64,000 nucleotides of DNA, taken from Ypsolopha sequella. Lineage: Eukaryota > Arthropoda > Insecta > Lepidoptera > Ypsolophidae. Numbering within the stretch: position 1 is the first letter of the stretch; each line of letters begins with the position of its first letter. The DNA lies in the NCBI GenBank assembly GCA_934047225.1, contig OW203997.1, forward strand, positions 1,226,417 to 1,290,416, given 5' to 3'. The translations under genes were made by a program, and so were the position numbers. The notes below the pieces were generated by a model. That model was not told the origin of the DNA. It worked only from the letters and a program-made list of their open reading frames with translations, and ran no database searches. This document shows, piece by piece, positions 1 to 64,000 of this stretch.

Positions 1-2197
1 CATTCATCTGCGCAAAGAGAGGCTAAAATAATAAGTATTGGTTACATGTTACACTGGGCATTATTGGGCACATTCATCTGCGCAAAGAGAGGCTAAAATA
101 ATAAGTATTGGTTACGTGTTACACTGGGCATTATTGGGCACATTCATCTGCGCAAAGAGAGGCTAAAATAATAAGTATTGGTTACATGTTACACTGGGCA
201 TTATTGGGCACATTCATCTGCGCAAAGAGAGGCTAAAATAATAAGTATTGGTTACATGTTACACTGGGCATTATTGGGCACATTCATCTGCGCAAAGAGA
301 GGCTAAAATAATAAGTATTGGTTACATGTTACACTGGGCATTATTGGGCACATTCATCTGCGCAAAGAGAGGCTAAAATAATAAGTATTGGTTACATGTT
401 ACACTGGGAATTATTGGGCACATTCATCTGCGCAAAGAGAGGCTAAAATAATAAGTATTGGTTACATGTTACACTGGGCATTATTGGGCACATTCATCTG
501 CGCAAAGAGAGGCTAAAATAATAAGTATTGGTTACATGTTACACTGGGCATTATTGGGCACATTCATCTGCGCAAAGAGAGGCTAAAATAATAAGTATTG
601 GTTACATGTTACACTGGGCATTATTGGGCACATTCATCTGCGCAAAGAGAGGCTAAAATAATAAGTATTGGTTACATGTTACACTGGGCATTATTGGGCA
701 CATTCATCTGCGCAAAGAGAGGCTAAAATAATAAGTATTGGTTACATGTTACACTGGGCATTATTGGGCACATTCATCTGCGCAAAGAGAGGCTAAAATA
801 ATAAGTATTGGTTACATGTTACACTGGGCATTATTGGGCACATTCATCTGCGCAAAGAGAGGCTAAAATAATAAGTATTGGTTACATGTTACACTGGGCA
901 TTATTGGGCACATTCATCTGCGCAAAGAGAGGCTAAAATAATAAGTATTGGTTACATGTTACACTGGGCATTATTGGGCACATTCATCTGCGCAAAGAGA
1001 GGCTAAAATAATAAGTATTGGTTACATGTTACACTGGGCATTATTGGGCACATTCATCTGCGCAAAGAGAGGCTAAAATAATAAGTATTGGTTACATGTT
1101 ACACTGGGCATTATTGGGCACATTCATCTGCGCAAAGAGAGGCTAAAATAATAAGTATTGGTTACATGTTACACTGGGCATTATTGGGCACATTCATCTG
1201 CGCAAAGAGAGGCTAAAATAATAAGTATTGGTTACATGTTACACTGGGCATTATTGGGCACATTCATCTGCGCAAAGAGAGGCTAAAATAATAAGTATTG
1301 GTTACATGTTACACTGGGCATTATTGGGCACATTCATCTGCGCAAAGAGAGGCTAAAATAATAAGTATTGGTTACATGTTACACTGGGCATTATTGGGCA
1401 CATTCATCTGCGCAAAGAGAGGCTAAAATAATAAGTATTGGTTACATGTTACACTGGGCATTATTGGGCACATTCATCTGCGCAAAGAGAGGCTAAAATA
1501 ATAAGTATTGGTTACATGTTACACTGGGCATTATTGGGCACATTCATCTGCGCAAAGAGAGGCTAAAATAATAAGTATTGGTTACATGTTACACTGGGCA
1601 TTATTGGGCACATTCATCTGCGCAAAGAGAGGCTAAAATAATAAGTATTGGTTACATGTTACACTGGGCATTATTGGGCACATTCATCTGCGCAAAGAGA
1701 GGCTAAAATAATAAGTATTGGTTACATGTTACACTGGGCATTATTGGGCACATTCATCTGCGCAAAGAGAGGCTAAAATAATAAGTATTGGTTGCATGTT
1801 ACACTGGGCATTATTGGGCACATTCATCTGCGCAAAGAGAGGCTAAAATAATAAGTATTGGTTACATGTTACACTGGGCATTATTGGGCACATTCATCTG
1901 CGCAAAGAGAGGCTAAAATAATAAGTATTGGTTACATGTTACACTGGGCATTATTGGGCACATTCATCTGCGCAAAGAGAGGCTAAAATAATAAGTATTG
2001 GTTACATGTTACACTGGGCATTATTGGGCACATTCATCTGCGCAAAGAGAGGCTAAAATAATAAGTATTGGTTACATGTTACACTGGGCATTATTGGGCA
2101 CATTCATCTGCGCAAAGAGAGGCTAAAATAATAAGTATTGGTTGCATGTTACACTGGGCATTATTGGGCACATTCATCTGCGCAAAGAGAGGCTAAA
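1..2197. repeat. 70-bp minisatellite, about 31 copies, in intron 2 of regucalcin copy A
   Basis: A 70-bp unit beginning CATTCATCTGCGCAAAGAG repeats head to tail from the window edge to about 2197, with only scattered single-base changes (for example at positions 115, 409, 1794 and 2144). The array continues past the left edge. It lies downstream (minus strand) of regucalcin A exon 2, so it sits in intron 2. The unit and the unique sequence just right of it resemble positions 60205-60290, which is intron 2 of regucalcin copy B next to exon 3. The array therefore probably grew from ancestral intron sequence. Confidence 0.97.
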
Positions 2198-2412
2198 AAT
2201 TTCATAAATCGTGTTTAAGAAATGCAGACACAGAGAACTATATAGTATGAAAATCTGGTGAAAATTAAAATGGAGTCCTTTTAGATGATTTTATCATTAC
2301 ACAAATTACGACTTAATATACATTCTATGTTGCATAAAGTAAATTATTTCTTTTGAAAAATATTAGCGAGACACTCTCTATACACTCTTAAAATAGGATA
2401 TTTTGTTAGTAC

Positions 2413-2616
2413 CAGCGAACAGCCTCCCCATGGGATCAGCCTTCCCATCGTTGAACCTGCTTCCATTGTGGACCTCAGCCAGAGTTTCCAAGATCTTGAC
2501 TTCGCTGCCCTCTTCGCCGTCCCATTGCACGATCAGTAACTTCAGATCCACACCGACAATAAACTGGTCTGTGGTTCCTTCCACCGGTACCATGAATCCT
2601 ATACCTATAGTTGCGT
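2413..2616 (-). CDS. Regucalcin/SMP-30-like protein, copy A, exon 2
   Basis: The 204-nt exon encodes the part of the six-bladed beta-propeller containing PVEGTTDQFIVGVD and SRFNDGKADPMGRLFAG. The family normally has Arg and Asn in the RFNDGK motif for substrate binding, and both are present. The acceptor is a TTTTCAG at 2617-2623 (minus strand); the donor is GTACTA after 2413, a weak match, but the phase fits: exon 1 ends with one base of a codon, this exon supplies two and also ends on one base. Copy B exon 3 starts with the matching phase, which supports the donor. Family members are cytosolic or secreted SMP-30/gluconolactonase/lactonohydrolase-like calcium-binding proteins; the substrate of this copy cannot be read from sequence. 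Exons 3 and 4 lie beyond the left edge. Confidence 0.9.
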
Positions 2617-2839
2617 CTGAAAATATTATAACTGTTTATTTTTAATGTTCTGTACTCGAAAAGGGTAAAACAGAGCCCTATTAATGTCACTCTGCTGTCC
2701 GTCTGTCTGTCTGCCTATCCGTATGTCACGGGTCCCTAGGTCTGACACGGTATGAGATAGAAAACCTGTTTTTCTCCCAACGGCTCACCCTAATAAAATG
2801 TGAACTTGTAATTATGAAATACTGTCACCACTCCACATT
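2617..2839. other. Intron 1 of copy A: start of repeat-filled intron
   Basis: No gene. The intron runs from 2617 to 10494 and is almost entirely repeats. Here there is a CGTCTGTCTGTCTG-type stretch near 2697 that belongs to the same dispersed repeat family seen at 6190 and 55640. Confidence 0.6.
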
Positions 2840-2969
2840 AAGGAAACGCTAGGGTTGTGGGGCGGGAGATGGCTGATGTTGAAAGAGCTCCAAGAATTTG
2901 TCCATCCGTCCGTCCGTCCGTATATCACAGTGTCATAACTTTAGCACCGTTAAAGATAAAGACATGAAG

Positions 2970-3632
2970 CTGGAGTTAGTTAACGAAACTAAGTTTTTGG
3001 GCATTACGGTAGACTCTCGTCTTCAGTGGGGTCCCCACATAGAAGCCCTATGTGGTAGACTTAGTTAGGCCGCATACGCTGTTAGACGCATCAGGCAAAT
3101 TACTGATGTAGATACTGCTAGACAAGTCTATTTTAGTTACTTTCACAGCATTATGTCATACGGCATGCTGTTATGGGGTAGAGCCGCGGATACAGACGCA
3201 ATCTTTGTTTTGCAGAAGAGAGCAATTCGGGCTATTTATAATATGAAGCACCGGGATTCATTAAGAGAAAAGTTCAAAGAAATTAATATATTAACTGTTC
3301 CTTGTGAATATATTTACCAAGTCCTTAGATATGTTAGAAAAAATATTGAGTCTCTCCCAAGGCTTGGTGAGCAACATTGTAAGGAAACCAGAAATAAGTA
3401 TAAACTGGCTTTTCCAAAAATCAGACTCGCCAAGGTGAGTACCTCTTTCGTAGGACATGGTATAAGATTTTACAATAAACTTCCAAAAGAGGTACTTACT
3501 TTGTCAGAGAATAAGTTTAAACAGTATATTAAGCAGGGGCTACTGAAAAAGGCATATTGTAAAATAAATGAATATTTGGATGATGGTGAAGCATGGTGTT
3601 ATAGTGATACTGATTTTAATGATAGTAGGTAA
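2970..3632 (+). pseudogene. LINE reverse transcriptase C-terminal fragment
   Basis: The frame reads KFLGITVDSRLQWGPHI, then RQVYFSYFHSIMSYGMLLWG, the usual region after the RT catalytic core of Jockey-type LINEs, and continues to a TAG-terminated end at 3632. One in-frame TAG at 3066-3068 breaks it; downstream of that it stays open for 188 codons. The catalytic YADD region and endonuclease are absent because the copy is 5' truncated. A close relative of its last part forms the loop of palindrome 2 (30873-31102, minus strand). Confidence 0.85.
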
Positions 3633-4024
3633 TAATTTAATTAATTAATATAATTTCCTAACTTTTGATTCCTCTTAAGAGTTAACATTAATTAATTACA
3701 GACTGTAAAAGGAAATAGACTATATGAGTCAGGTAGGCAAAGATGTATATGTTTTTCTTTTTTCATTAACCTGAATTCCTGCTGTCTTGTATTTTCTTAT
3801 ACCTTGGTTAAAGTAGATATAAGTAATTCAATGTATAGTTTAAGTTTATGTTAAAAAAAAGACATGATCTTGCCAAGTTTCTTGCCCGTTCTTCTTAGCA
3901 AGACTAATCGAATGGGCGGAGGTAGGCATGTATTTATATGTGTAACCTATTACTTACTATGTAGTATATAGGATGGGATTTGGTCGGCCGCCTGGATTCG
4001 TGCTGGGGGCTCGGTTGGTGAATT

Positions 4025-4287
4025 CAGTGGCGTGCACAGAACTTTTTGCTGGAAAAGCAAACAATTGTTCAAGAACAACAATAAAAAAAATATGAAAAAA
4101 TTTAAATATCACTTTGAAAAAAAAAAGTTTGCATAGGAAATTTTCACTCTAGGGTAGACATTGTCTACCCTGGCGTCATACAAAAATTTTTTTTTCAAAG
4201 TGATATTTAAATTTTTTCATATTTTTTTTATTGTTGTTCTTGACCAATTGTTTGCTTTTCCAGCAAAAAGTTCTGTGCACGCCACTG
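4025..4287. mobile_element. hAT-like MITE inside LINE 3' UTR
   Basis: Inverted ends CAGTGGCGTGCACAGAAC and its complement bound a 263-bp AT-rich foldback. The flanks carry TTGGTGA on both sides, and the uninterrupted LINE copy at 50745-50765 shows this heptamer once, so it is a target duplication (imperfect by 1-3 bases on the left). No coding capacity. Confidence 0.8.
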
Positions 4288-6318
4288 TTGGTGATCATTG
4301 AACCCTGTTCCTGGTCCCTGGCCGGGTCTCCGGTATGGGTTTGGGCGGTTGATTGGATTTCACCTTGTATAATAATATTTTACCTATAATTTTAATCGTA
4401 TATATATTGCTACATAAATTAAATAAACATTTAATCTAAGTAGTTCATATACATTTATTATTTTATTACATATATTTTTATAAGATTAAAATTTAACTTG
4501 TGAAACGTGTATTATATATACCTACTTTGCAAAATAAACTTTTTGAATTTTGAATTTTGAATTGAATTTTGAAATTTGACAAAAAATTGCATTAATTTGC
4601 CCATGTATCACGGAGTAAAAAAAATGAAAAATGTTAAATTGTTCAAAATATTTCCAAAACAAAAGTGAGAAGAATAAAAATATTATCGTAAAAATACAAT
4701 ATGGATTAAATTATTAAATTACAATATATTGTAAAAATACAATTGGAGATATTAAAAAGCTAATTGTAAAAATATATACTTTTACTATATTTACTGGCAC
4801 TGGTTTCGAGAAATATTAAAAAAAACACAAAAATATGTATGTCCCCCCCTTATCTCGGAAACCGGTGGACCGAAAAATATGAAAAAAAATGTCGATTATA
4901 GATCAAAAATTCATAACTGGCCAATTACAGGAAAACTATAGCGATTAAAAAAAAGTTGAGCACAAAAGAGAAATATATTTTTTTTTTATAAAATATAGTA
5001 TATGGTAATCATATTGTAGGTATTAAAAAGTTGATTGTAAAAATATATAGTTTGGCTAAATTTAATTGCATCTATTTCGAGAAACCTTTGAAAAACCAAA
5101 AAAATTTTATGTCCCCCAAACCCCTTATCTCCAAAACTGGTGGACCAAAAAAGATTTAAAAAATCATAGTAATATGTGTTCACGTAAAGATTACAGGAAA
5201 AATAAAGCGGTTGAGAAATTCACGAAAAAAAAACCGGCCAAGTGCGAGTCAGACTCGCGTACCTAGGGTTCCGTATTGTGGATGATAAATTTAATTTTGT
5301 CAATTTTTTTCGTGAATTTCTCAACCGCTTTATTTTTCCTGTAATCTTTACGTAATTTTACCATGATTTTTTTCATATTTTTTTGGTCCATTAGTTTTAG
5401 AGATAAGGGGGTTTTTTAAAGATTTCTCGAAACCAGTGCCGGTAAGTATAGTAAAAGTATGAATTTTTACAATCAGATTTTTAATACCTACAATTTGATA
5501 CCCATTTTTATAAAATATTTTTTTATTTATTTTGCTTCTTTTTTTATGTTTCTCATTAGTGCTGAATTTTTTTAATCGCTATAATTTTCCTGTAATTGGC
5601 TAGTTATGATCTATTATTGACATTTTTTTCATATTTTTTGGTCTACCAGTTTCGGAGATAAGGGGGGGACATACATATTTTTGGGGTTTTTTAAAGATTT
5701 CTCGAAACCAGTGTCAGTAAATCAAATAAAAGTATAAATTTTTACAATTCGCTTTTTAATACCTACAATTTGATACCCATATTGTGTTTTTATAAAATAT
5801 TTTTTTTATTTATTTTGCTTCTTTATTTATATTTCTCATTAGTGCTGATTTTTTTTTTAATCGCTGTAATTTTTCTGTAATTGACCAGTTATGATCTATA
5901 GTTGTCATTTTTTTCATATTTTTCGGTCTACCAGTTTCGGAGATAAGGGGGTTTCAGTAAATATATTAAAAGTATATATTTTTAGAATTAACTTTTTAAT
6001 ACCTACAATTTGATACCCATGTTGTATTTTTAGGCAAATATTTTTATTTTTATCACTTTTGTTTTGGAAATATTTTGAACGATTCCAAATTTTTAATTTT
6101 AACATTTAATTTTACACCCTCATATGTGGGCAAATTAATGCTATATTTGTGTCAAATTTCATGTATTTATTCTTTAACGGTGCTAAAGTTATGATACTGT
6201 GACATACGGACGGACGGACAACGAAGTCTCATCATAAAGTTTCCTTTTACCTTTTAGGTACTACGGAACCCTAAAAATGACAAAATTAAAGAAGATCATT
6301 CACATTTCATACAAAGTT

Positions 6319-6702
6319 GGGCCCAGAACCGGAAGTGCCGGCCAATAAAAAAAAAATATTATTAAACTATTGGGCAGATCAGTTTGCTAATATTTTGGTT
6401 GATATCGCAGTTTGAAAAATTCAATTACCCATACATTTCAGCGAAAATTGTATGTGTATATTTTAATGATATTTAAATGTGGGCTTATTTAGGGGCTTAT
6501 TATCAATATGTTTGATTATTTAAGCACACATCATTAAAATATTTTCTTAAATTCTTGCGAGAAATATAATTTTTCAAACTGCCATAGCAGCTAAAATATT
6601 GGTTCTACAGTATTTGTGGATTAGTATAAAATGCTCAAATTAACGTGCCCAACAATATCAACTCATTTTTTGTTACCGGCCGGCACTTCCGGTTCTGGGC
6701 CC
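6319..6702. mobile_element. MITE with 25-bp perfect inverted ends
   Basis: GGGCCCAGAACCGGAAGTGC at 6319 is mirrored at the right end, giving a perfect 25-bp inverted repeat around 334 bp of AT-rich DNA with further weaker internal symmetry. It is embedded in the dispersed CGGCCAAGTG-type repeat, whose halves appear at 5236 and at 6735-6780 in reverse. Confidence 0.7.
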
Positions 6703-7010
6703 AAAATGAATGGTCTCCTTTATCATCCACAATACGGAACCCTAGGTACGTGAGTCTGACTCACACTTGGCCGGTTTTTTCATTAAGGAAGGGTGTTACG
6801 TGTGCCCGTTTCGGTATGTTAAAGCAGAACCGAGCACATGCGTTCTGGACGCGTTGTATTGCTCGTTCCGTCTCTTAGCATATGTTATTTTGGGTCCGTA
6901 TACAATGTATAGAATCAAGGACTCGGTAAGTAAAATTCCAATTTTTTCAGAAAGATAAGGACGGATCCAAATATACTTTAATCTATAAAAGGCATTTCTT
7001 ATTTTCCGTG
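6703..7010. repeat. Dispersed repeat of likely lepidopteran type
   Basis: Contains the reverse complement of the GGGTTCCGTA...CGGCCAAGTG motif (about 6733-6780). The same motif set recurs at 5236, 26000, 26290, 42480, 42760 and 56690. No gene seen. Confidence 0.6.
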
Positions 7011-7011
7011 G

Positions 7012-9093
7012 GTTCAAGTACTAGACCACTTACCCACAGACCGCGTGTTCAAGTACTAGACCACTTACCAACAGACCGTGTGTTCAAGTACTAGACCACT
7101 TACCAACAGACCGTGTGTTCAAGTACTAGACCACTTACCAACAGACCGTGTGTTCAAGTACTAGACCACTTACCAACAGACCGTGTGTTCAAGTACTAGA
7201 CCACTTACCCACAGACCGTGTGTTCAAGTACTAGACCACTTACCAACAGACCGTGTGTTCAAGTACTAGACCACTTACCAACAGACCGTGTGTTCAAGTA
7301 CTAGACCACTTACCAACAGACCGTGTGTTCAAGTACTAGACCACTTACCAACAGACCGTGTGTTCAAGTACTAGACCACTTACCAACAGACCGTGGGTTC
7401 AAGTACTAGACCACTTACCAACAGACCGTGTGTTCAAGTACTAGACCACTTACCCACAGACCGTGGGTTCAAGTACTAGACCACTTACCAACAGACCGTG
7501 TGTTCAAGTACTAGACCACTTACCAACAGACCGTGGGTTCAAGTACTAGACCACTTACCAACAGACCGTGTGTTCAAGTACTAGACCACTTACCCACAGA
7601 CCGTGGGTTCAAGTACTAGACCACTTACCCACAGACCGCGTGTTCAAGTACTAGACCACTTACCCACAGACCGTGGGTTCAAGTACTAGACCACTTACCC
7701 ACAGACCGCGTGTTCAAGTACTAGACCACTTACCAACAGACCGTGTGTTCAAGTACTAGACCACTTACCAACAGACCGTGTGTTCAAGTACTAGACCACT
7801 TACCAACAGACCGTGGGTTCAAGTACTAGACCACTTACCAACAGACCGTGTGTTCAAGTACTAGACCACTTACCCACAGACCGTGGGTTCAAGTACTAGA
7901 CCACTTACCCACAGACCGCGTGTTCAAGTACTAGACCACTTACCCACAGACCGTGGGTTCAAGTACTAGACCACTTACCCACAGACCGCGTGTTCAAGTA
8001 CTAGACCACTTACCAACAGACCGTGTGTTCAAGTACTAGACCACTTACCAACAGACCGCGTGTTCAAGTACTAGACCACTTACCAACAGACCGCGTGTTC
8101 AAGTACTAGACCACTTTCCAACAGACCGTGGGTTCAAGTACTAGACCACTTACCCACAAACCGTGGGTTCAAGTACTAGACCACTTACCCACAGACCGCG
8201 TGTTCAAGTACTAGACCACTTACCAACAGACCGTGGGTCCAAGTACTAGACCACTTACCCACAAACCGTGGGTTCAAGTACTAGACCACTTACCCACAGA
8301 CCGCGTGTTCAAGTACTAGACCACTTACCAACAGACCGCGTGTTCAAGTACTAGACCACTTACCAACAGACCGTGGGTTCAAGTACTAGACCACTTACCC
8401 ACAGACCGCGTGTTCAAGTACTAGACCACTTACCCACAAACCGTGGGTTCAAGTACTAGACCACTTACCCACAGACCGCGTGTTCAAGTACTAGACCACT
8501 TACCAACAGACCGTGGGTTCAAGTACTAGACCACTTACCAACAGACCGTGTGTTCAAGTACTAGACCACTTACCAACAGACCGTGGGTTCAAGTACTAGA
8601 CCACTTACCCACAGACCGCGTGTTCAAGTACTAGACCACTTACCAACAGACCGTGGGTTCAAGTACTAGACCACTTACCCACAGACCGCGTGTTCAAGTA
8701 CTAGACCACTTACCCACAAACCGTGGGTTCAAGTACTAGACCACTTACCCACAGACCGCGTGTTCAAGTACTAGACCACTTACCAACAGACCGTGTGTTC
8801 AAGTACTAGACCACTTACCAACAGACCGCGTGTTCAAATACTAGACCACTTACCAACAGACCGTGTGTTCAAGTACTAGACCACTTACCAACAGACCGTG
8901 TGTTCAAGTACTAGACCACTTACCAACAGACCGTGGGTCCAAGTACTAGACCACTTACCCACAGACCGTGTGTTCAAGTACTAGACCACTTACCCACAGA
9001 CCGTGGGTCCAAGTACTAGACCACTTACCCACAAACCGTGGGTTCAAGTGAAAGTACTAGACCACTTACCCATAGACCGTGGGTCCAAGTACT
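7012..9093. repeat. 35-bp minisatellite, about 60 copies, in intron 1 of copy A
   Basis: Unit GTTCAAGTACTAGACCACTT plus 15 bases. Variation is confined to two main places: TACCAAC versus TACCCAC, and GTGTG/GTGGG/GCGTG after ACAGACC. One unit near 9050 carries a 6-bp insertion. Seven consecutive units beginning at 7521 have the same variant order as seven beginning at 7801, showing block duplication of 280 bp. Confidence 0.97.
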
Positions 9094-9165
9094 ATAAACA
9101 AAGAAAAATGTGGTGTTCGGTTTGCGTACTTTGTTTGTGTCCGAAGTAAAGCGATGGGCTCACCA

Positions 9166-9746
9166 CAGGCTTGCCAAGTGTTCGGTTTTTTACCGAACTG
9201 TTCGGTATTTCAGCCCCGTGTTCGGTGTTCGGTATGAAGAAAATACCGAAGGTTCGGTATTTGCGAAAGTCCATTCAAATCATCATATCACACATTTATA
9301 TCAAAATTATAATATTAAAATTATCAAAAGGATAATGGCGGTTCCATGCAGCAAAGCCTACGTGGAAAGAGTTTTCAGCCGCATGAATAATTTATGGTCT
9401 GACTATCAAAACAAACCGAGTGTCTGTCGATATGGGGCAAGCAGAATTATGCATTCGATTTAATTTTAAGTTTGCATCATGCAATGGCTTTTACCAGAAA
9501 ATTATTCATCATAAAAATTTGCTGAAAGCTGTATTTAGCAATAATAAATATAAGTTAAAATGTTTACTAAGTGTTTCATTGTGTTCACCCTCAGCAATTC
9601 CCTTCGTCAGGTAATTTTCGGTAATTCTTTCAGTTTGATCTGGCCTTTTTGACTTCCTTTCCTTTGATTTTTTTCGACAAATTATTCCAATAAAATCATA
9701 GGGGGAAAATGTTCGGTATTTTTATCTGGACCACCTGGCAACCCTG
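9166..9746. mobile_element. hAT-type element remnant
   Basis: Ends read CAGGCTTGCCAAGTG and, in reverse complement at the right, CAGGGTTGCCAGGTG. CTCACCA flanks both sides (7 bp, 8 if the terminal base is shared), as expected for hAT elements, which duplicate 8 bp. TTCGGT-rich subterminal repeats lie inside both ends. The short length shows internal deletion. Confidence 0.8.
9326..9535 (+). pseudogene. hAT transposase C-terminal dimerisation fragment
   Basis: The frame contains MAVPCSKAYVERVFSRMNN, matching the hAT C-terminal dimerisation signature (S-x-x-x-E-R-x-F-S). A frameshift near 9420 moves the continuation (AELCIRFNF) to another frame. The rest of the transposase is missing, so the element cannot move by itself. 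Confidence 0.8.
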
Positions 9747-10494
9747 CTCACCACCCATAACGCTGGGACGTAATTTATAACCGTCGGCAAAAGTTGGGTG
9801 TACGAGTGTAGACTGTGACTCGCATTTGTTATATTATTTTGTTGAGAAAAGTAAGTACCTATATAAATTTTATATCAAAATATAATGTTTGCACAAGTGT
9901 CTGTGTCTCCTGACAATATTGTGGTTAGTAAATATTTAAGTAGCCTTTTGCACACGGTTTCACCCATGCAAATGTAGTTAATGACCATGTCCCTAGGGAA
10001 CTGCCCGTCCCCAGGGAACAAACTATAGCCTATGTCCAAGTGAAGAGTAATAAATAAAAAATCGGTTCAGTAGTTTCAGAGAAGACACCCTACATACAGA
10101 CAAACAAATTATATATCTCTTTATATAGTATATTGTAATATTATTGTACGATCGAGTGAGGAAACTTTTCGGTATATTTGTAAGTCTAGACGGCAATTTC
10201 ATGGTAAAATAATGACCGAAAAATATAAAAGAGAACATGATGAGTAATCAATGTGCTTACAGGAAAAATATAGCGGTGAATGAGAAATTCACGATTTTTT
10301 TTTATTAGCCGTGATAGAAGGCACGTATTTTGTGAATATTTTAACAAGATACCCACTACGGCTGAAGATGTAGACTGCTGTGACAGACTGATGCACTTCG
10401 GAGGCTTAAGTAATAGGGTCCCGTTTATTGTAGTTTCTAAGAGTTCCGTACGTTTTCTAAACTACTGCATGCAAGAAACACATACTATACTTAC
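9747..10494. other. Remainder of intron 1 of copy A
   Basis: No gene or complete element recognised. A stretch at 9760-9810 (GGGACGTAATTTATAACCGT and on) resembles 21680-21730, so both probably derive from one old repeat. TCGGTTCAGTAGTTTCAGAG near 10061 is typical of dispersed insect repeats. Confidence 0.5.
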
Positions 10495-10774
10495 CAAGCC
10501 CAGTTTTAGTATGTTTATTGGTAGCTGGAACATACTTATGTAGCATTTTGCCCTGGGGGTCGAGGAAGAACAAGGCTTGCTGGCCAAGGTCCCAATGGGG
10601 CTCCTCTCCGCCCGAGCCGGTCTCTGCGACCTTCTCTATATGATACTTCCTACCACCCAAAGTTGTACCTGGTATTGTGGACATTGTTGGTATTCTTTGT
10701 CCCGATGACAGACAATGAACAATCAAATTAAGTAGGACCACAAAAATAAACATTTCTATGTAAACGGCTAACAA
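10495..10774 (-). CDS. Regucalcin/SMP-30-like protein, copy A, exon 1
   Basis: Encodes 93 residues plus one base. It starts MLAVYIEMFIFVVLLNLIVH, a hydrophobic stretch ending near HCLSSG that looks like a signal peptide, so the protein is probably secreted; a second Met at residue 8 could also be the start. GGEEPHWD follows, matching the N-terminal GEGPxW motif whose Glu is a metal ligand in human regucalcin (Glu18). The exon continues to KYVPATNKHTK. The donor is a consensus GTAAGT at 10494-10489 and the phase matches exon 2. Palindrome 1 begins about 265 bp upstream of the start codon. Confidence 0.9.
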
Positions 10775-11039
10775 TTTCGTAATCTGTGAAAAAAATTGTT
10801 TTTTTATAAAGGTTTTGTTTAAATATATTTACGCAAGTAATACACTAAAATTTAATTCAAAAGAGTGTGAGATATAACTCGGGCTACAATAAGTCACCCA
10901 AAGCATATTTTCTGAATTTAATGTACGTATAATTATTTTTAAGCAAGTATTATAAAAAAAAGGTACCTATTGTATAAAACTCTTATCGAAAAACTGTCAG
11001 TAGTGTGTTTTCGCCGGTTCTGGACCACTGAGTAATTAG
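10775..11039. promoter_or_regulatory. 5' flank of regucalcin copy A
   Basis: Only about 265 bp separate the start codon from the TTAA edge of palindrome 1. I see no clear TATA box at a usual distance. The last 41 bp plus TTAA (10999-11043) are shared with palindrome 2 (25203-25247 and 43538-43582). Assignment as promoter is by position only. Confidence 0.35.
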
Positions 11040-11079
11040 TTAATGAGATGTGTCAACATTTGCCAAAATAAAACTCAAG

Positions 11080-11935
11080 TTAATTGACTATTCACTTAAT
11101 ACTGGTTTATGTGCATGCATGTAATTTATTAATGGGATCATTATGTATCTGTTGATAATGAAATAATTAACACGAAAGTTTTGTTATAGTCATTCCAAAG
11201 TTATTATTCACTTAATACTTTATGTGCATGTCATTGTTGTTTTTTTTTTCTACAGCTGACACTTTTCTAATGTTGTCTCATTCTAAACATGAAATTTTAT
11301 AAAATGTGGATTTACCTTCCATTCCTAAAAAAATTTTAGCACCTACTGAATATCAAGTTTTCTTCAAATTCTCCATACAAACGCCAAAGTTATTATTTTA
11401 TGATATGTTTAAAATGATTCAATTATTGTATGGTTTGTTTTGAAGATATCTCCAGTCCAGATGAATGTTACTACACGATATAAAAGTTGATTTACTTTGG
11501 TCCAGTGACTGACGTCAATCATATATGTAGAAATAACGTCTAAAACAATGCTCAGGTCACGTTTAGGTTTACTAAATTAGTATAGACCATTGATGTAATA
11601 AAATTGTTCTGAGGTATAGACATAGTAAAACTGATAGTAGTTAGATTTCAGGTAAAATGATTTATGGAAAGATGAAAACATAATTGTTTCATCTCATTAC
11701 TTTTCTGTTGATGATGAAATGAGTAACGCGAAAGTTTTGTTATAGTCATTCCAAAGTTATTATTCACTTAATACTGGTTTATGTGCCTGCATGTAATTTA
11801 TTAATGAGATCATTATTTATCTGTTGATAATGAAATAAGTAACACGAAAGTTTTGTTATAATCATTCCAAAGTTATTATTCACTTAGTAATGGTTTATGT
11901 GCATGTCATTTATTATTAGGATACTTGTTTATCTA
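11080..11935. repeat. Subterminal direct repeats of palindrome 1, left arm
   Basis: A block of about 110 bp containing TATTCACTTAATACTGGTTT, GATAATGAAATAA and CGAAAGTTTTGTTATA recurs at about 11083, 11200, 11755 and 11875. Between them, 11655-11700 repeats the 3' end of the 170-codon gene (GGAAAGATGAAAA). The right arm has the mirror image at about 20567-21422. This resembles replication or packaging end sequences, but that is only a guess. Confidence 0.7.
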
Positions 11936-12103
11936 TATCATTTATTAACGATGTAAATTGTCTTTATAAGCAATAAAGATCTCTGACGACTTATCAGTCT
12001 CGTTCTAGTTTTCGAACTTACTTTGTTATTTATAAAAGAAGACTTATTTTATTATTATTATAGTGGTGTTTTTGATCCCTGTCAGTCTATAAAAAACGAA
12101 CAA

Positions 12104-12753
12104 ATGGAGGTAAGAATAACGAATCTTTATTTATTTTTTTACGTTTTATTCATAACCAAGTTTGATTCCTCAGGTTGTTTATTTTCTTTTCTTCATATTT
12201 TTGTGTTTTTAGTTGTTTTATCTTTTTTTTTTTGTTTTGTTTTCAGAATTCAGGGGAATTGTATATCAATGACGTGCAAGAAGATGAAGTGTTTGATCCA
12301 GTTAGACAGAACCCATATTATTATGCTCAGGACCCTTTAGCCAACTTTGAGGAGGAAATGGCGTCTAGAGTTAAGAAAAGGAAGATTAATCAAAAGCCTG
12401 ATACTAATATCGATGCGTTTTTCGATAAAAAGGTGCCAATAAAGATCAAGAGAGGAATCAGTTCGAATGTTGGGGAACCTAAAGAAAATGGTATACAGTA
12501 CATAGCATTACCAGAAGAAGACAATGCTACGCATCTTATAAAAATTGAGTTATTTGATTTACATAAGATCCGTGATATTCCACATGAAGAACAATGGAAA
12601 CATGCTGAAGTTCGAGTAAAATATGTTAGTAAAACCCCTGACGATGAAATTAAACGAATGAGTGAAAGTATTGTATACAAAATTACGAAGTTTATAGCTG
12701 ATAACTCTAAATGTAAGAGCTATTTTATTGATTTTGGAAAGATGAAAAAATAA
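12104..12753 (+). CDS. Unknown 170-residue protein with one intron, left arm of palindrome 1
   Basis: I do not recognise this protein. Exon 1 is only ATG GAG (12104-12109), followed by GTAAGA, a 137-bp intron with a long T-rich tract and TTTTCAG at 12240-12246, then exon 2 (12247-12753) starting NSGELYINDVQEDEVFD. Joining is in frame. The protein is hydrophilic with an acidic N-terminus, a basic patch ASRVKKRKINQK that could be a nuclear signal, and ends FIDFGKMKK. A poly(A) signal AATAAA follows near 12834. It lies just before the polymerase fragment on the same strand. The intact frame in both arms suggests recent function or recent copying. Confidence 0.7.
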
Positions 12754-12773
12754 TCGTTTCACTTCCTTACTTT

Positions 12774-12845
12774 TGTAAAATACGTTACAACTTATATTTT
12801 TATATTGCTCACATATAAGGTTTATTAAGTTAAAATAAAACAACT
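12774..12845 (+). repeat. Direct repeat, left flank of polymerase fragment
   Basis: About 72 bp beginning TGTAAAATACGTTACAACT, carrying TTTATTAAGT and AAAATAAAACAACT, recurs at 13466-13539 with a few differences. The two copies bracket the polymerase fragment exactly. Mirror copies occur in the right arm. Confidence 0.85.
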
Positions 12846-12847
12846 TG

Positions 12848-13468
12848 GATTTATCTTAGAAGTTGATCTTGAATATCCCATTGAAAAACATGATCTACAC
12901 TCTGATTTACCCTTGTCCTGAGCTCATAAAAACTTCAAATAATGCAGGTGAAAGATTGATCACAAGTCTTAATCCAAAATCAAAGTACGTGATTCACTAC
13001 GTTAACTTAATACAATGTCTAGAACATGGATTAATTTTAACAAAAGTGCATCGTGTATTGCAATTCAACCAGAAACCTTGGTTAAGATAATATATAGACT
13101 TAAACACTAAATATCGTTCCCAGGCTACTTCTGCTTTTGATAAAGACTTCTATAAATTAATGAATAATTCTGTTTACGGTAAGACGATGGAAAATGTTGA
13201 AAAGAGGGTTAATGTCAAACTTGTAACACATTGGGAGAACAACGGTAAAAAAAATGGGTGCGTCAAGTCTGTCAAGCAGACCGGAATATCAAAACCGAAC
13301 TGTGTTTTCGAAAAATTTGATTGCGGTCCAATTAAAAAAAGACAAAACATGTCTATAACAAACCAATTTATCTCGCATTTTGTATTCTAGACTTATCCAA
13401 AACACTCATGTACCAATTTCATTACGACTACATGAAAATAAAATACGGTCAAAATGTAAAACTAATGT
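12848..13468 (+). pseudogene. Protein-primed DNA polymerase B fragment (palm part), left arm
   Basis: Similar to DNA_pol_B_2 polymerases of Polintons and adintoviruses: recognisable blocks are LEVDLEYPIEKHDLHSDL, KVHRVLQFNQKPWL, then [20 protein letters not shown], and LSKTLMYQFHYDYM. It is broken by a frameshift near 12915-12950, an in-frame TAA ending at 13090, and another frame change near 13385. The exonuclease region and the YxDTDS motif C are not here. The C-terminal part follows in the loop at 15437. It is clearly inactive. Confidence 0.85.
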
Positions 13469-13539
13469 AAAATACGTTACAACTAATATTTTTTATACTG
13501 CTCACATATAATGTTTATTAAGTCAAAATAAAACAACTC
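13466..13539 (+). repeat. Direct repeat, right flank of polymerase fragment
   Basis: Second copy of the 12774-12845 repeat, placed at the end of the polymerase fragment. Confidence 0.85.
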
Positions 13540-13636
13540 ATATCACATAACATAATATTTTATTTATAATATCATCAAATCAATCTGTTATAATAGTAGT
13601 TTAACATAAAATCGTTTAATATGGTATTATCATGAT

Positions 13637-15216
13637 CGAACAGATTAATAAAATAGTCTAAAGAATACCTTTCCATTTTAAAATAAATAAATAACAAAGC
13701 ATATTCCCCCACATACTGAAGTTAAAATACTTTGAAGAATCTTAGTGCTATGTATCCAATTATCCATTGCTTACAATTTCTATTTAAAAATGATAAATGA
13801 CTTCCTGTTGGTTTCCTTCCAAAACTGTCGAAATATTCTCCAACTTTATTTATAAAATGAATCAATTTAATAGTTCACATGCTTTTTATTGTATAATTTT
13901 ATTTATTAAGATTGTATATTAGACATATCTGGTTATAACTATTTATAACACAACGAATATAACATTGCACTATAATATACGAGTACGAATACAACAATTA
14001 TTTTTTCACAACAAAAAAAGAAATTATAGCTTTTGAGAATGTTTTATAGACTTGTCAATTCAAGCGATACTCTCAGGAGAGAGATATCACAAATTAAATA
14101 CAATAAAAAAAATATCGTGTAATCTACCCAAACAACTCCAATCATTTTGAAAATAACTGAACATTATAAACAGATTAATAAAATAGTCTAAAGAATACCT
14201 TTCCATTTTAAAATAAATAAATAACAAAGCATATTCCCCCACATACTGAAGTTAAAATACTTTGAAGAATCTTAGTGCTATGTATCCAATTATCCATTGC
14301 TTACAATTTCTATTTAAAAATGATAAATGACTTCCTGTTGGTTTCCTTCCAAAACTGTCGAAATATTCTCCATCTTTATTTATAAAATGAATCAATTTAA
14401 TAGTTCACATGCTTTTTATTGTATAATTTTATTTATTAAGATTGTATATTTGACATATCTGGTTATAACTATTTATAACACAACGAATATAACATTGCAC
14501 TATAATATACGAGTACGAATACAACAATTATTTTTTCACAACAAAAAAAGAAATTATAACTTTTGAGAATGTTTTATAGACTTGTCAATTCAAGCGATAC
14601 TCTCAGGAGAGAGATATCACAAATTAAATACAATAAAAAAAATATCGTGTAATCTACCCAAACAACTCCAAGCATTTTGAAAATAACTGAACATTATAAA
14701 CAGATTAATAAAATAGTCTAAAGAATACCTTTCCATTTTAAAATAAATAAATAACAAAGCATATTCCCCCACATACTGAAGTTAAAATACTTTGAAGAAT
14801 CTTAGTGCTATGTATCCAATTATCCATTGCTTACAATTTCTATTTAAAAATGATAAATGACTTCCTGTTGGTTTCCTTCCAAAACTGTCGAAATATTCTC
14901 CATCTTTATTTATAAAATGAATCAATTTAATAGTTCACATGCTTTTTATTGTATAATTTTATTTATTAAGATTGTATATTTGACATATCTGGTTATAACT
15001 ATTTATAACACAACGAATATAACATTGCACTATAATATACGAGTACGAATACAACAATTATTTTTTCACAACAAAAAAAGAAATTATAGCTTTTGAGAAT
15101 GTTTTATAGACTTGTCAATTCAAGCGATACTCTCAGGAGAGAGATATCACAAATTAAATACAATAAAAAAAAATATCGTGTAATCTACCCAAACAACTCC
15201 AAGCATTTTAAAAATA
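13637..15216. repeat. Tandem array of three 530-bp units, left arm of palindrome 1
   Basis: Units start at about 13639, 14169 and 14699 with CAGATTAATAAAATAGTC and differ at only a few bases. Each has a 79-codon open frame (MTSCWFPSKTVEIFSIFIYK) in two of the three copies; I regard this as chance, since the frame has a stop in the first unit. The array separates the palm and C-terminal parts of the polymerase. Confidence 0.95.
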
Positions 15217-15436
15217 ACTGAACATAACACATGAAAAAAGTTATAATTCAAAAAAATATTTCACTTAACTATACACGAGAACTTCACTAAATAATACATT
15301 TTTATTTATGATATATAATTATGTTACTTAAGCATCATTATAAATTTATCCTAAAGTGCCCCCATAAAGTGTCCGTAGAATTCGATATCAAATACCTTTT
15401 AGAATCATCAGATGACAATGTATTTTTTTTTATCTT

Positions 15437-15814
15437 GCAAATAACAAATTTGGTATCACTCAAGCAAATAAAAAGGTTCCCGGTTTATTTAAAGATGAAC
15501 ATGAAGGTGAAATTTTATTGGAGTTTGTAGGATTGCAATCGAAATTGTACTGCATAAAAACTGAAAGTCAAGAAATAAAAAAAGCAAAAGGTACAAAAAA
15601 GTGTATCACGAAAAACCTAGAGTTTTCAGATTATGATAACGTCTTATTACGTGGCAAGGAACTCAGAAAGACAAACGTACATTTCAAGTCAATAAAACAT
15701 CAGTTATTTTCACAGGAGCTTAACAAGGTGGTATTATCACGCAGGGACAACAAAACATTTATTTTAAAAGATAATATATCAACACTATCTTGGGGCCATC
15801 ATTTACTATTTTGA
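15437..15814 (+). pseudogene. DNA polymerase B C-terminal fragment in the palindrome 1 loop
   Basis: The frame contains KKVPGLFKDEHEGEILLEFV, a region typical of Polinton-type polymerases downstream of motif C, followed by KKAKGTKKCITKNLEFSDY and a C-terminus near LSWGHHLLF. It is collinear with the palm fragment in the left arm and has no partner in the right arm. The upstream stretch 15321-15436 is out of frame. Without motif C between the two parts no functional polymerase is encoded. Confidence 0.8.
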
Positions 15815-15829
15815 GCAGTACTTTTCAAA

Positions 15830-16174
15830 ATGGATGCAGGGTTTTTGAGAGATGTGATGGTATCAAAACATACATACATTCACAGAAATGGTACTAAAAT
15901 TACAACAGGACTATATGCTGAATCAGATTTTAAAATTTTTGTTAAAGTAAAGAAGAACACAGATGTATTATTTCTATCGTTTGTTGAATGGCAGATGATA
16001 TCCGATGATTTGTATAAATATTATGTTGGTGAAATTTATAATCTTAAGTCGTTTACATACTTATTTTGTGAAAAACGATGTTCTTTAACTTTTATAAATT
16101 TTATTTTCATAGCTCTATATGAATATCTATTATGTATAACAAAAAAGAGTTCAGAAACTCCAAAACGATTATGA
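15830..16174 (+). CDS. Unknown 114-residue ORF in the palindrome 1 loop
   Basis: Starts 15 bp after the polymerase stop and reads MDAGFLRDVMVSKHTYIHRN, with FLSFVEWQMISDDLYKYY in the middle and a hydrophobic stretch near residues 88-104. I do not recognise it. Its place directly after the polymerase and in the single-copy loop suggests it belongs to the same element. The end may be a frameshift, because open sequence continues in another frame to about 16345. Confidence 0.45.
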   Translation: MDAGFLRDVMVSKHTYIHRNGTKITTGLYAESDFKIFVKVKKNTDVLFLSFVEWQMISDDLYKYYVGEIYNLKSFTYLFCEKRCSLTFINFIFIALYEYLLCITKKSSETPKRL

Positions 16175-16756
16175 AGTTGTTTTAAACTTTATAAATAAAA
16201 TAACAAAATATTTGAAAACAAATTGTATCTCAAATAACAATGTATTAAAAAGTATACTAGCATTTAATGTAGACTCAAACTCTATTGTAGAATTAGAACT
16301 TATAACTAACTGTTTAGATTACTTTTACATTTTTACTATTACATAAGTGAAAAATAATTTTTGATACCTATTAATAAACTGATTATTATAAAATTGTTAT
16401 ATTTTTTATTTATTTCTCCTGACTCTAACATTTTTTTGTCTTCGATGTACTATTAGTTGCAGGTGTGAACTTGATCAGCACATATCATGTTTTCATTTAT
16501 GCTAAACGATAACAATCTTGATGTTCTCACATAGTCAGCATTTTTTATATTAAACAAGTCTCAGCCTGTGTGAAACCTACACCACACAGTTTTGCAATGT
16601 AAGTTGATTTTTTGTTTCCCTGACTGGAACGCTTCATTTGATCGTCATAATTACTGAAAGTCGCAGGCTTTACATTACGTTAGAAAAATGTCTTCGGTGA
16701 GTAATTTTGTATAACTTATATAGGGTTTTATATTCAATGCCTATAAATTATATAAA
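16175..16756. other. Right part of the palindrome 1 loop
   Basis: AT-rich, no supported gene. Short open stretches near 16175-16345 may extend the preceding ORF after a frameshift. AATAAA-like motifs occur near 16190 and 16370. Confidence 0.4.
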
Positions 16757-18865
16757 TATTTTTAAAATGCTTGGAGTTGTTTGGGTAGATTACACGATAT
16801 TTTTTTTTATTGTATTTAATTTGTGATATCTCTCTCCTGAGAGTATCGCTTGAATTGACAAGTCTATAAAACATTCTCAAAAGCTATAATTTCTTTTTTT
16901 GTTGTGAAAAAATAATTGTTGTATTCGTACTCGTATATTATAGTGCAATGTTATATTCGTTGTGTTATAAATAGTTATAACCAGATATGTCTAATATACA
17001 ATCTTAATAAATAAAATTATACAATAAAAAGCATGTGAACTATTAAATTGATTCATTTTATAAATAAAGATGGAGAATATTTCGACAGTTTTGGAAGGAA
17101 ACCAACAGGAAGTCATTTATCATTTTTAAATAGAAATTGTAAGCAATGGATAATTGGATACATAGCACTAAGATTCTTCAAAGTATTTTAACTTCAGTAT
17201 GTGGGGGAATATGCTTTGTTATTTATTTATTTTAAAATGGAAAGGTATTCTTTAGACTATTTTATTAATCTGTTTATAATGTTCAGTTATTTTCAAAATG
17301 CTTGGAGTTGTTTGGGTAGATTACACGATATTTTTTTTATTGTATTTAATTTGTGATATCTCTCTCCTGAGAGTATCGCTTGAATTGACAAGTCTATAAA
17401 ACATTCTCAAAAGTTATAATTTCTTTTTTTGTTGTGAAAAAATAATTGTTGTATTCGTACTCGTATATTATAGTGCAATGTTATATTCGTTGTGTTATAA
17501 ATAGTTATAACCAGATATGCCAAATATACAATCTTAATAAATAAAATTATACAATAAAAAGCATGTGAACTATTAAATTGATTCATTTTATAAATAAAGA
17601 TGGAGAATATTTCGACAGTTTTGGAAGGAAACCAACAGGAAGTCATTTATCATTTTTAAATAGAAATTGTAAGCAATGGATAATTGGATACATAGCACTA
17701 AGATTCTTCAAAGTATTTTAACTTCAGTATGTGGGGGAATATGCTTTGTTATTTATTTATTTTAAAATGGAAAGGTATTCTTTAGACTATTTTATTAATC
17801 TGTTTATAATGTTCAGTTATTTTCAAAATGCTTGGAGTTGTTTGGGTAGATTACACGATATTTTTTTTATTGTATTTAATTTGTGATATCTCTCTCCTGA
17901 GAGTATCGCTTAATTGACAGGTCTATAAAACATTCTCAAAAGTTATAATTTCTTTTTTTGTTGTGAAAAAATAATTGTTGTATTCGTACTCGTATATTAT
18001 AGTGCAATGTTATATTCGTTGTGTTATAAATAGTTATAACCAGATATGTCAAATATACAATCTTAATAAATAAAATTATACAATAAAAAGCATGTGAACT
18101 ATTAAATTGATTCATTTTATAAATAAAGATGGAGAATATTTCGACAGTTTTGGAAGGAAACCAACAGGAAGTCATTTATCGTTTTTAAATAGAAATTGTA
18201 AGCAATGGATAATTGGATACATAGCACTAAGATTCTTCAAAGTATTTTAACTTCAGTATGTGGGGGAATATGCTTTGTTATTTATTTATTTTAAAATGGA
18301 AAGGTATTCTTTAGACTATTTTATTAATCTGTTTATAATGTTCAGTTATTTTCAAAATGATTGGAGTTGTTTGGGTAGATTACACGATATTTTTTTTATT
18401 GTATTTAATTTGTGATATCTCTCTCCTGAGAGTATCGCTTGAATTGACAAGTCTATAAAACATTCTCAAAAGCTATAATTTCTTTTTTTGTTGTGAAAAA
18501 ATAATTGTTGTATTCGTACTCGTATATTATAGTGCAATGTTATATTCGTTGTGTTATAAATAGTTATAACCAGATATGTCTAATATACAATCTTAATAAA
18601 TAAAATTATACAATAAAAAGCATGTGAACTATTAAATTGATTCATTTTATAAATAAAGTTGGAGAATATTTCGACAGTTTTGGAAGGAAACCAACAGGAA
18701 GTCATTTATCATTTTTAAATAGAAATTGTAAGCAATGGATAATTGGATACATAGCACTAAGATTCTTCAAAGTATTTTAACTTCAGTATGTGGGGGAATA
18801 TGCTTTGTTATTTATTTATTTTAAAATGGAAAGGTATTCTTTAGACTATTTTATTAATCTGTTCG
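16757..18865. repeat. Tandem array of four 530-bp units, right arm of palindrome 1
   Basis: Reverse complement of the left-arm units, with one extra copy. Units begin at about 16765, 17298, 17827 and 18356. The extra unit explains the 529-bp difference in arm length. Confidence 0.95.
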
Positions 18866-19033
18866 ATCATGATAATACCATATTAAACGATTTTATGTTA
18901 AACTACTATTATAACAGATTGATTTGATGATATTATAAATAAAATATTATGTTATGTGATATGAGTTGTTTTATTTTGACTTAATAAACATTATATGTGA
19001 GCAGTATAAAAAATATTAGTTGTAACGTATTTT

Positions 19034-19654
19034 ACATTAGTTTTACATTTTGACCGTATTTTATTTTCATGTAGTCGTAATGAAATTGGTACATGAGTGT
19101 TTTGGATAAGTCTAGAATACAAAATGCGAGATAAATTGGTTTGTTATAGACATGTTTTGTCTTTTTTTAATTGGACCGCAATCAAATTTTTCGAAAACAC
19201 AGTTCGGTTTTGATATTCCGGTCTGCTTGACAGACTTGACGCACCCATTTTTTTTACCGTTGTTCTCCCAATGTGTTACAAGTTTGACATTAACCCTCTT
19301 TTCAACATTTTCCATCGTCTTACCGTAAACAGAATTATTCATTAATTTATAGAAGTCTTTATCAAAAGCAGAAGTAGCCTGGGAACGATATTTAGTGTTT
19401 AAGTCTATATATTATCTTAACCAAGGTTTCTGGTTGAATTGCAATACACGATGCACTTTTGTTAAAATTAATCCATGTTCTAGACATTGTATTAAGTTAA
19501 CGTAGTGAATCACGTACTTTGATTTTGGATTAAGACTTGTGATCAATCTTTCACCTGCATTATTTGAAGTTTTTATGAGCTCAGGACAAGGGTAAATCAG
19601 AGTGTAGATCATGTTTTTCAATGGGATATTCAAGATCAACTTCTAAGATAAATC
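19034..19654 (-). pseudogene. Protein-primed DNA polymerase B fragment, right arm copy
   Basis: Mirror image of 12848-13468 with the same frameshifts and stop, so the damage predates the palindrome or was copied by gene conversion between arms. It is likewise bracketed by the 72-bp direct repeats. Confidence 0.85.
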
Positions 19655-19748
19655 CAAGTTGTTTTATTTTAACTTAATAAACCTTATATGTGAGCAATAT
19701 AAAAATATAAGTTGTAACGTATTTTACAAAAGTAAGGAAGTGAAACGA

Positions 19749-20398
19749 TTATTTTTTCATCTTTCCAAAATCAATAAAATAGCTCTTACATTTAGAGTTA
19801 TCAGCTATAAACTTCGTAATTTTGTATACAATACTTTCACTCATTCGTTTAATTTCATCGTCAGGGGTTTTACTAACATATTTTACTCGAACTTCAGCAT
19901 GTTTCCATTGTTCTTCATGTGGAATATCACGGATCTTATGTAAATCAAATAACTCAATTTTTATAAGATGCGTAGCATTGTCTTCTTCTGGTAATGCTAT
20001 GTACTGTATACCATTTTCTTTAGGTTTCCCAACATTCGAACTGATTCCTCTCTTGATCTTTATTGGCACCTTTTTATCGAAAAACGCATCGATATTAGTA
20101 TCAGGCTTTTGATTAATCTTCCTTTTCTTAACTCTAGACGCCATTTCCTCCTCAAAGTTGGCTAAAGGGTCCTGAGCATAATAATATGGGTTCTGTCTAA
20201 CTGGATCAAACACTTCATCTTCTTGCACGTCATTGATATACAATTCCCCTGAATTCTGAAAACAAAACAAAAAAAAAAAGATAAAACAACTAAAAACACA
20301 AAAATATGAAGAAAAGAAAATAAACAACCTGAGGAATCAAACTTGGTTATGAATAAAACGTAAAAAAATAAATAAAGATTCGTTATTCTTACCTCCAT
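19749..20398 (-). CDS. Unknown 170-residue protein with one intron, right arm copy
   Basis: Mirror copy of the left-arm gene: exon 1 20393-20398, intron 20256-20392, exon 2 19749-20255. Splice sites and frame are intact. I find one residue difference (Lys in place of Glu in the SNVG-PKENG segment). Function unknown. Confidence 0.7.
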
Positions 20399-21462
20399 TT
20401 GTTCGTTTTTTATAGACTGACAGGGATCAAAAACACCACTATAATAATAATAAAATAAGTCTTCTTTTATAAATAACAAAGTAAGTTCGAAAACTAGAAC
20501 GAGACTGATAAGTCGTCAGAGATCTTTATTGCTTATAAAGACAATTTACATCGTTAATAAATGATATAGATAAACAAGTATCCTAATAATAAATGACATG
20601 CACATAAACCATTACTAAGTGAATAATAACTTTGGAATGATTATAACAAAACTTTCGTGTTACTTATTTCATTATCAACAGATAAATAATGATCTCATTA
20701 ATAAATTACATGCAGGCACATAAACCAGTATTAAGTGAATAATAACTTTGGAATGACTATAACAAAACTTTCGCGTTACTCATTTCATCATCAACAGAAA
20801 AGTAATGAGATGAAACAATTATGTTTTCATCTTTCCATAAATCATTTTACCTGAAATCTAACTACTATCAGTTTTACTATGTCTATACCTCAGAACAATT
20901 TTATTACATCAATGGTCTATACTAATTTAGTAAACCTAAACGTGACCTGAGCATTGTTTTAGACGTTATTTCTACATATATGATTGACGTCAGTCACTGG
21001 ACCAAAGTAAATCAACTTTTATATCGTGTAGTAACATTCATCTGGACTGGAGATATCTTCAAAACAAACCATACAATAATTGAATCATTTTAAACATATC
21101 ATAAAATAATAACTTTGGCGTTTGTATGGAGAATTTGAAGAAAACTTGATATTCAGTAGGTGCTAAAATTTTTTTAGGAATGGAAGGTAAATCCACATTT
21201 TATAAAATTTCATGTTTAGAATGAGACAACATTAGAAAAGTGTCAGCTGTAGAAAAAAAAAACAACAATGACATGCACATAAAGTATTAAGTGAATAATA
21301 ACTTTGGAATGACTATAACAAAACTTTCGTGTTAATTATTTCATTATCAACAGATACATAATGATCCCATTAATAAATTACATGCATGCACATAAACCAG
21401 TATTAAGTGAATAGTCAATTAACTTGAGTTTTATTTTGGCAAATGTTGACACATCTCATTAA
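20399..21462. repeat. Right-arm subterminal region of palindrome 1
   Basis: Mirror of 11040-12103: direct repeats of the TATTCACTTAATA type and the terminal GACACATCTCA followed by TTAA. No gene. Confidence 0.8.
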
Positions 21463-22603
21463 GAGTATGACATAGCCAAAACAAAAACCAGTTCCGGGCG
21501 TGGCTTATTCTATTTTACGATAGCGCGCGGGGGGAAATTCGTCCCGGTCTCTAAGCTCGCGTCACCATAGCAAAAATACGAATAGAGTGGACGAGGCAGG
21601 GTCAAAAGTAATACGTATTTTATTTTATCTAATTTATTAGTGTATTTCGATCATCGTCACACGGCATTGATCCTACTTGCTATCACGTCGGGGCGTAAAT
21701 TTATTATGGTCGGCTAAAAGTGGTTTTTTGAGTGTTTGATTTATCAGTTGACCCTCGGAACATTTCAGACACTCCTTTAGAGATACATAATAATATCGTG
21801 ACGGTTAATTGTCACCATTACCCATTCTTTAAATATTTTTCGCCCGTTGAACTGGTTTTACACTTGCGGGAAAATAAATTGTACCAAAAATTTCTTTACA
21901 AAAAATTTTTACTAAAGTTGTTATTACAAAAAGTGGAAACTAACAAGTATTCTCAGAAGGAATGCACCACGTCACTATCTATCTCACTGTAGCCTATATC
22001 AATTATGCCTCTCTCATTCAACCACGTTTAACTGCGTTACTATCTCATTCCAACTCATTTTAAATAGCGTCACTATTTATCTCACTCTAACGCCTGTTAA
22101 ATGGCATTTCTAATGAACGTCAAATATATTTACTACCCGCCACTCTTTCATTCTAAATACTAATTATTTAAAAAAATACGCAGCTCCTTTGGTAGTAAAA
22201 TAGCAATAACTTTTTTTTCAAAAGTAATACACAGAAATTGCCAGATCATTTGAAAAACAATATTTGATGAGCCATTATTTAAGACAATTTGCAAAACTAA
22301 CATAGGACATTTTTTTTCAGGGTGTGGTATCGAACTAACCTAATTACAAAAAATTGCTCATAAATTGGGTTTTTATTTTTCTTCCTGATGTAACAGCATT
22401 TCAAGGTTTATTTTTGACTTTATCAATAGCATGACTATTCAGAGTTGCGCAACAAAAATTTTATTCTTAGAATTTAGAACTGGTTAGCTTTGACTCTCAA
22501 AAATCTATTCGAATTTATAAAAGTACCATCAACTCGAAGACTATCTACTTTTTGCTGAGGTCATAATTTGATATTCTGGTCAGTCATGAGCTGGCCTACC
22601 AGC
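21463..22603. other. Spacer between the two palindromes
   Basis: About 1.1 kb without a supported gene. It contains a short GC-rich patch (GCGCGCGGGGGG near 21522). Part of it (21680-21730) resembles 9760-9810. An 86-codon open frame at 21732-21992 has no recognisable features and I do not call it. Confidence 0.5.
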
Positions 22604-22644
22604 CTTCCAAGGGAAATCGTTGACTTTTGGGACACCCGTTTACC

Positions 22645-24396
22645 CTTGGGATAAATCGCCAAGTGTTTAAAATATAGAAATTTATTTGTATCATAGTTTG
22701 AAATGTTCAGGTCCCTTTACGCAAAATGAAAAAACAAAACTCTTTTAGGATTAATTTGTTGTTCCTATGTTTGTCTGTTTTTCCGTTTGTCTAGGCAATT
22801 TTTCTGGGTAAAATCAATAAATGCTAATATTTACAGTCCTGTAAAATATACATATTATAACGTTTTTATGGCCTTTTAAGAGATCAACACTTGACATAAT
22901 ATTTTGCATTTGAAAGAAAGCACAGAAAGAAACTGTAGAACAAATAATGTAAAAAATATAAAACCATATCTTTCTATTCTAAAGGGATTAATAATTTACT
23001 GTTTGTTCAATGTGGCGATAGCTTTGTTTATTATTATTTTTTTCTTTGTTACAAAGATAACAAATATTTTCATACAAGGTTTTCCTTAAGGGCTATTTCT
23101 CCGAATTTGTAACAAAATATTAAGAAATAATTATAACGGTAAAGTACAACTTTTAGCTAAGACAATTTATTGTTAAAAGTTTGCTATATGCATAAACATA
23201 TTTTAATGATATTATGGTATCTTCAAAATAATTAGGTTTTTCATAAGCGTGATATCAGATTATTTAAGAAATTTACGGCTGGTATCACGACGACGGATAA
23301 GCCAATTATTTTATTACTATTGTAATATCATTAAAAATATGTTAATGCATACAGCAGACTTTTAACTATAAGTTTTCTTAACTAAAAGTTGTATTTTTAC
23401 TTATTGAAATTGTATTTCTCATCAAGAAGTGCAAGATGACAAGATATTCAAAATAAGTTAATTGAATTTGTGAAATGGTTTCAGGTCAAAACAGTTTTCC
23501 ATGAAACGGTAATTGTTTGTACTTAGCAAAGTGTGTAAACTTAGTCATCTTAACATGAACGACGCCTGTATTTCTCTCTTTTTTATTTCCAGTATAGATA
23601 AAAATATACAAACTTGTTAAACTTTGCGTAAAAACGAGGCAATATTGACGATATCCTGACAGCTATTATGATGGTGTTTTATGAAATTTTGCTTTTTGGG
23701 CTATATAGAGACGTAGTTAGATGTCACTAGAATATACTCATGAAAAAAGATATGAAGAAAATAAGCTGTAGACTTCACATTCGGTTTATACCTATTGTAT
23801 GAATTTTAAGAAAAATACAGGGGTAAAGGGACCTCTTAAGGAAAACCTTGTATTAAACTATTTGTTATCTTAGTAAAAAATAATTCAAGGAAAAAAATAA
23901 ACAAAGCTATCGCCACATTGAACAGTAGATAATTAATCCCTTTAGAATAGAACAACATGGTTTTCATATTTTTTACATTATTTGTTCAACAATTCCTTTC
24001 AGTGTTGACTTTTAAATGCAAAATATTATCTCAAGTGTTCATCCCTACATTTTCATAGTGAGAAAATTTGTATGAAAAACTAAAAAAAAAAAAACCGTAA
24101 AAACCTAAAACGTAATATAAATAAAAACGTCAAAAGTATGTTTTTACAGCTCTATATAGGGCCGTTTATATTGGTATTTATTAATTTTACCCAGAAAAAA
24201 TTGTCTAGACAAACGGACAGACAGACAAATATAGGGATAACAAATTAATCCTAAAAGAGTTTCATTGTTTTCATTTTGCGTAACAGAACCTGAACATGTA
24301 CCGACAGGATTATCTACGATCTAATAATTTTGCCATGCACTGTAATTATTTCAAAATAAATTTCTATATTTTAAATGCTTGGCGATTTATCCCAAG
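22645..24396. mobile_element. Nested foldback element in palindrome 2 left arm
   Basis: Tips are CTTGGGATAAATCGCCAAG and its reverse, themselves a hairpin. Arms of several hundred bp (22645-23090 against 23840-24396) pair with moderate divergence, and a further inner palindrome (about 23130-23225 against 23310-23400) sits at its centre. No transposase. A copy lies in the right arm at about 44389-46112. Confidence 0.75.
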
Positions 24397-25850
24397 TAAG
24401 TGTACCTACATAATTTGCAAAAAACTTCACTTATTGGACCTGAAATGGTGAGCCAATACTAGAGGGTAATTTCACGAAAAGGTCATTGACCTTTGTTACA
24501 GATCTCAGTAAGTATAAGTAAATTAATTTGGGTTTCAATAACGATCACAAAATTATTCTTTTAAAGTAACATATATTATTTTCCCGCATAAAAGTATGAA
24601 TTCAATCCAAATTCATTCAGTTTAGTTGTTATGACTATGGCACGATGTAGCTAAATGACTCATACGCATATTTTGTTGAGTTTTTAACGGCAGGAATATG
24701 ATGCTCCTCGAAATATTACTTTATAAAATTAATTTCAATGTGTTTTGAAGTAGTTTTGGGAGATATTTATAGCTTGCAAAAAAGGGCACAGGTTCCACGT
24801 CTTACGGGCGCCAACGCTAGGCGTAGACTGACAATATCTTGCTGCCGCTGACTGCATCAGTGGATTTACGTAGTTTTGGAAAAAGGGGGTGCTTTTTTTG
24901 ACCCGAATAACGTGGTATTTGGAAAATGAATAAATATCATTCACACTAATTTTATTTAAAAAAAACCAACAAAATCGCGAAAACGATACCTGAAACAAAA
25001 TCGATAAGAAGTGTGCAATAGAGGGTTACAAAAAAATTCATTGACAGTACAAATATGAATCGATTAACGTGGTTTGTGGAAAATGAATACCTTAAAGTTC
25101 AACCAAAAACATGTATTTTTTTTATGGCTATACGTAACCTAATTATTGCAACAAAATCATCCGAAAGCTGACATTTTATTTCTGTTTGTATTTTCGTTCC
25201 CCTTAACTAATTACTCAGTGGTCCAGAACCGGCGAAAACACACTACTACTGTCAACCAGCGGCATCCACGGGCCATTATACCAGGTGAATTTTTGATCAT
25301 CGTCCAAATTCATACTGGTGACTTGGTAAGTGATCAGTATCATGGATCAATAACAATTTTGGTGAAATTCGTAAAATGAAATTTCGACTCCCCATAGTGA
25401 TTCACTCGGGAGTGGAACTGAATTTCTATGGGAAGCCGAAATTTCAATTTACGAATTTCACAAAAATTGTTACTGATCCAAAATACTGATCACTTATTAA
25501 GCCTCCAGTATAAATTTGGACGATGATCAAAAAGTCACCTTGTATACAATGTGTAACAGAAAGGTGTAACCATATTTGAAGAGCTTATTCAGTAAATGGT
25601 ATAGAACAACTTTTACCATGGAAAAAACCCTGTATCTTGAAAAAAAAAATAACTATTTCATAGAAAATGCAATACCGCTCGGCTGAAATGTATGGAAGGG
25701 CAGATTATTTTTTTGGGTTTGGCTCCATAGTAAAAGTTGTTCTATACCATTGACTTCAAATAAGCTCTTCAAATATGGTTACACCTTTCTGTTACACCTT
25801 GTATAACATATTTATTGGAGCGAAATAAAAATTGTTTTGTTTTGTAGGGT
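24397..25850. other. Unassigned part of palindrome 2 left arm
   Basis: No supported gene. From about 25270 to 25850 short inverted motifs occur (ATTTCGACTCCCCATAG against CTATGGGAAGCCGAAATTTC, and TGGTTACACCTTTCTGTTAC near 25780 against 25560), consistent with an old foldback MITE; related sequence is seen at 49380-49430 and 51500-51600. Confidence 0.5.
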
Positions 25851-25994
25851 TCCCTAGACTAAGGGTGCCAAACTGGAACCTATTACTAGTTTCCGCTGCC
25901 TGTCCGTCTGTCACAGTGGTCTACAGCTTCTACCGTTATAGGTAGCCAATTTTTTTTTTACAGAATAGCGTCTATCACCACTGCAAATAATAAT

Positions 25995-26330
25995 AAAAAA
26001 ACCGGCCAAGTGCGAGTCGGAATCGCGCACGAAGGGTTCCGTACCATTATCCATAAAAACGGCAAAAAAAACATGTCTGTTGTATGGGAGCCCCCTTAAA
26101 TATTTATTTTATTCTGTTTTTTAGTATTTGTTGTTATAGCGGCAACAGAAATACATCATCTGTGAACATTTCAACTGTCTAACTATCACGGTTCATGAGA
26201 AACAGCCTGGTGACAGACGGACAGCGGAGTCTTAGTAATAGGGTCCCGTTGGTTACCCTTTGGGTACGGAACCCCAAAAAAATAACCGGACAATTGCGAG
26301 TCAGAGTCGCGAGCTTAGGGTTCCGTATTT
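25995..26330. repeat. Dispersed repeat of likely lepidopteran type, left arm copy
   Basis: CGGCCAAGTGCGAGTCGG at about 26000, GGGTTCCGTA at 26034, GTGACAGACGGACAGCGGAG at 26211 and a second inverted set to 26325. Mirrored at about 42459-42794. Such sequence is abundant in moth and butterfly genomes as far as I recall. Confidence 0.65.
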
Positions 26331-26472
26331 CAGTCAGAAAAATGGTATTTAATATTTTTCCCATAACATAAAACAAAAACAGTCATAAAACAAAACAAAA
26401 ACAATTGATCGATTGATTTAACAAAATAAAATAATTGATTATACCAGTTATCTAAAAAGTTATATAAGTATA

Positions 26473-27258
26473 TATCGCGGTTACATTTAGTTATGTTTAT
26501 ATCGTGGTTACATTTAGTTATGTTTATATCGTGGTTACATTTAGTTATGTTTATATCGTGGTTACATTTAGTTATGTTTATATCGCGGTTACATTTAGTT
26601 GTGTTTATACCGTGGTTACATTTAGTTATGTTTATATCGTGGTTACATTTAGTTATGTTTATATCGTGGTTACATTTAGTTATGTTTATATCGCGGTTAT
26701 ATTTAGTTATGTTTATATCGTGGTTACATTTAGTTATGTTTATATCGTGGTTACATTTAGTTATGTTTATATCGTGGTTACATTTAGTTATGTTTATATC
26801 GTGGTTACATTTAGTTATGTTTATATCGTGGTTACATTTAGTTATGTTTATATCGTGGTTACATTTAGTTATGTTTATATCGTGGTTACATTTAGTTATG
26901 TTTATGTCGTGGTTACATTTAGTTATGTTTATATCGCGGTTACATTTAGTTATGTTTATATCGTGGTTACATTTAGTTATGTTTATATCGTGGTTACATT
27001 TAGTTATGTTTATATCGCGGTTACATTTAGTTATGTATATATCGTGGTTATATTTAGTTATGTTTATATCGTGGTTACATTTAGTTATGTTTATATCGCG
27101 GTTATATTTAGTTATGTTTATATCGCGGTTATATTTAGTTATGTTTATATCGTGGTTACATTTAGTTATGTTTATATCGTGGTTATATTTAGTTATGTTT
27201 ATATCGTGGTTACATTTAGTTATGTTTATATCGTGGTTACATTTAGTTATGTTTATAT
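26473..27258. repeat. 27-bp minisatellite, first block, palindrome 2 left arm
   Basis: About 29 copies of a 27-bp unit containing GTTTATATCGTGGTTACATT. The unit length is a multiple of three and lacks stops in several frames, giving long meaningless open frames. It continues at 28986 after an inserted element. Confidence 0.97.
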
Positions 27259-28985
27259 TAGAAATGAAACGGATATCCGATTACTATCCGGTATCCGGCC
27301 TATTCGGCCATATTTTTGGTATCCGGTATCCGGCCGGATAGTAGCCAGTATCAGATACCGGATACTTAACTCAGCATAATAAAGTCGTTTAAATCACAAA
27401 ATAAATTGATTGTATCAATAATTGAATAATCCAAATTCACATAAAGTGAATAAGAGTTGAGATAAACATAAATACAAGCTTTACAGCAATTGTTGGGAAT
27501 AAACGTTTGTGTTTTTCTTCATACATTACACCAGCTTCTTTTGCCCTCACAATATACCGAATGTAACTCAACAGGTCATAAAAACACATGGTCTAAGAAT
27601 TATACTGAACAAGTTTTCCAAAGAAACATACTTGTGGAAATGAAAAAATATTTTCATGTTTTTTTATTCATTTTAAAAACCTATTGTGAATTTTAAAAGG
27701 GCACTGGGCGGGCAGGTTCCATTTTTTCAATATTTGGGATTTTTTTCAGTATGAACAGTAGATTACGCGGTTTCCTAGATGCCTGTCCATTTATGATGAT
27801 GATGATGATGATGATGTCCTCCTCATCGTAGTCCGACGACGGCGACCTCATGATTTGATGGACTTCTACGGCGATGAGCGCGAATATGACTCGTGAAACC
27901 CAGCTTGGTTCTAAAAGTCCGATTACAGCGACCGCAGTGTAGATCACCGCGACCGTTGTACGTGTATGTGTATGTGGGCTTCGGACGAGTCTTGCGCTGC
28001 TGCCGGTTGGAGTCAAGGGTCTCGAGTCTGGTTTCCTCGAACTCCTTTACACGATTATGGATGACCGAGCGCCACCCAATGCGCTCGCGAGCAGCTTCCT
28101 CTCAACTGCCAGGCGGAATGCCATAGGCGGTTAGATGCCTTTTCAGGACATCTTTATAACGAAGATGCTGTCCACCGGCTTTTCGCGCTCCGTATGACAG
28201 CTGAGAGTAAAAGACTTCTTTGGGCAGTCTCGCATCTTCCATGCGTACCACATGACCGCACCACCTAAGCTGAGATTTCATCAGCATTGCTTCCATGCCG
28301 TGCATTTGTGTCCGCCTCAGAACTTCCGTATTTGGAACACGGTCCTGCCAGGTTATCCTCAGGATGTTACGAAGGCACCTCATGTGGAAAGCATCCAGTT
28401 TTTTAACGTTTTTGCTATAGAGGCACCATGTTTCGGAGGCATATAGTAATATAGGCAGGACAATTGCCTTATAGACGGCCAGCTTCGTCTTCAGTTTTAG
28501 GTCGTGCGATTTCCAGACTCTGTCATTGAGTTTGCCAAAGGCGGAAGCGGCTCTTGCAATCCGCACCGGAATCTCAGTGTCCAGACGGTTGTCATTTCTG
28601 ATCTCAGTTCCAAGGTAGCGGAAGTGAGATACCACGTCTAAGACACAGTATACATATACAGTATACACCGCTGCAAGGAGACAAAATATGCAAATTTATG
28701 AATTTCGTTAAGATCGGAAAATGGTTTCGCGTTTGCAGACCAGCATTTGTATGATGTGGTACGAAATTTACATTTAAAAATGATCATCATTTAGAAAATG
28801 CACAAATAATCTCGCCCAGTTGCACCCGCACACACCTTGGTGCGTAATGTTTAGACTTGCTCAATTAGTGCGAAACGCATATCTTGAGCCGGATATTCGG
28901 TCCGAATATCCGGCTATCCGGCCGAGTGTCTCGCCGGATATCCGGTATCCGGTATCCGGCCAAATCACTATCCGTTTCATCTCTA
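27259..28985. mobile_element. hAT-like insertion splitting the 27-bp minisatellite
   Basis: Ends TAGAAATGAAACGGATA and, in reverse complement at the right, TAGAGATGAAACGGATA, followed inside by CCGGTATCCGG-rich subterminal repeats. The 8 bases GTTTATAT flank both sides (27251-27258, 28986-28993) and occur once in an uninterrupted unit, so this is a true 8-bp duplication as in hAT elements. No transposase remains; the interior carries an RTE LINE fragment. A copy is at 39777-41503. Confidence 0.85.
27779..28668 (-). pseudogene. RTE-like LINE 3' fragment, left arm copy
   Basis: Reads (minus strand) FRYLGTEIRNDNRLDTEI, YKAIVLPILLYASETW, MRCLRNILRITWQDRVPNTE, LRWCGHVVRMED, then a stop after GIPPGS. 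The same frame then continues to a C2H2 finger (LHCGRCNRTFRTKLGFTSHI) and ends in an ATC/GAT triplet repeat at about 27795, the usual RTE-type tail. Catalytic RT motifs are missing. It lies inside the hAT-like element. Confidence 0.85.
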
Positions 28986-29577
28986 GTTTATATCGTGGTT
29001 ACATTTAGTTATGTTTATATCGTGGTTACATTTAGTTATGTTTATATCGTGGTTACATTTAGTTATGTTTATATCGTGGTTACATTTAGTTATGTTTATA
29101 TCGTGGTTACATTTAGTTATATTTATATCGCGGTTATATTTAGTTATGTTTATATCGTGGTTACATTTAGTTATGTTTATATCGTGGTTATATTTAGTTA
29201 TGTTTATATCGTGGTTACATTTAGTTATGTTTATATCGTAGTTACATTTAGTTATGTTTATGTCGCGGTTACATTTAGTTGTGTTTATACCGTGGTTACA
29301 TTTAGTTATGTTTATATCGTGGTTACATTTAGTTATGTTTATATCGTGGTTACATTTAGTTATGTTTATATCGCGGTTATATTTAGTTATGTTTATATCG
29401 TGGTTACATTTAGTTATGTTTATACCGTGGTTACATTAAGTTATGTTTATATCGTGGTTACATTTAGTTATGTTTATATCGCGGTTACATTTAGTTATGT
29501 TTATATCGTGGTTACATTTAGTTATGTTTATATCGCGGTTACATTTAGTTATGTTTATACCGTGGTTACATTTGTAG
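28986..29577. repeat. 27-bp minisatellite, second block, left arm
   Basis: About 22 copies of the same 27-bp unit as at 26473, restored after the hAT-like insertion. A few units vary (for example CGCGG for CGTGG, ACCGTGG). Confidence 0.97.
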
Positions 29578-30312
29578 TTATGTTATATTGCGGTTTTTAG
29601 ATAGTTCAGAATGAAAAATGTCTGCACACACAAATATGTACCACCAAATATAGTTATCATGCAGTGGTTGCGAACCATGCGGACCACACCAAATTGGTTC
29701 ACGGGGTACCGGTTGCCGACCCCTGCTCTAGACACTTGGTGAACGATAGCTAGGCCGAAAAAAGTAAGACGTTAAAGTAAGAAAAAAGTAATAAAGTTTA
29801 TAGCACACCGTGCGTAAAATGACCACTTTACGCACGCTGCGCGTGCGTATAGTCGGCATTTTCCGCACTTGTGCTATAAAAAATTATACGAAACTCGTGC
29901 GAGAAACTTTTTCTCGACTCGTGTGATTGCAGCACTCGCCTTCGGCTCGTGCCGCAAACTCACACTCGTCAGAAAACGTTTCATCGCTCTCGTATCGTAA
30001 TGTACTATTATCAATACCATTTTTTTTATTAGTTTGTGCATGTTTATTCCACAGTAATTAGACTAATGTTTTGTCTGTTCGTTTGCTGTTTCCATTGAGT
30101 AATCGTTTATAATTATAATCGTATATATACTGTTATTATTTGAACTATTAATAACTCAAGTTATAACTTTTGCATTCATTGATCCTATAAACTTTAATTT
30201 TATAGGTTTCATTTACTTAGTTATTTACATTCTTTGGTCTTAACTTTAATTACCCAAACAATGAGATACGACGATACGATAAAACAGCGACGATATGTCG
30301 CCGAAGATCAGC
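29578..30312. other. Mixed short repeats in palindrome 2 left arm
   Basis: No gene. Contains an inverted segment ending in CCGACCCCTGCTCTAGA (about 29690-29733), typical of hAT-derived MITE ends, then stem-forming sequence with CGTGCGTAAAATGACCACTT around 29810-29870 and a long series of imperfect palindromes to 30000. Confidence 0.5.
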
Positions 30313-30472
30313 GGGTCTACCGCGTAATTCTGATTTTCATCAACATCAACTTGAGATTGAAATTCAACGCGTGCAAAAGAGATGGCATGTTAGGCGGGCG
30401 TCGTCGCACGCACGTCAAATTTCAATCTCAAGTTGATGTTGATGAAAATCAGAATTACGCGGTAGACCCACT
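30313..30472. mobile_element. Short hairpin MITE
   Basis: Arms of about 58 bp (beginning GGGTCTACCGCGTAATTCTG in reverse complement at the right end) pair around a short GC-rich loop. Open frames crossing it are chance. Confidence 0.7.
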
Positions 30473-30558
30473 GCCCTGGCAGATAGAGTGTCGGCTTTAC
30501 TCCGCTTCCCAAATTTATTTATATGAAAACATAGCACATCCCTCCTCGCGCCGCTTCC

Positions 30559-30872
30559 AAGGCTTGGTGAGCAACATTCTAAGGAAACCAGAAATAAGTA
30601 TAATATATATATATCTTGGCCAGAGAATCAGTCTGGCCATTCAAAGAGGAAACGCTGCCAGCCTTCTAGGTACCCTTCCACATGACGGTGGCGATCTAGA
30701 TAGGATTTTTTATTTAGTTTAGTTTATTTTTATAAAGTATAGGTTTTATAAGGGTTTTATTTAGGTAAGTGTTTTGTTTTAGTTAAGTTTTATTTTGTAG
30801 GTAGACTTTTAAGTGTTTGATTGTTATGTATATTTAATAAAATTACATTAATTGTGAAGTATAAACTGGCTT
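30559..30872 (+). mobile_element. LINE tail inserted in another LINE
   Basis: AAGGCTTGGTGAGCAACATT at 30559 belongs to the Jockey-like LINE seen at 3360. It breaks at AAGTATA and resumes after a second AAGTATA at about 30858. Between lies the end of a different LINE (C-terminus AIQRGNAASLLGTLPHDG, then a UTR). The 7-base duplication marks a normal LINE insertion. Mirrored in the right arm. Confidence 0.75.
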
Positions 30873-31050
30873 AATAATATGTCCAAATATTCATTTATTT
30901 CATAATATGCCTTTTTCAGTAGGCCCTGCTTAATATACTGTTTAAACTTATTCTCTGACAAAGTAAGGACCTCTTTTGGAAGTTTATTGTAAAATCTTAT
31001 ACCATGTCCTGCGAAAGAGGTACTCACTTTGGCGAATCTGATTTTTGGAA
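30873..31050 (-). pseudogene. Loop of palindrome 2: Jockey-like LINE RT C-terminal fragment
   Basis: Unpaired 178-bp loop between the arms. On the minus strand, together with the first bases of the right arm, it reads KLAFPKIRFAKVSTSF and LPKEVLTLSENKFKQYIKQG, the same family as the LINE at 2970-3632. The right side is a continuous LINE; the left arm joins in the middle of it at CTGGCTT. Confidence 0.85.
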
Positions 31051-31158
31051 AAGCCAGTTTATACTTCACAATTAATGTAATTTTATTAAATATACATAAC
31101 AATCAAACACTTAAAAGTCTACCTACAAAATAAAACTTAACTAAAACAAAACACTTAC
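31051..31158. repeat. Palindrome 2 right arm, first part before the retrotransposon
   Basis: Reverse complement of 30765-30872. Cut off at CTTAC (31154-31158) by the BEL/Pao insertion and continued at 37995. Confidence 0.95.
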
Positions 31159-31623
31159 TGAGCACGCGATATGACGGCAGTGCTTTGTATCACCATAGGT
31201 TTTAAAAATAGCGGGAAGTGAAGAGAAATAATTACTAAGATGAAAGATCTGACCTTGGGAAGGAGCTGCATGCACCACAAACCACGCTTCGCCTGAGCCA
31301 CCAAGTCTCTGGTGTTCTCCAAGATGGTTTTCTTCTTCCTCTTCGTGCCTGGTTGCGCTCTTCTCGGCTAATCTTCTTCGTAATAGTAATAGATGAAAAT
31401 GAGGCGCACAGCGGGTGCGATCTCAAAATGGCGGGCGGTAGGGTCGAGGTAGGACCTAGTCGAATGACAATCAGCGTATACCTCCGGCGTGAAAGGCTTC
31501 TGATTGACGACTGATTGATTTGCGTCCAAAACTAAGCGGGTGGAGATGCAGCGAAAATGACAGTTGAAAATATTAATTCACAACTACCCCGCAGTATGAG
31601 AGCCACAAGAAGTGGCGCGAACA
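31159..31623 (-). repeat. 3' LTR of the BEL/Pao element
   Basis: Runs TGAGCACGCG to GGCGCGAACA on the plus strand. It lies next to a purine-rich tract on the minus strand (GCCGGGGGCAAA just before the LTR), the expected polypurine tract. Confidence 0.95.
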
Positions 31624-31723
31624 TTTGCCCCCGGCGTTAAAACCATTGGTTTTAAAATAAGAATAGAAAAGTAAAAATAAGACAGAGAATAACGAAATTT
31701 TGAAGCGGGGGCAAAGAAAGGAG

Positions 31724-34700
31724 TTATTGAGATGGGAGAGGGCAAAGACGCACGACAGGTCGTTTGTAAACACCTGTCGTCGTTTTGACAGAAGCTACCC
31801 TAATGACATTATCTTTGCCAGGGTATACAGCTACAATAACACCGAGCGGCCATTGAAGCGGTGGAGTGTTATCGGTAACTACAACGACAACAGATCCAAT
31901 TTTGATTGGGTTGGAAGGTGTATTCCATTTTCCTCTAGACTGGAGAAGATGGAGATAATCATTCTTCCATCGCCTTGCGAACGATTCTACCATTTGATCA
32001 AGCAACGCGTAGCGACGTAATAAATTAACTGGCTCATCAGCCACCTTACAAGCGGGTAATTCTTTTAAAGGAGTTGACATCAGAAAATGTGCAGGAGTTA
32101 ACGCGCTAAGTTCAGATGGATCTTCACTCAGCAGCGTAAGCGGACGAGAATTTATGACACATTCTATTTGCGTAACTACAGTTAATAATTCTTCGTAGGT
32201 CAACAGTTGAGTACCTACTACTCTATGCAAATGCGTCTTAAATCCTTTGACATATATCTCATAATGTCCCCCAAAATGTGGGCTACGTGGAATATTAAAT
32301 TTCCATTGTATTCTATGATCGGCAAGTTCATTCGCGAAAGACGTTTTAAATTCTTCGGAGTTTGTCAAATTGTAAATTTCTGAGAGGGCATTTCTAGCGC
32401 CTACAAAGTTCGTAGCATTATCTGAATATACGAAAGACACTGCTCCACGTCTAGATAAAAAACGTTTGAACGCGGAAAGAAAAGTGTTCGTGCTAAGATC
32501 AGTTGCCAATTCAACGTGAACTGCACGAGTCACCAGGCATACAAATATGCAGAGGTAACATTTGACGGGACGGACTCCACGTTTTCGATACGGAGTGATA
32601 CTGATAGGACCACAATAATCCACAGCGCAGTGGACAAAAGCTTTAGCCTCATTAACGCGGCATGATGGTAAATCTGCCATGAAAGGGAAGGTTTGTCTCG
32701 GCTTCGCCTTAAAACAATAATTGCAGCTATGTATTACGCGACGAACAATATTTCGACAGGAAAGTATCCAAAATTTTTGGCGGATTATTGACATTAAAGC
32801 CACTGGTCCAGTGTGACAATTTTTGCGATGATAATGAATGATAATCAATTCGACAATATGATTTTTACGAGGTAACAACACAGGGTGTTGTTGATCGAAC
32901 GTCATGTCTGTGTTGCGAAGTCGACCACCAACGCGTAACAATCCATTTTTATCTAAAAATGGCGATAGTCGATTTAAAGCGGGAGAACAAAGTTTATTTG
33001 ACTTTAATCTTTTTATTTCATCAAGAAAATAAAATGCTTGAAGAGCTTTAATCAATGCAACTTCAGCGAAATCCATATCGGTAGCGGTAAAAATATTAGA
33101 GCGCGGTAAAATACGTAAAAATCGGTAGATGTAAATGATTGTGTGTAAAAGCACAAGCCATGACGAAATCCTTTCCGAAAGAGAAAGAAGTGGATGCGGT
33201 TCTTCATTACTAAAAGCGGGAAGAGAAATTGTTTTTGATTCCGGCAAGTTTTCTTCAATAGAAGCTGATTCTATTGTTTTGATTGGCCACTCTTTAGCGT
33301 CCAGATAAAGCCAAGCAGGTCCAGTGAACCAGAGCGGGTGACTCATCAACTGCGTGGGAGTGAGACCACGGGAAAGACAGTCGCTCGGGTTTTGAGAACC
33401 AGCTGTATGGTAAAAACATTCAGCGGGAATAGCGGATATTATTTTTGTTATACGCGTCGCGACAAAGGTTTTAAACCTGTGCGGTGAGGAATGTATCCAG
33501 TGTAAAGTTACCATAGAATCGGTAAAACAGTAAATACGTTCAATATTGTGACGTATTTTATAAGCGTCAACTACACGACGAGTTAATTTCGACATGAGTA
33601 ACGAGGCACAAAGCTCAAGGCGGGCGACACTGACGGTCTTGAGCGGACAGACTTTTGACTTTGCGCATACCAGCCGAATGCTAGTGCAAGTGTCTGAGTC
33701 ATCTTGTACTCTAATATATACGACACATCCGTATCCACGTTCACTTGCGTCTGCAAATGATATTATCGAAATTTTCGAATTTTGGAACACGTCTAAGTGG
33801 CGTTTAATACGTAAATCCCGCAAAACAGGTAGCTCCTTCAAATAGTTTTGCCAAATCTGCGCAATATCAGAGGGTAGTGTTTCATCCCAGTCTAATTTTA
33901 AAATACAGATTTTCTGCAAGAGTAATTTTGCGTACAAGATCACAGGAGCGGTAAAGCCGAGGACGTCGTACTGACGTGCTATCACGGACAAAACATTGCG
34001 TTTAGTACATGGGCGACTATCTAGCGATACAGTAAAAGAGAACTCGTCAGAATCAGGCGACCACTGTAAGCCAAGAACTTTAAGAGTTTGAGTTTGTTCT
34101 TCAAAATTCTTACTAGAATTTAAGCGGTGAGTATCAGGCAGTGTATCAAGTAACTGTTGACAGTTACTAGACCACTTGACGAGCTCAAAGCCACCGGCCT
34201 TAAGCAATCCTACCAGCTCATCTCTGAGCTGTAAGGAGCCCTGCACGGTGGGCGTGCTATAGCAGATGTCGTCCATGTAACAGTTTCGTGCGGCTACAGT
34301 AGCGGCGAGCGGGTACGCTGAACTCCCATCCTCACAGAGTTTCCTGACTACTCTCATCGCAAGGAAAGGGCTACTACGTAGTCCAAAGCAGACGCGATTG
34401 AACTGATAAGCGATAAGCGGTGAACACGTGTCAAAGCGGTATAAAAACTTTTGAAATTTGCGATCATCGGCGTTAACCAAAACTTGTAAGAACATTTGTT
34501 TGATATCCGAGGTAAAAGCGATTTCATACAAGCGGAAGTCAAGTAAAATTAAAAACAAATCGTTTTGCAAATTAGCACCTGTGTGCAGCGTGTCATTTAA
34601 TGAGACACGAGTACCATCAGCGGAGTCAGTCTTAGTACTGGCATTCATACAAATACGCACCTTTGTCGTTGATTTATCAACACGCACTACGGGATGATGC

Positions 34701-37066
34701 GGAATATAATAACCAAGAGATAATTGGTCATCATTATGAAGCGGGGATATGTAACCTTTAGTTAGGTATTCATTTATTATATTGTTATACTCGGAACGTA
34801 AATCTGCGTTAGAAACAAACCTACGCTCAAGAGACATAAAACACTTTTTTGCGTGATGGTACGAGTTTCCTAGTATGTTAGGATTCCGTGCGAACGGTAA
34901 AGAAACCGAATAGCGACCAGCGGGGTCACGTGACACATTGTTAATAAATAATTTTTCACATTCATCATTTGCGGGACTAGAAGCAGGTTCACAATGCACC
35001 TCTTCTAATTGCCAAAATTTTTGTAAAATAAAATCTATTGGCGGTTCAATCTCCATATAAGAGCATAACGAAATTGAACATGCGGTATTTTGGTAAACAG
35101 GCGTATTACCAATTAGCGTAAAACCGAAGATGGTCTGAAATCCCGTCGGCGTACCCGGGGGACCAGAGACGCGGCCTGATAACAAGATATCCGCGAATAA
35201 AGATGCACCGATAAGAATATCAATCTCGCCCGGTAAGTAAAAGGTTTCATCAGCAAGTGTGATACCTTTTAAATATGAAAGCGTAGACAAATCGACCTGC
35301 ACCGATGGTAAGTTGTCGGTAATACGGTCGATTACATAAGTGTCAAGCGAAATTGAAACCGAATCATCAAATCGTGAAAACAATTTAAGGTTTGTCGCAC
35401 CCTTAATTGGGTTTGATGAAGAGCCGATGCCCTTAACAAAAGCGCGGGGAATTTTCTCATATTTTAAGTTAAGCTTCTCACAACAGGAAACCGTCGAAAA
35501 ACTGGATTGTGACGCAGGGTCGCAGAGCGCACGTAGACGGACTGACATACCGTTAGAATCTTTCACGATCACTTGAATTGTACCTAAAAGGCATGTTTCA
35601 TTACGCTGCGAGTTAGGCTGTAAGTTACATAAAGAAATATTATTACTCGCAGTTGGTACGGATTGAGAATCATTAGTCATATGTTCTGTGTTAGTCGCCG
35701 ATACGGCAGGATCCACCAACCTCGAAGATTGCGTATGTGTGCGTGGAGACACGGTAATATTTTGACCAAGCGCGGTGTGAGTATTCATCACATTTTGTTT
35801 GCGGCACAACATCGAATGGTGTTTACAATTACAATGGCGGCAATTATAAGACGATTTACAAGCGGAATTGTTATGCGTAATACTTAAACAATTGGTGCAA
35901 CCGTTATTAGATTTGATGAACTGAAATCTTTTCTCGATATCTAGTTTCACAAATTCGGGACACTTATATAAATTATAGTGTTTTAATTGTTTACATAGCG
36001 GACAACAATTATTATTGGTCGAAGCGGAGACAAAAGCATGGGTTGACTTGGTACTGTACCCGGTTTTGTTGTTATTATTATTAACGGAGCGGTTCGGAGC
36101 GGGAGCGGTAATTGCGGGTGCAGTGCGGTTCAGTATCTTAGTTTGTTCCCGTAAAAATGATATTAATTCATCATAATGGGGTAAATCGGAACCACGTTTA
36201 AACATTTCAAATGAACGAGCGGTTTCAACATCAAGTTTTTTAAGGGCCAAATACATAAGGATAAAATCCGAAAGATCTTTAATATTCAGCGATTTTAAAC
36301 ACGAAACAGCGGAACAGAACTTGTCTAAAAACAAGTCCAAGTTTTTTGAACTAGCGGTAGTTAAAGGGCGAAATTCAAACATTTGATCCAAATAAGTAGT
36401 GGCTAAACTACGCGAGTCTTGAAAAGTAGAAACGAGTGTTTTCCAGATTATGTCGTAGTTAGTTGCGTTCGGTGTGATTCCAGAACAAATCGAAAGTGCC
36501 CGGCCAGAAAGTTTACCCATCAGGTATTGTACTCGTTCGTTGTCGGTCAAGTCCGGATTATCGTGAATCGTGGTTTTAAATGTTTCATAGAATGTTGGCC
36601 ACATAGTAGCTTCACCAGAAAAACCAACGAGTTCCAGTTTTGGAAGCTTGATAGTAGGTTTTTTGGGACATTCCATGTCAAGTGGAGCTTTAACTTTAGA
36701 GTCAGCCGATTTCGAAGAATGTGATAACTTCCGGTTGATGTATTTGCAATGGGAGTAAAGATCCTCAAAAGCTGACCAACTTTGATAATTTGGTTCAAAA
36801 TTAGGATTTATCAATACCTCTGTGTCATTAATTTCATCTATGATTACATGAATTTCTGAGCGTACAGTATCCAAAGTTTCGACATTGGCCATAAACAATT
36901 CTGCCGAAGAAACATCCTCTAAAGCGGTTTTAGAAAAGTCATAAACTCTCTGAAGGCGATTAAACAATTCTTGCCTTTTATTTTTAAGCTTCTTTAAACT
37001 ATACGACATCTTTAATTTTGCAGCTTCTGCGGAATTTGGCATGTTATATAGTACAAAGTTAGGCAA
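31724..37066 (-). CDS. BEL/Pao gag-pol polyprotein, 1780 aa, intact
   Basis: Encodes in order: a gag region (about 1-330, with FSGEATMWPTFYETF, the DUF1759-like capsid part); Cys/His knuckles (about 354-421, from CCPLCKQLKHYNLYKC); aspartic protease (LRALCDPASQSSFS, about 511-524); reverse transcriptase (about 780-960, YMDD at 930-933); RNase H (FADASERGYG near 1104, TDSMVTLHW near 1182); integrase with the HHCC zinc module (HYHRKNCHTG ... CNYC, about 1411-1451) and catalytic Asp in AVDYCGP (1483), Asp in YSDNATNF (1549) and Glu near 1603; and a C-terminal module (RWKNDYLHLLQSRGKW). All catalytic residues I can check are present, and there is no stop or frameshift. Gag and pol are one frame, as is usual for BEL/Pao. 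The start Met is the first in frame, about 460 nt inside the 5' LTR. Confidence 0.95.
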   Translation of the reverse strand: MPNFVLYNMPNSAEAAKLKMSYSLKKLKNKRQELFNRLQRVYDFSKTALEDVSSAELFMANVETLDTVRSEIHVIIDEINDTEVLINPNFEPNYQSWSAFEDLYSHCKYINRKLSHSSKSADSKVKAPLDMECPKKPTIKLPKLELVGFSGEATMWPTFYETFKTTIHDNPDLTDNERVQYLMGKLSGRALSICSGITPNATNYDIIWKTLVSTFQDSRSLATTYLDQMFEFRPLTTASSKNLDLFLDKFCSAVSCLKSLNIKDLSDFILMYLALKKLDVETARSFEMFKRGSDLPHYDELISFLREQTKILNRTAPAITAPAPNRSVNNNNNKTGYSTKSTHAFVSASTNNNCCPLCKQLKHYNLYKCPEFVKLDIEKRFQFIKSNNGCTNCLSITHNNSACKSSYNCRHCNCKHHSMLCRKQNVMNTHTALGQNITVSPRTHTQSSRLVDPAVSATNTEHMTNDSQSVPTASNNISLCNLQPNSQRNETCLLGTIQVIVKDSNGMSVRLRALCDPASQSSFSTVSCCEKLNLKYEKIPRAFVKGIGSSSNPIKGATNLKLFSRFDDSVSISLDTYVIDRITDNLPSVQVDLSTLSYLKGITLADETFYLPGEIDILIGASLFADILLSGRVSGPPGTPTGFQTIFGFTLIGNTPVYQNTACSISLCSYMEIEPPIDFILQKFWQLEEVHCEPASSPANDECEKLFINNVSRDPAGRYSVSLPFARNPNILGNSYHHAKKCFMSLERRFVSNADLRSEYNNIINEYLTKGYISPLHNDDQLSLGYYIPHHPVVRVDKSTTKVRICMNASTKTDSADGTRVSLNDTLHTGANLQNDLFLILLDFRLYEIAFTSDIKQMFLQVLVNADDRKFQKFLYRFDTCSPLIAYQFNRVCFGLRSSPFLAMRVVRKLCEDGSSAYPLAATVAARNCYMDDICYSTPTVQGSLQLRDELVGLLKAGGFELVKWSSNCQQLLDTLPDTHRLNSSKNFEEQTQTLKVLGLQWSPDSDEFSFTVSLDSRPCTKRNVLSVIARQYDVLGFTAPVILYAKLLLQKICILKLDWDETLPSDIAQIWQNYLKELPVLRDLRIKRHLDVFQNSKISIISFADASERGYGCVVYIRVQDDSDTCTSIRLVCAKSKVCPLKTVSVARLELCASLLMSKLTRRVVDAYKIRHNIERIYCFTDSMVTLHWIHSSPHRFKTFVATRITKIISAIPAECFYHTAGSQNPSDCLSRGLTPTQLMSHPLWFTGPAWLYLDAKEWPIKTIESASIEENLPESKTISLPAFSNEEPHPLLSLSERISSWLVLLHTIIYIYRFLRILPRSNIFTATDMDFAEVALIKALQAFYFLDEIKRLKSNKLCSPALNRLSPFLDKNGLLRVGGRLRNTDMTFDQQHPVLLPRKNHIVELIIIHYHRKNCHTGPVALMSIIRQKFWILSCRNIVRRVIHSCNYCFKAKPRQTFPFMADLPSCRVNEAKAFVHCAVDYCGPISITPYRKRGVRPVKCYLCIFVCLVTRAVHVELATDLSTNTFLSAFKRFLSRRGAVSFVYSDNATNFVGARNALSEIYNLTNSEEFKTSFANELADHRIQWKFNIPRSPHFGGHYEIYVKGFKTHLHRVVGTQLLTYEELLTVVTQIECVINSRPLTLLSEDPSELSALTPAHFLMSTPLKELPACKVADEPVNLLRRYALLDQMVESFARRWKNDYLHLLQSRGKWNTPSNPIKIGSVVVVVTDNTPPLQWPLGVIVAVYPGKDNVIRVASVKTTTGVYKRPVVRLCPLPSQ

Positions 37067-37504
37067 GTACCAGAACTATTGAAAGTTTTATACTGACTAC
37101 AACATAGAATAATGCTAATGAGTTAGAGATAACACGGGCGGCGGACGAACCTGTGTACGAGTACCTCTCGATAATATTAAGAATTAGCAGGTAGGCAGAT
37201 AATATTTTCTGTGAAATGATCAAATGGTATAATCGCAGCGGATAAATTAACAGAATGGCGTATTTCACTGTAGATAATTTATAATTTCCAGTATATAGGA
37301 AATGGAATCACTAATATTTTGACGAATGCGGGGTTTTAATGCATAGATAATGCAAATAAGAGCGGGAATGCGGGGTAATACTGCGGGCAGAGTGAAAATT
37401 AGAGCGGAATTCACGTGTTCTTTAGACAAAGAACATGAAGATAGCGGTTGGAAATACCAAAAAATGGTTATAGATCGCAGATCAAAGGGCCTAAAATGGA
37501 TCTA

Positions 37505-37523
37505 GATCCGGCTCGAATGGCCA
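37505..37523 (-). promoter_or_regulatory. Primer binding site of the BEL/Pao element
   Basis: On the minus strand TGGCCATTCGAGCCGGATC begins six bases after the 5' LTR. TGG complements the CCA end of a tRNA. I cannot name the tRNA from memory. Confidence 0.7.
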
Positions 37524-37529
37524 AAAAAA

Positions 37530-37994
37530 TGAGCACGCGATATGACGGCAGTGCTTTGTATCACCATAGGTTTTAAAAATAGCGGGAAGTGAAGAGAAAT
37601 AATTACGAAGATGAAAGATCTGACCTTGGGAAGGAGCTGCATGCACCACAAACCACGCTTCGCCTGAGCCACCAAGTCTCTGGTGTTCTCCAAGATGGTT
37701 TTCTTCTTCCTCTTCGTGCCTGGTTGCGCTCTTCTCGGCTAATCTTCTTCGTAATAGTAATAGATGAAAATGAGGCGCACAGCGGGTGCGATCTCAAAAT
37801 GGCGGGCGGTAGGGTCGAGGTAGGACCTAGTCGAATGACAATCAGCGTATACCTCCGGCGTGAAAGGCTTCTGATTGACGACTGATTGATTTGCGTCCAA
37901 AACTAAGCGGGTGGAGATGCAGCGAAAATGACAGTTGAAAATATTAATTCACAACTACCCCGCAGTATGAGAGCCACAAGAAGTGGCGCGAACA
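37530..37994 (-). repeat. 5' LTR of the BEL/Pao element
   Basis: 465 bp, aligned over its whole length with 31159-31623. It carries the element promoter by analogy with the family. Confidence 0.95.
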
Positions 37995-39184
37995 CTTACC
38001 TAAATAAAACCCTTATAAAACCTATACTTTATAAAAATAAACTAAACTAAATAAAAAATCCTATCTAGATCGCCACCGTCATGTGGAAGGGTACCTAGAA
38101 GGCTGGCAGCGTTTCCTCTTTGAATGGCCAGACTGATTCTCTGGCCAAGATATATATATATTATACTTATTTCTGGTTTCCTTAGAATGTTGCTCACCAA
38201 GCCTTGGAAGCGGCGCGAGGAGGGATGTGCTATGTTTTCATATAAATAAATTTGGGAAGCGGAGTAAAGCCGACACTCTATCTGCCAGGGCAGTGGGTCT
38301 ACCGCGTAATTCTGATTTTCATCAACATCAACTTGAGATTGAAATTTGACGTGCGTGCGACGACGCCCGCCTAACATGCCATCTCTTTTGCACGCGTTGA
38401 ATTTCAATCTCAAGTTGATGTTGATGAAAATCAGAATTACGCGGTAGACCCGCTGATCTTTGGCGACATATCGTCGCTGTTTTATCGTATCGTCGTATCT
38501 CATTGTTTGGGTAATTAAAGTTAAGACCAAAGAATGTAAATAACTAAGTAAATGAAACCTATAAAATTAAAGTTTATAGGATCAATGAATGCAAAAGTTA
38601 TAACTTGAGTTATTAATAGTTCAAATAATAACAGTATATATACGATTATAATTATAAACGATTACTCAATGGAAACAGCAAACGAACAGACAAAACATTA
38701 GTCTAATTACTGTGGAATAAACATGCACAAACTAATAAAAAAAATGGTATTGATAATAGTACATTACGATACGAGAGCGATGAAACGTTTTCTGACGAGT
38801 GTGAGTTTGCGGCACGAGCCGAAGGCGAGTGCTGCAATCACACGAGTCGAGAAAAAGTTTCTCGCACGAGTTTCGTATAATTTTTTATAGCACAAGTGCG
38901 GAAAATGCCGACTATACGCACGCGCAGCGTGCGTAAAGTGGTCATTTTACGCACGGTGTGCTATAAACTTTATTACTTTTTTCTTACTTTAACGTCTTAC
39001 TTTTTTCGGCCTAGCTATCGTTCACCAAGTGTCTAGAGCAGGGGTCGGCAACCGGTACCCCGTGAACCAATTTGGTGTGGTCCGCATGGTTCGCAACCAC
39101 TGCATGATAACTATATTTGGTGGTACATATTTGTGTGTGCAGACATTTTTCATTCTGAACTATCTAAAAACCGCAATATAACAT

Positions 39185-39776
39185 AACTACAAATGTAACC
39201 ACGGTATAAACATAACTAAATGTAACCGCGATATAAACATAACTAAATGTAACCACGATATAAACATAACTAAATGTAACCGCGATATAAACATAACTAA
39301 ATGTAACCACGATATAAACATAACTTAATGTAACCACGGTATAAACATAACTAAATGTAACCACGATATAAACATAACTAAATATAACCGCGATATAAAC
39401 ATAACTAAATGTAACCACGATATAAACATAACTAAATGTAACCACGATATAAACATAACTAAATGTAACCACGGTATAAACACAACTAAATGTAACCGCG
39501 ACATAAACATAACTAAATGTAACTACGATATAAACATAACTAAATGTAACCACGATATAAACATAACTAAATATAACCACGATATAAACATAACTAAATG
39601 TAACCACGATATAAACATAACTAAATATAACCGCGATATAAATATAACTAAATGTAACCACGATATAAACATAACTAAATGTAACCACGATATAAACATA
39701 ACTAAATGTACACGATATAAACATAACTAAATGTAACCACGATATAAACATAACTAAATGTAACCACGATATAAAC
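39185..39776. repeat. 27-bp minisatellite, right arm, block facing the centre
   Basis: Mirror of 28986-29577. One unit near 39710 lacks two bases (ATGTACACGATAT for ATGTAACCACGATAT). Confidence 0.97.
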
Positions 39777-41503
39777 TAGAGATGAAACGGATAGTGATTT
39801 GGCCGGATACCGGATACCGGATATCCAGCGAGACACTCGGCCGGATAGCCGGATATTCGGACCGAATATCCGGCTCAAGATATGCGTTTCGCACTAATTG
39901 AGCAAGTCTAAACATTACGCACCAAGGTGTGTGCGGGTGCAACTGGGCGAGATTATTTGTGCATTTTCTAAATGATGATCATTTTTAAATGTAAATTTCG
40001 TACCACATCATACAAATGCTGGTCTGCAAACGCGAAACCATTTTCCGATCTTAACGAAATTCATAAATTTGCATATTTTGTCTCCTTGCAGCGGTGTATA
40101 CTGTATATGTATACTGTGTCTTAGACGTGGTATCTCACTTCCGCTACCTTGGAACTGAGATCAGAAATGACAACCGTCTGGACACTGAGATTCCGGTGCG
40201 GATTGCAAGAGCCGCTTCCGCCTTTGGCAAACTCAATGACAGAGTCTGGAAATCGCACGACCTAAAACTGAAGACGAAGCTGGCCGTCTATAAGGCAATT
40301 GTCCTGCCTATATTACTATATGCCTCCGAAACATGGTGCCTCTATAGCAAAAACGTTAAAAAACTGGATGCTTTCCACATGAGGTGCCTTCGTAACATCC
40401 TGAGGATAACCTGGCAGGACCGTGTTCCAAATACGGAAGTTCTGAGGCGGACACAAATGCACGGCATGGAAGCAATGCTGATGAAATCTCAGCTTAGGTG
40501 GTGCGGTCATGTGGTACGCATGGAAGATGCGAGACTGCCCAAAGAAGTCTTTTACTCTCAGCTGTCATACGGAGCGCGAAAAGCCGGTGGACAGCATCTT
40601 CGTTATAAAGATGTCCTGAAAAGGCATCTAACCGCCTATGGCATTCCGCCTGGCAGTTGAGAGGAAGCTGCTCGCGAGCGCATTGGGTGGCGCTCGGTCA
40701 TCCATAATCGTGTAAAGGAGTTCGAGGAAACCAGACTCGAGACCCTTGACTCCAACCGGCAGCAGCGCAAGACTCGTCCGAAGCCCACATACACATACAC
40801 GTACAACGGTCGCGGTGATCTACACTGCGGTCGCTGTAATCGGACTTTTAGAACCAAGCTGGGTTTCACGAGTCATATTCGCGCTCATCGCCGTAGAAGT
40901 CCATCAAATCATGAGGTCGCCGTCGTCGGACTACGATGAGGAGGACATCATCATCATCATCATCATCATAAATGGACAGGCATCTAGGAAACCGCGTAAT
41001 CTACTGTTCATACTGAAAAAAATCCCAAATATTGAAAAAATGGAACCTGCCCGCCCAGTGCCCTTTTAAAATTCACAATAGGTTTTTAAAATGAATAAAA
41101 AAACATGAAAATATTTTTTCATTTCCACAAGTATGTTTCTTTGGAAAACTTGTTCAGTATAATTCTTAGACCATGTGTTTTTATGACCTGTTGAGTTACA
41201 TTCGGTATATTGTGAGGGCAAAAGAAGCTGGTGTAATGTATGAAGAAAAACACAAACGTTTATTCCCAACAATTGCTGTAAAGCTTGTATTTATGTTTAT
41301 CTCAACTCTTATTCACTTTATGTGAATTTGGATTATTCAATTATTGATACAATCAATTTATTTTGTGATTTAAACGACTTTATTATGCTGAGTTAAGTAT
41401 CCGGTATCTGATACTGGCTACTATCCGGCCGGATACCGGATACCAAAAATATGGCCGAATAGGCCGGATACCGGATAGTAATCGGATATCCGTTTCATTT
41501 CTA
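39777..41503. mobile_element. hAT-like insertion, right arm copy
   Basis: Mirror of 27259-28985 with the same ends and flanking ATATAAAC duplication. Its presence in both arms shows the insertion predates the inverted duplication. Confidence 0.85.
40094..40983 (+). pseudogene. RTE-like LINE 3' fragment, right arm copy
   Basis: Same content as 27779-28668 on the opposite strand: RT C-terminal region (40094-40660), one stop, then a frame with a C2H2 finger around 40823-40893 and a CATCATCAT tail near 40950. Not functional. Confidence 0.85.
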
Positions 41504-42316
41504 ATATAAACATAACTAAATGTAACCACGATATAAACATAACTAAATGTAACCACGATATAAACATAACTAAATATAACCACGATATAAACATAACTAA
41601 ATGTAACCACGATATAAACATAACTAAATATAACCGCGATATAAACATAACTAAATATAACCGCGATATAAACATAACTAAATGTAACCACGATATAAAC
41701 ATAACTAAATATAACCACGATATATACATAACTAAATGTAACCGCGATATAAACATAACTAAATGTAACCACGATATAAACATAACTAAATGTAACCACG
41801 ATATAAACATAACTAAATGTAACCGCGATATAAACATAACTAAATGTAACCACGATATAAACATAACTAAATGTAACCACGATATAAACATAACTAAATG
41901 TAACCACGATATAAACATAACTAAATGTAACCACGATATAAACATAACTAAATGTAACCACGATATAAACATAACTAAATGTAACCACGATATAAACATA
42001 ACTAAATGTAACCACGATATAAACATAACTAAATGTAACCACGATATAAACATAACTAAATGTAACCACGATATAAACATAACTAAATATAACCGCGATA
42101 TAAACATAACTAAATGTAACCACGATATAAACATAACTAAATGTAACCACGATATAAACATAACTAAATGTAACCACGGTATAAACACAACTAAATGTAA
42201 CCGCGATATAAACATAACTAAATGTAACCACGATATAAACATAACTAAATGTAACCACGATATAAACATAACTAAATGTAACCACGATATAAACATAACT
42301 AAATGTAACCGCGATA
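41504..42316. repeat. 27-bp minisatellite, right arm, outer block
   Basis: Mirror of 26473-27258 with one unit more (30 rather than 29). Long open frames here are products of the repeat period. Confidence 0.97.
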
Positions 42317-44388
42317 TATACTTATATAACTTTTTAGATAACTGGTATAATCAATTATTTTATTTTGTTAAATCAATCGATCAATTGTTTTTGTTTTGTT
42401 TTATGACTGTTTTTGTTTTATGTTATGGGAAAAATATTAAATACCATTTTTCTGACTGAAATACGGAACCCTAAGCTCGCGACTCTGACTCGCAATTGTC
42501 CGGTTATTTTTTTGGGGTTCCGTACCCAAAGGGTAACCAACGGGACCCTATTACTAAGACTCCGCTGTCCGTCTGTCACCAGGCTGTTTCTCATGAACCG
42601 TGATAGTTAGACAGTTGAAATGTTCACAGATGATGTATTTCTGTTGCCGCTATAACAACAAATACTAAAAAACAGAATAAAATAAATATTTAAGGGGGCT
42701 CCCATACAACAGACATGTTTTTTTTGCCGTTTTTATGGATAATGGTACGGAACCCTTCGTGCGCGATTCCGACTCGCACTTGGCCGGTTTTTTTATTATT
42801 ATTTGCAGTGGTGATAGACGCTATTCTGTAAAAAAAAAATTGGCTACCTATAACGGTAGAAGCTGTAGACCACTGTGACAGACGGGCAGCGGAAACTAGT
42901 AATAGGTTCCAGTTTGGCACCCTTAGTCTAGGGAACCCTACAAAACAAAACAATTTTTATTTCGCTCCAATAAATATGTTATACAAGGTGTAACAGAAAG
43001 GTGTAACCATATTTGAAGAGCTTATTTGAAGTCAATGGTATAGAACAACTTTTACTATGGAGCCAAACCCAAAAAAATAATCTGCCCTTCCATACATTTC
43101 AGCCGAGCGGTATTGCATTTTCTATGAAATAGTTATTTTTTTTTTCAAGATACAGGGTTTTTTCCATGGTAAAAGTTGTTCTATACCATTTACTGAATAA
43201 GCTCTTCAAATATGGTTACACCTTTCTGTTACACATTGTATACAAGGTGACTTTTTGATCATCGTCCAAATTTATACTGGAGGCTTAATAAGTGATCAGT
43301 ATTTTGGATCAGTAACAATTTTTGTGAAATTCGTAAATTGAAATTTCGGCTTCCCATAGAAATTCAGTTCCACTCCCGAGTGAATCACTATGGGGAGTCG
43401 AAATTTCATTTTACGAATTTCACCAAAATTGTTATTGATCCATGATACTGATCACTTACCAAGTCACCAGTATGAATTTGGACGATGATCAAAAATTCAC
43501 CTGGTATAATGGCCCGTGGATGCCGCTGGTTGACAGTAGTAGTGTGTTTTCGCCGGTTCTGGACCACTGAGTAATTAGTTAAGGGGAACGAAAATACAAA
43601 CAGAAATAAAATGTCAGCTTTCGGATGATTTTGTTGCAATAATTAGGTTACGTATAGCCATAAAAAAAATACATGTTTTTGGTTGAACTTTAAGGTATTC
43701 ATTTTCCACAAACCACGTTAATCGATTCATATTTGTACTGTCAATGAATTTTTTTGTAACCCTCTATTGCACACTTCTTATCGATTTTGTTTCAGGTATC
43801 GTTTTCGCGATTTTGTTGGTTTTTTTTAAATAAAATTAGTGTGAATGATATTTATTCATTTTCCAAATACCACGTTATTCGGGTCAAAAAAAGCACCCCC
43901 TTTTTCCAAAACTACGTAAATCCACTGATGCAGTCAGCGGCAGCAAGATATTGTCAGTCTACGCCTAGCGTTGGCGCCCGTAAGACGTGGAACCTGTGCC
44001 CTTTTTTGCAAGCTATAAATATCTCCCAAAACTACTTCAAAACACATTGAAATTAATTTTATAAAGTAATATTTCGAGGAGCATCATATTCCTGCCGTTA
44101 AAAACTCAACAAAATATGCGTATGAGTCATTTAGCTACATCGTGCCATAGTCATAACAACTAAACTGAATGAATTTGGATTGAATTCATACTTTTATGCG
44201 GGAAAATAATATATGTTACTTTAAAAGAATAATTTTGTGATCGTTATTGAAACCCAAATTAATTTACTTATACTTACTGAGATCTGTAACAAAGGTCAAT
44301 GACCTTTTCGTGAAATTACCCTCTAGTATTGGCTCACCATTTCAGGTCCAATAAGTGAAGTTTTTTGCAAATTATGTAGGTACACTTA

Positions 44389-46112
44389 CTTGGGATAAAT
44401 CGCCAAGCATTTAAAATATAGAAATTTATTTTGAAATAATTACAGTGCATGGCAAAATTATTAGATCGTAGATAATCCTGTCGGTACATGTTCAGGTTCT
44501 GTTACGCAAAATGAAAACAATGAAACTCTTTTAGGATTAATTTGTTATCCCTATATTTGTCTGTCTGTCCGTTTGTCTAGACAATTTTTTCTGGGTAAAA
44601 TTAATAAATACCAATATAAACGGCCCTATATAGAGCTGTAAAAACATACTTTTGACGTTTTTATTTATATTACGTTTTAGGTTTTTACGGTTTTTTTTTT
44701 TTTAGTTTTTCATACAAATTTTCTCACTATGAAAATGTAGGGATGAACACTTGAGATAATATTTTGCATTTAAAAGTCAACACTGAAAGGAATTGTTGAA
44801 CAAATAATGTAAAAAATATGAAAACCATGTTGTTCTATTCTAAAGGGATTAATTATCTACTGTTCAATGTGGCGATAGCTTTGTTTATTTTTTTCCTTGA
44901 ATTATTTTTTACTAAGATAACAAATAGTTTAATACAAGGTTTTCCTTAAGAGGTCCCTTTACCCCTGTATTTTTCTTAAAATTCATACAATAGGTATAAA
45001 CCGAATGTGAAGTCTACAGCTTATTTTCTTCATATCTTTTTTCATGAGTATATTCTAGTGACATCTAACTACGTCTCTATATAGCCCAAAAAGCAAAATT
45101 TCATAAAACACCATCATAATAGCTGTCAGGATATCGTCAATATTGCCTCGTTTTTACGCAAAGTTTAACAAGTTTGTATATTTTTATCTATACTGGAAAT
45201 AAAAAAGAGAGAAATACAGGCGTCGTTCATGTTAAGATGACTAAGTTTACACACTTTGCTAAGTACAAACAATTACCGTTTCATGGAAAACTGTTTTGAC
45301 CTGAAACCATTTCACAAATTCAATTAACTTATTTTGAATATCTTGTCATCTTGCACTTCTTGATGAGAAATACAATTTCAATAAGTAAAAATACAACTTT
45401 TAGTTAAGAAAACTTATAGTTAAAAGTCTGCTGTATGCATTAACATATTTTTAATGATATTACAATAGTAATAAAATAATTGGCTTATCCGTCGTCGTGA
45501 TACCAGCCGTAAATTTCTTAAATAATCTGATATCACGCTTATGAAAAACCTAATTATTTTGAAGATACCATAATATCATTAAAATATGTTTATGCATATA
45601 GCAAACTTTTAACAATAAATTGTCTTAGCTAAAAGTTGTACTTTACCGTTATAATTATTTCTTAATATTTTGTTACAAATTCGGAGAAATAGCCCTTAAG
45701 GAAAACCTTGTATGAAAATATTTGTTATCTTTGTAACAAAGAAAAAAATAATAATAAACAAAGCTATCGCCACATTGAACAAACAGTAAATTATTAATCC
45801 CTTTAGAATAGAAAGATATGGTTTTATATTTTTTACATTATTTGTTCTACAGTTTCTTTCTGTGCTTTCTTTCAAATGCAAAATAAATAAAAAACGTTAT
45901 AATATGTATATTTTACAGGACTGTAAATATTAGCATTTATTGATTTTACCCAGAAAAATTGCCTAGACAAACGGAAAAACAGACAAACATAGGAACAACA
46001 AATTAATCCTAAAAGAGTTTTGTTTTTTCATTTTGCGTAAAGGGACCTGAACATTTCAAACTATGATACAAATAAATTTCTATATTTTAAACACTTGGCG
46101 ATTTATCCCAAG
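44389..46112. mobile_element. Nested foldback element, right arm copy
   Basis: Mirror of 22645-24396, about 28 bp shorter because of a gap near 45885. Confidence 0.75.
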
Positions 46113-46249
46113 GGTAAACGGGTGTCCCAAAAGTCAACGATTTCCCTTGGAAGAATACCAAGTAATGACGTCACAATAGACTCAATTCACTGTTTGTCAT
46201 ATTTACGTCAATGTTCCATGTTAGCTAATCCCTGTATAACAATAGCCAT

Positions 46250-46566
46250 CTTACAGAAGGAGAGGCGTCTCGTCACACCCAAACCTCCCTGTCACCACAT
46301 TGTGGGGTGTCTTACAGAAGGAGAGGCGTCTCGTCACACCCAAACCTCCCTGTCACCACATTGTGGGGTGTCTTACAGAAGGAGAGGCGTCTCGTCACAC
46401 CCAAACCTCCCTGTCACCACATTGTGGGGTGTCTTACAGAAGGAGAGGCGTCTCGTCACACCCAAACCTCCCTGTCACCACATTGTGGGGTGTCTTACAG
46501 AAGGAGAGGCGTCTCGTCACACCCAAACCTCCAAACAAACGCTGTCTCCACATTGTGGGGTGTCTT
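46250..46566. repeat. 61-bp minisatellite, about five copies
   Basis: Unit TCTTACAGAAGGAGAGGCGT plus 41 bases ending in ATTGTGGGGTG. Copies begin at about 46250, 46311, 46372, 46433 and 46494, nearly identical; the last has a variant segment (AAACAAACGCTGTCT). Period 61 is not a multiple of three, so all frames stay open by rotating through each other. I do not call a gene. Confidence 0.95.
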
Positions 46567-47020
46567 TGGAATGTTATTATAATATTCTAAGCTGAGTATG
46601 GAAACTTTTTACTAATTTAAAAGGAAAATAAAAGAGCACTATCCTCGTAAAATGTGTATATTAGGTATATATGTATATCAATACGTATTTGTTTACTGAA
46701 TATGTATTTTTCATACTATGTTGGCATGTAAATTTTATGTAGGTTATTATTTGTTTCACTTGTAGTTCCATTAGGTAACTATTAATTTAACCTAGTTTCG
46801 GTATAAGTATTATCGTGCACAATATCTTATACATTCTATCATTCTATCAAATATCTCTAACACCTCTGGTTTGCTGGATTGTACATAACTTTTATCATGT
46901 AATTTTTCTGTGTGCATTAAGAATAAATATATAAGTAAACGCTTAATTTTAAATATGAACAAGTTAGTAAGAAAACGTAATGGATTTCTTACAAACTTGT
47001 TAATATTTAAAATTATTCCA
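46567..47020. other. AT-rich spacer
   Basis: No gene or repeat recognised. Confidence 0.5.
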
Positions 47021-47295
47021 TCCATCCATCAGCCCGTATTCGTCCACTGCTGGACATAGGCCTCCCCCATATTACGCCACTCTTGGCGGTCCTCAGTCAT
47101 CCTCATCCAGCCACCACCCGCAACGTCCTTCAGATCATCAGTCCAGCTGGCACGAGGGCGGCCTACGCTGCGCTTTGCTGTATGTGGTATCCATTCCAAT
47201 GCCTTACGGCCCCAACGGTTATCACGTCGGCGACAAATATGGCCAGTTCACTGCCACTTCAACTTACTGATTCGGCAGGCTATGTCGGTCACCTT
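47021..47295 (-). pseudogene. RTE-like LINE C-terminal fragment
   Basis: The minus strand reads RRDNRWGRKALEWIPHT, then GRPRASWTDDLKDVAGGGWM and QEWRNMGEAYVQQW, the usual end of RTE-type endonuclease/RT proteins, with a short ATGG repeat tail near 47015-47030. Broken and truncated. Confidence 0.8.
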
Positions 47296-47578
47296 CGAAT
47301 GAATGAATGAATGAATAAACACTTTATTGCACAGAAAAATTAAAATAAAACACAGAATACAGAAAAATAAAAGGCAAGGGCGGACTTATTCCTAAAAGAA
47401 ATTTCTTCCAGTCAACCGATGGTGTGGAGAAAGAAAAAAAAAATTATAAGTATCATATTTGTGCAAAAAGAAAAATAATCTTCTTCAAGCCTAATATTTT
47501 AATATAATACACTACATACTAATACATACACAAATACATAAATACATACATACAAATAAAGTAGCATAGTCAGTCTAG
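47296..47578. repeat. Simple repeats and LINE 3' UTR
   Basis: A GAAT repeat at 47296-47325 is followed by AAACACTTTATTGCACAG, a common LINE 3' end, and AT-rich DNA with an ACATAC-rich stretch near 47510-47555. Confidence 0.6.
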
Positions 47579-47797
47579 TCAGAGAGATGAAAGGTAATAA
47601 TTTTTCAGGTTAAATCTAAAAGAGGACACAGAAGGAAGATTTCTGAGGGTTTGCGGAAGTTCATTCCAAAGCCGAACTGCATTGACCGTAAATGATTTAG
47701 AAAATTCGATATCTTCGTTTCGGACTTTATCCATCAAAGATATCCCAAGCATAGCCCGCTCCATAGCTCGTTGAGCGACCTTAAATCGGCGGATCAA
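47579..47797 (-). pseudogene. Chimeric LINE fragment
   Basis: A 72-codon minus-strand frame whose first part (VAQRAMERAMLGISLMDK) is RTE-like and whose second part (SFTVNAVRLWNELPQTLR) is the end of a Jockey/CR1-like protein. The join near 47700-47710 suggests a template switch or insertion. Confidence 0.65.
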
Positions 47798-48234
47798 ATT
47801 ATTATATTGTTCATATTAAAGGTTTTATTATAAAAAATAAAATAAATATTATTATTATTATCATAATGCCCACAAACACCATCGAACATCAAATGAAATG
47901 CTACCTGTTTTCAGGGTGAGTGATACTTCAATGAAATGTAAGGTATTTATTTATTGTATATAGGTACATAAGTATTTATTTTCTGAGCACAGACCTAAGT
48001 TAGAGTTATAAATCATTGATAATATAATATATTAACTTATAACAAACAAACTTACAGCAAAATAAATCTATTAGCGTGAGCAAAAAGAGAGATATTCGCT
48101 TGATTAAAATCAAAATTCAGTTATACAAGGTGACAATAATTAATGTTGCCAACATTATACTGAAGACTAATTAAGTGGTAAGTATCAAGGTCTGATGACC
48201 CTTTATGTGAAGTTCGTGAATTATTCTTATCGAG
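47798..48234. other. Spacer before the 15-bp array
   Basis: No gene. TACAAGGTGACAATAATTAA near 48124 resembles the MITE-like sequence at 25280 and 43250. Confidence 0.45.
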
Positions 48235-49365
48235 TTCGCTACATAGTGTTCGCTACACACGTGTTCGCTACACACGTGTTCGCTACACACGTATTCGCTA
48301 CATACGTGTTCGCTACACACGTATTCGCTACATAGTGTTCGCTACACACGTATTCGCTACATACGTGTTCGCTACACACGTGTTCGCTACATAGTGTTCG
48401 CTACACACGTGTTCGCTACACACGTATTCGCTAAATACGTGTTCGCTACACACGTGTTCGCTACACACGTGTTCGCTACACACGTATTCGCTACACACGT
48501 GTTCGCTACACACGTGTTCGCTACATAGTGTTCGCTACACACGTGTTCGCTACACACGTATTCGCTACACACGTGTTCGCTACACACGTATTCGCTACAC
48601 ACGTATTCGCTACACACGTGTTCGCTACACACGTATTCACTACACACGTGTTCGCTACATAGTGTTCGCTACACACGTGTTCGCTACACACGTATTCACT
48701 ACATACGTGTTCGCTACACACGTGTTCGCTACACACGTGTTCGCTACATACGTGTTTGCTACACACGTGTTCGCTACACACGTATTCGCTACACACGTGT
48801 TCGCTACACACGTGTTCGCTACATAGTGTTCGCTACACACGTGTTCGCTACACACGTATTCGCTACACACGTGTTCGCTACACACGTATTCGCTACACAC
48901 GTGTTCGCTACACACGTGTTCGCTACACACGTGTTCGCTACACACGTGTTCGCTACATACGTGTTCGCTACACACGTGTTCGCTACATACGTGTTCGCTA
49001 CACACGTGTTCGCTACATACGTGTTCGCTACATACGTGTTCGCTACACACGTGTTCGCTACACACGTGTTCGCTACATAGTGTTCGCTACATACGTGTTC
49101 GCTACACACGTATTCGCTACACACGTGTTCGCTACACACGTATTCGCTACATACGTGTTCGCTACACACGTGTTCGCTACATACGTGTTCGCTACACACG
49201 TGTTCGCTACACACGTGTTCGCTACACACGTGTTCGCTACATAGTGTTCGCTACATACGTGTTCGCTACAATCGTATTCGCTACACACGTGTTCGCTACA
49301 CACGTGTTCGCTACACACGTGTTCGGTACATACGTGTTCGCTACATACGTGTTCGCTACATACGC
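48235..49365. repeat. 15-bp minisatellite, about 75 units
   Basis: Unit TTCGCTACACACGTG with variants ACGTA and ATACGTG. Units with a shortened CTACATAGTG (14 bp) occur at about 48238, 48332, 48393, 48525, 48659, 48825, 49078 and 49242; each shifts the reading frame. Cys-rich or Val-rich open frames here are artefacts of the period. Confidence 0.97.
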
Positions 49366-49455
49366 AAGCACAGCTCCGAATCAATTACTATGGGAGGTCA
49401 ACATTTTATTTTGCGTAATTAGCAAAAAGTGTTATCGATCCGTGACAAATTCAAA

Positions 49456-50880
49456 ATTCAAAAAGTTTATTTTGCAAAGTAGGTATATACAGGGTGGAAA
49501 AAATGAAAGGGCCCTGGAGGGGAACTACCTTAAATCCTTTAGTTAGCTCATTTTACTAAAAGGAAACATTCCTTTATTTTTTAAAACAAACGAAACTGCA
49601 TTCAAAGATCTTCTAAAATTTGCTTGTCTCACCCGGGAACTGAACCAACTAAAAATTTAAAAATTAAACCCTCGCTATTTTATTACACGAATCGGTAGGA
49701 TTATTGTTCAGGATAAAATTTGTCTACTAAACTAAAGTCTTACACTCATCTGTTGTACGAGATACCCATGAAATTGAATATTTATTACAAGTTCTTTATT
49801 AACAAAACCTCGTACTTTTCACTTGTAAAGTAATAATTATACGCCATTATTACACAATGACAGCACGGAATGAAAGCAAAACAAAACAAAATTTGAATTT
49901 CGAACGAATACTTTTATCGATTTTAAAAATTTTGAAAGTTATGGTTCAAACTTCAAATTTGTTGCTCCGCGTTGCAAAAAAAATAAGTTCCTTTTTTAAA
50001 CTTTTCGTCAGTACGCCTATTGCAAGAAGTAATTGTGCTCTGCATACAATTATTATTACCATTTAACGATTTTCTTATTCAACAAGTATTCAACAAGGTA
50101 CTTAAGATAAATAACATTAGCAAGCTTGTACTTCATACGATGTCTTTGGATGTAAGAGAGATAAGAAAATTATAACGTGTCATTTACTTGTTACAAGTGA
50201 ACAGTAATAGGTATTATTAACAAAGAACTTGTAATAAATATTTAATTTCATGAGTATCTCGTACAACAGATGAGTGTAAGACCAAATGTTTATTAGACAA
50301 ATTTTATTCTGAACAATAATCCTACTGATTCGTATGACAAAATAGCGTGTTTTTTTTTATTTTTGGTTGGTTCGATTCCCGGGTGAGACAAGCGAATTTC
50401 AGAATATCTTTGAATGCAGTTTTGTTTCTTTTAGAAAATAAAGGAATGTTTCCTTTCAGTAAAATGAGCTAACTAAAGGATTTAAGGTAGTTCCCCTCCA
50501 GGGCCCTTAAATTGTTTCCACCCTGTATAATACACGTTTCACAAGTCAAATTTTAATCTTATAAAAATATATGAAATAAAATAATAAATGTACATGAACT
50601 ATTTAGATTAAATGTTTATTTAATTTATGTAGCAATATATATACGATTAAAATTATAGGTAAAATATTATTATACAAGGTGAAATCCAATCAACCGCCCG
50701 AACCCATACCGGAGACCCGGCCAGGGACCAGGAACAAGGTTCAATGATCACCAACCGAGCCCCCAGCACGAATCCAGGCGGCCGACCAAATCCCATCCTA
50801 TATACTACATAGTAATAGGTTACATATATAAATACATGCCTACCTCCGCCCATTCGATTAGTCTTGCTAAGACACTGGCC
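49456..50880 (-). mobile_element. Jockey-like LINE 3' UTR copy, interrupted
   Basis: Reverse complement of the LINE tail at about 3890-4560 (the AATTCAAAATTC tail end lies at 49448-49460), without the MITE of that copy. A foldback element at 49490-50525 interrupts it. Only UTR remains; no coding part. Confidence 0.8.
49490..50525. mobile_element. Foldback element with CAGGGTG ends
   Basis: Ends CAGGGTGGAAA and its complement, flanked by TA. Comparison with the LINE at about 4510-4530 shows a 2-bp TA duplication. Arms of about 350 bp pair with moderate divergence. Each arm has a GGTTCGATTCCCG-like motif (near 49634 in reverse, 50370 forward). No transposase. Confidence 0.8.
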
Positions 50881-51867
50881 ACTTGCTAAGCTTCCAGTAT
50901 GAATTTGACTGCATAAATTAATGTCACTTGTATGACTTCAAAACATGAAGGGCTACGGACAATTTTTAGAACAGTAAATCTTCATAGTACCTATGTATGT
51001 AGGAAACATATACGAGTAAGCAGTATGCACTATGTACCTAAACTGCTGCCGTTAATTCGAGAGAATGATGACAGATGGAGTGTGGCGATATCTCGAAAAA
51101 ATACTACAAGTCAACAAGAGCTTCTTCACGACAAAAATAAATAAAGGCACGTTAAAAAAATATCAACGGTACAACAAATGGGACGAAATAAATCCAAATC
51201 ATGATTATTTTAACTTTTCTTATAAATAAAAACCCTGGAATAGAATATATATGCGATCTTATTATTTGGTAAGGTATATCAGTTTTATAATACGACAACA
51301 CTGCCTTACACCGCAGATATTATAAACCTTTTTCTGAAATGTCGATTCAAAAAGTCGAGGATTTATACTGCAGGGATTATGATTGCTGATTTGACAGAAA
51401 TAATGAGCAGAAGGAAATTTTTGTTATAGCACGAGCTCTTTGAAAGGTGATATTTATTTATACAGCCAAACTACCATATTGGCAAGTAATAATAATAAAT
51501 CAGCAACACGGATCGTAATACTTTTTGCTAATTTTGCGAAATAAAATGTTGTCTTCCTATAGTAACTGACTCGGAGCTGGACTCGGGAAAACGATAAAAA
51601 CAAATTAACGAGTTTCACAAAAAGGGTAATAGAACATTGATCACTTAGATACAGTGTCTTAATTCAATATGATTTCCGCTACATAAATAAAATGACAACC
51701 TCTATATAAGGTTCTTAAATTCAAGTGAACACAGTATCGCTAATAGACAACTTTTCACCAAAAATAATATTTTTTGCGCTTATTTTTAACTTTTACGTAG
51801 AAATTGAGTCAGCTGATTCATTAAGTTTTGTACTAGGAAGTGGAAAATATATACGACAAAAATACTT
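50881..51867. other. DNA downstream of regucalcin copy B
   Basis: No supported gene. 51500-51600 resembles an inverted copy of 49380-49440 (TTTTGCTAATTTTGCGAAATA), so an old foldback element may bracket 48120-51670. Confidence 0.45.
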
Positions 51868-51873
51868 TTTATT
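51868..51873 (-). terminator. Poly(A) signal of regucalcin copy B
   Basis: AATAAA on the minus strand, about 157 bp after the stop codon at 52030. Other candidates exist in this AT-rich DNA. Confidence 0.5.
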
Positions 51874-52029
51874 AACAAATGGGACCTTTTAATGATATAC
51901 AATCTACCCTAAAATCATCATGATAAATATAAAATATTGAAATGCAAAACAGTAAACAAAAAGGTTTTATCCCCTGACATTTGCAAACGTCACCATTCTC
52001 TCGAATGAACGGCCGGAGTTTAGCAAATG

Positions 52030-52424
52030 TTATCCACAAGTACACTTTGTGGTATTGCTTTTGGTATTATACTTGAAGTTGAACATAGGGCGTCCTTGGA
52101 TACCCAGCCCTGTTACTGCAAACGTTGCGCCGTTGTTGTTAACATCCAGTGATTGTCCCATGTGCTGGTTAGTTGGTCCTTTCATAGTGGTTACATACAT
52201 AGTGTCCAAATTAGCTCCTCCAAAGGCGACCGAAGTGACAGCAACGACCGGCAGAGGTAGATATATCCTTTGAAGTAGTTTTCCTGTTTTAGGATCAATG
52301 TGAAAGACGGCTCCTCCACCATTGTTCGCCACTAGAAGTTTTCCGTCAGTGTCGATTGTCATTCCATCTAGAATGCCTGTCATTATCCCACTTGTTTTGC
52401 CGTCAAACACGTATGTTTTGTTAC
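52030..52424 (-). CDS. Regucalcin/SMP-30-like protein, copy B, terminal exon 4
   Basis: Encodes 130 residues and the stop. It reads LDGMTIDTDGKLLVANNGGG, then HIDPKTGKLLQRIYLP and VTSVAFGGANLDTMYVTT, the last blades of the SMP-30 propeller; the Asp of DGMTID corresponds to metal ligand Asp204 of human regucalcin. The C-terminus (TGLGIQGRPMFNFKYNTKS then NTTKCTCG) has two Cys not typical of the family. The acceptor TTTTGTTCACAG precedes 52424, and the exon completes the codon begun in exon 3 (T + GT, Cys). Confidence 0.92.
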
Positions 52425-52726
52425 CTGTGAACAAAACAGGACATGTCGCCAAGTCAGACGGACGGTAAACTTAGGTAAAAGTCTATTCCTAGGGCAGCTG
52501 AAAAATCGGTCAATGACTTTTACGCATTTTGCACTGGACCCCGTACCACGAAACGCAGTAATTTGCGACAAGCGATAAAGATTGTATGGCGAGATTGACG
52601 TATTCTTTTGATGTGTACAGTTTTTCCAGCTGCCGTACCTTACAGTATAAAGTAAAATAATTAAATGTACCTAATATAGATAAGTACTTAATGTATTTAA
52701 TTATTATAGCATGTTTGTCCAATATA

Positions 52727-53806
52727 CAGAGTGTCTCATTTAAATCGGTCAGTATACTTTATATTCTCTGGTATGGGAAAGTTTGAAACTATAAGACATA
52801 CGAAGATCTGTTCTTAGGAACCATGTCATCGATTTTAATAACAAGAAAAACTGCATTCATACATTTAAAAAAACTGGACTCAGCTCGGGAATCGAACCCG
52901 GTTGTTTTGAAAAAAATAAACTTAGACTATTTCTATTTAGATATCAATTGTGTAGGTCTTACGAGTAGGTAAAATACGTGTCGGATATTTAATATGTTAC
53001 CAATGTAAACTACGGGAGCAATTTGTGTCATTTTTAAAGTAAGCTTCCAATAATTCCAACTGTTCAGTGTTTGCAAAACGCATTTTCCCAACCACACAAC
53101 GATACACACCAAAATACCTAAGCAAAATTTTAAGTTCCCGCGAAAACATTGACACTCCAATGTTTTTTTTTTCTTTTTTTTATTGCTATTCGGCCAGTCA
53201 CACCAAGACGTTCCATTTTCAAATGAGGTTTATCACGTTTATATTTCTGTATCTACATACTTATTTTAAGTGGGCTTTTCAATTGATTGTTAGTGTTTGA
53301 TTAATAGAAGTAAGCAATTGCAGTAATCAATAGATAATATTATCGCAGATAACAAAACTTCCGGAATGGTTTAATGCAATGCCAATGCCATGATATGTAA
53401 AGCGGTGTATGTAACAGGTGGTGACACCAGCAAAGAGGTGCAAACAACCATAGAGACAATTTTACATGCCTGAACTTGTTGAATATTGTAACGGTGGTCA
53501 CTTCGAACACCTACTAAAATAAATTAAAGTATGTGAAAACAATGCATTTTATTCATTTGAGACATCATGTTTCATAGAGCCATTTATTGCTTAAGACCTA
53601 CACAATCAATATCTAAATGGAAATGTAAGTTTATTTTTTTTAAAACAACCGGGTTCGATTCCCGAGCTGAGTACAGGTTCTTTTAAAATGTATGAATGCA
53701 GTTTTTCTTGTTATTAAAATCGATGACATGGTTCCTAAGAACAGATCTTCGCATGTCTTATAGTTTCAGACTTTCCCATACTGACCGATTTAAATGAGAC
53801 ATCCTG
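52727..53806. mobile_element. Foldback element with CAGAGTG/CAGGATG ends, in intron 3 of copy B
   Basis: Ends CAGAGTGTCTCATTTAAATC (left) and CAGGATGTCTCATTTAAATC (right, reverse complement), flanked by TA. Arms of about 240 bp pair well. Both contain GGTTCGATTCCCG (near 52890 in reverse and 53652 forward) next to AACTGCATTCAT, the same layout as the element at 49490. Confidence 0.8.
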
Positions 53807-54084
53807 TATAGGTAAAATAACTTAATGTTTTGTATCCTTTTAATATGACTAAAATATTGTTTTTTGATATAAGGGTGTTGATTTGGTCAGCAACTTACGT
53901 CACAGCTACCTATAGAGTAGGTTATGTTCACGATACTGATGATGAAAAAATAATATTAAAAAATATATATATTTCTTTTAATTTTATTTAAGTACGATAT
54001 TTTGGGGGCGGTTTAAAACGCCTAGTGTACGACACAAACGATGGCATTTTCTCAGTACTAGGCGTAATAGCCACAGACAAAATA
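53807..54084. other. Intron 3 spacer
   Basis: AT-rich; no gene recognised. Confidence 0.5.
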
Positions 54085-54804
54085 TCTATGGTACGTGTGA
54101 CGTCTATGGTACGTGTGACGTCTATGGTACGTGTAACGTCTATGGTACGTGTAACGTCTATGGTACGTGTAACGTCTATGGTACGTGTAACGTCTATGGT
54201 ACGTGTAACGTCTATGGTACGTGTAACGTCTATGGTACGTGTGACGTCTATGGTACGTGTGACGTCTATGGTACGTGTGACGTCTATGGTACGTGTGACG
54301 TCTATGGTACGTGTAACGTCTATGGTACGTGTAACGTCTATGGTACGTGTGACGTCTATGGTACGTATGACGTCTATGGTACGTGTGACGTCTATGGTAC
54401 GTGTGACGTCTATGGTACGTGTAACGTCTATGGTACGTGTAACGTCTATGGTACGTGTAACGTCTATGGTACGTGTGACGTCTATGGTACGTGTGACGTC
54501 TATGGTACGTGTGACGTCTATGGTACGTGTAACGTCTATGGTACGTGTAACGTCTATGGTACGTGTGATGTCTATGGTACGTGTGACGTCTATGGTACGT
54601 GTGACGTCTATGGTACGTGTGACGTCTATGGTACGTGTAACGTCTATGGTACGTGTAACGTCTATGGTACGTGTAACGTCTATGGTACGTGTGACGTCTA
54701 TGGTACGTGTGACGTCTATGGTACGTGTGACGTCTATGGTACGTGTAACGTCTATGGTACGTGTAACGTCTATGGTACGTGTAACGTCTATGGTACGTGT
54801 AACG
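54085..54804. repeat. 18-bp minisatellite, 40 units, in intron 3 of copy B
   Basis: Exactly 40 units of TCTATGGTACGTGTGACG (or GTAACG). No indels. Each unit contains TACGTG and, across the junction, TGACGTCT in about half of the units. Open frames on both strands (MVRVTS, VTRTID, TYHRR) result from the period. Confidence 0.98.
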
Positions 54805-55345
54805 TACAGTAAATATAACCACATATTTTATTTAACTATCCCATAAATAACTCTCCTTCTTTATTAGACCTTTTAATTATTAACAAAGTAAATCTCCCAA
54901 CTAGTCCTTCATATATCCTTTCCTTTTCTGATAAAGACGCCACTAGAGCATTAGCCTTATTCTTAGTCCTCAACAAAATCACACTGTAGCTAAGTAGACC
55001 ACTATAATCCATTACAGATGTCATCCAACCCTTCTTATTTATCTAACTGTATAATTAAAACAGGTATACCTTACTATATACTAGTAATATCCTTAAGTTT
55101 ATTCTTTCACTATGTATCTAACTTCACCATACGAAACCAACTTTTATTTTACTCATCTTCATACGTATATTACATTTCCATCGATCGATATTTATATTTA
55201 TTATAATTTTATTTCTCTCAAGAGGTAATAACTCGTCCCTTCCTTCTTCTTATTATATTTTCTTTTAATATCACTTGACGCTGGCAAAACTGACCTTTAA
55301 AAAAGGAGTCCGTACTTGCCATAAAAAAAAAAAAAAAAATATATA
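54805..55345. mobile_element. Probable retroposed fragment with A-tail
   Basis: Ends in CTTGCCATAAAAAAAAAA (about 55316-55337) followed by AT repeats. No recognisable protein; a short minus-strand frame (54836-55024) is not convincing. Confidence 0.4.
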
Positions 55346-57626
55346 TATATAACCACGTATGCTGGTGAGGCGCTCGCTGTCACCGTGCCGCACGAGCACC
55401 GTGTGTTAAACCGAATATTAAAAACTGAAATAGTGTTTTATTGAATACCAATCTGAACCTGTGCAGTACGGTAGTAGCACTTCGTGCCGCACTTACGTCG
55501 GAATTTTAGTAAGTTCAAATGAAAAGGGGCATACTTATCTTCTTTTTTATGTCGTATTTTTCTTTTGTATGTCATTTTTGGGATTCCGTAGTCAACAACA
55601 CGGAACCCTTTATAAGGGTTTATAAGGGTTAAACTATGTTTCGCCATGTCCGTCTGTCTGTCTGTCTTTCCGCGGCTTAGCATAGAGCCTATTAGAAAGC
55701 TGTAGTTTGACATGGGTATACATATTTATTACGCCGATAAAGTGGTACAATAAAAATTTAAAAAAGATTTTTTTTTAGGATACCTCCCCTACACGTAAAG
55801 TGGGAATGTTTTTTTTTTCTCTTCTTATCCCCTAGTGTGGCGTGTCGTAAGATAGGTAATTAAATAATATTGGGGGTATGAGAAGACTATTTTTCGATCC
55901 AGGGTTCCGTTTGCGAAATATTAAGCTTAAAAGTGTTAATTTTTGTTAGAGAGAAGTGTCCCCCCCCCTGCCAGCGAAACCGTTGTATTTGGAGACGTGA
56001 AAAAAATCAGGCAGTAGTATACATAACGAAATTAAAAGGAAAACTATCACAGCTAAGCTTTACAAGCTAAGGCGAAACCAAAAAAAAAAAATGGGGTTTT
56101 TTCGAATCCATTTACTCCACTATAACGTCATCTACGTATTTAATTTTTGGGTAAATGTTTATTGAGTATTTGATTAAGATTCTCACTGAAGGAAAACGCG
56201 ATAGGATGAAATTTTCTCGATAGAATTTAATTCCGAAAATACCTCTAAATTGTTTTATTTTTTCTGAAATTCTAACTAATTTCATTGTGAAATTGCATTC
56301 AATTATTATTGTGGATATTACGTATTTGTAAAGTCTCCTTAAAAATATTTTTGACAAAATACCTTAGTACATTTTATATTAATAAAAAACCGACTTTTTG
56401 CTTCTTTTCCACGAATCCGTCCCACTCGCACTGAGGGTTTTTTCGCATATGGAGTAACAGGGACGCTAAAACTTTTACGTATCGCCTTAACGAGTACAGA
56501 CCGCGCCAAACTTTTAGTCCCTTCTAAACACGGGGCGATTCGCATCAGCAGGAACAAAATGTATGGGCCGTTCTTTGGAAGAATAACTTCCGAGAGTACT
56601 AGAAGCTTGGCGCGATCTGAATTAGTCGACAAACTTATAAAATGTACTTGGAGAAGAAGTCCGCATATTGTGCAGGGCAACTACGGAACCCTACACTGGC
56701 CCGACACGCACTTGGCCGGTTTTAGGAATAAGTATTGTGAACACAATTTACCTTGTGACGGAAGTCATACTGACCTAATTATAAAAATATAAAAAGACTA
56801 GGTCCTTCCAAATATTTTTCAATGCAGTTGCTCGTAAATTTTTCTTTCTGTGTAACAAAATTATGCGGAAACCGACTCTTTATTTCACGAGTGAAATAAA
56901 ACAGTACTGAAATCCTTTATTTCACGCGTGAAATAAAGTATTTTTTTTTAAGATTTTGACTCTGTGGTGCATGCTGCAAGTCATAAAATTTTAAAAATTA
57001 CAAAGATGCAAGGAGGTTTTGCTGTCCAAAAAAAAAAACAATTATTTATAAGTATGCGCGCTCTAGCAATAATTGAATGATGATAAACACAATTCTTTAT
57101 TATACTTATTTTTTTGTTGTATTTCCTCGCAAAATGCATTGAAAAATGTTGTAAGATACTTGAGCGTAAAAGGTTTTTATCCGAATGCGTGCCAATGAAA
57201 ACACTCGCTGCGCTCGTGTTTTCAATTTGGCACTTATTCGTATAAAACCTTACTTTCCGCACGTGTATCTTAAATATCTATTTCTCTATTACGTCACCAG
57301 GAAATCTTAGTACCTACGGAGGCTAGTGTCACATTTTATTTACTTAGTAGATATGTGAAAAAATTTTTTTTTTTTGTTGTCATTAAATGTATTTTTAATT
57401 TTACGCCGTCGTCGTTTAAACTAAATCGGGAACCAGTGTATAAACTATTTGTCTCCAAAAGAGTCGACGATGTGTCATACATACCGTAGGACAAATTATA
57501 CACAAATTATTTTACTTTTATTCTACAAATATTTATTTTTTAGGCTACCAATTAAACAAAAATAAATATTTGTGTAAGAAAAGTACAACATTTTTTGTAT
57601 TATTTGTTATATAAAGAAATACTTAC
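55346..57626. other. 5' part of intron 3 of copy B: repeats
   Basis: Dispersed repeat fragments at 55570-55700 (CCGTCTGTCTGTCTGTC) and 56375-56725 (GGAACCCTACACTGG, CACTTGGCCGGTTTT). A pair of short palindromes built on CTTTATTTCACG lies at 56877-56942. A hairpin with CGAATGCGTGCCAATGAAAA lies near 57180-57240. No gene supported. Confidence 0.55.
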
Positions 57627-60164
57627 AAATATTTCCAGTCTTTATGTCATAGTCATATCTTCGAATCTTCAAGAACTCGGCCGAGTCGATGTAATAGAAG
57701 GCGCTTTCGTTCTTGTCCCAGATGAGTCCATTACCTATAGTGATCCCACTTTCGTTCTTGTCCCAGATGAGTCCATTACCTATAGTGATCCCACTTTCGT
57801 TCTTGTCCCAGATGAGTCCATTACCTATAGTGATCCCACTTTCGTTCTTGTCCCAGATGAGTCCATTACCTATAGTGATCCCACTTTCGTTCTTGTCCCA
57901 GATGAGTCCATTACCTATAGTGATCCCACTTTCGTTCTTGTCCCAGATGAGTCCATTACCTATAGTGATCCCACTTTCGTTCTTGTCCCAGATGAGTCCA
58001 TTACCTATAGTGATCCCACTTTCGTTCTTGTCCCAGATGAGTCCATTACCTATAGTGATCCCACTTTCGTTCTGGTCCCAGATGAGTCCATTACCTATAG
58101 TGATCCCACTTTCGTTCTGGTCCCAGATGAGTCCATTACCTATAGTGATCCCACTTTCGTTCTGGTCCCAGATGAGTCCATTACCTATAGTGATCCCACT
58201 TTCGTTCTGGTCCCAGATGAGTCCATTACCTATAGTGATCCCACTTTCGTTCTGGTCCCAGATGAGTCCATTACCTATAGTGATCCCACTTTCGTTCTGG
58301 TCCCAGATGAGTCCATTACCTATAGTGATCCCACTTTCGTTCTGGTCCCAGATGAGTCCATTACCTATAGTGATCCCACTTTCGTTCTGGTCCCAGATGA
58401 GTCCATTACCTATAGTGATCCCACTTTCGTTCTGGTCCCAGATGAGTCCATAACCTATAGTGATCCCACTTTCGTTCTGGTCCCAGATGAGTCCATTACC
58501 TATAGTGATCCCACTTTCGTTCTGGTCCCAGATGAGTCCATTACCTATAGTGATCCCACTTTCGTTCTGGTCCCAGATGAGTCCATTACCTATAGTGATC
58601 CCACTTTCGTTCTGGTCCCAGATGAGTCCATTACCTATAGTGATCCCACTTTCGTTCTGGTCCCAGATGAGTCCATTACCTATAGTGATCCCACTTTCGT
58701 TCTGGTCCCAGATGAGTCCATTACCTATAGTGATCCCACTTTCGTTCTGGTCCCAGATGAGTCCATTACCTATAGTGATCCCACTTTCGTTCTTGTCCCA
58801 GATGAGTCCATTACCTATAGTGATCCCACTTTCGTTCTGGTCCCAGATGAGTCCATTACCTATAGTGATCCCACTTTCGTTCTGGTCCCAGATGAGTCCA
58901 TTACCTATAGTGATCCCACTTTCGTTCTTGTCCCAGATGAGTCCATTACCTATAGTGATCCCACTTTCGTTCTGGTCCCAGATGAGTCCATTACCTATAG
59001 TGATCCCACTTTCGTTCTGGTCCCAGATGAGTCCATTACCTATAGTGATCCCACTTTCGTTCTGGTCCCAGATGAGTCCATTACCTATAGTGATCCCACT
59101 TTCGTTCTGGTCCCAGATGAGTCCATTACCTATAGTGATCCCACTTTCGTTCTTGTCCCAGATGAGTCCATTACCTATAGTGATCCCACTTTCGTTCTGG
59201 TCCCAGATGAGTCCATTACCTATAGTGATCCCACTTTCGTTCTGGTCCCAGATGAGTCCATTACCTATAGTGATCCCACTTTCGTTCTGGTCCCAGATGA
59301 GTCCATTACCTATAGTGATCCCACTTTCGTTCTGGTCCCAGATGAGTCCATTACCTATAGTGATCCCACTTTCGTTCTGGTCCCAGATGAGTCCATTACC
59401 TATAGTGATCCCACTTTCGTTCTGGTCCCAGATGAGTCCATTACCTATAGTGATCCCACTTTCGTTCTGGTCCCAGATGAGTCCATTACCTATAGTGATC
59501 CCACTTTCGTTCTGGTCCCAGATGAGTCCATTACCTATAGTGATCCCACTTTCGTTCTGGTCCCAGATGAGTCCATTACCTATAGTGATCCCACTTTCGT
59601 TCTGGTCCCAGATGAGTCCATTACCTATAGTGATCCCACTTTCGTTCTGGTCCCAGATGAGTCCATTACCTATAGTGATCCCACTTTCGTTCTGGTCCCA
59701 GATGAGTCCATTACCTATAGTGATCCCACTTTCGTTCTGGTCCCAGATGAGTCCATTACCTATAGTGATCCCACTTTCGTTCTGGTCCCAGATGAGTCCA
59801 TTACCTATAGTGATCCCACTTTCGTTCTGGTCCCAGATGAGTCCATTACCTATAGTGATCCCACTTTCGTTCTGGTCCCAGATGAGTCCATTACCTATAG
59901 TGATCCCACTTTCGTTCTGGTCCCAGATGAGTCCATTACCTATAGTGATCCCACTTTCGTTCTGGTCCCAGATGAGTCCATTACCTATAGTGATCCCACT
60001 TTCGTTCTGGTCCCAGATGAGTCCATTACCTATAGTGATCCCACTTTCGTTCTGGTCCCAGATGAGTCCATTACCTATAGTGATCCCACTTTCAAGCGTT
60101 GAAATCTTGGAGCCATCTACACTGTACAATGATGATGTAGGAAGGGCATCCAATGACATTGTAC
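57627..60164 (-). CDS. Regucalcin/SMP-30-like protein, copy B, exon 3 with 53 in-frame 15-residue repeats
   Basis: The exon is 2538 nt, phase 1 at both ends (acceptor TTTGTAG at 60165-60171, donor GTAAGT at 57626-57621). It reads TMSLDALPTSSLYSVDGSK, then 53 copies of SGITIGNGLIWDQNE (or KNE), then SAFYYIDSAEFLKIRRYDYD and KTGNI. Single-copy family members have one such segment; its Asn is the Asn154 metal ligand of human regucalcin. Removing 52 units leaves about 198 nt, a normal exon. No stop or indel occurs in 795 codons of array; a 45-bp unit stays open by its period, so the support comes from flanking homology and splice phase. If translated, this adds 780 residues to a protein of about 360. 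Exons 1 and 2 of this copy are outside the window. Confidence 0.85.
57706..60090. repeat. 45-bp exonic minisatellite, 53 units
   Basis: Exactly 53 x 45 bp. The only clear variation is one base that changes Lys to Gln (11 Lys, 42 Gln units) and one unit at 58441 with Asn to Tyr. The first eight units from the left (3' end of the exon) all have Lys, like the unit fused to the downstream unique part; three more Lys units are scattered near 58786, 58921 and 59146. Confidence 0.98.
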
Positions 60165-60837
60165 CTACAAATATATATATTTACTTATTAATTGTAACTA
60201 TTACATTTGGCCACATTCACCGGAGCAAAATGAGGCTTGAAATCGTGTGTATGAAAGTCAGACCGTGATGTAATTAAAATCTGGTGAAAATCAAAATGAG
60301 GCAAGCCCAGCTCTCTTAAGAGCCTAGCAAAAAATGTGCTTATCCGTCCAGCACAAAAGGCCAATCGCAAAGACTTTATTATGTAGTTTTTAATAGAAGC
60401 GATTAATTGGTTAGCTCATTGGCCTATGTGTCTTTGACGGCTATAATGACGCAGCGAAACAACAAATTGGAGGGTTTTTAGTTTAGCTAATACTGAAATA
60501 CTTATTAGGCAAAAAAATATTGAATTTTAGTAATTTAAGTAGTTCTTTTGTGGAACATGTAGGTCATGTAGGTCATGTGGAATATGTAGGTCCCTCCAAC
60601 ACTTTCATTTTACACTTGTCCTGGTCAGTAGAAGCGGGCCGCCCAGAACACTCGTGATTTCAAAGTGTTTTCATTTATTATTTTAGAATGAGGAGGATGG
60701 GTTTTTAATATGACGGCCGTGTTAAATGTCATTTTATACCACGTTTATTTTGATATAAGTTTGATTGTCGAAAACCTAATATAACTCAAATAAAATGATA
60801 TTTACATCATTGTTTAGGTAGGAGGTATTAGTTTAGG
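60165..60837. other. Intron 2 of regucalcin copy B, exon-proximal part
   Basis: No gene. 60205-60290 (CACATTCACCGGAGCAAAAT to TCTGGTGAAAATCAAAATG) aligns with the edge of the 70-bp array of copy A (2170-2275), showing the two introns are homologous. Confidence 0.7.
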
Positions 60838-62570
60838 AGCACCTGGAGTCACTATCACCAACCACTACTGATAAACATTCCTTATGGAAAGCAACAAAAA
60901 ACTTGAAAAGACCTCAACAGACTCTTTCCCCTATCAAAAAGCGAAAACGTTTGCTGACCGCCTTGATAAGCCCTTCCAACCCAATCCAGGACACCCAGAA
61001 TATAAAGAAGAAATATAACAAATATAAACTATGATTTACAATTGGATGTCCCAATTAGAACCACAACACCAGATGAGATCAAGACAACCATAAAAAAAAC
61101 TAGAACAAAGAAGGCACCAGGTTTTGATCTGGTTACTCCGAAGATAATCAAAGAACTTCCAAGGGAAGCTATTGTACTTATCACTTTTATTTTCAATGTC
61201 ACATTTAGAAAGTCTTATTTCCCGGACCTATAGAAAATCTCACAAATGAACTTGGTACATACATCAGGAAAACGAAATGATATTGCCACGTCTTATAGAC
61301 CTGTCTTATCCAAACTTTAGGAAAAGACTTAAAGCAGCGATGAAAGAGGTCAACATTATCACCGATCATCATTCCGAATTTAGAGAAGGCCATTCAACTG
61401 TTGAACAAGTACATAGAGTTTAGAGAAAAAACAGTATTGTTCTGCAGCTTTTTTGGATATGAAGCAGGCTTTACACCGAGTTTGGCACAAAGAACTACTG
61501 TGCAAGAATAAGTTGGCGCTATCTCACTCAATCTTTCCTATTACCAAGGCTTACTTAACAAATACATTGTTTCAAGTAAAGCAAAGAAAAGGGAAGTCAG
61601 CGCTTCATGAATGCTTGGCAGGTATACCGCAGGGATCAGTCCTTCAGATTTGCCTTAGCTCTCATCATCTGTAACTGCCAAATTTGCTGATGATACTGCT
61701 ATTCTATTCCACAAAATGAAACACAAAACTGGCTAAAAAAGTGGAGATTCAAAACAAGCTAATTCAAATCCATTAATATTACTTTCTCACTGAGAATAGA
61801 TAATTCCCACAAGAGGACTGCGTCAAATATCTGGGCTTCCACCTGGATCGACGCCTTACCTGAAAAGAGCATATTAGAACTAAAAGAAAATCACTGGATA
61901 TCCGATACAGAGGACTAGATTGGCTCGCCCTTGACAGTCAACAACAAACTGTTGGTCCACAACTCCATCATCAAACCTGTTTGGACATATGGTTGTCAAA
62001 TCTGGGGTAGCACAACAAGCAAGTCAAATCTGGCTCCCACAGTAGTTGAATAACAAGAGAATCGTGGTATAGACTGATGTGTCACGCTAACCCAGAGCCG
62101 GATTTAGGGGAGGGCAACCGGGGCTACAGTCCCGGGGCCTCCACAAGAGACGGGCCCCCACAATAGTGGCTCCGCCAATAAATTAAAAATATTGATTTTA
62201 GTGGACTGTATGCGAAGCGTCAAAATGGCAAACTATACTGGCGTGACAAGTATAAAAAATTAGAAAACTTGTTATTCAACAAGTTTTATCACACAATTGC
62301 CAAAAACACGAATTATAACAATAAGATAATGTTATTGTGGGTATTCTTAGTTTTGTTTTTTGTTATAGTAATACATATGCTCACTTATGGAAACAGTGGA
62401 TATATGATCGATCTTGAATCAAAGAAGGTGCCTCTACTTCGTTGTTGCCCAGGGGCCTCCACATCTTATAATGCGGCTCTGCGCTAACCTGCTGGCTGCT
62501 GCACTGGTGGAGACCTCAGATGATATAAGACGGCTGAAAAGAGCACATGTTTAGTAAACATGACAAACGA
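60838..62570 (+). pseudogene. Degenerate Jockey-like LINE reverse transcriptase
   Basis: Pieces in several frames follow Jockey RT order: SLWKATKNLKRPQQ (60880), TTPDEIKTTIKK with KKAPGFDLVTPKII (61066-61160), FLDMKQALHRVWHKELL (61453), AGIPQGSVL (61618), KFADDTAILFH (61680), VKYLGFHLDRRLT (61820), and a tail LLAAALVETSDDIRRLKRAH (62490). Numerous stops and frameshifts make it inactive; FADD marks the catalytic site. A MITE splits it at 62093-62481. Confidence 0.85.
62093..62481. mobile_element. hAT-like MITE with 8-bp target duplication
   Basis: Ends CAGAGCCG and CGGCTCTG, with CCGGGGCCTCCAC-like sequence inside both ends. CGCTAACC flanks both sides (62085-62092, 62482-62489). Inserted in the LINE pseudogene. 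A 72-codon frame inside is not supported as a gene. Confidence 0.9.
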
Positions 62571-62582
62571 TGAAAGAAAATC

Positions 62583-63459
62583 ATTGCGGACTTATTGTGA
62601 TAACTCTATGTAACACTACGAGCGCATTGTGATAACTCTATGTAACACTACGAGCGCATTGTGATAACTCTATGTAACACTACGAGCGCATTGTGATAAC
62701 TCTATGTAATACTACGAGCGCATTGTGATAACTCTATGTAACACTACGAGCGCATTGTGATAACTCTATGTAACACTACGAGCGCATTGTGATAACTCTA
62801 TGTAACACTACGAGCGCATTGTGATAACTCTATGTAATACTACGAGCGCATTGTGATAACTCTATGTAACACTACGAGCGCATTGTGATAACTCTATGTA
62901 ATACTACGAGCGCATTGTGATAACTCTATGTAACACTACGAGCGCATTGTGATAACTCTATGTAACACTACGAGCGCATTGTGATAACTCTATGTAATAC
63001 TACGAGCGCATTGTGATAACTCTATGTAATACTACGAGCGCATTGTGATAACTCTATGTAACACTACGAGCGCATTGTGATAACTCTATGTAATACTACG
63101 AGCGCATTGTGATAACTCTATGTAACACTACGAGCGCATTGTGATAACTCTATGTAATACTACGAGCGCATTGTGATAACTCTATGTAACACTACGAGCG
63201 CATTGTGATAACTCTATGTAATACTACGAGCGCATTGTGATAACTCTATGTAACACTACGAGCGCATTGTGATAACTCTATGTAATACTACGAGCGCATT
63301 GTGATAACTCTATGTAACACTACGAGCGCATTGTGATAACTCTATGTAATACTACGAGCGCATTGTGATAACTCTATGTAACACTACGAGCGCATTGTGA
63401 TAACTCTATGTAATACTACGAGCGCATTGTGATAACTCTATGTAACACTACGAGCGCAT
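62583..63459. repeat. 32-bp minisatellite, 27 units, intron 2 of copy B
   Basis: Unit CATTGTGATAACTCTATGTA plus 12 bases (ACACTACGAGCG). One C/T site (AACAC or AATAC) distinguishes units; from about 63059 rightward C and T alternate strictly, so the right half is a 64-bp dimer array. Confidence 0.97.
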
Positions 63460-64000
63460 TAAACCTACAAGTTACAGAAGATGAGTTTTCGAAAGCTGAA
63501 ATATTTGCTATTGTTATCTACTCAAACAAGAAATTGGGGCTTCAGGAATCAGAAAAACTAGATGAGTTGAAAGCGTTAAGGGGCAGGTAGTCACCAAAGA
63601 CCTTAAATCGACCTCTGTCGGTACAAATATCGACAGTAACTATATTGAAATAACGTTCACATCAGCGCGCACTACATTACGAACGTCCGTCGCTGGGTCT
63701 CCGGGTAGCGCAAAATAGGAAAAAATAATACATACTTTTCACTTGGACACGACGGAAAAATCCATAAATGATTTTTCCAAGCAATATTTTCCTTGTATGC
63801 AAGAACCATACATACCTAGTCTGGTCATAAGTTCTGTCACACGCTTTTTATTTCCAATTTCGTATACTAGTTTAGTTCTATAGTTTAGAACTGTCGAGGT
63901 TTACAAAAATAAAACATTTCTAGATTTGATTTTAAAACATAGAGTGGACGCAGAAAGAAGACAATCGCGATTATTGCGTTGCATCACTGCGGTTACGTGA
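63460..64000. other. Right-edge sequence
   Basis: No gene, exon or element recognised. Presumably still intron 2 of regucalcin copy B. Confidence 0.4.

What the first reader, a model, noticed from the sequence alone, without database searches (positions are those of the whole stretch)
57627..60164. A coding exon of a regucalcin paralog contains 53 in-frame copies of a 15-residue segment
Seen: 53 exact-length 45-bp units between splice-competent, phase-matched flanks that encode normal SMP-30 sequence on both sides. Known: regucalcin is a compact six-bladed propeller of about 300 residues with one such segment. Inference: either an active gene makes a protein with a long repeat insertion in one blade, or an exonic expansion has disabled the copy. 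The unit is a piece of the native fold, not a typical low-complexity insert.
Basis: partly seen in the sequence, partly recalled or inferred. Interest (0 to 1): 0.92.

Follow-up and report, generated by a model that had tools for sequence, protein, structure and literature searches.

The report
53-fold repeat inside insect enzyme gene
One exon of an otherwise intact-looking regucalcin-like gene in a likely moth or butterfly genome carries 53 head-to-tail, in-frame copies of a 15-residue piece of the protein, which were likely made by the same repeat-expansion process seen in the neighbouring non-coding DNA and are predicted to triple the protein's length unless splicing removes them.

Summary
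Exon 3 (57627-60164, minus strand) of a four-exon SMP-30/regucalcin-family gene holds 53 complete 45-bp units with only two variable bases. The gene, third of five in a cluster, has an assembled frame open for 1,156 residues, phase-matched splice sites and a signal-like leader. Four active-site residues align with regucalcin. Neither the four paralogues nor 122 database relatives show the expansion. The locus is rich in minisatellites of the same style: 16 arrays in 180 kb, this one included; 8 of 10 non-coding arrays compared are also indel-free. The array is best read as a young coding minisatellite, not a selected design. The rest of the gene looks constrained (10 nonsynonymous, 9 synonymous changes, p=0.018), though that may predate the array. 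Each unit also carries AG|GT: splicing from the first to the last would remove exactly 52 units and restore a normal protein, matching a published intron-birth model, but the acceptor is weak. There is no RNA evidence.

The parts
57627..60164 (-). Exon 3 of gene C (2,538 nt, a multiple of 3), phase-1 acceptor and phase-1 donor
57706..60090 (-). 53 x 45-bp units in codon phase, each coding SGITIGNGLIWD(Q/K)NE (one unit has Y for the first N); TRF reports the same array in another register as 57704-60093
60091..60164 (-). 5' part of exon 3, family sequence GTMSLDALPTSSLYSVDGSKISTLE
57627..57705 (-). 3' part of exon 3, family sequence SAFYYIDSAEFLKIRRYDYDIKTGNI, then the donor T|GTAAGT
52030..52424 (-). 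Exon 4 of gene C with the stop codon (PF08450 match); exons 2 and 1 lie outside the window at C14:1292586-1292789 and C14:1293762-1294095
54085..54805 (.). Non-coding 18-bp array, 40 copies, in the intron between exons 3 and 4 of gene C (comparison array)
62594..63460 (.). Non-coding 32-bp array, 27 copies, in the intron between exons 2 and 3 of gene C (comparison array)

Best explanation
Exon 3 of this regucalcin-family gene holds 53 in-frame 45-bp copies of one segment, which is likely a young coding minisatellite born by slippage or unequal exchange in a minisatellite-rich locus and is predicted to be translated as an extra ~780 residues in a surface loop of a likely secreted propeller protein. 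Shown: the array, the open frame, the single-unit state of the paralogues, the array density of the locus and the intact remaining exons. Inferred: (1) the first duplication may have used the GAAAG(T/C)G direct repeat 45 bp apart that sister gene D still has. (2) Expansion kept frame simply because the unit is 45 bp and these arrays rarely gain or lose single bases, not because selection policed it. (3) The unit spans one inter-blade loop, the metal-ligand Asn, one inner strand and one hairpin turn (recalled topology), so any one unit could complete the native blade while the other 52 loop out. A folded enzyme core with a long repetitive appendage is therefore possible; misfolding is the alternative outcome.
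For: Array anatomy. 16 arrays of 10 or more copies and period 10 or more in 179,800 bases of this locus (this array included), covering 17,836 bp, against 1 array in 80,000 bases around the family's other cluster on C21. Of 11 arrays compared, 9 including the exon array have no step off the period; neighbour identity of the exon array is 0.9962, next to 0.9967 for a 70-bp array in an intron of gene B. In this genome the array is found only in gene C; exon 3 is single in A, B, D and E. Frame open for 1,156 codons, one terminal stop. Sister gene D has GAAAGTG and GAAAGCG exactly 45 bp apart. C-branch changes 10 nonsynonymous and 9 synonymous, P=0.018 against the neutral share; D branch 47.5 and 14.5, P=0.48. 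Glu18, Asn103, Asn154 and Asp204 of regucalcin all align to identical residues in C.
Against: No RNA, protein or read data, so expression, inclusion of the exon and the exact copy number are untested. Constraint on the C branch may predate the array, and gene conversion with gene B could lower the C-branch counts (exon 2 of B matches at 89%, exon 4 at 72%). C against D over the whole coding sequence gives dN/dS 0.84, not clearly below 1. The microhomology is weak evidence: 15 different 5-mers repeat somewhere in exon 3 of gene D. Both variable sites in the array change amino acids, so nothing in the array itself shows protein-level constraint. Array density was compared in two regions only. 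The loop placement rests on recalled propeller topology, not on a model of the whole protein. A 780-residue insertion may simply wreck the fold.
Confidence: 0.55

Rival explanations
1. The array is removed from the RNA as a newborn intron. [quoted passage not shown]
For: 53 AG|GT sites in exon 3, all in the same codon phase; first-to-last splicing gives 376 residues and one terminal stop. Predicted U1 pairing of the unit donor is -6.5 kcal/mol; 4 of 12 donors in genes B-E are weaker, and between 2.7% and 5.9% of 4,000 sampled GT sites are as strong. Published precedent: introns across 24-bp AGGT-bearing duplicates in fission yeast, and ATP2A1 in vertebrates (PMC4974935, Introduction read). It would reconcile the expansion with constraint on the gene.
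Against: The unit's acceptor side is poor: pyrimidines 0.35 and T 0.18 in the 17 bases upstream, against 0.41-0.76 and 0.41-0.59 in the 11 of 12 acceptors of genes B-E that I scored. Other AGs in the unit would compete. AGGT is not rare: 256 of 1,785 45-bp segments of the B and D coding sequence hold it.
Confidence: 0.15
2. The expansion has disabled the copy: the protein misfolds or the exon is mis-spliced, and the gene is a pseudogene whose other exons have not yet decayed.
For: A 780-residue insertion inside an enzyme core is drastic. 53 cryptic donors compete with the true donor (U1 pairing -6.5 against -7.3), and exon skipping or first-cryptic-donor use would give in-frame shortened products lacking blade parts (311 and 341 codons including the stop). 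Sister gene D already evolves without detectable constraint.
Against: No internal stop, frameshift or broken splice site in the four coding exons; C is the shortest branch of its clade (0.057 against 0.13 and 0.29).
Confidence: 0.2
3. The array is selected as protein: a secreted fibre or beta-solenoid with repeated metal-site loops.
For: Signal-like leader; AlphaFold2 gives a regular beta-solenoid, mean pLDDT 82 for a 191-residue piece and 78 for the exon.
Against: [quoted passage not shown] The 191-residue model has no PDB match at E<=0.001 (best 0.011). The two variable sites give no sign of selection, and similar arrays sit in non-coding DNA nearby.
Confidence: 0.06
4. Assembly error: the true allele has few units and the copy number is inflated.
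For: The one run of N in the fetched 180 kb lies inside another long array, the 70-bp array of gene B, so arrays can trouble this assembly.
Against: The exon array is 57 kb from that gap and contains no N; its three kinds of unit are partly interspersed, which a plain copying error would be less likely to give (inference).
Confidence: 0.04

Closest known systems
SMP-30/gluconolactonase/LRE family (PF08450): regucalcin, luciferin-regenerating enzyme
   Same: One-unit form matches PF08450 at 181.6 bits over positions 2-245 of 246 and solved luciferin-regenerating enzyme 5d9b at E=3e-54, regucalcin 4gn7 at E=7e-39; active-site residues kept.
   Different: One segment is present 53 times; the protein is predicted to be 1,156 residues instead of roughly 300-375; a signal-like leader is present, as in paralogues B and D.
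Coding minisatellites / coding VNTRs (Prdm9 zinc fingers, mucins, LPA KIV-2; titles and abstract starts seen in a search listing only)
   Same: Homogeneous, frame-preserving tandem units inside coding sequence, expanding as DNA.
   Different: Those units are whole domains or mucin-type repeats (recalled); here the unit is a sub-blade piece of an enzyme core that contains a metal ligand.
Beta-propellers amplified from single blades (Pereira and Lupas 2022, PMC9218822; abstract and passages read)
   Same: Recent tandem amplification inside a propeller, with near-identical copies.
   Different: Their unit is a whole blade of typically 40-50 residues; here it is 15 residues, about one strand with its loops, so it cannot by itself add blades. 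The words regucalcin and SMP-30 do not occur in the main text.
Intron gain by tandem duplication of AGGT-bearing exon segments (Rogers model; PMC4974935, abstract and Introduction read)
   Same: Tandem exonic copies each with AGGT; splicing between copies would leave the peptide unchanged; fission-yeast genes with several 24-bp copies are the nearest precedent.
   Different: 53 copies instead of a few; splicing is untested here and the acceptor looks weak.

Membership tests
SMP-30/regucalcin/LRE (PF08450) | Profile match above the curated cut-off over the whole domain | tested here: met
   One-unit form 181.6 bits against 26.3, positions 2-245 of 246; the exon alone scores 24.1, just under the cut-off
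SMP-30/regucalcin/LRE (PF08450) | Metal and substrate residues Glu18, Asn103, Asn154, Asp204 (roles recalled) | tested here: met
   All four align to identical residues against 4gn7; paralogue D has lost three of the four
SMP-30/regucalcin/LRE (PF08450) | Closed six-bladed propeller | not tested
   Only exon 3 and a piece of it were modelled
SMP-30/regucalcin/LRE (PF08450) | Lactonase or calcium-related activity | not testable with these tools
   Needs biochemistry
Coding minisatellite / VNTR | Homogeneous head-to-tail units of 10-100 bp inside a coding exon, frame kept | tested here: met
   53 x 45 bp, 2 variable sites, frame open; that the exon is coding rests on frame, splice sites and homology, not on RNA
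Coding minisatellite / VNTR | Copy-number variation between individuals | not testable with these tools
   Only one assembly is held; the array appears once in it
AGGT tandem-duplication intron | Each duplicate carries AG|GT in one phase | tested here: met
   53 of 53 sites in the same phase
AGGT tandem-duplication intron | Usable polypyrimidine tract and acceptor | tested here: inconclusive
   Pyrimidine 0.35 against 0.41-0.76 in 11 local acceptors
AGGT tandem-duplication intron | Spliced RNA joining two copies | not testable with these tools
   No RNA data held
Blade amplification of beta-propellers | Repeat unit is a whole blade (40-50 residues) | tested here: not met
   Unit is 15 residues; blade size from PMC9218822

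The most novel reading that the evidence does not exclude
A natural intron birth caught in the act: a 45-bp AG|GT-bearing piece of an enzyme exon has multiplied to 53 copies, and the spliceosome uses the first and last AG|GT to cut out exactly 52 copies, so the gene tolerates a 2.3-kb exonic array while still making a normal protein, with intermediate splice choices giving a ladder of proteins that differ by whole 15-residue units.
Probability: 0.13. Interest if true: 0.88.

Novelty: new variant of a known kind. Interest (0 to 1): 0.6.

Why it matters
Coding repeats usually sit in linkers, mucin-like stretches or whole repeat domains (recalled). Here a piece of a compact enzyme core, carrying a metal-ligand residue, is present 53 times in a gene that is otherwise intact and looks constrained. 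Either a closed propeller tolerates some 780 extra residues, or splicing hides them, or the gene is dying. RNA would tell these apart easily, and the second outcome would be an unusually large natural test of the AGGT duplication model of intron origin. The paralogues, one of them a likely dead enzyme, give ready controls.

Tried and rejected
Chance or TRF artefact: rejected; every unit was read out. Frame conservation as proof of selection: rejected; 8 of the 10 non-coding arrays compared are also free of off-period steps. Beta-solenoid as the protein's real fold: not accepted, because AlphaFold2 is reported to give confident beta-solenoids for perfect repeats; Foldseek with the 191-residue model found no PDB match at E<=0.001 (the larger model was not searched); the larger model has pTM 0.42. 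Relatives with the same array: none found; the exon search gave 16 candidates and no match. That search reaches only proteins of 0.55-1.75 times the query's length that share exact words. A search of long proteins with the first 204 residues of gene C gave 2 of 1,249 candidates: one with three concatenated regucalcin domains and one fused to an otherwise unrelated protein. None of the 122 fetched relatives has an exact tandem duplication of period 5-60; inexact ones were not sought. RNA families: none at gathering score in the window. Papers: three of the ten searches named regucalcin (2, 42 and 0 papers, of the 42 only 15 listed); no listed title or abstract start mentions repeats inside it. 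The library is open-licence only, so this does not show that nothing is in print. A first variant map used a wrong offset and is void; one search replaces it. Genome-wide sampling of array density was not possible.

Full report
WHAT IS THERE. TRF reports an array of period 45 with 53.1 copies at window 57704-60093, with 99% matches and no indels. Read out on the minus strand there are 53 complete units, AGT GGG ATC ACT ATA GGT AAT GGA CTC ATC TGG GAC (C/A)AG AAC GAA, coding SGITIGNGLIWD(Q/K)NE. Only two of 45 positions vary: 42 units read CAG and 11 AAG at one codon, and one unit has TAT for AAT. In coding order the Lys-type units are the last eight plus three scattered ones.

THE GENE. The window lies on contig C14 (1226417-1290416) of an 867-Mb assembly. 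PF03260, recalled as a lepidopteran lipoprotein family, is present in it and in none of 14 control genomes. The controls named are prokaryotes, so the order is likely, not proven. The highest-identity named relatives of paralogue B (50-54%) are Lepidoptera, although two beetle and one wasp protein rank first by E-value at 39-40% identity. Five regucalcin-family genes (A to E) lie at C14:1208382-1366240. Gene C, the third, has four coding exons on the minus strand: C14:1293762-1294095, 1292586-1292789, 1284043-1286580 and 1278446-1278840. The last two are in the window at 57627-60164 and 52030-52424. Joined, they give 3,471 bases with one stop, at the end: 1,156 residues. Splice sites and phases match the paralogues. 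The first 17 residues are strongly hydrophobic (mean Kyte-Doolittle 2.31), and B and D start in the same way. By eye this looks like a signal peptide; no predictor was run.

FAMILY MEMBERSHIP. With one unit in place of 53, the protein scores 181.6 bits against PF08450. It matches solved luciferin-regenerating enzyme and regucalcin (E 3e-54 and 7e-39). Counting along the 4gn7 alignment, Glu18, Asn103, Asn154 and Asp204 all face identical residues; their roles in metal and substrate binding are recalled. The unit corresponds to residues 148-162, so 52 of the 53 copies repeat the Asn154 position (one has Tyr there). Paralogue D has lost Glu18, Asn103 and Asn154 (GSSPYWD, RISGGSAD, GHGL).

NO EXPANSION ELSEWHERE. 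In this genome the exon-3 DNA matches only gene C's array and single copies in D (86%) and B (85%); exon 3 is also single in A and E. Among the 120 listed protein relatives (of 436 matches, 3,087 candidates) a motif scan finds one NGLxW-like site in 111, two in 5 and none in 4. Of the five, P0003 and P0049 have two sites about 300 residues apart, which I read as two whole domains; the other three look like chance hits. Two longer relatives have three sites (three domains in a row) and one. In a tree of 63 proteins (five own, 58 of the 120) B, C and D form their own clade (100/100) on a long stem (0.97), C and D are sisters (99/95), and C has the shortest tip (0.057; D 0.29, B 0.13). The simplest reading is that the array arose in gene C after the C/D split.

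ORIGIN. The 179,800 bases of this locus hold 16 arrays of at least 10 copies and period at least 10, this one included, 17,836 bp in all; the 80,000 bases fetched around the family's other cluster hold one. Two regions are too few to call this a hotspot, and genome-wide sampling was not possible. I compared 11 arrays, 10 of them non-coding. The exon array is as homogeneous as a 70-bp array in an intron of gene B (0.9962 and 0.9967), and 8 of the 10 non-coding arrays also show no step off the period. Constant unit length in the exon is therefore not evidence of selection. Gene D keeps GAAAGTG and GAAAGCG 45 bp apart, a plausible seed for the first duplication, but weak evidence, since 15 different 5-mers repeat in that exon.

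IS THE GENE KEPT? Without the extra units, C against D gives dN/dS 0.84 (bootstrap 0.59-1.24) and C against B 0.37 (0.27-0.51). Polarised with B, the C branch has 10 nonsynonymous and 9 synonymous changes (P=0.018 against the neutral share) and the D branch 47.5 and 14.5 (P=0.48). So C looks constrained while D does not. Caveats: simple counting, possible gene conversion with B, and the array may be younger than the constraint.

HOW IT MIGHT WORK. From recalled propeller topology, the unit covers the loop into a blade, its inner strand with the metal ligand, and the next hairpin turn. The 52 extra copies could then loop out while one copy completes the blade. AlphaFold2 on a 191-residue piece (mean pLDDT 82, pTM 0.77) and on the 845-residue exon (78, pTM 0.42) draws a beta-solenoid. 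AlphaFold2 is reported to do this for perfect repeats of random sequence (PMC11795689, abstract), and the 191-residue model has no PDB match at E<=0.001. I do not rely on it.

SPLICING ALTERNATIVES. Every unit holds ATAG|GTAATG. All 53 sites fall in one phase, the phase that fits both flanking exons. The predicted U1 pairing is -6.5 kcal/mol, against -7.3 for the exon's true donor; 4 of 12 donors in genes B-E are weaker. First-to-last unit splicing would remove 2,340 bases and leave a 376-residue one-unit protein; skipping exon 3 or using the first cryptic donor also stays in frame. The unit's acceptor context is weaker than all 11 local acceptors scored. The AGGT duplication model and its fission-yeast and ATP2A1 examples are taken from the Introduction of PMC4974935.

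VERDICT. A real, striking coding minisatellite in an otherwise intact regucalcin-family gene. Its making is most likely ordinary for this locus. Its consequence, tolerated insertion, hidden by splicing, or slow death of the gene, is open and easily tested. It is a new variant of a known kind: the sub-blade, active-site unit and the copy number are what set it apart.

Noticed in passing
window 22900-30773 and 37991-45885: Very large inverted repeat: arms of nearly 8 kb (in pieces 99-100% complementary), about 7.2 kb between them, with 27-bp arrays inside both arms; recent palindrome, large element or assembly fold-back.
   Followed up: partly
window 11040-15216 and 16757-21462: A second inverted repeat, arms of over 4 kb made of two ungapped pieces at 100%, about 1.5 kb between them, in the same stretch between genes B and C.
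   Followed up: partly
C14:1224488-1228614 (window 1-2198 is part): A 70-bp array spanning about 59 periods fills the end of gene B's intron next to exon 3, ending about 10 bp before the acceptor, and holds a 200-N gap, so its true length is unknown.
   Followed up: partly
C14:1312954-1328513 (gene D): Sister paralogue with an open frame but three of four active-site residues lost and 47.5 nonsynonymous to 14.5 synonymous changes: a likely pseudoenzyme or relaxed gene.
   Followed up: partly
genes B, C, D: A long-stemmed clade without close relatives among the 58 database proteins in the tree, all three with signal-like leaders; at least one outside protein (P0027, Mythimna separata) also starts with such a leader.
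   Followed up: partly
P0121 (Anticarsia gemmatalis, 876 aa): A database protein made of three regucalcin domains in a row, real fusion or merged gene models.
   Followed up: no
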